From Amycolatopsis coloradensis (GTDB lineage: Bacteria; Actinomycetota; Actinomycetes; Mycobacteriales; Pseudonocardiaceae): a DNA stretch of 64,000 nt. Of the stretch, positions 1 through 64,000 are shown one piece after another. Location: the NCBI RefSeq assembly GCF_037997115.1, contig NZ_CP150484.1, positions 6,555,053-6,619,052 of the forward strand, in the 5' to 3' direction. Position numbers and translations under genes: made by a program. The stretch's first letter is position 1. Each line of letters opens with the position of its first letter. A model generated the notes under the pieces. The model was not told the DNA's origin. It worked only from the letters and a program-made list of their open reading frames with translations, and did not search any database.

Positions 1-371
1 CCTGGGTCCGAACCTGGGTGACCACGTTCGGCCCGGCCTGGACGACGGTCACCGGCTCGCTGCAGCTCCTCGGCCGGACCGAACGCGCCGGCGGGGACCA
101 CCGGGATCTGGACCTGCTCGAGATCGAACGGGTACTGGCGGCGCACCGCGAGGTCACCGACGTGATCGTTCTCGGTTCCGACGTCATAGAGGCCCACGTG
201 GCCGGAACGACGGCGCTGGACCCGGATCACCTCGGGTCGTGGTGTCGCCGGCTTCTGGGAGCGGAGAAGACACCATCGCGTTACCACGTCCTCCCCGCGC
301 TCCCCCGCACCACCAACGGAAAGTATCTGCGGGATCGGAACGCGCTCCGGACCGCCGGACGGTCTCGGTGA
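1..371 (+). CDS. AMP-forming ligase, C-terminal fragment (5' end outside window)
   Basis: The reading frame is already open at base 3 and ends with TGA at 369-371, so only the C-terminal lid domain of an adenylate-forming enzyme is visible. The segment beginning GRTERAGGDHRDLDLLEIE matches the A8 hinge and start of the mobile C-domain. PRTTNGKYLR near the end carries the A10 lysine that contacts the acyl-adenylate. The family activates carboxylates (acyl-CoA or acyl-ACP ligases); some members, such as CreM, act as ATP-dependent diazotases. The substrate cannot be told from this piece. It is convergent with, and directly abuts, the SARP gene (stop codons at 369-371 and 372-374). Its position beside a putative nitrous-acid pathway makes a CreM-like role worth testing, but that is inference. 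Confidence 0.75.
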   Translation, partial: WVRTWVTTFGPAWTTVTGSLQLLGRTERAGGDHRDLDLLEIERVLAAHREVTDVIVLGSDVIEAHVAGTTALDPDHLGSWCRRLLGAEKTPSRYHVLPALPRTTNGKYLRDRNALRTAGRSR

Positions 372-1166
372 CTATCCGGCGGAGATGAGGTCCGCGGCGA
401 GACCGGCCGATGTCGCCGCGGGCCCTTCCAGCACCGGATCGGCGAGCAGGATGGCCGTCTGGAGTTCGCTCAGCGCACGGGAGCCTCTCTCGGCGGTGGC
501 CAGGAATCGTTGATACACCGCCAAGGCGTCGGCCTGCCTGCCGCTGCGGTAGAGCGCCGTCATCAGATACGCGGTGAGCTGTTCCTCCGCCGGATGCCGG
601 TGTACCAGTGCGGCGAGCTTGCCGAGCACCTGGCGATGACGGCCCAGCCGGAGCGCCAGGTCGGCGCAGATCACGACGGCCGCCATGCGCTTCGATCGCA
701 ACCCGACCAGCGTCCGCTGGGTCCCTGGACCGGTCTTGACGTCGACGAGTGCCTCGGTACGCCACAGATCCAGCGCCTCGGTGATCACCCTGGCCGCTTC
801 GCCGAGTTTCCCGTCCGCGCGCCGGATCCGCGCGAGCGCCACGAGCTTGTCGAACCGGTCGAGATCGAGTTCCATCGGCTCGGTGGTGAACAGATAACCC
901 GCGTCGGGACCGGCTCCGGTGGTACGCAGACGTCCCGCCGCGGGGCCGAGAGCCTTGCGCAGCTGCAGGATGTGCGTGTGCACGGTCGACACCGAACAGT
1001 TCTTCGACGCCCCGTCCCCGAGCTCTCTGGCGCACTGGGCGACGCTCACCTCGTGGTTGGCGTTCAGCAACAGCAGCGCCAGCAGTGTCCGCTGCTTCGG
1101 CGCCGAAGGCACGATCGGCCTTCCGTCGTGAACCACCTCGAGCGGGCCCAGCAAAGCGATCCTCAC
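372..1166 (-). CDS. SARP-family transcriptional activator (OmpR-type DNA-binding plus BTAD)
   Basis: This encodes about 264 aa with the streptomycete antibiotic regulatory protein layout: an N-terminal winged-helix domain (IALLGPLEVVHDGRPIVPSA, residues 3-95) followed by a bacterial transcriptional activation domain (about 110-250, ending YLMTALYRSGRQADALAVYQ). No ATPase domain follows, so it is a small SARP that would recruit RNA polymerase to direct-repeat promoters of its cluster. I chose GTG at 1166 because AGGGAG lies about 10 nt upstream and the protein then begins VRIALLGPLE, as usual for the family. An ATG at 1226 in the same frame overlaps the MFS stop (ATGA) and would add 20 residues; translational coupling makes that start plausible too. 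It is probably co-transcribed with the exporter and likely controls the divergent oxygenase/ligase operon. Confidence 0.88.
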   Translation of the reverse strand: MRIALLGPLEVVHDGRPIVPSAPKQRTLLALLLLNANHEVSVAQCARELGDGASKNCSVSTVHTHILQLRKALGPAAGRLRTTGAGPDAGYLFTTEPMELDLDRFDKLVALARIRRADGKLGEAARVITEALDLWRTEALVDVKTGPGTQRTLVGLRSKRMAAVVICADLALRLGRHRQVLGKLAALVHRHPAEEQLTAYLMTALYRSGRQADALAVYQRFLATAERGSRALSELQTAILLADPVLEGPAATSAGLAADLISAG

Positions 1167-1222
1167 GGTGACTCGACTCCCTTCGATCTCTGTACTGGCG
1201 GTGATCCGGCGGTCCACGCCGC

Positions 1223-2668
1223 TCATCCGGTGACCGGGGTGCTCACCTCCGGCGCCCGATCGTCGGTGCGGCGGCCGAACAAGACGGCGGTGACGAACGC
1301 GCCCACGACCACGGTGCAACTGATGACCAGGTAGACCGCGTGATATGTGGACAGGCGTTCGGATTGCTCCCCCGACCCGGAGAGCGCCGAGGCGAACGCC
1401 ACCAGTGCGGCGATGCCGACGCTCGAGCCGATCTGCTGCGCGGTGATGTTGAACGCGCCGGCGACGCCGTGCCGCGCACCGGGGACGCCGGTGAGCGACG
1501 CCGCGGTGAGCGCGGTGTAGGCCAGTCCCTGCCCGATGGCCATCACCGCGACTCCCGGCAGGATATGTGTCAGGTAGTCGCCGTCCAGCGGAGTGCGGAG
1601 CCAGAGCGCGACGCCCGCGGCGAGCAGGAGAAGCCCGACGACGAGGACCCGCCGCTGACCGAACCGCGACAGCAGGCGGCCCGCGACGTTCGACGACACG
1701 GCCACGAGCAGGCTCATCGGGAGCACCGCCAGCCCCGACTGCAGGGGGCTGTAGCCGAGCATGCCCTGCATGTAGAGCGGCGCGAAGAACAGCACCCCGT
1801 TGAGCGCGAAGAAGAACAGGCCACCGGCGAGGGTCGCCGCCCGGACCGGCCGGGAACGCAGGATGCCGACCGAGAACAGCGGCTCCGGCGCCCGGCGCTC
1901 CCAGAGCACGAAACCGACGATGAGAAGGATCGCCAGCAGTGCCGACACGACCGTGCCCATGTCCGCGACGCCGACTTCGCCCGCCCTGGTCACCGCGAAG
2001 ATGCCCGCCAGCAAGCCGGCGGTGACCATCACCGCGCCAGGCAGGTCGACCGGACGCCGGTCTCCGGTCGAACTGGGCAGCAACGGCCGGATGCCGAGCA
2101 GGACCAGCGCGCTCATCACCGCGCTGAACGCGAACACCGCGTGCCAGCCGAACGCGCTGGTGAGCACTCCGCCGAGCACCAGGCCCACGCCGAAGCTCGC
2201 CGCGCCCACGGCGGTGTAGACGCCCAGTGCGCGGTTGCGCAGGCGGCCCGGCGGAAAGACCTGGAACAGCAAAGCCATCGCCGCGGGTACGGACAAGGCC
2301 GCGCCCATCCCCTGCGCCGCCCTGGCCGCGATCAGCACCTCCGCCGTGGGCACGACGACCGGAGCGAGCGCGCCCACCGCGAAGACACCGATACCCGCCG
2401 CCAGCACCAGCCGTCTGCTGAAGACGTCGGCCAGCCTGCCGCCGAACAGCAGACAGCCCGCGAACGTGATCCCGTAGCCGGTCATCGTCCACTGGAGCAG
2501 GGCGTCGTCCATCCGCAGATCCCGCCCGATGTCGGGCAGCGCCGGGTTGACCACCGCCACGCTGCCGACGTCGAGCGCCACCGCCGCCGCGAGCAGGATC
2601 AGGGTCCACCACAGGCGTGGCGTGAAACCGGCGCCCAGTTCCTCGACGCGCGGCATTTGCTTGGTCAC
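1223..2668 (-). CDS. MFS exporter, DHA2 (14-TMS) drug:proton antiporter family
   Basis: A 481-aa integral membrane protein rich in hydrophobic helices from residue 20 to 460. The N-terminal part has the motif A-like GGRLADVFSRR, and the glycine-rich GVGLVLGGVLTSAFGWH fits antiporter motif C of drug:H+ exporters. Length and spacing suit a 14-helix DHA2 protein of the EmrB/QacA type. The start is GTG at 2668, preceded by GAGGAG at 7 nt. It is transcribed away from the biosynthetic operon and into the SARP gene. Within the cluster the likely role is export of, or resistance to, the product. The substrate is unknown. Confidence 0.9.
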   Translation of the reverse strand: MTKQMPRVEELGAGFTPRLWWTLILLAAAVALDVGSVAVVNPALPDIGRDLRMDDALLQWTMTGYGITFAGCLLFGGRLADVFSRRLVLAAGIGVFAVGALAPVVVPTAEVLIAARAAQGMGAALSVPAAMALLFQVFPPGRLRNRALGVYTAVGAASFGVGLVLGGVLTSAFGWHAVFAFSAVMSALVLLGIRPLLPSSTGDRRPVDLPGAVMVTAGLLAGIFAVTRAGEVGVADMGTVVSALLAILLIVGFVLWERRAPEPLFSVGILRSRPVRAATLAGGLFFFALNGVLFFAPLYMQGMLGYSPLQSGLAVLPMSLLVAVSSNVAGRLLSRFGQRRVLVVGLLLLAAGVALWLRTPLDGDYLTHILPGVAVMAIGQGLAYTALTAASLTGVPGARHGVAGAFNITAQQIGSSVGIAALVAFASALSGSGEQSERLSTYHAVYLVISCTVVVGAFVTAVLFGRRTDDRAPEVSTPVTG

Positions 2669-2963
2669 TAGAACGCTCCTCGGATGGTGACTGACGCGAC
2701 AGGCCGGACCGATGCCGATCGATCCGGGGATTCGGCCAGCCTCGCAGGCCACGCGCCCCGCAGATAGTGCTCTGTCTTTCCTAGTAATCGGCGGGCTAGT
2801 CAACGAAATACCAGGAATCGCCGACGGGGCTATAGCGGACCTTGCTCGATTTTTCATCGGGCGTCGTGAGCATGGGTCACGTACCAGTCCGGCCAAGGAG
2901 GGAGATACCGGTGTCCGGCCAAGAACCTCACCCGCCTTTTCCCCGGCGAACCGGAAGTGGGCG
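2669..2963. promoter_or_regulatory. Divergent promoter region between exporter/SARP and oxygenase operon
   Basis: This 295-bp stretch separates two divergent operons and contains the only noticeably AT-richer pocket of the region (about 2760-2870). A plus-strand ORF could be opened from ATG 2712, but its first 84 codons show no recognisable homology and include the probable promoter, so I treat the span as regulatory. I could not define -10/-35 boxes or the direct heptamer repeats expected for a SARP operator with confidence. Confidence 0.45.
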
Positions 2964-3476
2964 GTGAACCGGGCGATCCACGGGCTCAGGGACTGTTTGG
3001 GCCAGTTCGCCACCGGCGTCACCGTGGTGACCGTTCGCCACGAAGGCGCCGTCCACGGTGCGACGGTCAACGCTTTCGCCTCGATTTCCCTCGAACCACC
3101 GCTCGTGATGGTCTCACTGGACCGCCGCAGCAGATTGTGCGGGCGACTGGCGGGAGCCGCATTCGAAATCAACATTCTTTCGTCGTGGCAACAAGGAATC
3201 GCCCGGCATTTCGCGGGTGACGGCACGGATCCGGCAGCCGAGATCCGCTGGGACACGCTTCCGCATTCCCTCCGCCTCGCCGGCTGCGCGGCGTATCTGA
3301 CCTGCGCGCCGTGGGCCTCCTACGACGGTGGCGATCACGTGCTCTACCTCGGCGAAGTACGGAACTTCGAGATCCGCGGCGGACCTCCGCTCATCTTCCA
3401 CCGCGGTGACTTCCACGAACTGCGCCAGACCGCCACGCTCGCCCCCACCACCGACGGGACAGGAATTCTTCGATGA
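2964..3476 (+). CDS. Flavin reductase, HpaC/PheA2-like component of a two-component monooxygenase
   Basis: A 170-aa protein of the flavin-reductase-like FMN-binding split-barrel family. The hallmark segment [20 protein letters not shown] binds flavin, and the N-terminal [12 protein letters not shown] is typical. It would use NAD(P)H to supply reduced FAD or FMN to the downstream oxygenase. I chose GTG at 2964 because the protein then begins at the normal family start with a GGAAG-like sequence upstream; the upstream ATG (2712) would add 84 unconserved residues. Its stop overlaps the start of the HpaB-like gene (ATGA at 3473-3476), so the pair is translationally coupled, as expected for a reductase/oxygenase pair. 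Confidence 0.85.
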
Positions 3477-5059
3477 CACTGCAGCAGGAAGCCGCCGGTA
3501 CGGCGAACGGCAGCCGCCCGGCCCCCCGGCCGATGAACGGGAAGGAATACCTGGAAAGCCTGCGCGACGACCGGGAAATCTACCTCTACGGCGATCGCGT
3601 CGCCGACGTCACGAAGCATCCGGCGTTCCGCAATTCCGCCCTGATGACCGCGCGGCTCTACGACGCGTTGCACGATCCGGCCAAACAGGACGTGCTGACC
3701 ACGGCGACCGACACGGGAAGCGGCGGGTACACGCACAGCTTCTTCCGCACCCCGCGGAGCCGGCAGGATCTCCTCGACGATCGTGAAGCCATCGCCGAAT
3801 GGGCGAGGCTCACCTACGGCTGGATGGGGCGGAGTCCCGACTACAAGGCGAGTTTCCTCGGCACCCTCGGCGCCAACGCCGACTTCTATTCTCCGTTCCA
3901 GGACAACGCCCGCCGCTGGTACCGGGAGTCCCAGGAGAAGGTGCTGTTCTGGGACCACGCGATCGTGCATCCGCCGGTGGACCGGCATCTGCCGTCCGAA
4001 GCGGTGAAGGACGTCTTCGTCCACGTGGAGAAGGAGACCGACAGCGGCCTGATCGTCAGCGGCGCGAAGGTCGTCGCGACGGGATCCGCGATCACCAACC
4101 TGAACTTCATCTCGCATTACGGCATGCCCATCAAGGAACGCGAATTCGCGCTGATCGCGACCCTGCCGATGACGGCGCCGGGGCTCAAACTCATCTGCCG
4201 CCCGTCCTACGCGGCCACCGCCGCGGTGATGGGCAGCCCCTACGACCATCCCTTGTCCAGCCGGTTCGACGAAAACGACACGATCTTCGTGATGGACAAG
4301 GTGCTCATCCCGTGGGAGAACGTGTTCATCTACGGCGACGCCGGCAAGGTGAACGAATTCGTCGCCGAATCCGGTTCTCTGGAGCGGCTGACCTTCCAGA
4401 GTTGCATCCGGTTGGCGGTGAAGATCGATTTCATCGCCGGTCTCCTGCTCAAGGCGATCGAGATGACCGGGACCAAGGACTTCCGCGGCGTGCAGGCCCG
4501 GGCGGGCGAGGTCCTCGCCTGGCGGAACCTGTTCTGGGCCCTCAGCGAGGCGATGGCCCGGAATCCTCGGGAGTGGCGGGACGGGTCGCTGCTGCCACGG
4601 AAGGACTACGGGCTCGCGTACCGCTGGTTCATGACCCTCGGCTACCCGCGGATCAAGGAGATCATCGAGCAGGACGTCGCCAGCGGCCTCATCTACGTGA
4701 ACTCGAGCGCGGACGACTTCAAGAACCCCGCGATCCGCCCCTATCTCGACAAGTACGTCCGCGGTTCGAACGGGCACGACGCGGTCAGCCGGGTGAAGCT
4801 GATGAAACTGCTGTGGGACGCGATCGGCACGGAGTTCGGCAGCAGGCACGAACTGTACGAGCGCAACTCCTCGGGGAACCACGAGTCGATCCGGACCGAG
4901 ATCCTCGCGGCGCAGACCGAAAGCGGACAGGTCGACGGCTACAAGGGCTTCGCCGAGCAGTGCCTGCGTGAATACGACCTCGACGGCTGGACGGTGCCGG
5001 ACCTCGACTCCTTCGACGAGCTGAAACACGTCATGCGCGGCCTGGGCCGTAGGTCTTGA
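3473..5059 (+). CDS. FADH2-dependent phenol hydroxylase, HpaB/4-hydroxyphenylacetate 3-monooxygenase family
   Basis: A 528-aa protein of the acyl-CoA-dehydrogenase-fold flavin monooxygenases. Recognisable features are the N-terminal [20 protein letters not shown] (about 21-40), a middle beta-domain with the conserved [14 protein letters not shown] (about 200-213) and [20 protein letters not shown] (about 264-283), and a helical C-terminal domain. Length fits HpaB (about 520). The enzyme uses reduced flavin from the co-translated reductase to ortho-hydroxylate a phenol. In some pathways relatives act on amines or on carrier-bound aromatics, so N-oxidation cannot be excluded. It is the second gene of the plus-strand operon and likely hydroxylates the aromatic scaffold of the product. 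Confidence 0.9.
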
Positions 5060-5074
5060 GCCGGGAGGGACATC

Positions 5075-6727
5075 GTGTATCTGCTGGGAACGCACCGGTC
5101 CGTCACCGACCGGCTGAAACTTTCGACCCGTCGTGATCTGGGTGCGGGGAACTTCTTCTGGCACGTCTGCGAAATCGCCCGCGACCTCGACCGGCCGCTG
5201 CTCTTCCGGCACGAGGGCGGCGGGAAGACATCGGGCCATTCCCTCGGCGGACTGCGTGACCGGGTGCTGCGGTGCGCGCGGTGGTACGCCGAAGAAGGGG
5301 TGAAACCCGGAACACGGGTCGGCGTCCACCTGACTGACGGGCTCGCCGGCTTCGTGCACCACATCGCGATCACCGCGCTCGGCGGGGTCACCACGCTCAC
5401 CAACCCGCGGATGCCGCCGGAGACCGCGGCCCACTATTTCGCCCGCACGGACACCTCGCTCGTGGTCACCGACCTCGAACGAACGGCCACGGACGGCACG
5501 CGGTTCGTCGGCGAGGAAGCGGTCGGCGTTCCCGGGGACGGCCCGGCTCCGCCGCTGCCGGATCGGCACCGGCACCGGGACGACGACCTGGTGCTGATCT
5601 CCCATTCCTCCGGCACCACCGGTGTACCCAAGCCGACGGCCTTCGCGCACCGCACGTTCTCCGTCGGCAAACGGGAACGGCTCTGGAAGTTCCCTTCCCT
5701 GCGAACGGATCGGATGCTCACCGCGCTGCCGCACAGCCACTCGTCCGGGATCAGCTATCTGAGCCTCGCCCTGATGCTCGGACTGCCGACCATGCTGGCC
5801 GACGGGATGTCGGGCGCGGCGGTCGCGGCGGCGATGAACGCGTTCGAGCCCACACTCGTGCTCGGCTTCCCCGGTACCCTCGCGGAGTTGCCGATCGGCG
5901 CGCTGACAACGGAAGCCGCCGACGCCGTCCACACCTGGATGGGCATGGGGGACGCGTCGCACGAACGCCACATCCGCCCGTTGGTGGCACTCGGTCACAC
6001 CCGGACGAACGGCGCCGTGACCGCCGGTTCGACCTATGTGGACGGTCTCGGTTCGTCCGAAATGGGCATGGTGCTGTTCAAACACGCCTACACCGCCGAC
6101 TCCACCACTTACGCGCGGGCGATCGGCAAGCCGGTGCGGGTGGTCCGCGAGGCCGCGGCCCTCGACGACGCGGGCCGGGTCCTGCCGCCGGGCCGGGCCG
6201 GCCTGCTGGGGGTGCGCACGCCGAGCGTCACCCCGGGATATGTGAACGACGAGACGCTGAACCACCTGGCCCGCCGCGGCGGCTTCTTCCTCACCGGCGA
6301 CGTCGTGCGCCACGACGAGGACGGGACCTGGTACCACCTCGACCGGACGCCGGATGTCATCGAGACCGTCGATGGCCCGGTGTACAGCCTGCCGGTGGAA
6401 GAGGTCGTGCTCAACGAGACGAAGGCCTTGGACGCCGCCGTGATCGCGGTGGCCGATCCCGCCGTCCCGGACCGGTCGCTGCCCGCCGCCGTGGTGCTCT
6501 TCGGACACGGCGATCCGCCGGGCGCCGAGGAGATCCGCGCCTCGTGCAACCGCGCGCTCGCGCGAGCGGGGCTCGCGGAACTCGCCGCCGTGGTCGTGGC
6601 CGGCTCACGGAGCGATTTGCCGGTGGGGGTCACCGGAAAGGTGCTCAAACGCGAGCTTCGGGAAAGGCATCGGGAGCTCCTCACCCGCACGTCGAGCAGT
6701 GCCGAGCAGAAGGGACGGAACGGATGA
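5075..6727 (+). CDS. AMP-forming acyl ligase (ANL superfamily)
   Basis: A 550-aa adenylate-forming enzyme. The phosphate-binding A3 loop is SHSSGTTGVPKPTA (about 180-193), an A5-like aromatic-pocket motif is LGSSEMGM (about 328-335), A7 is FFLTGDVVRHDEDGTWYHLD (about 405-425), and the A10 lysine is in GVTGKVLKREL (about 521-531). The start is GTG 5075 with GGGAGGG 6 nt upstream. It activates a carboxylate as an acyl-adenylate; the acceptor could be CoA, an ACP or, as in cremeomycin CreM, nitrite attack on an amine. The substrate is unrecognised. It is followed by the O-methyltransferase with an ATGA overlap. The window contains part of a second ligase at its left end, so the cluster has at least two activation steps. 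Confidence 0.85.
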   Translation: MYLLGTHRSVTDRLKLSTRRDLGAGNFFWHVCEIARDLDRPLLFRHEGGGKTSGHSLGGLRDRVLRCARWYAEEGVKPGTRVGVHLTDGLAGFVHHIAITALGGVTTLTNPRMPPETAAHYFARTDTSLVVTDLERTATDGTRFVGEEAVGVPGDGPAPPLPDRHRHRDDDLVLISHSSGTTGVPKPTAFAHRTFSVGKRERLWKFPSLRTDRMLTALPHSHSSGISYLSLALMLGLPTMLADGMSGAAVAAAMNAFEPTLVLGFPGTLAELPIGALTTEAADAVHTWMGMGDASHERHIRPLVALGHTRTNGAVTAGSTYVDGLGSSEMGMVLFKHAYTADSTTYARAIGKPVRVVREAAALDDAGRVLPPGRAGLLGVRTPSVTPGYVNDETLNHLARRGGFFLTGDVVRHDEDGTWYHLDRTPDVIETVDGPVYSLPVEEVVLNETKALDAAVIAVADPAVPDRSLPAAVVLFGHGDPPGAEEIRASCNRALARAGLAELAAVVVAGSRSDLPVGVTGKVLKRELRERHRELLTRTSSSAEQKGRNG

Positions 6728-7785
6728 CCGTGGTCGACGCCGACGTGGCCGCCGGGAACGGGACGGACGAGACGGCCGCGCGCGCCGTGGTCGACATCGT
6801 CACCGGGACCTGGCGTTCACAGGCACTCTACGCGGCGGTCGCGCTCGGTCTGCCCGATCATCTCGCCGAGGGGCACGTCACGAGCGCTTCCCTGGCCGCA
6901 CGCGCTCAAGCCGACCCCGACGGCGTGCTCAGGCTGATGCGGTTGCTCGTCGCGATCGGCGTGTTCGACGGCGACGACCGCACCGGCTACCGGCTTACCC
7001 CGATTTCCCGGCTGCTGCGCACCGGCACCTCGACGTCGATGCGCGAGATGTGCCGTCTCTACGGTGAGGAGTTCCATCAGGCCTGGGGTTCGGTCGTCAC
7101 CGCGGTGCGAACGGGGCGTTCCGGCTTCGAGCACGCCTTCGACCGCACGCTCCACGAGTATCTCGCCGAGGTACCGGGGGCGGGGCAACGCTTCCTCGAC
7201 GCCATGAACGCCGGGAGCGCCTTCTTCGCGGACGTCCCCAAGGCGTTCGACTTCTCGCGCGGGAAGACGGTCGCGGATCTCGGTGGCGGCAGCGGCAACC
7301 TGCTGTCCACCGTGCTGGAGGCCCATCCCCGTCTCCGCGGGCTGCTGGTGGACAAGGAGCACATGCTGCCGGTGGCCAGGAACCAGCTCGTCGCGCGCGG
7401 CTGCGCGGACCGCTGCGAAGTGGTGGCGGGAGACATCTTCCGCGCCGTTCCCAAGGGCGTCGATTTCTATCTGCTGTCCCGGATCCTGCAGGACTGGGAC
7501 GACGGCGAGTGCATCACGCTGCTCACGCACTGCCGCCGCGCCATGGCGGACGAGTCCGCGCGGGTGCTGATCCTGGAGCGGGTCATCCCCGATTCCGGGA
7601 CCGAGGTCCTGCCGCTGTTGTGGGATCTGCACCTGCTGATGATGGCGGGCGGGCGGGAGCGGACCCTGGCGAGCTACGAGTCCATTCTGGACGGTGCGGG
7701 TCTCCGGCTCGAGGCCGTCCATCCGCTGGCACTGGAGACCCGGTTGCTGGTCGCGGCGCCGGTGGCGCCGGGCCGGTCCCGGTGA
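6724..7785 (+). CDS. SAM-dependent O-methyltransferase (plant COMT-like / acetylserotonin OMT type)
   Basis: A 353-aa protein with an N-terminal winged-helix dimerisation domain (about 15-110) and a C-terminal Rossmann methyltransferase domain. The SAM-binding glycine-rich loop is VADLGGGSGNLL (about 181-192), and the family motif around LLSRILQDWDDGEC (about 244-257) provides the catalytic-base region. The start overlaps the ligase stop (ATGA). These enzymes methylate phenolic hydroxyls of small aromatics and polyketides. Placed after a phenol hydroxylase, the obvious role is to methylate the hydroxyl it introduces. It is not the FkbG/Asm17 methyltransferase that would turn hydroxymalonyl-ACP into methoxymalonyl-ACP: it lies 22 kb away in a different operon and belongs to a different subfamily. 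Confidence 0.88.
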   Translation: MTVVDADVAAGNGTDETAARAVVDIVTGTWRSQALYAAVALGLPDHLAEGHVTSASLAARAQADPDGVLRLMRLLVAIGVFDGDDRTGYRLTPISRLLRTGTSTSMREMCRLYGEEFHQAWGSVVTAVRTGRSGFEHAFDRTLHEYLAEVPGAGQRFLDAMNAGSAFFADVPKAFDFSRGKTVADLGGGSGNLLSTVLEAHPRLRGLLVDKEHMLPVARNQLVARGCADRCEVVAGDIFRAVPKGVDFYLLSRILQDWDDGECITLLTHCRRAMADESARVLILERVIPDSGTEVLPLLWDLHLLMMAGGRERTLASYESILDGAGLRLEAVHPLALETRLLVAAPVAPGRSR

Positions 7786-7792
7786 CGACGTC

Positions 7793-9772
7793 ATGCGGAT
7801 CTGCATCATCGGCCTCGGTCCCCGTGGACTCTCCGTGCTGGAACGGTTGTGCGCCAACGCGTCCGTCCTGGCGCCCGCCGACCGAGAACTCGTGGTGACC
7901 GTCCTCGACTCGCATGTGCACGACGGCGGGCAGGTGTGGCACCGGCGCCAGGATCCGAAACTGCTGATGAACACCGTGGCAGCCCAGATCACCATGTTCC
8001 TCGACGACACGGTCGAAGCGGCGGGCCCGGTACTTCACGGCCCGAGCCTTCACGACTGGGCGAGGTCGATCGCGGCCGCGCCGTCGTCCGGCGACATCCC
8101 GGACGGCGTCCACCGGGAGGCCGCGCTGCTCGGGCCGGACAGCTATCCGTCGAGGGCCTTCTACGGCTCGTATCTGTACTGGACCCTGCGGCGGATCGTC
8201 AGGACCGCTCCGGCCACCGTGCGGATCGTGCTGTGCGCGGAGAAGGCCGTCGACCTGCGGGACGCCGAAGACGGTTCGCAGCGCGTCTGGCTGTCCGGCG
8301 GAACCGTGCTCGACGGTCAGGACGCCGTGGTGCTCACCCAGGGCCATCTCGACACGCTTCCGGACCGTGAAGAGTCGGCGATGGCGCGGTTCGCCAAGCG
8401 GCACGGTCTGCGCTACCTCCCGCCGGGCAACCCGGCGGGCGCCGCGCTCGAGGACATCGGGCCGGGTGAAACCACCGTCCTCAGAGGAATGGGACTGGCC
8501 TTCTTCGACTATCTCGCTCTGTTCACCGAAGGAAGGGGCGGACGTTTCCTCCGCACCGCCGACGGGCTGGTCTACCGCCCGTCCGGCCGGGAGCCGCGGC
8601 TGGTGACGGGATCCCGGCGCGGCGTTCCGTATCACGCACGCGGCGAGAACCAGAAGGGCGCGTACGGCAGGCACGAGCCGTTGTTCCTTACCCCGGCGGT
8701 GCTCGAACGGTTTCGCGGGCGCGCGGAGCCCGCCGACTTCCGCGTGGACATCTGGCCGCTCATCGACCGCGAGGTCCGCACCGTCTTCTACGGCGCGCTG
8801 GTGCGCGACCGCGGATCACCGGAGAGGGCGCGGGAGTTCACTCGCGCTTTCGTCACGGCGGCAGGCGATCGGCCAGCGCCTCCCGTGCTCACGGATCCGC
8901 TGGCGCCGGCACCATCGGCTCGGGAAGAACGAGTGCTCGCCGAATTCGGGCTCGAGGAACGGTGGGACTGGCGCCGCGTGGCGCATCCGATCCCGGAGGC
9001 CGGGCTCACCGGCACCTGCCGGTTCCGGCGATGGCTACGGTCCTATCTGGACGAAGACATCGCGGAAGCGAAGCGCGGCAATGTGTCCAGCCCGCTCAAG
9101 GCCGCACTCGACGTGCTCCGGGATCTGCGCAACGAGATCCGGCTCGTGGTCGATCACGGCGGCCTCTCCGGCGACTCCTACCGTGACGACCTCCAGCGCT
9201 GGTACACGCCGCTGAACGCGTTCCTCTCGATCGGTCCGCCGGTGCGACGCGTCGAGGAGATGGCGGCGTTGATCGACAGCGGCGTGCTGAGCGTCCTCGG
9301 TCCGCAACTGCGCGTGCGGGCCTCGCCGGACGCCCGCCGGTTCATCGCGAATTCGGCGCGGGTACCCGATGTCACCGAGATCGCCACCACCTTGATCGAG
9401 GCCCGCCTGCCCGAGGCCGACCTGCGGCGGACCCAGGACCTGCTGCTGCGGAACCTGCTGGCACGAGGCGAATGCCGCCTTCACCGGATCCCGATCACCC
9501 ACGGCGGTTCCTATCCGACCGGCGGCCTCGCCGTCACCCGCCGCCCGTATCGCCTGGTGGACCTCAGCGGGAGGCCGCACGCCCGCCGGTTCGCCTTCGG
9601 GGTACCCACCGAGACCGTCCACTGGGTGACGGCGGCGGGAATCCGGCCCGGCGTCAACTCGGTCATCCTGACCGACGCCGACGCAGTGGCCAGAGCCGCT
9701 CTGCGGATCGCGCTGCCGAACTCACCGTCATCCCGACCGAAGGAATCAGGAGAATCATGGATCTACAGCTGA
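7793..9772 (+). CDS. Large FAD/NAD(P)-binding monooxygenase, CreE-like (aspartate to nitrosuccinate)
   Basis: A 659-aa flavoprotein. It begins with a dinucleotide-binding loop MRICIIGLGPRGLSVLE and continues with the extended FAD/NAD(P)-binding domain (PF13454 type) containing DSHVHDGGQVWH (about 42-53). A middle GENQKGAYGRHEPLFL and a long helical C-terminal region follow. Size and layout match the CreE/FzmM/KinM group, which oxidises the amine of L-aspartate to nitrosuccinate. I recognise this mainly from family and context: a fumarase/aspartase-superfamily lyase like CreD lies in the same operon, and the two normally occur together. Start is ATG 7793, 7 nt after the methyltransferase stop; the 3' end overlaps the SDR gene by 16 nt. 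If the assignment is wrong, it is another member of the same broad FAD/NAD(P)-binding family, for example an ornithine-hydroxylase-like oxygenase. Confidence 0.7.
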   Translation: MRICIIGLGPRGLSVLERLCANASVLAPADRELVVTVLDSHVHDGGQVWHRRQDPKLLMNTVAAQITMFLDDTVEAAGPVLHGPSLHDWARSIAAAPSSGDIPDGVHREAALLGPDSYPSRAFYGSYLYWTLRRIVRTAPATVRIVLCAEKAVDLRDAEDGSQRVWLSGGTVLDGQDAVVLTQGHLDTLPDREESAMARFAKRHGLRYLPPGNPAGAALEDIGPGETTVLRGMGLAFFDYLALFTEGRGGRFLRTADGLVYRPSGREPRLVTGSRRGVPYHARGENQKGAYGRHEPLFLTPAVLERFRGRAEPADFRVDIWPLIDREVRTVFYGALVRDRGSPERAREFTRAFVTAAGDRPAPPVLTDPLAPAPSAREERVLAEFGLEERWDWRRVAHPIPEAGLTGTCRFRRWLRSYLDEDIAEAKRGNVSSPLKAALDVLRDLRNEIRLVVDHGGLSGDSYRDDLQRWYTPLNAFLSIGPPVRRVEEMAALIDSGVLSVLGPQLRVRASPDARRFIANSARVPDVTEIATTLIEARLPEADLRRTQDLLLRNLLARGECRLHRIPITHGGSYPTGGLAVTRRPYRLVDLSGRPHARRFAFGVPTETVHWVTAAGIRPGVNSVILTDADAVARAALRIALPNSPSSRPKESGESWIYS

Positions 9773-10563
9773 CCGGCCGTGTCGCGGTGGTCACCGGTGC
9801 TTCCAAGGGGATCGGACTCGCGATCGCCCGGACACTGCGAGAGGAAGGCGCCCGTGTCGTCGCGGTGTCACGGAAGAGCAGCCCCGAACTCGACCTGCTC
9901 GCCGGGGCCGGGCTGACCCACGTCGCGGCCGACCTGATGGATCCCGACGCGCCCGCGGATGTCGTGGCGCGGACGGCGGACCTCTACGGCGGCCTCGACA
10001 TCCTGGTGAACAACGCGGGCGGGCCACCACCGGGGGTGCTCCTGCCGCGCTCCTCGTTCCTGGACGCGACGGACGAGGAATGGCGGAAGATGTTCGAGTT
10101 CAACCTGTTCTCCGCCGTCCGCGCCATCCGGGCCGCGCTGCCGCTGATGATCGAGCGTGGTGGCGGATCGATCGTCAACATCTCCTCGTGCAACGCGCGG
10201 CAGCCCTCCCCCATCAACGTCGACTACGGCGCCGCCAAGGCGGGCATGAACAACGTGAGCAAGGTGCTCTCCGAGGAGTTCGGTCCGCAGGGCATCCGGG
10301 TGAACGTGGTCTCCCCCGGTCCGGTCCGCACGGCGTGGTGGACCGAGGAGGGCGGCGTCGCGGACCTCTTCGCGGCCAAGACCGGGACGGACCCCGAAAC
10401 CGTGATGACCGAGGTCGTCCCGGAGATGATGCGGCTGGCGACCGGCCGGATCGCCGACCCGGGCGAGGTCGCCGCCCTGGTCGCGCTGCTGGCCTCGCCC
10501 CTTTCCGCCAACACCACCGGGGCGGAGTTCGCGGTGGATTCCGGATTCGTCAAGACCATCTAA
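9757..10563 (+). CDS. Short-chain dehydrogenase/reductase
   Basis: A 268-aa classical SDR: NAD(P)-binding TGASKGIGLA (about 12-21), NNAGG (about 85-89), active-site Ser in NISSCNARQ (about 144-152), and YxxxK catalytic pair as DYGAAKAG (about 159-166). The start ATG 9757 has AGGAG 6 nt upstream, inside the end of the preceding flavoenzyme gene, so the two are coupled. C-terminal GAEFAVDSGF is the usual SDR ending. It oxidises or reduces a hydroxyl/keto group; in an aromatic pathway it could aromatise a dihydrodiol or reduce a quinone-like intermediate. The substrate cannot be inferred from sequence. Confidence 0.88.
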   Translation: MDLQLTGRVAVVTGASKGIGLAIARTLREEGARVVAVSRKSSPELDLLAGAGLTHVAADLMDPDAPADVVARTADLYGGLDILVNNAGGPPPGVLLPRSSFLDATDEEWRKMFEFNLFSAVRAIRAALPLMIERGGGSIVNISSCNARQPSPINVDYGAAKAGMNNVSKVLSEEFGPQGIRVNVVSPGPVRTAWWTEEGGVADLFAAKTGTDPETVMTEVVPEMMRLATGRIADPGEVAALVALLASPLSANTTGAEFAVDSGFVKTI

Positions 10564-10575
10564 GGCGGAACGGCC

Positions 10576-12234
10576 ATGAACTCTCCGGCGAGGACCCCGG
10601 TCGCCATCGTGGGCGGCGGACCGGTGGGCCTGTTGCTCGCCTTGTTCCTCGACCGGCACGGCGTCCGGTCGGTGGTGTTCGAACTCGCCGAGTCCACTTC
10701 GGACCAGCCCCGCGGCAGCACGCACAGCGCCCGCAGCATGGAGCACTACCGGAGGCTCGGCCTGGCGGGTGACGTCCGCGAACTCGGCCTGCCTTGGGAC
10801 CACTCGACGGACATCGCGTTCTACACCCGCTACAACGGGTTCCGGCTCGCCCGCAATCGCCGCCCGGCCGTGCGGGACCTGCTGCGCCAGGTCGCCTCGG
10901 GGCCCCGCACGGCGCAGGTGCCCGAGCCCATGCACCGCGCCAACCAGATGTACGTCGAACGGCTGCTCTACCGCCGGGCTCGCGCCGCGGCGAACATCGA
11001 GCTGCGGTTCGGCTGGCGGGTGACCGGGATCGCCGCCGACCCCGGCGGCGCCGACATCCTCGCCGAGGACGCCGGCGGCCGGGTCCGGGCCTGGCGGGCG
11101 GGCTATGTCGCGGGGTGTGACGGTGCCCGCGGCGTCGTACGGGGCCACCTCGGCGCTCGGTACGCCGGAGCGGACCGCGTCGAGCAGGAGGTCCTCGGCG
11201 GCCGCACGGTCGCTGCGCATCTGCGGATCCCCACGCTGTACCGGGACTTCCTCGTCGACGGCGGGGCGTGGAGTCACTGGGCGGTGAACACCGATCTGGT
11301 GCTGAACCTCATCGCGCTGAACGGCAAGGACGAGTTCTTTCTGCTCACCAGCTCGGTCGACCCGGACTCGGCACCCGACGACGCGCTGGTCTCGGCGGTA
11401 CGGCGGGCGGCGGGCGCGCCGATCCCGGTCACCGTGCTCGCCAGACGGCCGTGGACGTCGGGGATGGCGCTCGTCGCCGACAACTTCGGCACCGACCGGG
11501 TGTTCCTCGCCGGAGACGCGGCACACCTGTTCACGCCGAACGGCGGGTTCGGGATGAACACCGGACTGGACGACGCGGCGAACCTGGCCTGGAAGCTGGC
11601 CGCCGCGGTACAGGGCTGGGGCGGGCCAGGGTTGCTCGCGTCCTACCACCACGAGCGACGGCCGGTCGCGATCCGCAACACCGGCGCCGCGCGTGAACTC
11701 AATCTGGGTCTGGCGAACGTCGCACGGCCCCACTGCGTGGAACAGGACACCGCCGAAGGCAGGGCGGAACGCCGTCGGCTCGGCCGGATGCTGGCGGACT
11801 ACGGCGACCGGACGCTCGACACCCTCGGTGTCCAGCTCGGCGCGCGGTATGACGGTTCCCCGATCGTCGACGGCCAGGACACCCCACCCGCGGACCTTCT
11901 CGACACCTACACCCCGAGCAGCGTGCCGGGCGGGCGGGCACCGCATCTGTGGCTGGACGACACACGCGTCAACGGCAGCTCGCTCTTCGACCACTTCGGC
12001 GTCGGCTTCAGCCTGCTCCGGCTGGGGCCGAAGGCGCCGCCCGCCGACGGTCTGCGCGCCGAGGCGGCACGGCGGAACATCCCCCTCAAGGTGCTCGACC
12101 TGCCCGATCCGCTGGCCCGTGACCTCTACGAAAGGGATCTGGTGCTGATCCGTCCCGACCAGCATGTGGCGTGGCGAGGCAACGGTCTCGACCGCCCCGA
12201 CCGGCTCCTCACCACCGTGACGGGCGGACGATGA
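10576..12234 (+). CDS. Class A FAD-dependent aromatic hydroxylase (PHBH / polyketide hydroxylase family)
   Basis: A 552-aa single-component flavin monooxygenase. The ADP-binding GxGxxG is VAIVGGGPVGLLLALFLDRH (about 9-28). The second FAD motif is FLAGDAAHLFTPNGGFGMNT (about 311-330). A thioredoxin-fold-like C-terminal extension (about 415-550) is typical of RdmE/PgaE/MhpA-type polyketide and phenol hydroxylases. The region between carries the aromatic-substrate domain. It uses NAD(P)H and O2 to hydroxylate an aromatic ring, possibly with oxidative decarboxylation or ring modification. It lies between the SDR (12-nt gap) and the lyase (ATGA overlap). Together with the HpaB-like enzyme, the operon has two independent ring-oxidising activities. 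Confidence 0.9.
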   Translation: MNSPARTPVAIVGGGPVGLLLALFLDRHGVRSVVFELAESTSDQPRGSTHSARSMEHYRRLGLAGDVRELGLPWDHSTDIAFYTRYNGFRLARNRRPAVRDLLRQVASGPRTAQVPEPMHRANQMYVERLLYRRARAAANIELRFGWRVTGIAADPGGADILAEDAGGRVRAWRAGYVAGCDGARGVVRGHLGARYAGADRVEQEVLGGRTVAAHLRIPTLYRDFLVDGGAWSHWAVNTDLVLNLIALNGKDEFFLLTSSVDPDSAPDDALVSAVRRAAGAPIPVTVLARRPWTSGMALVADNFGTDRVFLAGDAAHLFTPNGGFGMNTGLDDAANLAWKLAAAVQGWGGPGLLASYHHERRPVAIRNTGAARELNLGLANVARPHCVEQDTAEGRAERRRLGRMLADYGDRTLDTLGVQLGARYDGSPIVDGQDTPPADLLDTYTPSSVPGGRAPHLWLDDTRVNGSSLFDHFGVGFSLLRLGPKAPPADGLRAEAARRNIPLKVLDLPDPLARDLYERDLVLIRPDQHVAWRGNGLDRPDRLLTTVTGGR

Positions 12235-13650
12235 ACGCCCTCGACTCCGGGCTGCTCGCCCCGGCGCGGGCCGGGACACCGGTGGAAGCGGCGACGTCCG
12301 ACGAAGCCTGGCTCCAGGCGCTCTTGGACGCGGAGGTCTGTCTGGCCCGTGTCCAGGCCGGACTCGGCGTCGTCCCCGAAGAAGCCGCCGAACGGATCGG
12401 CGAGATCGCCCGGGCGGAGGCCGTCGACATGGTGAGTCTGGCGAGGCGGAGCCGTGAATCCGCGAACCCCGTGGTGGCGCTGGTCGCCGACCTGACCGCG
12501 CTGGTCGCCGAGAGCGATCCGGAGGCCGCCGAGTACGTCCACCGGGGGTCGACCAGCCAGGACATCGCCGACAGTGCCGCGATGCTGTTCGCACACCGGG
12601 CCACCGGCCTGCTGCTGACCGAACTGGAGCGAGTGACCGAGGGACTGGCCAGGCTCGCGGAGGAACACCGGAACCTCGTCATGCCGGGGCGCACACTGGC
12701 GTTGCAGGCGGTACCGGTGACCTTCGGCTTGAAAGCGGCAGGCTGGCTTCAGTCGGTAGCGGCCGCCGCGGACGGACTTCGCCGGGTGAGGGACACGCTT
12801 CCCGCTCAGCTCGGCGGCGCCGCGGGCACACTCGCCGGCTACGTCGAGTTCGCCCGTCTGCGGTTCGGCGAGGACACCGGCGCCGCGCGCGTCGAACGCT
12901 ATCCCGAAGATCTCCTCGCCGGGTTCGCCGACGCGCTGGGCCTCGCCACACCGGTGCTGCCATGGCATACCGCCCGCGCCCCGCTGGCGGAACTGGGTTC
13001 GTCGCTGGCGGTGGTCTCCGGGGCGCTCGGCAAACTGGCCATCGACGTCCAGACGCTGTCCCGCACGGAAATCGGCGAGGTATCGGAACCCGCGGGCGCC
13101 GCGCGGGGCGTGTCTTCGGCGATGCCGCACAAACGAAATCCGGTACTGTCCACCCTGATCCGCGCGGCCGCGCTCCAGGTGCCGCCGCTCGCCCTGATCC
13201 TGGCCCAGTCCATGCTCGCCGAAGACGAGCGGCCAGGCGGCGCGTGGCACGCCGAGTGGCTGCCGTTGCGAGACTGCCTCCGGCTGGCCGGAGGTGCGGC
13301 CACCACCGCCGCCGAACTCGTGGAAGGTCTGGTGGTGCATCCGGACCGGATGCGGGAGAACCTGGACCGCACCGGCGGCCTGCTGGTGACCGAGCGGCTG
13401 GCCGCGGTACTGACACCGTCGTTGGGACGGGTCGCGGCGAAAGCCTTGATGACCGAAGTGGCGGCCGAAGCCACGCGCACGGGCCGCTCGCTCCGCGAGA
13501 CACTGCTGGCCGGCCCGCTCCTCGCCGCCCGCTTCGACGGCGGATCTGGCCGGGCTCTTGGCTCCGGAGCGGTACACCGGCGCGGCCGCCCGGCTGGTGG
13601 ACCGGGCGCTGGCCGACTACCGGCAGCGCCGATCGAGTCTTCGCGAGTGA
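12231..13650 (+). CDS. Nitrosuccinate lyase-like enzyme (CreD-like; fumarase/aspartase superfamily), apparent frameshift
   Basis: The superfamily signature SSAMPHKRNPV (about 296-306) is clear, as are the upstream HRGSTSQDIADSA (about 103-115, carrying active-site residues) and the helical core. This resembles 3-carboxymuconate cycloisomerase-type lyases, the group containing CreD, which releases nitrous acid from nitrosuccinate. The start ATG 12231 overlaps the hydroxylase stop. In the literal frame the ORF runs to 13991 (586 aa), but the last ~150 residues are low-complexity and unlike the family. Shifting frame near 13542 (one extra G in GGCGGA) restores a normal ending, DLAGLLAPERYTGAAARLVD, with TGA at 13648-13650 and a usual length of about 473 aa. 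Coordinates given assume the corrected frame. Whether the shift is a sequencing error or a real mutation cannot be decided here. Confidence 0.72.
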
Positions 13651-13672
13651 CGTTATCGAGGGATGCGGCAAA

Positions 13673-13690
13673 GGTGCCGGGGCCGGCACC
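13673..13690 (+). terminator. Short GC-rich hairpin after the lyase gene
   Basis: GGTGCCGG and CCGGCACC form a perfect 8-bp inverted repeat around two G residues, 23 bp after the frame-corrected TGA of the lyase. Position fits a factor-independent-like terminator of the plus-strand operon, though no U-tract follows, as is common in high-GC actinobacteria. Its placement just after 13650 rather than after 13991 mildly supports the corrected gene end. Confidence 0.4.
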
Positions 13691-13738
13691 TCAGCGACTC
13701 GCGACAGAACCCGGCCTCGGTCGTGTCGTCCATCCAGT

Positions 13739-13787
13739 CACGCGTGTCGTCCGCCGGATCACGCGTGCCGTCCGGTCAGTCACGCGA
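13739..13787. repeat. Tandem ~21-bp direct repeat containing TCACGCG
   Basis: Two near-identical units, TCACGCGTGTCGTCC and TCACGCGTGCCGTCC, start about 20 bp apart and are followed by a third partial copy, TCACGCG. They lie in the 500-bp non-coding stretch (13,651-14,150) between the putative nitrous-acid operon and fabG. Apart from the hairpin at 13,673, these repeats and an operator-like site at 14,091, I see no gene in that stretch. The function is unknown; binding of a regulator or a small satellite are possibilities. Confidence 0.5.
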
Positions 13788-14090
13788 AACCGCCGGCGCC
13801 TACCGCAGGCGGTAAGCGTTGATGATCGTCCGCGTCACCGAGCTCCCGAACACGGGCTGACGGTGCCGGCTCTCGCCGCCGCCGAACGACGCTTCGCCGG
13901 TCAAGGCATGGCCTTTTCGGCGCATGTGGCACCTTCGTTTGCGCTCATATCGGCGCGCCGAGGCTTTCGGAAGTGCAGGTCGAAGCGCTAGACGTCGGGA
14001 TGCTCAGGTTGTCCGGAGTATCCGTTCGGACACCGGCGGCATCCACAGTGATGACGATCACAACGCGACTCCATGCCCGGCATCCCTACA

Positions 14091-14106
14091 AACCGACCGC
14101 TCAGTA
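14091..14106. promoter_or_regulatory. Degenerate TetR-type operator upstream of the FabG-like gene
   Basis: AACCGACCGCTCAGTA matches the perfect palindrome at 15412-15427 at 12 of 16 positions and lies 45 bp upstream of the fabG start. Its resemblance to sites before the kinase gene and tetR suggests one regulator for all three transcripts. This is a visual match only. Confidence 0.35.
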
Positions 14107-14150
14107 CGGCAGACTCGACGTCACTTCAACTCGACGACGAGGAGTCCCCC

Positions 14151-14912
14151 GTGACCGAACACCCCTCCCGTGTAGCGATCGTCACCGGCGCCGGCCGCGG
14201 CATCGGCGCGGCCGTGGCCGAACGCCTCGCTTCCGACGGGTTCGCCGTCGGACTGCTGGATCTCGACGAGGCAGGCGTCAAGCAGGGGGCCGAAGCGATC
14301 GTCGCCGAGGGCGGCAAGGCCGTCGGTGTCGCGCTGGACGTCAATGACGCCGCACAGGTGGAAGCCGCGGTGACGCGGGTGGCCGAGGAGCTCGGCGCGC
14401 CGACCGTGCTGATCAACAACGCCGGCATCACCCGCGACAACCTGCTGTTCAAGATGACCGAACAGGACTGGGACTCGGTGCTGGGCGTGCACCTGAAGGG
14501 GTCGTTCCTGATGACCCGCGAGGTGCAGAAGTACCAGACGCAGGAGAAGTGGGGCCGCATCGTCAACCTCTCCAGCACCTCGGCGCTGGGCAACCGCGGC
14601 CAGGCCAACTACTCCGCGGCCAAGGCGGGTATGCAGGGCTTCACCAAGACCCTCGCGATCGAACTGGGCAAGTTCAACGTCACCGCGAACGCCATCGCCC
14701 CCGGGTTCATCGCCACCGACATGACCGCGGCGACCGCCGAGCGGATCGGCATGTCGTTCGAGGACTTCAAGGCGGCGGCCGCGTCGCAGATCCCGGTGCA
14801 GCGCGTCGGCACGCCCGAGGACATCGCCAACCTCGCGTCGTTCCTGGTGAGCGACGGCGCCGGCTTCATCTCCGGCCAGGTCATCTACGTCGCCGGCGGA
14901 CCGAAGGACTGA
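14151..14912 (+). CDS. 3-oxoacyl-ACP/CoA reductase (FabG-type SDR)
   Basis: A 253-aa SDR with TGAGRGIGAAVAERLA (about 13-28), NNAGITRDNLLFKMTEQDWD (about 91-110), catalytic Ser in NLSSTSALG (about 140-148) and YSAAKAGMQGF (about 154-164). The NNAGITRDN and C-terminal GQVIYVAGGP features are characteristic of FabG-type NADPH-dependent 3-ketoacyl reductases. Start GTG 14151 has GAGGAG 7 nt upstream; ATG 14073 would add 26 residues through probable promoter sequence. A MaoC hydratase follows 3 nt downstream, so the pair could reduce and dehydrate/hydrate 3-oxoacyl or hydroxyacyl thioesters. Context (acyl-CoA dehydrogenases, TetR) points to fatty-acid or related acyl-CoA metabolism, not the polyketide pathway. 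Confidence 0.87.
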   Translation: MTEHPSRVAIVTGAGRGIGAAVAERLASDGFAVGLLDLDEAGVKQGAEAIVAEGGKAVGVALDVNDAAQVEAAVTRVAEELGAPTVLINNAGITRDNLLFKMTEQDWDSVLGVHLKGSFLMTREVQKYQTQEKWGRIVNLSSTSALGNRGQANYSAAKAGMQGFTKTLAIELGKFNVTANAIAPGFIATDMTAATAERIGMSFEDFKAAAASQIPVQRVGTPEDIANLASFLVSDGAGFISGQVIYVAGGPKD

Positions 14913-14915
14913 GCC

Positions 14916-15368
14916 ATGCGCGAATTCGCCTCTCTGCAGGAGTTCGAGAACGCCGTCGGCGAGCACTTCGGCCACAGCGACTGGCTGACGCTCACCCAGG
15001 ACCGGGTGAACCTGTTCGCCGACGCCACCGACGACCACCAGTGGATCCACGTCGACGTCGAGAAGGCGGCCGAAGGGCCGTTCGGCGCCCCGATCGCCCA
15101 CGGTTTCCTGACGCTGTCGCTCATTTCGGGCTTCGTCGGGAAGCTCTACCGCGTCAACGGGCTCAAAATGGGCATCAACTACGGGCTGAACAAGGTCCGG
15201 TTCCCCCAGCCGGTCAAGGTCGGCGCGAAGATCCGGGCGGGCGCCGAGCTGGTCGAGGTCACCGACGTGGCAGGCGGCAAGCAGGCCGTCGTCCGGTGGA
15301 CGATCGAGATCGACGGCGAGCCCAAACCGGCGTGCGTCGCGGAGATGGTCGTCCGGCTGATCGCCTGA
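14916..15368 (+). CDS. MaoC-like (R)-specific enoyl-CoA hydratase
   Basis: A 150-aa single hot-dog-fold protein. The hydratase-2 motif is visible as FADATDDHQWIHVD (about 34-47, with catalytic Asp and His), followed by APIAHGFLTLSL (about 58-69). Length fits stand-alone MaoC/R-hydratase proteins. It interconverts enoyl- and (R)-3-hydroxyacyl-CoA. It starts 3 nt after fabG and is almost certainly co-transcribed with it. The next gene begins 91 nt downstream behind its own operator-like palindrome. Confidence 0.87.
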   Translation: MREFASLQEFENAVGEHFGHSDWLTLTQDRVNLFADATDDHQWIHVDVEKAAEGPFGAPIAHGFLTLSLISGFVGKLYRVNGLKMGINYGLNKVRFPQPVKVGAKIRAGAELVEVTDVAGGKQAVVRWTIEIDGEPKPACVAEMVVRLIA

Positions 15369-15411
15369 GAGGGTGACGTCCGGCACCTCGACGGACCACC
15401 CCTATCCGACA

Positions 15412-15427
15412 TACCGACTGGTCGGTA
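15412..15427. promoter_or_regulatory. Perfect inverted repeat, probable TetR-family operator
   Basis: TACCGAC-TG-GTCGGTA is a perfect 7-bp inverted repeat with a 2-bp spacer, 33 bp before the ATG of the kinase gene at 15460. A related sequence, CATACCGGCCGGT, overlaps the promoter of the tetR gene at 21.25 kb, and a weaker one precedes fabG. This pattern suggests autoregulated control of the local acyl-CoA operons by that TetR protein. Inference from sequence similarity only. Confidence 0.55.
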
Positions 15428-15459
15428 CTGTAACCGGAAAGCGAGCCGCTGGAGGCACC

Positions 15460-16482
15460 ATGAACCAGTCCGACCTGCCGGGCCTCGACCTGGCCAGGCT
15501 CAAGGCCCATCTGGACGAGCACCGGCCGGGTCTCGTCCAGGGCGACCTGAGCGGCCAGGTCGTGGAAGGGGGCCGGTCCAACCTCACCTACATCGTGGGC
15601 GACGGCCGGTCCCGCTGGGTGGTCCGCCGCCCGCCGCTGGGCCACGTCCTGCCGACCGCGCACGACATGGGCCGCGAATTCCGGGTGATCTCCGGACTGC
15701 ACGGCACGGCGGTCCCGGTGCCGGAAACCGTGCTGCTGTGTGAAGACACCGACGTCATCGGCTCGCGGTTCTACGTGATGGAGTTCGTGGAGGGCACCCC
15801 CTTCCGCTCGGACACCGAACTCGCCGCGCTCGGCCCGGCCCGGACCAGGGCGATCGCGGAGGAACTGGTCGACACCCTGGTCGAATTGCACGCCGTCGAT
15901 CCGGAATCGGTGGGGCTGGGCGACTTCGGCCGCCCGGAGGGCTTCCTCGAACGCCAGCTGCGGCGCTGGAAGAAGCAACTCGACGGCAACCGCAGCCGCG
16001 ACCTCCCCGGCGTCGACGAACTCCACGACCGGCTCGCCTCGTCGGTCCCCGAATCGGGCAGGCCGTCGATCGTGCACGGCGACTACCGCCTGGACAACGT
16101 GCTGGTGAACGCGGACGACCGGATCACCGCGGTGCTGGACTGGGAGATGTCCACCCTCGGCGACCCGCTGACCGACCTCGCGCTGCTGGTGGCCTACGCC
16201 GAACGCGACAAGGTCTCGCTGCAGTTCGTGTCCAACGCCAGCTCGGCGCCGGGCTATCCGCGCAACGACGAGGTCATCGCGCGGTACGCCGAACGTTCCG
16301 GCCGCGACGTCTCCCGGCTCAACTGGTATGTGAGCTTCGCGTTCTTCAAACTAGCGGTGATCCTGGAAGGCATCCACCTCCGCTACAGCAAGGGACAGAC
16401 CGTCGGCGCCGGCTTCGACGGCATCGGCTCGGGCGTCGTCCCGTTGATCGCGCACGGCAACGAGACTCTCAAGGCCGAATGA
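15460..16482 (+). CDS. APH-fold phosphotransferase associated with acyl-CoA dehydrogenases (ACAD10/11-type kinase)
   Basis: A 340-aa member of the aminoglycoside phosphotransferase/choline-kinase fold. The nucleotide-binding N-lobe contains GGRSNLTYIV (about 30-39). The Brenner motif is VHGDYRLDNVLV (about 203-214), and the metal-binding aspartate is in AVLDWEMSTLGDP (about 223-235). Human ACAD10/11 and bacterial LvaA combine this kinase type with acyl-CoA dehydrogenases to phosphorylate 4-hydroxyacyl-CoA before elimination. An ACAD11-like dehydrogenase lies just downstream, so the same chemistry is a reasonable inference. Start ATG 15460 has GGAGGCACC immediately upstream. Antibiotic resistance is unlikely given the context. 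Confidence 0.8.
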   Translation: MNQSDLPGLDLARLKAHLDEHRPGLVQGDLSGQVVEGGRSNLTYIVGDGRSRWVVRRPPLGHVLPTAHDMGREFRVISGLHGTAVPVPETVLLCEDTDVIGSRFYVMEFVEGTPFRSDTELAALGPARTRAIAEELVDTLVELHAVDPESVGLGDFGRPEGFLERQLRRWKKQLDGNRSRDLPGVDELHDRLASSVPESGRPSIVHGDYRLDNVLVNADDRITAVLDWEMSTLGDPLTDLALLVAYAERDKVSLQFVSNASSAPGYPRNDEVIARYAERSGRDVSRLNWYVSFAFFKLAVILEGIHLRYSKGQTVGAGFDGIGSGVVPLIAHGNETLKAE

Positions 16483-16491
16483 CGGGACGTG

Positions 16492-16556
16492 CGATGACTT
16501 ACTCGAAAGGTGGCCAAGCGGCGCGCCGCTCTCATCGCGAACGAGAGAAGTCATCG
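16492..16556. promoter_or_regulatory. Nested inverted repeats between kinase and acyl-CoA dehydrogenase genes
   Basis: CGATGACTT (16492-16500) and AAGTCATCG (16548-16556) form a perfect 9-bp outer stem. Inside lies a 14-bp palindrome AGCGGCGCGCCGCT (16517-16530) and a CTCTC/GAGAG pair. The 136-bp gap holds no convincing gene. The structure could be a partial terminator or mRNA-processing element, or a protein-binding site before the dehydrogenase genes. Confidence 0.35.
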
Positions 16557-16618
16557 GAAGCCGCAGCCCGGCTACGCATTCGTCGACGCGCCTCTGAAAA
16601 CAAGGAAGAGGGATAGAG

Positions 16619-17838
<1,220 letters not shown>

Positions 17839-17842
<4 letters not shown>

Positions 17843-19020
17843 CCACTGTGGACGATCTCAAGCGGCGCGTGGCGGATCTGCTGGCCGCGTATCCGCCGGA
17901 AAGCACGCCGCGTCAGGACTTCCTCGACGCGCGGTTCGACGCCGGACTGGCGTGGATCCACTTCCCCGAAGGTCTCGGCGGCCTGAGCGCACCGCGTTCG
18001 CTCCAGTCCGTCGTGGACAAGGAGCTCGCCGCGGCGGGCGCACCGGACAACGACAAGCGGCGGATCGGAATCGGTCTCGGCATGGCCGCGCCGACCATTC
18101 TCGCCTTCGGCACACCCGAACAGCACCAGCGCTTCCTGCGTCCACTGTGGACCGAGCGCGAGGTGTGGTGCCAGCTGTTCAGCGAGCCCGGCGCCGGATC
18201 CGACCTGGCCGCGCTGGGCACCCGCGCGGTACGCGACGGCGACGACTGGGTGGTCACCGGGCAGAAGGTCTGGACGTCGGGCGCGCACAAGTCCCAGTGG
18301 GCCATCCTGGTCACCCGCACCGATCCCGACGTGCCGAAACACCGTGGCATGACGTACTTCCTGTGCGACATGACCGCTCCGGGCGTCGAGGTCCGGCCGC
18401 TGCGCCAGATCACCGGTGAGGCCGAGTTCAACGAGGTCTTCCTCAGCGAGGTCCGCATCCCCGACGCGCACCGCCTCGGCGCGGTCGGGGAGGGCTGGAA
18501 GGTCGCGCAGACCACGCTGATGAACGAACGGGTCGCGATCGGCGGCACCGAGTTCCCGCGCGACGGCGGCATGGTCGGCGTCGTCGCGGAAACCTGGCGG
18601 GAGCGCCCGGAGCTGCGCACGTCCGAACTGCACGACAGGCTGCTGAAACTGTGGGTGGAGGGGGAAAGCCTGCGCCTGGTGAGTTCGCGGCTGCGGCAAC
18701 AGCTCGCCGCGGGCGCGCCGGGACCGGAAGGTTCGGCGGTCAAGGTCGCGTTCTCCGAACTGAACCAGGCCGCGTCCGGGCTGGAGATCGAGCTGCTCGG
18801 CGACGAGGGCCTGCGTTACGACGACTGGACGATGCGGCGTCCCGACGGCGTGAACTTCCTCGGCCGCGAGGCCGGTTACCGCTATCTGCGCGCGAAGGGC
18901 AACTCCATCGAGGGCGGCACCTCGGAGATCCTGCGCAACATCATCGCCGAGCGCGTGCTGGGACTGCCGTCCGAGCCGCGGATCGACAAGGACGTCGCCT
19001 GGAAGGACCTGCCCCGATGA
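17839..19020 (+). CDS. Acyl-CoA dehydrogenase, alpha-type subunit with catalytic Glu
   Basis: A 393-aa acyl-CoA dehydrogenase. [18 protein letters not shown] (about 114-131) is the FAD-side signature, [15 protein letters not shown] (about 141-155) the beta domain, and [18 protein letters not shown] (about 357-374) carries the probable catalytic glutamate. Start is GTG 17839, overlapping the previous stop. It resembles mycobacterial FadE subunits that pair with a second, Glu-lacking FadE protein to form alpha2beta2 enzymes for branched or steroid side-chain CoA esters. The next gene overlaps (ATGA at 19017) and has exactly that partner character. Confidence 0.88.
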
Positions 19021-20132
19021 CCGACCTGCTGTATTCCGAGGTCGAAGAGGACCTTCGCGCCAGCGTCCGGGCTCTGTTCTCCGATCGCGCGGAGCCGGCG
19101 GCCCTGATCGCCAGGACCGAGACGGCGGAACCGTACGACCTGAAGTTGTGGCGCACGCTCGCCGCCGACCTCGGCGCGGCGGGCCTCGCCGTCCCGGAGG
19201 CGCTGGGCGGGCACGGCGCTTCGGCGCGGGAAGTCGCCGTCGTGATGGAGGAACTCGGGCGCAGCGTCGCCCCGGTCCCGTACCTCGGCAGCGCCGTCCT
19301 GGCGACGTCGGCCCTGCTGGCGGCCGACACGTCACAGGCCGAAGTGGCCGAAACGCTCGGGAAACTGGCCGCGGGCACGCTCATCGGCGCGCTGGCCGTC
19401 CCGCTGTCGGCCGCGCCCGGCGCCGAGTTCCCCTCGACGGTCGCCGCGGCCGCCGACGGCACGGTCAGCGGCCGGGTCCGCAGCGTCGCCGATGCTTCGG
19501 TGGCCGAACTGATCGTCGTTCCGGCGGTGGGACCCGACGGCCCCGGCCTGTACACGGTCGACGCTTCGGCGGCGGGAGTGACGGTCGCCGAGGCGATTTC
19601 CCTCGACCTCACCCGGCGCATCGCCGACGTCACCTTGGAGAAGGTTGCCGCGAAGCGTGTCGCCGGCCCCTCGGTGGCGGCGTCCGCGCTGGACACGGCA
19701 CTCGTGACCGCGGCGGGGCTGCTCGCCTCGGAACAACTCGGGATCGCCGAATGGGCGCTGACCGAAACGGTGCGCTATCTCAAGGAGCGCTACCAGTTCG
19801 GCCGTCAGGTCGGTTCGTTCCAGTCGCTGAAGCACCGGCTGGCGAACCTGTACACGGATCTGATCAACGCCAGGGCGACCGCGCGCTACGCCGCCGACTG
19901 CCTGGCCTCCGGCGACGACATCGCGATCGCCGTCGCGGTCGCGCAGGCCCGCAACTCCCCCATCGCCGTCCACGCCGCCGAAGAGGCGATCCAGCTGCAC
20001 GGCGGGATCGGCATGACCTGGGAGCACCCCGCGCACCTGTACCTGAAGCGCGCGAAGAGCGACGAGATCGCGTTCGGCACTCCTGGGCGGCATCGCGCCG
20101 CCCTCGCGCCGCTGATCGACCTGCCGGCCTGA
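19017..20132 (+). CDS. Acyl-CoA dehydrogenase-like partner subunit (no canonical catalytic Glu motif)
   Basis: A 371-aa acyl-CoA dehydrogenase homologue. It keeps the C-terminal helical domain (RYQFGRQVGSFQSLKHRLAN, about 259-278) and the AIQLHGGIGMTWEHPAHLYL region (about 323-342), but lacks the EGxSEI-type segment that supplies the catalytic base. Its middle beta domain is weakly conserved. This is the pattern of beta subunits in heteromeric FadE pairs, in which one FAD-binding face is completed by each chain. Overlapping start with the upstream alpha-type gene supports stoichiometric co-expression. Confidence 0.82.
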   Translation: MTDLLYSEVEEDLRASVRALFSDRAEPAALIARTETAEPYDLKLWRTLAADLGAAGLAVPEALGGHGASAREVAVVMEELGRSVAPVPYLGSAVLATSALLAADTSQAEVAETLGKLAAGTLIGALAVPLSAAPGAEFPSTVAAAADGTVSGRVRSVADASVAELIVVPAVGPDGPGLYTVDASAAGVTVAEAISLDLTRRIADVTLEKVAAKRVAGPSVAASALDTALVTAAGLLASEQLGIAEWALTETVRYLKERYQFGRQVGSFQSLKHRLANLYTDLINARATARYAADCLASGDDIAIAVAVAQARNSPIAVHAAEEAIQLHGGIGMTWEHPAHLYLKRAKSDEIAFGTPGRHRAALAPLIDLPA

Positions 20133-20182
20133 TCTCCTCCGGCGGGGTCCGTCCCGGAAAGTGTCGGACCCTGCCGGTAGAC

Positions 20183-20206
20183 CTGTTCGAACATCAGATC
20201 GAACAG
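20183..20206. promoter_or_regulatory. Inverted repeat in the leader of the 128-aa gene
   Basis: CTGTTCGA and TCGAACAG form a perfect 8-bp inverted repeat with an 8-nt spacer, ending directly before the AGGGAG ribosome-binding site of the gene at 20216. It could be an operator or, in RNA, a hairpin that partly hides the ribosome-binding site. The arms resemble TCGAAC halves of actinobacterial SOS boxes, but orientation and spacing differ from the LexA consensus. Confidence 0.4.
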
Positions 20207-20215
20207 GGAGTCATC

Positions 20216-20602
20216 ATGAAACTGCTCGTGGCCACCTCGAAGACCCAGGGCACCCGGAAAAACGACTTCGACCACTGCGTCGAGGGCGAGCTGCTCTGGA
20301 TCGCACCGTGCTGTGACGACGGCGAGAGCTCGCCCGATTCCGATTGCGGCTGCGGAAGGGCGTTCGGCGGCCTGAGTTCGCACCGCGGGACGACGACGGC
20401 GCTCATCGCGGAACTGCCCGGCTTCACCTATTCCGACTACGCCGAAGCGTTGCGGTCGAGTCTGGCCGCCCAAGGCTGGCCACCCGAAGCCGCCGAAGAG
20501 CTGGCGGCGGGCTTGCTCGCCTTCGCCTCCGGATGGGAGGTGGGAACGGTGATCGAACGCCGCGACGACTGTTTCGCCGAGCGACTCGTGCCCGCGGGCT
20601 GA
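20216..20602 (+). CDS. Conserved-looking hypothetical protein, 128 aa
   Basis: I do not recognise the function. The protein begins MKLLVATSKTQGTRKNDFDH, has a cysteine-rich segment (APCCDDGE...DCGCGRAF, about 30-48) that could bind metal, and ends in an acidic alpha-helical part. No signal peptide or membrane helix is visible. Coding character is good: AGGGAG lies 6 nt before ATG 20216, and codon use matches neighbours. It is transcribed after the acyl-CoA dehydrogenases (84-nt gap) but behind its own inverted repeat, and it converges on the tetR gene, whose stop is 3 nt away. Confidence 0.65.
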   Translation: MKLLVATSKTQGTRKNDFDHCVEGELLWIAPCCDDGESSPDSDCGCGRAFGGLSSHRGTTTALIAELPGFTYSDYAEALRSSLAAQGWPPEAAEELAAGLLAFASGWEVGTVIERRDDCFAERLVPAG

Positions 20603-20605
20603 GCA

Positions 20606-21223
20606 CTACTCGGGTCGCAGCGCGGCCAGCAGGAGATCGGCGAAGTGGTCGCCGATCTGGCGGGCCGAGAGCGCGCCGCCGCGCCGGTACCACGATCCGA
20701 GGTGGTGCACCGACCCGAAGAAGAAGTCGACGATCACGTCGGCCGGTTTGTCCGCGCGGAACTCGCCGGACTCCTGGCCTTCCTCGATCAGCGTGCGGAA
20801 CCGCTCGTGGTACTTGCGGCGTTCCGCGCGGACGGCCTTCTGCTTCTCCACGCTGAGCTGGTGCATGGACTGCATGAAGATCGTGTTGTCGTCGAGGTTG
20901 TCGATCGTGCTGACGACGACGTCGGAGGCGGCGGAACGCAGCCGTTCCCGCAGCGGAGCCTCGCTCGAGACCACTTTTTCCAGCTGCTCGGTCTGCGCGC
21001 GCAGCACCCGGGCGTAGATCTCGTAAAGGAGGTCGTCCTTGGAACCGAAGTAGTGGTACATCGCGCCCTTGGTGACCCCGGCCGCCTCGACGATCTCCTG
21101 CACGGAGGTGCGGTCGAAACCCTTCTTGGCGAAGAGCTTCGTGGCGTGCGACAGCAGACGGCGCGGGACGGCGGCCTGGTCCTCACCGCCGGCCTCGGCC
21201 TTCCTGGTGGTCGCTCGTGTCAT
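20606..21223 (-). CDS. TetR/AcrR-family repressor
   Basis: A 205-aa protein with an N-terminal TetR helix-turn-helix (about 20-67: LLSHATKLFAKKGFDRTSVQ followed by VTKGAMYHYFGSKDDLL) and a helical ligand-binding C-terminal domain resembling the TetR_C group of acyl-CoA-responsive regulators. Start ATG 21223 was chosen because upstream residues to 21349 run through the promoter palindrome. An operator-like sequence lies about 32 bp upstream of the start, implying autoregulation, and similar sequences precede the kinase and fabG genes. The likely ligand is an acyl-CoA of the local pathway. Confidence 0.88.
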   Translation of the reverse strand: MTRATTRKAEAGGEDQAAVPRRLLSHATKLFAKKGFDRTSVQEIVEAAGVTKGAMYHYFGSKDDLLYEIYARVLRAQTEQLEKVVSSEAPLRERLRSAASDVVVSTIDNLDDNTIFMQSMHQLSVEKQKAVRAERRKYHERFRTLIEEGQESGEFRADKPADVIVDFFFGSVHHLGSWYRRGGALSARQIGDHFADLLLAALRPE

Positions 21224-21253
21224 GGCCGGCCCCTTCTCGTGCGGACACTCAGC

Positions 21254-21267
21254 ATACCGGCCGGTTT
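21254..21267. promoter_or_regulatory. Operator-like palindrome in the tetR promoter
   Basis: ATACCGGCCGGTTT contains a perfect 10-bp palindrome ACCGGCCGGT and shares CATACCG-C-GGT with the perfect inverted repeat at 15412-15427. It lies about 30 bp before the tetR start and about 130 bp before the divergent LuxR gene, so it may influence both. Confidence 0.45.
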
Positions 21268-21396
21268 GTCGACGGCCGGAGAAGCGCCGGTTCCCGGGAA
21301 GGATTACCGGCCACTGGGCGCCTGGGAGGGCCTCGACCGCCCGGTTCATACGGTTGGGTGACGGCCAGCCGGGCCCCGTCCTGGTGAACTGGGCAT

Positions 21397-24180
21397 ATGA
21401 GCACCAGGCATCCGGGCACCGGGACGGGATCGCGGGCGGACGTCCGCGTCGAGGAGGTCGGAGCCCTGAGAGACGGAGCCGCTCTGGGCACGACCCCGCT
21501 GACGGTGCTAGCCGGGGAGCCGGGTTGCGGCCGCGGCACGGTACTGGACAGGCTCGCCGAGGAGCTCACCCCGTCGGCCAAAGTGCTGGTGCTGCGGCTG
21601 GCCAAGCTCGACCGGACACTCCCGTACGGGGCGATGTTCCGGCTTCTCGTCCTTCTCGGCGGGGACCGGGCCGAGGAGGAACCCGCGCGGCGCTCCGTGC
21701 TGGCCATGCTCGCCAGGGCGGGCGAGACCACGCCGACCCCGGAGACCGTCGCGAAGATCGCGACCGCCGTGTTCGCGCTTCTCCGCGTCCAGACCCCGTT
21801 GGTGGTCCTGGTCGACGACGCGCAGTGGCTCGACGAGCACACCGCCCGGCTGGTGAGCGCGCTGCTGCACCGTTGCACGGCGGAGACACCGATCAGCGTG
21901 GTCGCGACAGTGCGGACAGGCGCGGGAGACGACCTGTCCGAGAGCCCCGCGCTGAGAGGCGCCTTCGCGCGGCTCCGGGCGAGCGGGCGCGCGAAGTCGC
22001 GGTTCCTCCGGCCGCTTTCGCGTGCGCAATCGCGGTCACTGCTGACGGGACTGGTCTCGGCCCTGCCCAACGATGGCCTGGTGAGCGAGCTGCACACCGC
22101 CGCCCGGGGCAATCCCGCCGCCCTGACCGCGCTCGTGCACGGCTACCGGAAGGCCGGAGCGCTGCGGATCATCGACCGCACCGCGTACCGCGTCGAGCGG
22201 GTCGACCGGCCGGTGGCCACCGAGGACCATCCGCTCCTGCTGGCGGTGACCGAGGCCGGTGGCGGCGTCAGGGAGGTGGCCGAGACGATGGCGATGCTCT
22301 GCCCGCTCGGCACCGCCGCACCCGGCCTGGCCGCGACCGCGCTCGGATGGCGTGAAGACGATCTGCGGGCGGTGCTCGACAGGCTTGTCGCCGAACGTGT
22401 CCTGGTGCGGCAGCACGACGGCGGGCATCGGTTCCGGGTCCCCGCCGTGCGTGATGCCTTGCTGACCAAGATCGGGCCGTACGCCTCGCGCAGCCTGGCC
22501 GCTCAAGCGGTCCAGGCGGTGTGGTCCGGCTCCGCGTCCGTCTCGGATCCGGATCTGGTGCTCGACTGGATCACCCAGGCCGGGTCGCTCGTCGACACGC
22601 GCCGCGCGGCGGACGAACTCCTCGAAAACGGCAAGCGGGTCCTGTTCACCGACGGCGCGAAGGCGGAACGCTGGCTCCACGCGACGCTGTCCTGGGTGAC
22701 CGAACCGCCGGCGCGGACGGTCGTGCTGATGCTGTTGAGCGCGGCGAAGGCGTTGCACTACCGGGCGGCCGAGGCCGGGGACTGCGCGCGGCAGGTGCTC
22801 TGCAAACATCTCGGCCACCTCGAACCCGCGGAGGCACAGGAACTTTCGGTCCTGTTCATCTCCGGGCTCGCCGCCCGCGGTGACCTCGGTGAACTCGCCG
22901 AAATCGCGGCGGGCGCGTCGCCGGTGCTGCCGGACGACCCGGCACTGATGGTGATCAACCGCGCGTATGCCCTGGTACTGAGCCATCGCTGGATCGAGGC
23001 GCGCGACCTGCTGGAGCGGGCGCGCGCGGTGTGGACCGGCAGCAACCACATCACCGCCGACTTCGGCACGATGTTCCTCGCGGCCTGCGGCGTCGTGCTC
23101 GGCGACACGTCCCAGCTGCACACGCTCATCGCGCATCCGGAACTGTGGCGTTCCGGGCATCTTCCGCAGTACAACATCGAACAGCGCCGGTTCGAAGTGG
23201 AGATGCTGCTGCAGTTGGGAGAACTCCGGCAGGCGCGGCGACTGATCACCGACGCCGGGATGCCCTTGGACCAGTTGCCGGGAGCCAACCTGTTCGCGCT
23301 GAACTACCTCGGCGGTGACTGGGCCGAGGCGATGGAACTGGCCCGGCGGACGATGCTGGGCGGCACCGATCCGGCTCGGCCGCTGCACTGCCTGCTGACG
23401 CACTGCGCGATCCGGATCCTCGGCGCGCAGGGCCGGCTCGCCAGGGCCAGGGCGCTGGCCGCCGACAGCCGCCCGGCCGGGATACAGCACACGATCGACC
23501 ACGCCGAATCCACCGTGCTCGGCGGACTCGGTGACACCGAGGGCGCCGACGCGTTGCTGTACTCCGCCGCGCGCAGCGCCGACGCGGGCGGCTACCTCCT
23601 GGGCACCGAAGACCTCTGGGCCGACCTGGCGCGCTCCGCGCTGGCGCGGAACAAGCAACGCGAAGGTGAACATTGGGTACGGCGCTCCGCGCGCACGGCG
23701 ACCCAGCTCGACACCGCCCGCGCGCACCAGAACCACTACCTCGCCCGCGCGGCGGTCCATCGCGAACCCGCCTCGGCCCGGCGCGCCGCGGCCATCGCGC
23801 GCGAACGCCGGGAGGTTCCCTACGAGTCGGCGATGACCCTCCTGCGGGCAGGGCTCGCCGGGCACCGGCCGGAGCGGTCATGGACCGAGGCGTACGAACT
23901 GTTCGGCGAGGTCGATGCCTGGTACTGGCGCGGCCGCGTTCGGAAGTTGTTGCGCGACAACGGCTTCGCCGGACCCGGCCGGACGGAGACGACCGCCGAG
24001 AACGAACGCCTGCTGGCGATCCTCGTCGCCGAGGGCCTCACCAACCGGCAACTGGCGGTCGTCCTCGAAACCAGTGAGAAAAGCGTGGAAGGCAAGCTCA
24101 GCAGGCTTTTCTCACGGACCGGGTACACGTCCCGGGTGGAACTCGCGGCGGCGATCCTGACCGGCGACTACCTGACCTGA
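21397..24180 (+). CDS. Large LuxR-family (LAL-type) transcriptional regulator with AAA ATPase domain
   Basis: A 927-aa regulator. The N-terminal ATPase domain has a P-loop-like AGEPGCGRGTVLDR (about 39-52) in which the expected lysine is arginine, and a Walker B VVLVDDAQWLD (about 136-146). A long helical TPR-like region (about 380-830) follows. The C-terminal LuxR helix-turn-helix spans about 862-915 (LVAEGLTNRQLAVVLETSEK). LAL proteins activate large biosynthetic operons. This one is upstream of a SARP-ATPase and next to the PKS operon, so pathway control is likely. Start ATG 21397; no strong ribosome-binding site is seen. The altered Walker A Lys suggests weakened or absent ATP hydrolysis. 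Confidence 0.88.
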   Translation: MSTRHPGTGTGSRADVRVEEVGALRDGAALGTTPLTVLAGEPGCGRGTVLDRLAEELTPSAKVLVLRLAKLDRTLPYGAMFRLLVLLGGDRAEEEPARRSVLAMLARAGETTPTPETVAKIATAVFALLRVQTPLVVLVDDAQWLDEHTARLVSALLHRCTAETPISVVATVRTGAGDDLSESPALRGAFARLRASGRAKSRFLRPLSRAQSRSLLTGLVSALPNDGLVSELHTAARGNPAALTALVHGYRKAGALRIIDRTAYRVERVDRPVATEDHPLLLAVTEAGGGVREVAETMAMLCPLGTAAPGLAATALGWREDDLRAVLDRLVAERVLVRQHDGGHRFRVPAVRDALLTKIGPYASRSLAAQAVQAVWSGSASVSDPDLVLDWITQAGSLVDTRRAADELLENGKRVLFTDGAKAERWLHATLSWVTEPPARTVVLMLLSAAKALHYRAAEAGDCARQVLCKHLGHLEPAEAQELSVLFISGLAARGDLGELAEIAAGASPVLPDDPALMVINRAYALVLSHRWIEARDLLERARAVWTGSNHITADFGTMFLAACGVVLGDTSQLHTLIAHPELWRSGHLPQYNIEQRRFEVEMLLQLGELRQARRLITDAGMPLDQLPGANLFALNYLGGDWAEAMELARRTMLGGTDPARPLHCLLTHCAIRILGAQGRLARARALAADSRPAGIQHTIDHAESTVLGGLGDTEGADALLYSAARSADAGGYLLGTEDLWADLARSALARNKQREGEHWVRRSARTATQLDTARAHQNHYLARAAVHREPASARRAAAIARERREVPYESAMTLLRAGLAGHRPERSWTEAYELFGEVDAWYWRGRVRKLLRDNGFAGPGRTETTAENERLLAILVAEGLTNRQLAVVLETSEKSVEGKLSRLFSRTGYTSRVELAAAILTGDYLT

Positions 24181-24276
24181 CCCGACGCATTCAGAGGACT
24201 AAGTGCGAGAGTGGCGCGCGCGTCTAGCAGGTGCGAACGTCCACAGTCAACACATCGTGCGGTAACTGGCATCGTT

Positions 24277-24298
24277 CTCGGGTGCCACTGGCACCGAG
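24277..24298. promoter_or_regulatory. Inverted repeat in the gap before the SARP-ATPase gene
   Basis: CTCGGGTGCC and GGCACCGAG form a near-perfect stem (one bulged G) around ACT, about 90 bp upstream of the regulator start. The rest of 24,181-24,388 holds no gene I can support. A degenerate copy of the GTCCAC palindrome family lies at about 24,239. The repeat could be an operator, or a terminator for the LuxR gene. Confidence 0.35.
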
Positions 24299-24388
24299 CC
24301 AGTATCCGCGCCGCGGCGTTGTCCGGGGGTGGGGTGCGGGGCCACGGTGGAGATCGTCTTCGCAAGTCCCGAACAAGGTGGTGACCCT

Positions 24389-26761
24389 GTGCGTTTCGAC
24401 CTCCTCGGCCCCTTCAACGTCGTGCACGACGGACGTCCGGTCGTGTTGCGCGGGGCGACCCAGCGAGCCGTGCTCGCCTATCTGCTGTTGCGGCACAACG
24501 AGGTCATCGCCACCAGCACGCTGCTGCAGGCGATCTGGGCGGACGAGATCCCCGCCACCGCGCGCAAGATGGTGCAGAACGCCGTTTCGGGGCTGCGCTC
24601 GACGCTGGCCCAGCGCACCGGCGCCACCGAGCAGGCGATGCTGCTCACGCACGCGCCCGGTTACCTGCTGCGCGTCGACAGCGAGCAGGTCGACGCCGCC
24701 CGGTTCCGGCGGCTCGCCGCCGAAGGGCGGACGGCGCAGGCGGCCGGGAATGTCGAGCAGGCCGTGTCGGCTTATCGTGAAGCGCTCTCGCTGTGGCGTG
24801 GCCCGGTGCTCGCCGACCTCACCGAGACCGGTGTGGTGTGGCCCGAGCTGGTCGCGCTGGAGGACCAGCGGATCGCCGTCCACGAGGACCTTTTCGGCTT
24901 GGAGCTGGACCGCGGGCACCACCACGAGGTACTCACCGATCTGCGCGGGCTGGCGGAGGCCAACCCGAACCGCGAGCGGCTCAACGCCCAGCTGATGACC
25001 GCGCTCTACCGCTGCGGCCGTCACGTGGACGCGCTCGAGGTCTACCGCGCGACGCGCGCCAGCCTCGCCGAAGGGCTCGGCCTGGAGCCGGGCAAGGAGC
25101 TGCGCGAGCTGGAACGCGCGATCCTCCAGCACGACGAAACCCTGCTCACCCGGCGGCCGGATCCGGCGCCGCGTCCCGACCCCGAGCCCGCACCGGTGGC
25201 CGAGCCACTGCCGTTCACGCCCGCACCGGTGATCGCCTTGCCCCGCACGGAGCCCGTCGAGAGCGAGCGGAAGCCGGTCGTCGCGGTCGGGGTCGCGCTC
25301 GCCACGCCGGACGACGATCCCGAAGAGGCCATGGAGGCGCAGGCTCGGTTGCGGACCGTCGTCGAGGAGGAGGCCATCGCCGCGGGCGCGCATCTGCCCG
25401 GCGAGTCGGGGCCGGTGGTGCTGGCCCTGTTCGGTCTCCCCCGGACCGGTGACGACGACGCCGTCCACGCGACCCGGACGGCGTTGCGGATCCTCGATCG
25501 CCTGGCCACCGCCGGGATCGCGACCCAGATCGGTGTCGACAGCGGGGACGTTCTCGTCGAGTTCACCGCCGCCGGGCCCGGACAGGTGGCAGGCCCCGTC
25601 CTGGACCGCTGTGTCCGCTCGGCGCTACGCGCGCCCGAAGGCCGGATCCGCGTCTCGGACGCGGTCCGCGAAGCCTCCGAGCCCGCCGTGGTGCACGAAG
25701 CATCCGAAGACTCGCCTGGCTGGTGGCACGCCGTCTCGGCCCGTCAACATCCGATCGCCGAGCCCGCCGATCCCCGCGGCTTCGTCGGCCGTGACCACGA
25801 CCGCGATCTGCTGAACCACCTTCTCGGTTTCGTCGAGCGCGGCGGGCGCCCGCATCGGGTGACCGTGTTCGGCGAGCCCGGGATCGGCAAGACACGGCTC
25901 CTCGCCGAGTTCGCCGAAACCCTCGCCGAGCAGCCCCGCATCCGCGTGCTGGACGCCGGGGCCGACGTCGCCGAGGCGTTCGCCGTCGTTCCCGGGCTGC
26001 TCCCCCAGACCGCGTCCCGGCTGCGCACCGAGGGCGGCGACGCCGCGCTTCGGGCCGCTGCCACCGAACTGACCGCCTACGGGCCGCTGGTGGTGCTGGC
26101 CGATGACCTGCACCGCGCCGACGCCGAGACCCGCGACTCCGTCGACCGGCTCGGTGAAGCGTGTGCGGGGCTGCCGGTCCTGATCGTCGCCTCCGCACGG
26201 CCCGGGCTGCTGGAAGCCGAACACGGCGAGCGATGCGGCACGACGGTGACGCTGGCCCCGCTGGCCGACGACGCCGTCGGCAAGCTGCTCGACAAGCTTC
26301 TGCCCGGTACCGCCCGGCTCATCCGCGGCAGGCAGGAGCTGATCGCCAGGATCGGCGGCAACCCCAGGTTCGCGCACGCGTACGCCGAGGAGGTACACGG
26401 CCGCACCACCCCGTTTCCGGGACTCGGCCAGGCGATGACGCCGCCGTTGGTCCGCCGGACGCTCGCCGCGCAGCTCGACAGCCTGCCCGCCGCCGAGAAG
26501 TCGCTGCTGAAGGCGGCCAGCCTCGCCGGGGACGCCTTCACCGCCGAAGACGTCGCCGCGGTCTGCGGCCGCGACACCGCCGAGATCGAGGGGACGCTGT
26601 CCCGGCTCGCGAGCCGCGCGGTGTTGCGCCGGGAGGACGACGCCGGCTACACGTTCCGCCGTGCGACCTTGCGGGAGCTGGTCTACCAGCGGATCCCGCG
26701 CGCGACCCGCACCGCGCTGCTCCGGCGCCCGGTCCCGCGCCGCGTCGAAGCGCTGGCCTGA
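24389..26761 (+). CDS. AfsR-like SARP regulator with degenerate cyclase-like and ATPase domains
   Basis: A 790-aa multidomain regulator. Residues 1-95 form the OmpR-type winged helix (VRFDLLGPFNVVHDGRPVVL), and 100-250 the BTAD. After a proline-rich linker (about 255-305) comes a nucleotide-cyclase-fold remnant (VALFGLPRTGDDDAVHATRT, about 344-363). The AAA ATPase follows, with Walker A FGEPGIGKTR (about 493-502) and Walker B LVVLADDLHRAD (about 566-577). The protein stops soon after a winged-helix segment and lacks the long TPR tail of many homologues. Start GTG 24389 with AAGGTGGTG upstream begins at the normal SARP N-terminus; ATG 24329 is an alternative. It is convergent with the PKS operon, across a 0.5-kb gap, and is a likely activator of it. 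Confidence 0.87.
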   Translation: MRFDLLGPFNVVHDGRPVVLRGATQRAVLAYLLLRHNEVIATSTLLQAIWADEIPATARKMVQNAVSGLRSTLAQRTGATEQAMLLTHAPGYLLRVDSEQVDAARFRRLAAEGRTAQAAGNVEQAVSAYREALSLWRGPVLADLTETGVVWPELVALEDQRIAVHEDLFGLELDRGHHHEVLTDLRGLAEANPNRERLNAQLMTALYRCGRHVDALEVYRATRASLAEGLGLEPGKELRELERAILQHDETLLTRRPDPAPRPDPEPAPVAEPLPFTPAPVIALPRTEPVESERKPVVAVGVALATPDDDPEEAMEAQARLRTVVEEEAIAAGAHLPGESGPVVLALFGLPRTGDDDAVHATRTALRILDRLATAGIATQIGVDSGDVLVEFTAAGPGQVAGPVLDRCVRSALRAPEGRIRVSDAVREASEPAVVHEASEDSPGWWHAVSARQHPIAEPADPRGFVGRDHDRDLLNHLLGFVERGGRPHRVTVFGEPGIGKTRLLAEFAETLAEQPRIRVLDAGADVAEAFAVVPGLLPQTASRLRTEGGDAALRAAATELTAYGPLVVLADDLHRADAETRDSVDRLGEACAGLPVLIVASARPGLLEAEHGERCGTTVTLAPLADDAVGKLLDKLLPGTARLIRGRQELIARIGGNPRFAHAYAEEVHGRTTPFPGLGQAMTPPLVRRTLAAQLDSLPAAEKSLLKAASLAGDAFTAEDVAAVCGRDTAEIEGTLSRLASRAVLRREDDAGYTFRRATLRELVYQRIPRATRTALLRRPVPRRVEALA

Positions 26762-26968
26762 CGGCTTTGTACATGAACGCCCCCTTCACCGCGCTAGGCG
26801 CCAGGGCCCCGGCAAAGTCGCACAAACGCTGGCCGGTGCCGTTCTTGGTGATTCGAGGTGGACCTCCCGAACGGGGCCGATGACAGAGGCCCTGAACGGA
26901 CGATGTCCACAAAAGACGCCAGAGGACAGATGAATGTCCGTTTGATATCTATCTGTACGGTTCTGACC

Positions 26969-27020
26969 GGGGTCGTGAGCGATAAGGACGGCTCTAACCC
27001 TCCTCATCACTCACGACCCC
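26969..27020. terminator. Long-loop hairpin in the convergent gap, likely bidirectional terminator
   Basis: GGGGTCGTGAG (26969-26979) and CTCACGACCCC (27010-27020) are a perfect 11-bp inverted repeat with a 30-nt loop. They lie between the SARP-ATPase gene (plus, ends 26761) and the PKS operon end (minus, ends 27270), a position suited to terminating both. The rest of 26,762-27,269 contains only short repeats and no supportable gene. Confidence 0.55.
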
Positions 27021-27167
27021 TTCACAAAACGCCCGAATCGGGCACGGTCACCCCGAAAGCGCCCCCGGTGGACAGTCGAGAAGTGTCAGGCCACCGTGAC
27101 GGGCCCTCCGCCAACCACTTGGGCAGCGTGAACACGACTTCGCCGGAACCCTGACCCTCAAGGTAGT

Positions 27168-27257
27168 GAAGGAGGCCTTCATGTACTTCCGGCTGTGGCG
27201 GCGACGGGGTGGTGAAGGCCTCCTTCCCTACCCTGAAGGTAGGCAAGGAGGCCTTCA
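27168..27257. repeat. Three-copy AAGGAGGCCTTCA inverted/direct repeat cluster
   Basis: AAGGAGGCCTTCA at 27169-27181, its reverse complement TGAAGGCCTCCTT at 27213-27225, and AAGGAGGCCTTCA again at 27245-27257 can form alternative 13-bp stems. They lie just downstream of the last gene of the PKS operon. Related TGAAGGGnCCCTTCACCGC elements occur at about 26,777, 31,954 and 31,986, so this looks like a dispersed intergenic hairpin family, probably acting as terminators or mRNA-stabilising ends. Confidence 0.6.
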
Positions 27258-27269
27258 CGGACCGGGGAA

Positions 27270-27974
27270 TCAGCCGGTGGGGCGCTGCATGACGTCCGAG
27301 GTGTACTTGACCGACGAAGGCTCGTGCCGCGAAGTGAACGGGCACTTCCAGTCCTCTTCGGTCATCCGTCCGGAGAAGTGCCGGGACGGCATCTGGTACT
27401 CGTAGGTGGTGAAGCTCGGGTTGACCGAGCCGTTGTTGGTCGTCTCGCGTTTGCGGATCGCGTCCTGCATCGAGAAGAACTTGTCGCCCAGCAACATGAA
27501 CTGCATCAGCGAGTTGAACGCGATCGCAGGCCGGGAGAACCTCCGGCTCGCCCGTGACGAACCCGGATGCATGCCGACGACGAAGAACGAGTGCCCGGCG
27601 ACGTGGAACCCGAAGTTCGGTTCGTCGGGGTCCGAGGTGGCGCCTTCGTCGAGGCCGTAGGTGCGGCTGTCGATGTCGTGGATCAGCTGGAGGTGGCGCC
27701 ACAGCAGGCGTTCGTACTCCTCCTCGTCGAGGATCCCGCCGGGTTCTTCGAAGGTGGACACGAACGTGCGAAAACTCTTGTCCGACAACGTGGGCCGGAT
27801 GTCGCGGGCATAGCCGAGCATGTCGCGGTAGTGGGCCCGCGCCGACTCCGGATCGCCCAGCGCCGGGTAGTGGCCGTGGACGATCGAGCCCTTCTTCAAC
27901 GCCGCACGAGCACCGAGACAGCTGAACTCCGTGGTCTGGATGAACGCTTCGAGCTCCGCTTTCGGGTCGCTCAT
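27270..27974 (-). CDS. YqcI/YcgG-family protein, GntA-like putative heme-dependent N-hydroxylase
   Basis: A 234-aa soluble protein with the YqcI/YcgG pattern: an N-terminal FSCLGARAALKKGSIVHGHY, LLWRHLQLIHDID (about 94-106), FGFHVAGHSFFVVGMHPGSS (about 126-145) with conserved histidines, and SRPAIAFNSLMQF (about 153-165). The best-known member, GntA of guanitoxin biosynthesis, uses heme to hydroxylate a guanidine nitrogen. It is the last gene of the PKS operon; the start (ATG 27974, GGAG upstream) overlaps the PPTase stop (ATGA). The context implies tailoring of the polyketide or of a nitrogen-containing starter or end group, for example N-hydroxylation of a guanidine or amine. The substrate is not in evidence within the window. 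Confidence 0.75.
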   Translation of the reverse strand: MSDPKAELEAFIQTTEFSCLGARAALKKGSIVHGHYPALGDPESARAHYRDMLGYARDIRPTLSDKSFRTFVSTFEEPGGILDEEEYERLLWRHLQLIHDIDSRTYGLDEGATSDPDEPNFGFHVAGHSFFVVGMHPGSSRASRRFSRPAIAFNSLMQFMLLGDKFFSMQDAIRKRETTNNGSVNPSFTTYEYQMPSRHFSGRMTEEDWKCPFTSRHEPSSVKYTSDVMQRPTG

Positions 27975-28729
27975 TTCACTCCGCCTTTCCGATACTCCCC
28001 GGCCGTTCGCCGCCTGCCGGGAAGCCAGTCGAAGGCACGCACGGTGACCGGGCGCACCGGGACGGCCAGCGCGGCCGCGTTGCCGGCGCCGGCGTCCAGT
28101 TCCGTGATCGTCCATTCAGGACGGTCTTCGAAGGCGACGTCGCCGCCGGTGAGGGTGAAGGAGGGCCCCGGCAGTCCGGCCAGTCCGGTGCCGTCGACCT
28201 TGAGGTAGGCCTCCTTGCAGGTCCAGTACCGGAAGAAGGTCAGCGGCTCGCGGACGGCGGCGGCCTCTTCCGGACGCAGTGTCCGCGCGGCCAGTCCGCC
28301 GTGGTCGACCTCCCGGACCTCCTCGACGTCCACGCCGACCCGGACCCCGGCCGCGACCGCGACCAGCGCCAGCGCGCCGGACCGGGACAGGCTGAATTCG
28401 ATCCCCGTCGCGCCTGCCAGTGCCGGGCGGTCGCCGTCGCGGGTGAACCGCAGCTCGGACGGCGGGGTGCCCGTGTACGACGCGAGGATGTCGCGCAGCG
28501 CGACATGCGCGGCCAGGAACCGGGCCCGTTCCTCGTCCACCGCGATCGCGGCGGCCCGGCGCAGCTCGTCTTCGGAGAGCGCGCCGAGCAGACCGTAGGC
28601 CTCGGACGAGCCCGGGGCGAGCACCCGCGCGAGGGCGATCCGCCACACGTGCACGTCCCGGCCGGGGCTGAGCCGTTCGCCCAGCGCGCCCGAGGGCTGT
28701 TTCCACGCCGGGAACCACTGCGTGGTCAT
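27971..28729 (-). CDS. Sfp-type 4'-phosphopantetheinyl transferase
   Basis: A 252-aa enzyme with the Sfp-type signature: VGVDVEEV (about 135-142, Mg-binding Asp and Glu) and the downstream FRYWTCKEAYLKVDGTGL (about 170-187, the WxxKEA motif). It transfers phosphopantetheine from CoA to conserved serines of the PKS ACP domains and the discrete ACP, turning them into holo forms. Start ATG 28729 overlaps the thioesterase stop, and the gene itself overlaps the GntA-like gene. Its presence in the operon indicates a dedicated activator for this PKS. Confidence 0.9.
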   Translation of the reverse strand: MTTQWFPAWKQPSGALGERLSPGRDVHVWRIALARVLAPGSSEAYGLLGALSEDELRRAAAIAVDEERARFLAAHVALRDILASYTGTPPSELRFTRDGDRPALAGATGIEFSLSRSGALALVAVAAGVRVGVDVEEVREVDHGGLAARTLRPEEAAAVREPLTFFRYWTCKEAYLKVDGTGLAGLPGPSFTLTGGDVAFEDRPEWTITELDAGAGNAAALAVPVRPVTVRAFDWLPGRRRTAGEYRKGGVK

Positions 28730-29472
28730 CGGCCCAGTTTCCGGTGGATCACGTCCAGCAGCGCCGCCCTGTGCTGCTCGAGATAGAAGTGCCCGCCCGG
28801 GTAGGTCACCATCGTCGAGTCGGTGGCGAGTTCGAGCCACGCCGCCAGTTCGTCCAGATCGGCCCGCGGATCGCGGTCGCCGCCGAACACGGTCAGCGGC
28901 ACCGGCAACGGTTCCCCCGGGACATGCCGGTAGGTCTCGTTGACCGCCAGATCGGCCCGCATCAGCGGCAGGAACATCGCCAGCAGTTCGCGCTCGCGGC
29001 GCAGGACGTCCGGCAGACCGCCGAGGGCGTGCAGTTCGGCGGCGAGCCGCTCGTCGGGCAAAGCCCGCAGCTGGAGCCGGGTGTCGGGCAGCTGCGGGGC
29101 CGCCCGCCCTGACACGAACAGATGCTTCGGCAGCGTGGCCCCGCGCTCCGCGAGCCTGCGGGTGAGCAGGTACGCGGTCAGGGCGCCGACACTGTGCCCG
29201 AAGAACGCGAAGTCACCGGTGAGCGCGTCCCCGAGCCCCTCGATCGCCGCCTCGACAAGGCTTTCGACGTCTTCGTGCGGTGTCTCGCGACCGCGTTCGG
29301 CACGGCCGGGCAACTGGACCGGCAGGACGACCAGCCTTTCGCCCGCCGCGAGGACCCATTCCCGGTAGACCGCCGCGCTCGCTCCGGCGTGCGGGAAACA
29401 GAACAGCTTGGCCGCCTCGGCAGGCGGGATCCCGCCGGGCAGCCAGGGACATGCCGTGCTCGGAGCGGTCAT
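28726..29472 (-). CDS. Type II thioesterase (editing alpha/beta hydrolase)
   Basis: A 248-aa alpha/beta hydrolase of the TEII family. N-terminal KLFCFPHAGASAAVYREW (about 22-39) is typical; the nucleophile elbow is FFGHSVGALTAYLL (about 93-106), and the catalytic His is in GGHFYLEQH (about 227-235) with an Asp before it (GGDRDPRADLD). TEIIs remove stalled or aberrant acyl groups from carrier proteins. Because none of the PKS proteins seen here ends with a TE domain, this enzyme could also take part in product release, but TEIIs usually edit. ATG 29472 overlaps the FkbH-like stop. Confidence 0.9.
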   Translation of the reverse strand: MTAPSTACPWLPGGIPPAEAAKLFCFPHAGASAAVYREWVLAAGERLVVLPVQLPGRAERGRETPHEDVESLVEAAIEGLGDALTGDFAFFGHSVGALTAYLLTRRLAERGATLPKHLFVSGRAAPQLPDTRLQLRALPDERLAAELHALGGLPDVLRRERELLAMFLPLMRADLAVNETYRHVPGEPLPVPLTVFGGDRDPRADLDELAAWLELATDSTMVTYPGGHFYLEQHRAALLDVIHRKLGR

Positions 29473-30518
29473 CGCAGCTCCATCGTCAGATAGGGCGGCG
29501 GCGGCTGGATCGTGCTCAGATCGGACTCCAGGACGAGCCGGTCGCCGTCCCGCGAGATCTCGGTGAAGCCCGCGAACGCGTAGGTCACGTACATGACCCG
29601 GTTGCGGCCGGTCTCGACGAAGTCCGCGCGCAGTTTCGCGCCGTCTTCCTTCGCCAGTCCCATGATGTGGTTGAGCAGCACCGTGCCGACCCCGCGCGAC
29701 ATCACGCGGCACGACATCAGCATCATCCGCAGATGCCAGGCCGGCGCGCCGCGTTCGGCCAGCGCCAGGCCGATCTTGCCGTAGCCGCCGTACTTGTCGG
29801 AAAGGGAGGCTACGAGCAGGACGTGGTCGGGCGAGGTGCGCAGCTCGTCCAGCTCGTCGTAGGAGTAGGTCCGGCCGGTGGAGTTGAGCTGGTTGGTGCG
29901 GACGGTCAGTTCCTCGGCCCGCTGCAGGTCCTCCCGCTGGGCACGCGCGATCGTGAACTTCATGTCCAAAGTGGACAAAAACTCCTCGCTGGTGCCCTCG
30001 TGGTCCTGTTCGACCTGCTCCCGCACGGCGGCAGCGCGGTAGAGTTCGCGGCGCACCCGCGACTCGTCGGTGACGAACTTCGGCCGGAACTCCTCCGACG
30101 CCAGTGCTTCCCCCAGCTTCGCCACGTCGACGGTCTTGACCGAAGGCAGCGCGTGCGCGACCTCGGCCAATTCGAACGGCTGGTCGTCGACGAACGCGAT
30201 CGCGTCGAGACCGATGTTCAGCGACTTCGCGATCCTTTCCACGGAACCGGATTTGGGGTTCCAGCTGATCTGCGGGTACAGGAAGTACTCGTCGAGCCCG
30301 GCCGCCTTCAGCCGCGTCATCGCCGCTTCGTGGTCGTTGCGGCTGGCCACCGAATGCAGGATGCCCAGTTCGTCGAGCCGCTTGATCTCCGCCACGACCT
30401 CCGGCCGTACGGTGACCTCGCCGTCTTCCAGCAGCGTGCCGTCCCACAGCGTGTTGTCGAGATCCCACACCACGCATTTGATCCGGCCCCGTTTGGGTTT
30501 CTCCAGCACCTCGGTCAT
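29469..30518 (-). CDS. FkbH-like glyceryl-ACP synthase/phosphatase
   Basis: A 349-aa HAD-superfamily protein. The DxDxT nucleophile motif is VVWDLDNTLWDGTLL (about 16-30), DDQPFELAEV (about 111-120) supplies the metal-binding aspartates, and the C-terminal GNAT-like region (KYGGYGKIGLALAERG, about 242-257) is typical of the family. FkbH-type enzymes take D-1,3-bisphosphoglycerate, dephosphorylate it and load a glyceryl unit on a discrete ACP. With the adjacent dehydrogenases and ACP this begins the path to hydroxymalonyl-ACP. Gene order is that of ansamitocin asm13-16. Start ATG 30518 overlaps the acyl-CoA dehydrogenase stop. Confidence 0.9.
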   Translation of the reverse strand: MTEVLEKPKRGRIKCVVWDLDNTLWDGTLLEDGEVTVRPEVVAEIKRLDELGILHSVASRNDHEAAMTRLKAAGLDEYFLYPQISWNPKSGSVERIAKSLNIGLDAIAFVDDQPFELAEVAHALPSVKTVDVAKLGEALASEEFRPKFVTDESRVRRELYRAAAVREQVEQDHEGTSEEFLSTLDMKFTIARAQREDLQRAEELTVRTNQLNSTGRTYSYDELDELRTSPDHVLLVASLSDKYGGYGKIGLALAERGAPAWHLRMMLMSCRVMSRGVGTVLLNHIMGLAKEDGAKLRADFVETGRNRVMYVTYAFAGFTEISRDGDRLVLESDLSTIQPPPPYLTMELR

Positions 30519-31654
30519 CCCGGCACCTCCCGATACGCCTCGTCCGCGATGGTCAGCTCCTGGATCTGGGTGCTGCCCTCGATGATTTCCATGACCTTCG
30601 CGTCGCGGTACAAGCGCGCCACCGGGTAGTCGGGGCCGCAGCCGTTCGCGCCGTGGATCTGGACCGCGTCCGAAGCCGCCTTGGCCGCGGCCGTGGACGC
30701 GAAGTACTTGGCCACCCAGGTCGCCATGATGGTCGCCGGATCGCCCGCGTCCTTGAGCCGCCCGGCCTTCTCGCACAGCAGGCGCGCGGCGTCGCGCGCG
30801 GTGACCATCTCGCTGATCTTGGCGCGGATCTGCGGCAGATCCCGCAGCAGCCCGCCGCCCGCGGACCGCACCGACGTGTAGGCGGCCGACGCGGCGAGCG
30901 CCGCCCGCACGATCCCGACCGAACCGCACGCCACGCTGTAGCGCCCGAGGTCGAGCGCGCCGGTCATCACCGTGCCCGCGGCCCAGCCCGGCGGACCGAC
31001 CAGCGCGGACGGGTCGAGCCGGACGTCGTCGAACTCGATGGTCGCCAGCATGCTCGCCGTGGTGCCGAGCATGTGCCGGACCGGGGTCACCCGGACCCCC
31101 GGATGATCCGAGGGCACCAGGAACGCGCTCATCCCGGTGGCCGTGCCGGCGAACACCAGCAGCAGCCCGGCGACCTGGCCGCCGGTGATCCAGGTCTTGC
31201 GCCCCCGCAAAGTCCAGACGCCGTTCTCGGCGACGGCCACGGTGCCCGCGGCCGTCGAGTCGCTACCGCTGAAATCCGGCTCGGTCAGGCAGAACGCGCC
31301 CAGCGTCGCGCCGTCGGACAGGACGGGCAGCCAGCGCTCGCGCTGCTCATCGTCGCCCCAGCGTTGTACCGTCGCGGTCACCATCGTGTGCACGGTGAGC
31401 AGGCTCCGCAGCGAAGAACAGCCGCGGCCCGCCTCCTCGTGCAGCCGCCCGAGGGTGACCATGTCCAGCCCGGCGCCGCCGGCTTCGACGGGGAGGAACG
31501 GGGCCCACAGTCCCAGCGCCCCCACCCGCCTCAGCACCTCCGGGGGGATGTGCTCGGCCCGGTCCCACGCGTCCGCGTGCGGGCCGACCTCCTCGTCGAC
31601 GAAACGCCCGATCACCTCGACCGCGGGCGTTTCGGGCCGTGTCCTCGCCCTCAC
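30515..31654 (-). CDS. Acyl-CoA dehydrogenase-like enzyme of hydroxymalonyl-ACP formation (FkbI/Asm15 type)
   Basis: A 379-aa flavoprotein of the acyl-CoA dehydrogenase family: CLTEPDFSGSDSTAAGTV (about 120-137) at the FAD site, RKTWITGG (about 151-158), and EIIEGSTQIQELTIADE (about 357-373) with the probable base. In FkbI/Asm15 systems it oxidises the aldehyde-level 2-hydroxy-3-oxopropionyl-ACP to hydroxymalonyl-ACP, or an equivalent step. Start GTG 31654 has GGGAGAACGAC upstream. It lies 13 nt after the discrete ACP gene and overlaps fkbH, so it is unlikely to act in general fatty-acid oxidation. Confidence 0.87.
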   Translation of the reverse strand: MRARTRPETPAVEVIGRFVDEEVGPHADAWDRAEHIPPEVLRRVGALGLWAPFLPVEAGGAGLDMVTLGRLHEEAGRGCSSLRSLLTVHTMVTATVQRWGDDEQRERWLPVLSDGATLGAFCLTEPDFSGSDSTAAGTVAVAENGVWTLRGRKTWITGGQVAGLLLVFAGTATGMSAFLVPSDHPGVRVTPVRHMLGTTASMLATIEFDDVRLDPSALVGPPGWAAGTVMTGALDLGRYSVACGSVGIVRAALAASAAYTSVRSAGGGLLRDLPQIRAKISEMVTARDAARLLCEKAGRLKDAGDPATIMATWVAKYFASTAAAKAASDAVQIHGANGCGPDYPVARLYRDAKVMEIIEGSTQIQELTIADEAYREVPG

Positions 31655-31667
31655 GTCGTTCTCCCGT

Positions 31668-31919
31668 TCAGTGCGCGGCCGCGGCGGTGCGCCGCTCGAC
31701 CAGTTCGGTCATCCGCGTGACGGTGCGGAAGTTGTCCAGCTTCAGTTCCTCGTTGGGGATCCGGGTGGCGAACGCCTTCTCGATGAACATGACCAGCTCC
31801 ATCGCGAACAGGGAGTTCACGAAACCCAGCGCGAAGATGTCCTGTTCGTCGGTGAACGACAGGCTGGGGAACTTCGCGCCGATGAAGCCGCGGATCTCGC
31901 CGCGGACGTCCTGCGACAT
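31668..31919 (-). CDS. Discrete acyl carrier protein for glycerate-derived extender unit
   Basis: An 83-aa ACP. The phosphopantetheine attachment site is the serine in DIFALGFVNSLFAMELVMFI (about 27-46); the GFVNSLFA form is characteristic of FkbJ/Asm14-type carrier proteins that hold glyceryl, hydroxymalonyl and methoxymalonyl groups. It carries the three-carbon unit while it is oxidised by the neighbouring enzymes, then donates it to a PKS acyltransferase. GAGAGAGG precedes ATG 31919. A 106-bp gap with strong hairpins separates it from the upstream dehydrogenase gene, unlike the overlapping junctions elsewhere in the operon. Confidence 0.92.
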   Translation of the reverse strand: MSQDVRGEIRGFIGAKFPSLSFTDEQDIFALGFVNSLFAMELVMFIEKAFATRIPNEELKLDNFRTVTRMTELVERRTAAAAH

Positions 31920-31951
31920 GGTGGATGCCTCTCTCGTGAAGGAAGATGGGG

Positions 31952-32030
31952 GCTGAAGGGGCCCTTCACCGCATGCGATGCGACGAAAGCGCCCTTCACC
32001 GCGTGAGACGAGGGGAAAGTCCCCTTCAGC
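31952..32030 (-). promoter_or_regulatory. Intra-operon inverted repeats between dehydrogenase and ACP genes
   Basis: GCTGAAGGGG (31952-31961) and CCCCTTCAGC (32021-32030) form a perfect 10-bp stem that includes the dehydrogenase stop codon. Inside, TGAAGGGGCCCTTCA (31954-31968) is a perfect 15-bp palindrome, and a second related CGCCCTTCACCGCG lies at 31990-32003. In mRNA this could attenuate or process the operon transcript, allowing the ACP and following genes to be expressed at a different level from the PKS genes. Confidence 0.5.
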
Positions 32031-32871
32031 CGCCGTAGTTGTAGAAACCCTTGCCGCTCTTGCGCCCGTGCAGCCCGGCCGCGGTCATCTGCTTGAGCAG
32101 CGGGCAGGGGCGGTACTTGCTGTCGTTGAACTCGTCGTAGAGGACCTCGACGCTGTAGAGGATCGTGTCGACGCCGATCAGGTCGGCGGTCTCCAGCGGG
32201 CCCATCGGGTGCCCGAAGCAGCCGCGGAACACTTCGTCGACCGTCTCCGCGTCCGCGACCCCTTCGTGCACGAGGAAAGCGGCCTCGTTGACGGTGAGCA
32301 TCAGCACGCGGTTCGAGACGAACCCGGAGGCGTCGTTGACCGGGATCGGCTTCTTTCCCATCGACAGCAGCAGCTCGCGCACGATGTCCTTTGTGGACTC
32401 ACTGGTGTGGTAGCCGGGGATGAACTCGCACGAAGGCTTCATCGGCACCGGGTTCATGAAGTGCACCCCCATCACCTTGTCCTGGCGCCGGGTGAGCGCC
32501 GCGACCTTGGTGATCGGGATGGCGGAGGTGTTGACGACGAACACGGTGTCGGCCTTGCAGGCCTCGTCGAGTTTCGGGTACAGGCGGGACTTGAGGTCCC
32601 AGTTCTCGGTGATGTTCTCGATCACCACTTCGGCCTCGGCGAGCAGGGCGAGCTCGGTGCCGAAGGTGATCCGGCCGAGTACGGCGGCCGCGTCGATCTC
32701 GGGGCCGCCGAGCATGCGGCTCATCCGGCATTCGAGTTCGATCCGGTCGCGGGCGTCGGCCAGTTTTCCCGGGTCGACGTCGATGAGCACGGCCTCGTGC
32801 TCGCTGGTGGCGAGGTTCTGCGCGACCCCGGTGCCCATCACACCGGCGCCGACGACTCCGACGAGGGTCAT
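32026..32871 (-). CDS. 3-hydroxyacyl-CoA dehydrogenase-like enzyme (FkbK/Asm13 type), glyceryl-ACP dehydrogenase
   Basis: A 281-aa protein. NAD-binding GVVGAGVMGTGVAQNLA (about 5-21) is followed by VVIENITENWDLKSRLYP (about 82-99), the catalytic-His region GVHFMNPVPMKP (about 134-145), and a C-terminal helical domain with SGFVSNRVLM (about 180-189) and GCFGHPMGPLETADLIG (about 216-232). FkbK/Asm13 homologues oxidise glyceryl-ACP to the aldehyde. Start ATG 32871 has a strong AAGGAGG and overlaps the KS-AT gene stop. The order dehydrogenase, ACP, acyl-CoA dehydrogenase, FkbH copies asm13-16; the asm17-like methyltransferase is missing. Confidence 0.9.
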   Translation of the reverse strand: MTLVGVVGAGVMGTGVAQNLATSEHEAVLIDVDPGKLADARDRIELECRMSRMLGGPEIDAAAVLGRITFGTELALLAEAEVVIENITENWDLKSRLYPKLDEACKADTVFVVNTSAIPITKVAALTRRQDKVMGVHFMNPVPMKPSCEFIPGYHTSESTKDIVRELLLSMGKKPIPVNDASGFVSNRVLMLTVNEAAFLVHEGVADAETVDEVFRGCFGHPMGPLETADLIGVDTILYSVEVLYDEFNDSKYRPCPLLKQMTAAGLHGRKSGKGFYNYGG

Positions 32872-35798
32872 CGTTCCTCCTTGGCTGCGTTGCTCGTGGT
32901 CAGGTCCAGCACGCCGTCGAGCCGGCCGTGGGCGGCCCGGACGGCGTCGGCGCCGCCGGGGTGCTGGTCGGCGAACACGACGGTCGCGCCCAGTTCGGCA
33001 CCCAGCCGGGTGGCCAGGTCGCGGGCGGTGACGTCCAGTTCGCCTTCGATCAGGTAGACCGGGGTCTCGGCGGACCGGGCGCCGAGCGCGACGTCGGTGA
33101 CGGCCCTGGTCGGCTCGATCCAGTAGCGGTCGCGCTGGAACGGATAACCCGGCAACGTGGTCTTCCGCGGGTCGCGGCCGTCGTGATAGGCCCGCCAGTC
33201 GATGTCCGCCCCGGAAAGCCAGGCGCGGCCGAGCGCTTCGGTGAGCACGGCCGTGTCCTGGCGGGGGTCGGCCTCGCCGGGCAGGGTCGGAACCAGCAGC
33301 GGCCACGAGGTCTGCGGGAAATCGGGGTGACCGCGGAACATCGAGCCGAGCGACTGCCCGGCTCCCAGTTCCAGCAACACGGTATCCGGGGAAACACTGG
33401 CAAGATGCTCGATCATCGCCGCGAACCGCACGGGACGGCACATGTGCTCGGCCCAGTAGCCGGGATCCTTCAGCTGCTTGAGCGTGATCGGCGCGCCGGT
33501 GACGTTCGACAGGTAGGGCACTTCCGGCTCGCGCGGCGTGAGGTTCTTCCGCGCCCACGCGGTCAGTTCCGCCGCGGCCGGGCGCAGGGCCCGCGAGTGG
33601 AAGGCGTGCGTGGTGCGCAGCGGCCTGGCCGGGACGCCGTGTCCGGCGAGTTCGGCGGCCAGCCTTTCGACGCCGTCGCCGGCGCCGGACACCACGATCA
33701 TCCGCGGTCCGTTCACCGCGGCGACGTCGACGCCGAACGCCGTCACGTCGCCCACCAGCGCGGTGAGTTCGGCGGCCCCCAGCGGGACCGCGGCCATCGC
33801 GCCTTCCGGCAGCTTCTCGATCAGCTTCGCGCGGGTGGCGACGAGCGCGGTGGCCTCTTCCAGGGTCAGGGCCCCGGCGAGCGTGGCGGCGGCGAACTCG
33901 CCGACGCTGTACCCGGCGAGCACGGACGGCTGGACTCCCCAGGCGCGCAGCAGGCGGCCGAGCGCGTAGCCGAGGGTGAACACTGCGGGCTGGGTGACCG
34001 ACGGAGCGGCGTCCTCGCTGTCGGTCGCGCGACCCAGCAGGCGGGCGAGGTCGCCGCCGTCGGAACCGCGAGAGCCGTGCAGGCTCGTCGTCGGGTCAGT
34101 GCCGAGATGCGACTTGAACAGTGCGGCGCATTCGTCGACGGCGGCCTTGAACTCCGGCTCGCTCTCGTAGAGTCCACCCGCCATGCCGCGGTACTGCTCG
34201 CCGACCCCGGCGAGCAGGAAGCCGGCCTTCCGCGGCTTCGAGTCCGCTTCGGCCACCACGGACGCGAACGCGTCGACGGCGTCATCCACAGAGGACACAA
34301 CCGTCATCCGCCGGTGCTCGAACGCCTTCCGGCCGTTGTGCAACGTGTAGGCGACGTCGGCCAGATCCGTCCACTCAGGACTGGAGGCGGCGAGCCTGCC
34401 GGTCATCGCGTCCGCCGCTTCGGAGGTCCGCGCGGACCACACGAGCAGCTGGTGCGGACGCGCGGGCGGACGCTCCGGGCAGTCCTCCGGCGCTTCCTCG
34501 ATGACGACGTGGGCGTCGGTGCCGCCGAAGCCGTACGCGCTGACGCCGGCCAGCCGGGGCCGCTCGCCGCGCGGCCAGTCGCCCAGTTCGGTCTGCACGA
34601 CGAGTTTGTCACCGCTGTGGGCGAGCTGCGGGTTGGGCTTCTCGAAGTTGACCGCGGGCGGCAGCTTCTCGTGGTGCAACGCCAGCGCGGCCTTGATCAG
34701 GCGGGCGACGCCGCCCGCCTGGTTGATGTGCCCGAGATTCGCGTCGATCGAGCCGAGAGTGACCCGCTCGACGCCGTCGACGTCGAAAATCTTCTGTAGC
34801 GCGGAGATCTCCGCGACGTCACCGAACGGGGTGCCCAAAGTGGACACTTCGATATGGTCGATCTCGTCGGGCTCGACGTCGGCGGCGGCCATCGCCTCCG
34901 CTACGACGGCGGCCTGGCCGGGAACGCCCGGCAGGTTGAACCCTTGCCGCGCGCGGTTGCCCTCGTGGTGGATGGCCCAGCCCCGGATCACCGCGTAGAC
35001 GCGGTCGCCGTCGGCCAGCGCGTCCTCCAGCCGCCGCAGCACGACGACGCCGAGACCGTTCCCTGGAACCTTGCCGTTGGCGCCCGCGTCGAGGATCCGG
35101 TTGATGCCGTCGGGCGCGAACCGGCTGCCCTCACGGTAGAGATAGCCCGGTTCCTGAGGCACCACAACGGAAACCGAGCCGGACACGACCAGGTCGGACT
35201 CGCCGGTGAGCAGGCTGGAGCAGCCCTGCGCGACGGCGGCGAGCGCCGTCGAGCTACAGCTCTGCACGCTGACCGACGGGCCGGTCAGATCGAGCGCGTA
35301 CGACAGCCGGGACGCGAGCAGATCCTTCTCGTTCTGCAGGATCAGCTGATCCGGGCCGACGGTCAGCGCGGTGACGTCGTTGGACAGCAGGTTCGACAGC
35401 AGGTACGTACTCGGGGCGCCGCCGGCGAACACCCCGGCGAGGCCTTCGATCCGGTCCGGGTCGACACCCGCGTCCTCCAGCGCGTGCCACGCGCATTCGA
35501 GGAACAGCCGGTGCTGCGGGTCGAGGAGTTCGGCGTCGGCGCGGCTGTAGCCGAAGAAGTCGGCGTCGAAGCGGTCGATGCCGGGCAGCAACCCGGCCGC
35601 GGGGACGAACGCGGGATCGTCGGCCACTTCGGCGGGGACGCCCGCGGCCAGCAGTTCGGCGCGGGTCATCCGGGTGATGCCGTCGCGGCCGGCGCACAGA
35701 TCGGCCCAGAACTTGCCGATGTCGGGCGCGCCGGGAAAGTTCCCGGCCATGCCGACGATCGCGATGTCGTCGCCGGTGTCCCGTTCTCGCGTGGTCAT
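32868..35798 (-). CDS. KS-AT didomain protein with catalytically dead KS and intact-looking AT
   Basis: A 976-aa protein: KS (12-~440), linker, AT (~545-830), then ~100 residues ending in a KR-like structural remnant. There is no ACP, KR active site or TE. The KS aligns without gaps through GPSVSVQSCSSTAL, so Ser182 sits where the catalytic Cys belongs (a Cys is one position earlier). EAHGTGT is EVSTLGT (His to Ser319), and KSNIGH is DANLGH (Lys to Asp352; the last His remains). Such a KS should not condense. The AT keeps its nucleophile in GYSVGE (Ser631) and the His in HAFHS (~734), a malonyl-like motif. Only 11 residues precede the KS, with no docking helix. It starts 8 nt after the PKS whose last AT is dead, and just before the hydroxymalonyl-ACP genes. 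I infer a trans-acting AT, or alternatively an unusual transacylase or release factor. Confidence 0.85.
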   Translation of the reverse strand: MTTRERDTGDDIAIVGMAGNFPGAPDIGKFWADLCAGRDGITRMTRAELLAAGVPAEVADDPAFVPAAGLLPGIDRFDADFFGYSRADAELLDPQHRLFLECAWHALEDAGVDPDRIEGLAGVFAGGAPSTYLLSNLLSNDVTALTVGPDQLILQNEKDLLASRLSYALDLTGPSVSVQSCSSTALAAVAQGCSSLLTGESDLVVSGSVSVVVPQEPGYLYREGSRFAPDGINRILDAGANGKVPGNGLGVVVLRRLEDALADGDRVYAVIRGWAIHHEGNRARQGFNLPGVPGQAAVVAEAMAAADVEPDEIDHIEVSTLGTPFGDVAEISALQKIFDVDGVERVTLGSIDANLGHINQAGGVARLIKAALALHHEKLPPAVNFEKPNPQLAHSGDKLVVQTELGDWPRGERPRLAGVSAYGFGGTDAHVVIEEAPEDCPERPPARPHQLLVWSARTSEAADAMTGRLAASSPEWTDLADVAYTLHNGRKAFEHRRMTVVSSVDDAVDAFASVVAEADSKPRKAGFLLAGVGEQYRGMAGGLYESEPEFKAAVDECAALFKSHLGTDPTTSLHGSRGSDGGDLARLLGRATDSEDAAPSVTQPAVFTLGYALGRLLRAWGVQPSVLAGYSVGEFAAATLAGALTLEEATALVATRAKLIEKLPEGAMAAVPLGAAELTALVGDVTAFGVDVAAVNGPRMIVVSGAGDGVERLAAELAGHGVPARPLRTTHAFHSRALRPAAAELTAWARKNLTPREPEVPYLSNVTGAPITLKQLKDPGYWAEHMCRPVRFAAMIEHLASVSPDTVLLELGAGQSLGSMFRGHPDFPQTSWPLLVPTLPGEADPRQDTAVLTEALGRAWLSGADIDWRAYHDGRDPRKTTLPGYPFQRDRYWIEPTRAVTDVALGARSAETPVYLIEGELDVTARDLATRLGAELGATVVFADQHPGGADAVRAAHGRLDGVLDLTTSNAAKEER

Positions 35799-35806
35799 GG
35801 GGTGGT

Positions 35807-38800
35807 TCACCTTCCGGTCCGGCTCGGGCGCTTGCGGAGCTTGGCGGTGCGGGCGCGGCGGCGCTCGCCGCGCGCGGAGACGTCTTCGGCGGGCTCGGCG
35901 GCCACCTGCGGCGCGCCGGGTTCGCCGAGAAGCGTGACGAACTCGGCGATGGTCGGTTTCTCGAACAGGCTCGCCGGGGCCAGTTCGACGCCGAACTCCT
36001 TGGCGACGCGGCCGATCAGCACCAGGCCGATCAGCGAAGTACCGCCGAGGTCGAAGAAGGGGTCGTGCACGCCGACCTGTTCCAGGCCGAGGCAGTCGCA
36101 CCAGGCGGCGGCGACGCGCTCTTCGGCCGGGGTGCGCGGGGCGACGTACGCGGTGCGCAGATCGGGTCGCGGGTACCGCTCTCCGGTGGGGATCGCGGCG
36201 TCGGCGCCGACCAGCGCGTCGACCGAGCCCATCCGGGCCAGCGCGGCCAGCACGTCGGCCAGCGGGAGCGGCAGCACGGTCACCAGCGGCTCTCCGGAAG
36301 CGACGATCCGCGAGAGCAGTTCGGTGCCTTCTTCGGCGCCGATGCCGAACTCCTCACGGAACTTGCGGGAGCCCTCCTGCGCTTCGGCGGAACCCGAAAG
36401 CCCGGACGCCGTCCAGGCATCGAGCTGCCAGGGACCCCACGCGACCGAGACGACCTGCTTCGCGGGACCGCGTCCGCCCGCCGAGGCCGAGGCGACCCCG
36501 TCGAGGAAGGCGTTGGCCGCGGAGTAGTCGATCTCGCCGACGCCGACGGTGAGCGTCACCGTCGAGGAGTACAGGATCAGCAGGTCGACCGGTTCGACGC
36601 GCAGCGCCTCGGTCAGGGCCAGGGTGCCGTCGACCTTCGGCGCCAGCACCGCGGCCGCCTGCTCACGGGTCTTGTTCTGCAGCAGGCCACCACCGGCGAC
36701 CCCGGCCGCGTGCACCACGCCGTCGAGGTAGCCGAAGTAACCGCGGACCTCCGCCAGCAGCGCCGCGGCCTCGCCGGGGGCACTGACGTCGGCGCGCAAG
36801 GTGAGGACGTCGGCGCCGAGGGCGCGCAGATCCCGGACCGCCAGCAGGACTTCGCTCGTGCGGTCATCCACGCCATGATCCCGGATCCAGTCGTCCCAGG
36901 TCTCCTCCGGCGGCAGCTCGGACCGGCCGGCCAACGCGAGGTTCATCCCCAGCGGCGCGAGCCGCCGGGCCAGCGCGAGACCGAGGACACCGAGCCCGCC
37001 GGTGATCAGGTAGGTACCACCGGGCTTCCAGGCCAGCGAGTCGTCGACCTCGGGCAGCTCGACGACGTCGAAGCCGCGCAGCCAGCGCCGTCCGCCGCGC
37101 CAGGCGGCGACCGCGACGCCGTCGACGGTGTCCACTGTGGACGCCGCCAGGAGGTCGAGCTCGTGCAGGGCCTGGGCGACCTTGTCCCCGGCGCGGTCGA
37201 AGTCCGCGTACTGCGCGTGGACCAGCGGGTACTCGGCGGCGATCGCGTCGGCCGTGGCGGCGATGGTCGGGGCGAAGGCGTCGGTGGCGTCCCCGCCGAG
37301 GACGTCGAAACCGTTGCGTCCCAACGCGAGCAGATCGACACGACGCCCGGCGCATTCGGCGCCGATTGCCTTGCCGAGCTCCAAGAGGCTGTAGAAGCCG
37401 GATTCGAGGCCGCCTGCGGTGAGCCCGAGGGCGTGCACGATCCGCAGCGGGCCGTCCCCGGCGAGCACCTGGCGGTCCATCTCGGAGGCGACCGTGACGC
37501 GGTGCCCGGCGGCCTCCGCGGCGACCGCGAAGTCGTCGGCGAAGGCACCCGGCTCGGCGAACAGGACCAGGTCCCCCGGCGTCGCGGGGACTCGGCGAGT
37601 GGTGTCCCGATGCCACGTCGGAGTGTGCGCGGCCAGACCGGCGCGAACCGGTGTCTCCGGCTCGGCGGCGGACATCTGGTCGAGCGACCAACCCGAGCCG
37701 CGCGAGGCGACCTCCGGCCAGTAGCGGGTGCGCTGGAAGCGGTAGCCGGGCAGCGAAACGAACCGGCGGTCCGGTCCCGCGCCGTCCGCCCAGCCGATCT
37801 CGACGCCGTGCTCCCACAGCGTGCCGAGCGCGGTCAGCCAGGCACGCCGTCCGGTACCGGCCACCGGCTCCGGCAGCAGGGAGACCACCGGCGTCTGCGG
37901 CAGGTAGCGTCCGGCCGCCTCGGCGCCGTCGTCGCCGAGCCCGGCTTCCACCAGGACTCCGGCGTACTTCGCCAAGGCCAGCAGGCCGTCTTCGAAGCGG
38001 TCGTCCGCGATCCGCCAGTGGGCCGGGTCCGCGGCCTCGGCGGCGGTGAGCACCGTGCCGGTGCGGGGCGAGATCACCGGCGCCGTGGGCGTTCCCACCC
38101 GTGGGACCGGCCCGCCGAGCGCGAGTTCGAGGCCTTCGGCGAGCCCGAACAACCCGCCCGCGACGGCGGCGACACATTCGCCGGTCCCGCGTCCGAGCAC
38201 CACGGCCGGTTCGAGGCCCCATGCGGTCAGCAGCCGGCAGAAGGCGTACTCGACGGCGAAGACCACGGCTCGTTCGTCGGCCTCGGCCGTGCCGTAGAGC
38301 GCGCCGAGGAGGTCGGCCCGGCCGTCCAGCAGGGCGGCGCATTCGTCGATCGCGGCGCGGAACGCGAGTTCCGTGCGGTACAGCTCGTCGGTCGTGCCCT
38401 GCCAGGCGCGGCGGGTGCCGGGCAGCAGGAGACCGAAGCGCCGCTTGTCGGTGACGGCCGAGCCGCCGGTGACCGCGCGCAGTGCCGTGACGGCGTCGGC
38501 GTGGTCGCGCACCAGCACCGCCTTGCGGACCGGCAGTGCGCTACGCCCGGCCTGAGTCGTGAAGGCGACGTCGGCGAGTTCGAGGTCTTCGGTCAGGTGA
38601 TCGGCCAAGGCCTCGGCGTTCGCGCGCAGCCCGGCTTCGCTCTGCCCGGACACCGTGAGCAGTTGCCATTCCGGGCCCGGCGCGGGCATCGGAGCGGGCG
38701 CCGCCTGATCGAGGACGAAGTGGACATTGGAGCCGGACCAGCCGAACGAGCTGACGCCCGCGCGCAGCACCCCGTCGGCGTTGGCCGGGAAGGGACGCGC

Positions 38801-41800
38801 CTCGGGGACCGGGCGGACCGTGCCGTCCACGGTGACCACCGAGTTCGGCGTGCTCAGGTGCAGGTTGCCCGGCAGGGTGCCGTGTTCCAGCGACAGCACG
38901 GTCTTGATCAGCCCGGCCATCCCCGCCGCGGCGAGCGTGTGGCCGACGTTCGTCTTGACGGCGCCGACGTAGAGCGGTTCGGGCGCGTTCCGCTCGCCGA
39001 AGATCTCACCGAGGGCGGTGAACTCGATCGCGTCGCCGAGTTGTGTGCCGGAGCCGTGTGCCTCGACGTAGCCGACCTCGTCGGGGGTGACCCCGGCGTC
39101 GGCGAGCGCCGCGCGGATGACCGCGTTCTGCGCCGCGCGGTTGGGTGCGGTGAGCCCGTTGCTGCGGCCGTCCTGGTTGGTCGCGGTGCCGCGGATGACC
39201 GCGCGGGTCCGCCTGCCCGGGCCGACCTCGCCCGCCCGGCGGAGCACCACGACGCCGCCGCCCTCGCCGATGACGTAGCCGTCGGCGCTCTCGTCGAAGG
39301 TCTTGGTGCGGCCGTCGGCGGCCAGCATGCTCATCTTGCAGGACTGGATGAACACGTCCGGGTTGATCATCGCCGAGGCCGCGCCGACGATCGCGATGTC
39401 GCATTCGCCGCGGCGGAGGCTCTGCACGGCCAGGTGCGCCGCGCTCAGCGCCGACGAGCAGGCGGTGTCGACGGTCAGACAGGGCCCGCGAAGGTCGAGC
39501 AGATGCGCGATGCGGCCGGCGGCGGCGGAAAGCGAGCTGCCGAGCCCGAAGTAGGGGTCGTCGGCCGCGTCCATGCCGTCGGCTTCGAGCTGCCGCATGC
39601 TGTACTGCATGGTGTCGATGAGTCCGGCGAACACGCCGGTGCGGCTGCCGCGCAGTTCGTCGGCGGTGAGCCCGGCGTCTTCGATGCCTTCCCACACCAG
39701 TTCCATGAGCAGGCGGAAGGTCGGGTCGAGCCTCCGCGCTTCCTGCGGAGAGAGGCCGAAGAACGCCGCGTCCCAGCCCGCGATGTCGTCGACGAACGCG
39801 CCCTGCTGCGTGTACGCCTTGCCCGGCGCGGTGCGGTCGGGGTCGTAGTAGTCGGCGGCGGTCCAGCGGTCCGGCGGCACCTCGCGGACCAGATCCTTGC
39901 CCTGGACGAGGTTCTCCCAGAACTTCTCCGGGGTGTCGCTGCCACCGGCGAAGCGGCAGGACAGACCGACGACGGCGACGTCCTGGCCCGCGGCGGCCGG
40001 TCCGGTGACGACGGTCCGCGGCTCCTGGGCCACAGGAGTGAGCGCGGCCAGCAGATGCGTGGCGAGCGCGGCCGGGGTCGCGTGGTCGAACACCATGGTC
40101 GGCGGCAGCGCAAGTCCGGTCTCGGTGTTGATCCGGCCGCGCAATTCGATGGCGGTGAGCGAATCGATACCCAGTTTCGTGAACTGCTGCCCGGCCGGGA
40201 CACCGTCGGTGTGTCCGAGGACGGCGGCCGTGTGGGTCAGGACGAGTTCGGTGAGCACGCGTTCGCGTTCGGCCTCGGGCAGTCCGGCGAGCCGGGCTCG
40301 CCACGCGTCGGCGGCTTCGGCGCCTTCCTCGGCGCGGGCGGCTTCGGCCTCGGCGATGGCGACGACCTCGGGCAGGTCGGCCAGCAGCGGGCTCGGCCGC
40401 AGCGCGGCGAACGGTGGGGCGAACTTCTCCCAGGTCAGTTCGGCGACGGTCAGCACGGTCTCGTCCCGGTCCAGTGCCTGCCCGAGCGCGACCAGGCCGG
40501 TCTCCGGGGCCATGGCCGGGACGCCGAGACCACTGAGCAGTTCGTCGAGGTCCGCGCCGACACCCATGCCGACCTCGCCCCAGCGACCCCACGCGATCGA
40601 CGTCGCGGGGAGCCCGTTCGCCCGGCGGCGCTGCGCGACCGCTTCGAGATGCGCGTTCGCGGCGCCGTAGGCACTTTGGACCGCGTTGCCGATGGAGGCG
40701 GCGATCGAGGAGAACAGGACGAAGGCGTCTAGGTCGAGCCCGTCGGTGAGCTCTTCGAGGTTGCGTGTTCCGGCGACCTTCGGGCGGAGGACGTCGGCGT
40801 AGCGCGTGCGGTCCATCGACTCGATGAGACCGAGTTCGAGCACGCCGGCGAGGTGGAAGACCGCGCGAAGATCGCCGCGGATCGGCTCGATGACGGCGGC
40901 GAGGGCGTCGCGGTCGGCGACGTCGCAGGCGGCGATGGTGACGCGATCCCCGGCCAGTTCGGCCGCGCCGGGAGCGTCTTCTCCGTGGCGGGAAACGAGA
41001 ACGACGTGGTCGGCGCCGTGGTCGGCCAGCCACCGGGCGACGATCCCGCCGAGTCCGCCGGTGCCGCCGGTGACGAGCACGGTGCCGCGCGGCTGCCAGG
41101 ACCGCTGGGGCTCGGCGGGCTCGGCGTGAGCGAGCCGCCTGCCGAACGCGCCAGCGGCCCGGACGGCGACCTGGTCCTCGCCGCGAGGGCCGGTGAGGAC
41201 GCCGCGCAGCAAGGCGACGGTCCGCTCCCCCGCCTCGGCCGGGACGTCGACGAGGCCGCCCCACGCTTGCGGGTTCTCCAGCGCCGCCGCCCGGCCGAAG
41301 CCCCACAGCTGGGCCTGGGCAGGCGAATCCGGCGCGTCGTGGGCGCCGGTCGAGACCGCGCCCCGGGTGAGCGTCCACAGTGGACCTTGCGGGTCGCGGG
41401 CGGTCAGCTCCCGCACCAGGGTCATCGTGGCCTCGGCGCCGAACGAGAGTCCGTCGGTCTCGGTCTCGTCGAGGGCCAGCAAGGACAGGATGCCGTCGAA
41501 GGTCTCGTCCGGCAGTTCCACACGATCGGGCTGCTCGACGACGAGCCGCCGCACCTCGGCACCGGCCAGTGCCTCGACGGCGGTCTCGATCCACGGGTGC
41601 TCGCGAGACGACGTGACGAGCAGCCAGCGCCCGGTGGCCGCGGTCGTCGCGGGGGTGAACGGCTGCCAGCGGACATGGTAGGCCAGCGAAGCCGCCTCGG
41701 CCGACAGCGACCGAGCGCGGCGGTAGCGAGACAGCGCGGGCAGGACGGTGCCGAGCGGCGCTTCGACGTCGGACAGCTTCAGTTCGGCGGCGAACTCGCC

Positions 41801-44539
41801 GACGTCGCCGGATTCGACGACCGACCAGAACCGGCCGTCCTCGGCGGCGACCACGCCCGCGCCCGGGTCTTCCAGCCAGAAACGCTTGCGCTGGAAGGGG
41901 TACGTCGGCAGCGGGACGACCCGCGCACCGCTGCCATCGAGGTAGGCGGCCCAGTCGACACGGGCGCCGTGGGCGTGGATCAGGCCCAGCGCGGCGACGA
42001 GCGTGGCGGCCTGGTCGCGGTCCTTGCGCTGGGCCGCGGCGAACACAACGCCTTCAGGGCGGACCGACCGGCCCATCGGGGTGAGCGCGGCGTCCGGACC
42101 GAGTTCGAGGAAGGTCGTGACGCCTTCGCCGTGCAGGGTTTCCACCGCGTCGGCGAATCGGACGGTCCCGCGGACGTGCTCGGCCCAGTACGCCGGATCC
42201 GTGAGGCGGTCGGCGAGCTCGCCGGTCAGGGTCGAGACGACCGGGATCGCGGGCTCGCGGAAGGTCAGGGTCCGCGCGACGGCGGCGAAGTCGGCGAGCA
42301 TCGGCTCCATCAGCGCCGAGTGGAAGGCGTGGGACACCGAAAGCCGGGTCGTGCGGCGGCCGGGGAAGCGTTCCGCGACGGCGGTGGTCGCTGCCTCGGC
42401 GCCGGACAGGACGACCGCGCGGGGGCCGTTGACCGCCGCGAGGGCGACGTCGGCCGACAGGTACGGGCGGACCTCGTCTTCGGTCGCCTCCAGCGCGATC
42501 ATCGCCCCGCCGTCGGGCAATGCCTGCATCAACCGGCCGCGAGCAGCGACCAGGCGAGCCGCGTCCTCCAGTGAAAGCACCCCGGCGATGTGGGCGGCCG
42601 CGATCTCGCCGACCGAATGCCCGGCGAGGAAGTCGGGGGTCACACCCCAGGACGCGACGAGCCGGAAGAGGGCGACCTCGAACGCGAACAGGGCGGGCTG
42701 GGCGAATTCGGTGCGGTCCAGGCGCGCCGCGTCGGTGCCGAAAACGACGTCCCGGACTCCGGGCAGGTGTGCGCAGGCCTCGTCGAAGGCCTCGGCGAAC
42801 ACCGGGAAACACTCGTGGAGACGGCGGCCCATGCCGAGCCGCTGTGAACCCTGGCCGGTGAACAGCACGGCCAGCCGTCCCGCGGTGTCGCTGCCGGTGA
42901 CCGGACCCGCTTCGCCGCCCGCAAGGGCGCGGAGACCGGCAGTCAGCTCGGCGCGGTCGGCACCGGTGACGACCGCGCGGTGCTCCATGGTGGCGCGGGT
43001 GGTGGCCAGCGAGAACGCGACGTCGGCCGGTTCGGCGCCCGATTCGTCCACAGTGGACAACAGGGCGGCGGCCTGCGCGCGGACGGCGGCGGGCGAGGCG
43101 CCGGACAGCACGTACGGAACCACCGGCGGCGCCACGATCTCGCGGTCCTCGGCGGGCGTTTCGGCAGGCTGCTCCAGGATGACGTGCGCGTTGGTGCCGC
43201 TGATCCCGAACGACGACACGCCCGCGCGGCGCGGCCGGTCCGTCGCGGTCCACGGGCGGGCCTCGGCGAGCAGTTCCACCGCGCCGGCGGACCAGTCCAC
43301 GTGCGGCGACGGCGCGTCGACATGCAGCGTCGCGGGCAGCGTGGCGTGGCGCATCGCCTCGACCAGTTTGACGATGCCGGCGAGACCGGCGGCGGCCTGG
43401 GTGTGGCCGATGTTGGACTTCACCGAACCCAGCCACAGCGGGGTTTCGCGGTCGCGACCGTAGGTGGCCAGCAGGGCCTGCGCCTCGATCGGGTCACCCA
43501 GCGCGGTCCCGGTGCCGTGCGCCTCGACGACGTCCACAGTGGACGCTTCGATACCGGCGTTCGCGAGCGCGGCGCGGATCACGCGTTGCTGCGACGGGCC
43601 GTTCGGCGCGGTCAGGCCGCTGGAGGCGCCGTCGGAGTTGACCGCGCTGCCGCGGACGAGAGCAAGGACCGGATGGCCGTTGCGGCGCGCGTCGGAAAGC
43701 CGCTCCAGCACCAGCATCCCGGCGCCCTCGGCCCAGTTGGTGCCGTCGGCGGCGGCCGCGAACGGTTTGCAGCGACCGTCCGGCGCGAGCCCCCGCTGCC
43801 GCGAGAACTCGACGAACGCACCGGGCGTCGCCATCACCGTGACACCGCCCGCGAGCGCCAGCGTGCATTCCCCCGACCGCAGCGCGCGGGCGGCGAGGTG
43901 GACCGCGACCAGCGACGACGAGCATGCCGTGTCGATCGACACCGACGGCCCTTCGAGACCGAGCGCGTAGGAGACGCGGCCCGACACGACGCTGCCCGAG
44001 GTACCGATGCCGAGGTAGCCCTCGTGCTCTTCGGGTAGCGCGGTCAGTCGTGACGCGTAATCGGTGAACCCGACCCCGGCGAACACCCCGGTGGCGCTGC
44101 CCTTGAGCGAATGCGGGTCGATCCCGGCCCGCTCGACGGCTTCCCACGCCGTCTCCAGCAGCAAGCGCTGCTGCGGGTCGGTCGCCTCGGCCTCCCTCGG
44201 CGAGATGCCGAACAGCTCGTTGTCGAATTCCGCGGCGTCGTGCAGGAACCCGCCCTCGCGGACGTAACTGGTGCCGGGCACGGAAGGGTCGAGATCGTGG
44301 ATCGCGTCGGTGTCCCAGCCGCGGTCGGCCGGGAACGGCGAGATCGCGTCACCACCGCCGTCGACCAGCTCCCACAGCTGTTCCGGGGTGCGGACACCGC
44401 CGGGGAACCGGCAGCTCATCGCGACGATCGCGATGGGCTCGGTCTCCTTCTCCCGCGCGTCCGCCAGCTCGCGGCGGCTCTCCCGCAGGTCGGCCGCCAT
44501 CCGCTTGAGGTAGTCGACGTACTGCTCTTCCGAAGGCAT
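35807..44539 (-). CDS. Type I modular PKS, two modules: KS-AT-KR-ACP, KS-(AT degenerate)-KR-ACP
   Basis: A 2910-aa protein. An N-terminal coiled-coil docking helix (1-33) precedes module 1: KS (34-~460, Cys ~205, HGTGT, KSNIGH), AT (~560-850, GHSVGE Ser ~642, HAFH, malonyl-type), KR (TGGTGGLGG ~1156, Tyr ~1290; no LDD motif, so probably A-type) and ACP (GIDSLTA Ser ~1459). Module 2: complete KS (~1518-1940, Cys ~1693, HGSGT, KTNVGH). Its AT has LGRGTGE (Gly2118 for the catalytic Ser), and the subdomain with HAFH is deleted. The KR (GGLGVLG ~2510, Tyr ~2672) resembles those of hybrid or trans-AT systems. The ACP is LGGTSLIG (Ser ~2834). The tail is strongly basic instead of a docking domain. 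Start ATG 44539 follows GAGGAG. Module 2 needs an extender from elsewhere. Confidence 0.93.
43046..43058. repeat. GTCCACWGTGGAC palindrome family (representative copy)
   Basis: Perfect copies of GTCCAC(A/T)GTGGAC occur at 18140, 37130, 41373, 43046, 43532, 48672, 55929, 60975 and 61914. One-mismatch copies are at 17841 and 48191, and looser variants at about 29,963, 34,834, 54,248 and 58,460. Far less than one 13-mer copy is expected by chance in 64 kb. Most encode STVD, but those at 18140 and 41373 encode PLWT in another frame, so protein constraint alone does not explain them. Confidence 0.7.
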
Positions 44540-44562
44540 GTCACGGCTCCTCAATGTCTGTA

Positions 44563-44678
44563 GTGAACCCGCGACCGCGATCGACGTCGGCAGGGCGCTG
44601 CCTGGTCGTCCACGTCACGAGCGGGGGAAAGGCGCCCTGCCACCGCGGTAGCGGGGCTTGCGGCCGATGCGGGTTCAC
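44563..44678 (-). promoter_or_regulatory. Nested inverted repeats in the 208-bp gap between two PKS genes
   Basis: An outer stem GTGAACCCGC (44563-44572) / GCGGGTTCAC (44669-44678) encloses an inner stem GGCAGGGCGC (44589-44598) / GCGCCCTGCC (44632-44641), both perfect 10-bp pairs. The gap is the longest non-coding stretch inside the PKS operon; the other PKS junctions are 33 and 8 bp. The structure precedes the start of the 2910-aa PKS and could be an attenuator, RNA-processing site or internal promoter region. Confidence 0.55.
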
Positions 44679-44747
44679 GCGTCTGGTCACCTTTCCGAGA
44701 GATGTGTCAGCTCCGCCGGCTGGCTCCTGAATGGGACGAGGGCGGTC

Positions 44748-55742
<10,995 letters not shown>

Positions 55743-55775
55743 GACGGTGGTCCTCCTCGCGGCGGCGGGCCGGGG

Positions 55776-58700
55776 TCAGAGTTCGTTGTCCAGCAGGGCG
55801 AACATGTCGTCGATGGTGTCCACTTCCAGATCCGCGTCGCCGCCGGACGACGGCCGCGTCCGGTCCTGCCACAGGGACACCAGGTTCCGCAGCTTCGCCT
55901 CGACCTCGGCACCGTCCGCACTCGCCAGGTCCACTGTGGACAATTCGGCGGCGAGCCGGTCGATCCCCGACGTCAGCCCGGTTTCCGCGGCCGGAGCCGG
56001 GATGACTTCGGACTGCAGGAACTTGGCGAGGTCGTCCGGGGTCGGGTAGTCGAAGATCAGCGTCGCGGGAAGGCGCAGCCCGGTCGCCGCGTCGAGCCCG
56101 TTGCGCAGCTCGACCGCGGTCAGCGAGTCGAAGCCCAGTTCGGTGAACGCCCGGCCCGGCTCGATCGAATCCGCGCCGTCGTGCCCGAGCGCGGACGCGG
56201 CCTGGCCGCGCACCACCCCGAGCAGCACCAGTTCGGCGTCGGCCTGCGAAAGCCCGGCGAGCCGTCGCTTGAGCCCGTCGGCCTGCGCCGCGGCGTCCAC
56301 CGGCGCGGCACGCCGCACCGAACCGCGGACGAGACCGCGCAGCAGCGGCGGCACCGGTCCGGTCATCGTGCGGAGCCCGGCGACGTCCAGCTTCACCGGC
56401 ACCGAGACCGGTTCGGCCAGGCCGGTGGCCAGGTCGAACAGCTCCAGTCCCTCGGCGGGATCGAAACTGCCGATCCCGTCGCGGCCCATGCGGTCCGCGT
56501 CGGCGGAGTCGCCCATGCCGTCGGCCCAGAGACCGAACGCTAGCGAGGTCGCGGGCAGGCCGAGACCGCGCCGGTGGTGCGCGAGCCCGTCGAGGAAGGT
56601 GTTCGCCGCGGCGTAGTTCGCCTGCCCCGGCGCGCCGAGCACCCCGGCGGCCGAGGAGAACAGGACGAACATCGTCAGGTCGTGACCGCGGGTCAGCTCG
56701 TGCAGGTTCCACGCCGCGTCCACCTTGGGCCGCAGCACCTTCTCCAGCCGCTCGGGGGTGAGCGCGGTGAGCAGGCCGTCGTCGAGGACACCGGCCGCGT
56801 GCACCACCCCGGTCAGCTCCGAGGTGCGGTCGAGGACCGCGGCGAGCGCGGCGCGGTCGGCGGCGTCGCACGCCTCGATCCGCACGGTCGCGCCCAGCCC
56901 GGTCAGTTCCGCGGCCAGTTCGGCCGCGCCAGGCGCGTCCGGGCCGCGGCGGCTGGTGAGCACCAGATCCTTGACGTCGTGCCGGGTGACCAGATGCCTG
57001 GCCAGCACCGCGCCGAGACCTCCGGTCCCGCCGGTGACGAGCACGGTGCCACCGATCGGGCGGCGCGGAACGGTCAGCACGACCTTGCCGACGTGCTTGG
57101 CCTGCGACAGGAAGCGCAGCGCCTCCGGGGCCCGGCGCAGATCCCAGGTTCGGATCGGCAGCGGGGTGAGCGCGCCCTGGTCGAACAAGGCGATCAGCTC
57201 CTCCCATATCCGCGCGATCCGCCGGTTGCCCGCGTCGATCACGTCGAACGCCTGGTAAGTCACACCGGGATGGTGCCCCGCGGCGCCGCCGTCCGGACGG
57301 ACGTCGGTCTTCCCCATTTCCACGAACCGCCCACCACGCGGTAACAGGCGCATCGACGCGTCGATGAAGTCGCCCGTCAGCGCGTTGAGGACGACGTCCA
57401 CGCCCTTGCCGCCGGTGGTCTCGCGGAACCGCTCCTCGAAGTCGAGCGTCCGCGAAGACGCGATGTGGTCGTCGGCGAGCCCGGCGGCGCGCAGGACGTC
57501 CCATTTGCCCTCGCTGGCGGTGCCGAACACCTCGGCGCCGAGATGCCGGGCGAGTTGCGTGGCTGCCATCCCGACACCACCGGCGGCGGCATGGATGAGG
57601 ACCGACTCGCCCTTCTTCAGCCCGCCGAGATCGGTCAGCGCGTAGTAAGCGGTGAGGAACACCAGCGGAACCGACGCGGCCTCTTCGAACGTCCAGCCCT
57701 CGGGCATCTTGGCCAGCAGATCCCGGTCGGCGAAGGTGAGCGGGCCGAATCCGCCGTGCACCAGGCCCATCACGCGGTCGCCCGGGACGAGGTCGGTCAC
57801 CTCGGAGCCGACGTCGGTGACGACACCGGCGGCCTCGTAACCGATCCGGCCGGCGTCGCCCGGGTACATGCCGAGCACGTTGAGCACGTCGCGGAAGTTC
57901 GTCCCGGCCGCCCGGGTGGCGATCCGGACCTCGCGCGGCAGCAACGGTTCGAGCACATCGGGGTACGGCTCGAAGGAGAGCCTGTCGAGGGTGCCCTTGA
58001 CGACGCTGTCGAGGCGCCAGGCCGGTTCGTGCCACGGCGGCACGAGATCCGGCGACGACGCGGCGGTCAGCAACCGGGCGGCATGGACGACGCCCTCCCG
58101 CACGGCCAGCTGGGTTTCGTCGCCCAGCACGGCCAGCGCGGTGTCGACGTCGGCCTCGGCCGCGTCGAGCAGCACCAGCCTGCCGGGATTCTCGGACTGG
58201 GCGCTGCGGACCAGGCCCCACACCGCGGCCGAAGCCGGGTCGACGGTGTCCGAAGTGGACACGGCGACCGCGTTCTCGGTGCGCACTACGAGGAGGGCGT
58301 CCTTCTCCTCGGCCAGCCATTCCTGCAGCTTCGCCAGCGTGCTCCGCAGAAGCGCGTGGGTGGCCGCCGGGGTGGCGCCCGCTCCCGGCACCGCCGAGAG
58401 CAGCTCGGTCGCCGAAGCCGGGGACCCGGTCGTGACCTGCGACCAGGCGAGCCGGAACAGCGAGTCCGAAGTGGACGAAGCCGCCGGGCCGAGATCCGTG
58501 ACCTCGCGCAGCAGCAACGATCCCACCGTCAGCACCGGTGCTCCGGCGCCGTCGACGAGCTCCAGTCGCACCGAGTCGGTCCCGGAGGCGGCGACCCGGA
58601 CCCGGGCGGCGGTGGCGCCGGCCGCGTGCAGGACGACGTCACGCCAGAGGAACGGCAACCGGGTGGTCTCGGCGTTCCCCGGCAGCAGGCCGATGGCGTG

Positions 58701-61700
58701 CAGCGCGGCGTCGAGCAGGGCCGGGTGCAGGCCGAACTTCCCGGCGTCGGCATGCGCCACCGCGGGCAGTTCGAGGTCTGCGCAGACCTCGTCACCCACG
58801 AGCCAGGCGGCGGTGAGGCCTTGGAACACCGGCCCGTACTGCAGGCCCGCGTCGGCGAGCCCCGGGTAGAGCTCGGTGACGTCGAGGCTTTGCGCCCCGG
58901 CAGGCGGCCACACCGTGTCCTTGGCCGCCGGAGAGGCGTCGCCAGGGGCGAGCAGGCCGGTCGCGTGCTCCGTCCACGGAGCCTCGTCGAGCCGGGAGTG
59001 GATCGACACCGGACGCCGTCCGTCGTCGTCCGCGGCCCCGACCACGACCTGCACGGCGAGCCCGCCGGTCTCCGGCAGCACCATCGGCGCGGCGATGGTC
59101 AGTTCGGCCACGCGAGCGCAGCCGAGTTCGTCACCCGCCCGGACGGCGAGTTCGACCAGTGCCGCGCCGGGGACCAGCACGGTGCCGAGCACCGCGTGGT
59201 CGGCCAGCCACGGCTGTGCCGCGCGGGAAAGCCTGCCGTATCCGACCAGGCCGTCCCCGCCCGCCGTCGGCACGGTCGCCCCGAGCAGCGGATGCCCGGC
59301 CGCGGCAAGGCCCAGCCCGGCGGCGTCACCGGCGATGGCGGGCGGGTCGAGCCAGAACCGCTCGCGCTGGAACGCGTACGTGGGCAGCGGGACGGCGCGG
59401 GCGCCGGTGCCGTGGAAGAACGCCGTCCAGTCGACCTCGGCACCCGTCGCAATCAGCCGGCTGAATGCGAGGGCGGCGGTCTGCCGTTCGTCGCGGTCCT
59501 TGCGCAGCACCGGGACGAACATCGCGTCCGGGGCGCTGTCGAGGCCCATCGCGGAGAGCACGCCGTCCGGGCCCAGTTCGGCGAACCGGGCGACGCCCGC
59601 TTCGGCGAGCGCGCGGACGCCGTCGGCGAAGCGCACGGTCTCCCGCACGTGGCGCACCCAGTAGCCCGGGTCGGTCAGATCCGCCGCTTCGGTCACCGTG
59701 GAGACGATCGGGATCCGCGGCTCGGCGTAGCTCAAGCTTTCCGCCACTTCGGCGAACTCCACCAGCATCGGCTCCATCAGCGACGAGTGGAACGCGTGCG
59801 AGACGACCAGACCCTTGGTGCGGCGGCCTTCCTTCGCGAACACCTCGGCCACCGCGTGCACGGGACCGTCCACACCGGACAGCACGATCGCCTGCGGCCC
59901 GTTCACCGCGGCCAGACAGACCTCTTCGGACAGGTAATCACGCACCTCGTCTTCACTCGCCTGAACCGCGACCATCGCGCCGCCTTCCGGCAGCGCCTCC
60001 ATCAACCGGCCCCGCGCTTCGACGAGCTTCGCCGCGTCCTCAAGGGAGAACACCCCGGCCACATGCGCCGCCGCGATCTCCCCGATCGAATGCCCGGCCA
60101 GGAAATCGGGCCGGATGCCCCACGACTCCACGAGCCGGAACAGCGCCACTTCGAGCGCGAAGATCGCGGGCTGCGCGGTACCGGTGCGGTCGATATCACC
60201 ATCGAGCGGGAGCAGCGCGGCGACCTCGTCGTACGCCGCCGCGAACACCGGGAATGCCTCGTAGAGTCCTTGGCCCATGCCGAGCCGCTGGGAACCCTGA
60301 CCGGTGAACAGCAGCGCGAGTTTGCCTTCGGTGGCACGGCCGGTGACGACCTCCGGCGTGGTCCGGCCGCCGGCGAGCGCGGCCAGCCCGGTGCGCAGCG
60401 CGTCGGCGTCGCCGGTGAGCACCGCGCGCCGCTCGAACACGGTCCGGGTGGTCGCCAGCGCGTAACCGATGTCGACCGGGTCGGCGAATCCGACGGTGCC
60501 GAGCAGCCGTCCGGCCTGCGCCCGCAGCGCGTCTTCGGTGCGCGCGCTGAGCACCCACGGCAGCAGCGACGGCGATGCCGGGGTCCGCGCGGGCACCGAA
60601 GGTTCGGGGACCTGCTCCAGGATCACGTGCGCGTTGGTGCCGCTGATCCCGAACGCCGAGACCGCCGCGCGCCGGGGACGGCCCGCCTCCGGCCACGGTC
60701 GTGCCTCGGTGAGCAGCCGGACGTCGCCCGCTTCCCAGTCGACGTGCGGGGACGGCTCGTCGACGTGCAGGGTGGCGGGCAGGAGGCCGTGCCGCATCGC
60801 CTCGACCATCTTGATGATCCCGGCGAGACCGGCGGCGGCCTGCGTGTGCCCGATGTTGGACTTCACCGAACCCAGCCACAGCGGTTCTTCGCGGTCCTGG
60901 CCGTAGGTGGCCAGCAGCGCCTGCGCCTCGATCGGATCGCCCAGCGCCGTCCCGGTGCCGTGCGCCTCGACGACGTCCACAGTGGACGACTCGACGCCCG
61001 CCGCGGCCAGCGCGCGGCGGATCACCCGCTGCTGCGAGGGTCCGTTGGGGGCGGTCATGCCGTTGGACGCGCCGTCCTGGTTGACGGCGCTGCCCTTCAC
61101 GACCGCCAGCACGTGACGTCCGTTGCGGCGTGCGTCGGAAAGCCTTTCCAGGAGCAGGAATCCGGCGCCCTCGGCCCAGGCGGTGCCGTCGGCCGCGGCC
61201 GCGAAAGGCTTACAGCGGCCGTCTGCGGCCAGGCCGCGCTGACGCGAGAATTCGATGAACGGGTTGGGGCTGGCCATCACGGTCGCGCCGCCGACCAGCG
61301 CCAGGCCGCATTCACCCGAGCGCAGCGCCTGCGCCGCCCAGTGCAGGGCGACCAGCGAAGACGAGCACGCCGTGTCGACCGAGACCGCCGGGCCTTCGAG
61401 CCCGAAGGTGTAGGCGACCCGGCCGGTCAGCACGCTGCTCGCGCTGCCGGTCCCGAGCAGGCCTTCCATCCCGTCCGGGGTGGCGGCCAGCCGGGAGGCA
61501 TAGTCGTCGTACATGACGCCCGCGAACACACCGGTGGCGCTTCCGCGCAGCGAGACGGGGTCGATCCCAGCACGCTCGAACGCTTCCTGCGCGGTCTCCA
61601 GCAGCAACCGCTGCTGCGGGTCGACGGTGACCGCCTCCCGTGGCGAGATGCCGAAGAACTCGGCGTCGAAGTCGGCGGCGTCGTGCAGGAAGCCGCCCTC

Positions 61701-64000
61701 GCGGGTGTAGCTGGTGCCGGGGTGGTCGGGGTCCGGGTGGTAGAGCCGGTCGAGATCCCAGCCGCGGTCGGACGGGAACGGCGTGATCGCGTCGGTCCCC
61801 TCGGCGACCAGGCGCCACAGGTCCTCCGGCGAGCTCACGCCGCCAGGGAACCGGCAGCTCATCGCGACGATCGCGATGGGCTCGCCGGGCTCGGCGACCC
61901 GGACCGGTTCGGCGTCCACAGTGGACTCTTCACCGGCCAGCTCGGTACGGATATGGGTGGCCAGCGCTGTCGGGTTCGGGTGGTCGAACACCAGCGTCGC
62001 GGGCAGCCGCAGACCGGTCGCCTCACCGAGCCGGTTGCGCAGTTCGACGGCGGTGAGCGAATCGAAGCCGAGTTCGGTGAACGCACGACCGGCCTCGACC
62101 GACGTCGCGGTGCCATGTCCGAGCACGTCGGCGACGTGGCCACGGACGAGGTCGACCAGATGCGAGAACTGGTCGGCGGGGGCGAGGCGGCTCAGGGTGG
62201 CGGTCAGCCCGGCGGCGGCCGCGGCGTTGGCCGCGCCCCTCCGCTTCGGCACCCGGATCAGACCGCGCAGCGCGGGGGCGGGCTCGCTCGTGCGGGCCAG
62301 CGTGCGCAACGTCGCCAGGTCGAGCTTGACCGGAACCGGGACCGGCGTCGAGGCGGCCAGCGCGGCATCGAACAGCGCCAGGCCTTCTTCGTCGGTCAGC
62401 GCGCCGAAGCCGGCGCGGGCCAGACGGTCCACATCGGACTGACCGCCCATCCCGCCTGCCCACAGGCCGTACGCCAGCGAACGAGCGGGCAGACCTTCCG
62501 CGTGACGGCGGCGCGCGAGGTCGTCGAGCAGGGCGTTGGCCGCGGCGTAGCTGGCCTGCCCCGGACCACCGAGGATCCCGGAAACCGAGGACACCAGGAC
62601 GAACTGGGTCAACGGCCTGCCGAGGGTGAGTTCGTGGAGCGCGAGCGCCGCCTCGGCCTTGGGCCGCAGCACGGTGTCGAAGCGCTCCGGGGTCAGCTCG
62701 GTGACGACGCCGTCGTCGAGCACACCGGCGGCGTGCACGATGCCGGTGAGGTCGTCGACCCCGCTGAGCAGCGCGGCGAGCGCGTCGCGGTCAGTGACGT
62801 CGCAGGGGACGACGTCGGCGCCGAGTTCTTCCGCCAGTTCCGCGGCGCCGGGAGCGTCGAGGCCGCGGCGGCTGGTGAGCACCAGCCTGGTGACCTGTGG
62901 CGCCAGGTGCCGGGCGATGGCCGCTCCGACGCCACCGGTCCCGCCGGTGATGAGAACCGTGCCCTCGCCCCAGATCGCGGGTTCTCCCGCCGTGGTCCTC
63001 GCGAGCCGCGGGACTTCCACGACGCCGTCGCGGACGCGGACCTGCGGTTCGCCGGTGGCCAGCGCTTTCGCGACGTCATCCCCTTCGAGGACGACGAACC
63101 GGTCCGGGTGCTCCGACGCGGCGGTGCGGACGAGACCGCGGACGGCGGCTCCCGCCGGGGTGTCGCCGGTGCGCACCACCATGCGCGGCCCGCCGTCGGC
63201 GAGGAATTCCTGGACGGCGGCGAGCGTCGCGGCCAGCGCTTCCCTCGGCTCGCCATCCGGTGCGGTGAAGACCTGGACGTCTTCGCTGGTCTCGCCGTCA
63301 GCGGGGACCTCGACCCAGGTCAACTCGTACAGCGAATCCGTGCCGCGCTGCCTCGGTGCCTCCGCGGCCCGGACCGCGACCGTGCCGATCGTGGCGACGG
63401 GCGCACCGGTGGTGTCGGTGGCCAGCAAGGAGAATCCGGATCCGGCGGGCGTGACCCGGACACGCAGCGCGGTGGCGCCGGTGGCGTGCAGGGTGACGTC
63501 GCCGAACAGGAACGGCAGCCGGGTGCCCTCCCCCGGCGTGAGCCCCAGAGTGTGCAGCGCGGCGTCGAGCAGTGCCGGATGCAGGCCGAAGCCGTCGACT
63601 TCGGTTCCCTCGGGCAGTTCGACCTCGGCGAACACGGTGTCGCCGTCGCGCCAGGCGGCGGTCAGCCCGCGGAACGGCGGGCCGTAGTCGAGACCGGCCG
63701 CCGCCATGTCCGCGTAGAGGCCGTCGAGGGAGATCGGCTCGGCGGCGGGCGGCCACTCGGTCAGGCCGGAGGGTACGGCGGCCGTCTCGGGAGCGAGGGT
63801 GCCGGTGGCGTGTTCGGTCCACTCCCCTTGCGGGGCACGGGAATGCACCGAAACCGGGCGGCGTCCGCCCGTGCCCGCCGCGCCGACGAGCACCTGGACG
63901 TCCAGCGCGCCGTGCGGCGGCAGCACCAGCGGCGCGGCCAGGGTCAGTTCCTCCACGCCTCCGCAGCCGGCTTCGTCACCGGCGCGGACCGCGAGTTCGA
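55776..64000 (-). CDS. Type I modular PKS, C-terminal part (5' end beyond window): DH-KR-ACP, then KS-AT-DH-ER-KR-ACP
   Basis: The frame is open to the right edge, so the N-terminus is missing. The first visible module begins inside a DH (only the Asp-containing half is seen), then a KR with LDD (B-type; Tyr codon near 62,546) and ACP (GFDSL near 62,055); no ER lies between. The next module is complete: KS (DTACSSSL near 61,365, HGTGT, KSNIGH), AT (GHSIGE near 60,080, HAFH: malonyl), DH ([10 protein letters not shown] near 59,190), ER ([10 protein letters not shown] near 57,570), B-type KR (Tyr near 56,615) and ACP (near 56,123). It ends in a typical acidic docking region that should meet the coiled coil of the following PKS, 33 bp downstream. 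Expected output is an alkene-level unit (if the cut DH is active) followed by a fully reduced acetate unit. Confidence 0.93.

Follow-up and report, generated by a model that had tools for sequence, protein, structure and literature searches.

The last PKS encoded in this stretch of Amycolatopsis coloradensis DNA ends in a module with a dead AT, and the gene behind it encodes the reverse defect, a dead KS (KS°) joined to an intact AT. These two proteins raise the question of how the ACP of the last module obtains its extender unit. We consider it probable that the second protein (KS°-AT) is what remains of a module that once followed, and that it now supplies the last module with hydroxymalonyl as a trans-acting transferase. 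The window analysed was the whole stretch of 64,000 nucleotides, and the positions of the features inside it are collected in Table 1.

Domain states of the last module and of KS°-AT

The preliminary description had claimed an intact KS, KR, and ACP in the second module of the last PKS, and the catalytic residues that we read bear this out. The KS showed the motifs [13 protein letters not shown] and GH, and the KR kept its glycine-rich motif as well as the K, S, Y, and N residues. The claimed loss of the AT nucleophile and of the HAFH subdomain was exact. Residue 2118, numbered from the ATG (window 38186-38188, minus strand), is Gly within GRGTGE, whereas the other ATs of the PKS cluster have GHSxG at the equivalent site, and the domain aligned in two pieces, separated by a gap of about 100 residues at the HAFH-bearing stretch of the other ATs. 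Module 1 of the same protein has an intact malonyl-type AT. The range 35807-38500, to which the defective module had been assigned, contains its KR, ACP, and tail together with the larger part of the AT remnant, but not its KS.

The KS°-AT gene starts 8 nt past the PKS stop. A dead KS and an intact AT had been claimed for it, and both were found: QSCSST places Ser182 at the Cys position and EVSTLGT places Ser319 at the first His, while the AT has GYSVGE with Ser631 and HAFH. The C-terminal stub is read as a KR remnant. Behind KS°-AT the HCDH, ACP, ACAD, and FkbH genes follow, in agreement with the private extender-ACP pathway that had been described. Elsewhere in the window, at 3473-20132 on the other strand, a set of genes for a HpaB-type hydroxylase, an AMP ligase, an O-methyltransferase, a FAD hydroxylase, a lyase, a MaoC protein, an APH, and several acyl-CoA dehydrogenases was observed, which apparently belongs to a separate pathway.

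Table 1. Features of the last PKS, KS°-AT, and the neighbouring genes (window positions)
Feature	Position	Strand	Remarks
Last PKS of the assembly line	35807..44539	(-)	2910 aa from ATG; KS-AT-KR-ACP + KS-AT°-KR-ACP
KS, last module	38699..39982	(-)	active-type, [15 protein letters not shown]
AT remnant, last module	37730..38653	(-)	Gly2118 for Ser nucleophile; HAFH stretch missing
KR, last module	36410..37057	(-)	catalytic residues present
ACP, last module	35915..36142	(-)	DLGGTSL; proposed hydroxymalonyl acceptor
Basic C-terminal tail of last PKS	35810..35878	(-)	core [10 protein letters not shown]; proposed docking element
KS°-AT protein	32868..35798	(-)	976 aa; dead KS, intact AT, KR-like stub, no ACP
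Dead KS of KS°-AT	34482..35768	(-)	Ser182 for Cys; Ser319 for first His
Intact AT of KS°-AT	33129..34382	(-)	GYSVGE with Ser631; HAFH
C-terminal stub of KS°-AT	32871..33083	(-)	absent in six Lentzea-type loci, L020-L025
3-Hydroxyacyl-CoA dehydrogenase (HCDH), hydroxymalonyl cassette	32026..32871	(-)	overlaps KS°-AT stop
Discrete ACP, hydroxymalonyl cassette	31668..31919	(-)	
Acyl-CoA dehydrogenase (ACAD), hydroxymalonyl cassette	30515..31654	(-)	
FkbH, hydroxymalonyl cassette	29469..30518	(-)	
Discrete thioesterase	28726..29472	(-)	
4'-Phosphopantetheinyl transferase	27971..28840	(-)	open frame, true start not fixed
GntA-like heme N-hydroxylase	27270..28115	(-)	N-hydroxyguanidine candidate; open frame, true start not fixed

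Conservation of the pair and the origin of KS°-AT

With the module as query, 23 loci were obtained, comprising 14 relatives (64-95% identity, L012-L025) and nine ordinary PKS modules (29-38%, L026-L034); the latter were left out of all counts, and some served as tree outgroups. The 14 relatives were found through the module and not through KS°-AT, and in all 14 the KS°-AT gene came directly after the module and was followed by HCDH, ACP, ACAD, FkbH, and TE in this order. Together with the present genome, 15 of 15 showed Gly at the nucleophile position, Ser for Cys in KS°, loss of its first His, and intact GYS and HAFH in the adjoining AT. The KS residues of the module were intact in 14 of 14 of these genomes, the contig of L015 starting after them.

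Seven further genomes were read, which brought the total to 22. Four (L067, L076, L077, and L078) had the residue states of the first 15. The other three (L068, L074, and L075) had the module AT deleted, and their KS° read QAHSAT and ETNASGT. In total, the module AT had Gly in 19 genomes and was deleted in three, and the active residues of the module KS were present in 21 of the 21 in which they were seen. In KS°, Cys was replaced by Ser and the first His by S, G, T, or N in 22/22, so two members of the Cys-His-His triad of a condensing KS were gone throughout; the second His was kept in 16/16 sequences where it was read. The AT of KS°-AT had GYS and HAFH, and its gene adjoined the module, in every one of the 22. 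Because identical residue states recur in all 22 genomes with the arrangement, Gly2118 and the KS° replacements are due neither to chance nor to sequencing error. Outside L012-L025, similarity to KS°-AT was the means by which most loci were detected, and finding the protein there is therefore not independent.

Among 80 Amycolatopsis genomes, KS°-AT (at least 87% identity) occurred in 10, and the module half from the KR to the tail (at least 84%) was adjacent to it in the same 10; five of these were matched to named loci by frame length, which is a presumptive assignment. Another 11 of the 80 had a KS-AT at 52-54% identity within larger frames. In 390 Pseudonocardiaceae, 49 places in 46 genomes were detected, and 34 of the 49 were read. 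As judged from these sequences, the pairing of KS°-AT with an AT-dead module is common to many Pseudonocardiaceae. Two Sciscionella genomes carried a second KS°-AT (70% identity; L072 869-3895 and L073 727-4122), for which no PKS domain was found within the 13.5 kb of fetched DNA, and each had only one close relative of the module. These copies without a module count against the reading of KS°-AT as a loader. The neighbours of the L072 copy included genes for a diol dehydratase subunit with its reactivase, a TetR protein, and a glyoxalase-like protein.

The origin of KS°-AT was examined in 34 loci, of which 22 had a stand-alone KS°-AT, four were of the butyrolactol type, and eight had both modules present. 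In L035 (Streptomyces cattleya pSCAT), a module with GHGVGE and no HAFH was followed by a protein of two complete modules (AT motifs GYSVGE and GYSLGE), an AT-less module, and then the cassette. L069, L079, and L083 were like L035 as far as they were fetched. Both modules had GYSxG ATs in L064, L065, L070, L071, L081, L082, and L084; L080 also had both modules, with its second frame stopping early after the AT. Homologous modules with an intact AT showed GYSxG in 8/8. An FkbH gene was located beside the PKS in G054, G042, G079, and G069, and also in G058, where the match was split over two frames (G058:C1:9671333-9672189) by either a broken gene or a sequencing error; no FkbH was found beside the PKS of G017, which stands outside the series.

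None of the 34 loci lacked both ATs. The KS was dead in 22/22 stand-alone KS°-AT proteins, compared with 0/12 complete next modules. In the trees, KS° joined the KS of the complete next module, and its AT joined the AT of that module (support 100/99 for both), while the last-module KS grouped with its S. cattleya counterpart. These results are best explained by KS°-AT being a remnant of the complete module that once followed. The losses would then have occurred in the order of both modules complete, loss of the module AT, and trimming of the next module to KS°-AT. In two loci of the butyrolactol type (L069 11289-18005 and L083 9404-17125), the module before the AT-less one was also AT-dead or had its AT deleted, which indicates that AT loss may spread along the line.

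Selection was assessed by simple pairwise estimates with four partners, and the values given here are for the present genome against Lentzea albida. KS° showed 76% identity and a dN/dS of 0.24, compared with 80% and 0.30 for the active KS of module 1, 75% and 0.25 for the AT of KS°-AT, and 83% and 0.20 for the KS of the last module. Constraint on KS° is therefore nearly as strong as on an active KS. The AT remnant had the lowest identity among the PKS domains (63%, dN/dS 0.35); the KR of the last module was also fast-changing (72%, 0.37). The tail as a whole (23 residues) was no slower than the rest against Lentzea (65%, 0.51), and its core alone was fixed, with SARG[E/Q]RRRAR in 15/15 genomes. 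In the series, the counterparts of the last PKS end in RGxRRR-like tails too, and the KS that follows each of them belongs to the same group. Tails of another kind were found on four other PKS proteins of the cluster and on one of S. cattleya; a fifth was cut by a run of N. We infer that the last PKS uses its basic C-terminus to dock onto the KS that follows it, which here would be KS°.

Extender specificity, product, and known systems

The two published ATs for ACP-bound extenders, from which the GYSxG criterion was taken, read GYSFG (ZmaA-AT) and GYSLG (ZmaF), and the CoA-type ATs tabulated with them read GHS (PMC4207774). The present genome gave 28 AT matches, comprising 24 GHS, one GRG (last module), one GYG, one GAS, and one GYS, so that KS°-AT is the sole GYSxG protein among them. 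Its AT is thus likely to be specific for an ACP-bound extender, as ZmaA-AT and ZmaF are. HAFH is kept, unlike in ZmaA, and the RXR position, at which ZmaA-type ATs carry hydrophobic residues, reads P-A-R, with the first basic residue gone and the last kept; the zwittermicin ATs differ from KS°-AT in both their YASH and RXR motifs. ZmaA-AT also works within a functional module, whereas the AT of KS°-AT is preceded by a dead KS and lacks a partner ACP on the same protein. In another PKS of the genome (L055, G000:C1:8033229-8034077), an AT with GYGIGE and a Gly nucleophile was observed in a 1076-aa frame with a KS, which makes this a possible second AT-dead protein.

Very probably, the locus corresponds to the octacosamicin cluster known from Amycolatopsis; a first identification as a boron-macrolide cluster was dropped. 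Liao et al. traced octacosamicin to A. azurea clusters 16.3 and 2.1, as cited in PMC11957118. The nearest named relatives belong to Amycolatopsis, and one of them, the A. azurea locus L012 (contig 2), was 95% identical to ours in both the module (best segment) and KS°-AT. Within a genome of 9.06 Mb, 12 KS domains besides KS° are clustered here, the same number as in A. decaplanina. With a C4 starter, 12 modules give a C28 chain. The name octacosamicin implies such a chain, and the compound carries guanidinobutyryl-derived and N-hydroxyguanidine groups. Genes at the far end of the cluster (amine oxidase, AMP ligase, VinK-like AT) suit a 4-guanidinobutyryl starter, and the GntA-like protein, whose gene was seen in the fetched DNA of 7/14 relatives, suits the N-hydroxyguanidine; for all four, the function was assigned by family only.

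A run of 870 N interrupts the third module (L009 18042-18911; G000:C1:6637094-6637963). A. decaplanina has about 3.2 kb at this place, with the rest of the AT, a DH, a KR, and an ACP, so the gene is cut by the gap and not by a stop, and the DH of this module was taken from A. decaplanina because of the missing letters. Octacosamicin B is listed with 638.39 in one table (PMC10056400), and m/z 625 and 639 are given for the octacosamicins in another source (PMC13122635). We tentatively read the formulas, by hand, as C32H54N4O9 and C31H52N4O9. Of the nine oxygens, five are left for the chain, and four of these would be the beta-oxygens predicted from the domains (modules B, C2, D1, and D2); one further chain oxygen is thus needed, as one hydroxymalonyl unit supplies. 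The predicted product has two hydrogens above the formula, which counts against the model, so either one step is mispredicted or an oxidation takes place. The module at 53043-55685 has an AT with GHSAGE and HASH, between the malonyl and methylmalonyl types, and a loose choice of extender there could account for the CH2 difference between octacosamicins A and B.

In their abstract on octacosamicin, Liao et al. (ChemBioChem 2024) reportedly mention a hydroxymalonyl extender and an alpha-hydroxyketone, and also a terminal PKS module that has neither ACP nor TE, the product being released by amidation. The oca cluster of A. azurea is very probably the same as ours, and this reported reading of a terminal module differs from the trans-acting AT proposed here. 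The preliminary description knew of no literature case of such a split module. No published precedent for the pairing of an AT-dead module with KS°-AT was recognised in a search that covered few subscription journals, but the cluster itself does have a published product.

The closest comparison is butyrolactol. Carbons C1-C8 of butyrolactol were labelled from glucose and not from acetate, which its authors read as incorporation of hydroxymalonyl-ACP (PMC5355916). The last four modules of the producer were described as KS/KR/ACP, KS/AT/KR/ACP, KS/AT/KR/ACP, and KS/DH/KR/ACP (PMC5932044). Since 11 modules match 11 extender units, two of the four hydroxymalonyl modules would lack an AT, if the line is colinear; this use of hydroxymalonyl by AT-less modules is a combination of the two papers made in the present analysis. 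From its gene order and sizes, L035 presumably corresponds to the S. cattleya cluster that Table 2 of the second paper (PMC5932044) lists by name. The butyrolactol PKS and L035 share with our locus a homologous module with a dead or missing AT, a homologous next module, and the same hydroxymalonyl cassette. Unlike in our locus, their next module is complete, its KS is active, and three more units are added.

Trans-AT synthases resemble the present line in having a module without a working AT and an AT on another protein. Their modules generally lack an AT, whereas here a full-length AT match was obtained in 10 of 12 modules; of the remaining two, the twelfth has the dead AT and one is cut by the N run. 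The other readable modules thus keep a cis AT, and the proposed loader is a truncated module rather than a free-standing AT.

Proposed mechanism and competing readings

According to the proposed mechanism, the last extension module lost its AT, and its ACP would be charged by the AT of KS°-AT, which would receive hydroxymalonyl from the separate ACP encoded in the FkbH cassette. KS°-AT would descend from a complete following module that lost its KR and ACP and had its KS switched off, while the AT was retained. Because this KS is switched off, the chain could not pass to KS°-AT. The dead KS was probably retained to hold the dimer and the KS-AT fold and to offer a docking surface for the basic tail. 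We infer both the transfer of hydroxymalonyl and the position of its unit in octacosamicin. A loader docked on the AT-dead module had already been suggested in the preliminary description, and the parts of that model that can be tested in sequence hold, namely the conserved adjacent pair, the GYSxG motif, the cassette, and the recurrence of the tail core on homologous proteins.

The reported ending of the octacosamicin PKS without ACP and TE, with release by amidation, would also suit a KS°-AT that acts as a non-canonical terminal module and attaches glycine, the last module being charged in some other way. The Ser at the old Cys position is invariant (22/22), and no obvious amide-forming enzyme was noticed among the annotated genes, which cover part of the neighbourhood. 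We nevertheless regard release as unlikely. With its variable first His, KS° retains no catalytic pair; Ser and HAFH of its AT are intact in 22/22, which release does not need, and a module without AT would still require a loader. It is similarly doubtful that KS°-AT both loads and releases, the invariant Ser accepting the finished chain from the last ACP and handing it to glycine.

That FabD or an AT from another module charges the last module with malonyl is improbable too; hydroxymalonyl would then be used elsewhere, or KS°-AT would serve another substrate or acceptor. Module 1 with its malonyl-type AT and the 24 GHS-type matches of the genome offer possible donors, and the second KS°-AT copies of Sciscionella stand without a module. 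However, every other readable AT motif in the PKS cluster is GHSxG and none is ACP-extender-like, the homologous modules with an intact AT carry GYSxG without exception, and the butyrolactol counterpart takes hydroxymalonyl if its line is colinear. Judging from the decayed look of the AT remnant and the C-terminal stub, the last module and KS°-AT might be mere leftovers that no longer participate. This is highly improbable given the open frames, the purifying selection on the KS, the ACP, KS°, and its AT, the catalytic residues kept in all genomes read, and the C28 chain that 12 modules and a C4 starter yield. A relic retained as the hydroxymalonyl loader of the last module is thus the reading that we prefer, and its pairing with the AT-dead module is best explained as a novel form of trans-AT complementation.

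For butyrolactol, which is already labelled, this reading implies that two modules need loading from elsewhere. If the loading is confirmed, KS°-AT would be a dedicated loader of a rare extender that probably works in a docked state, and its transplantation could be attempted in engineering. The terminus of the octacosamicin line would be read anew, since the protein after the last module would not elongate. The living relatives display the apparent steps by which one cis-AT elongation turned trans-AT.
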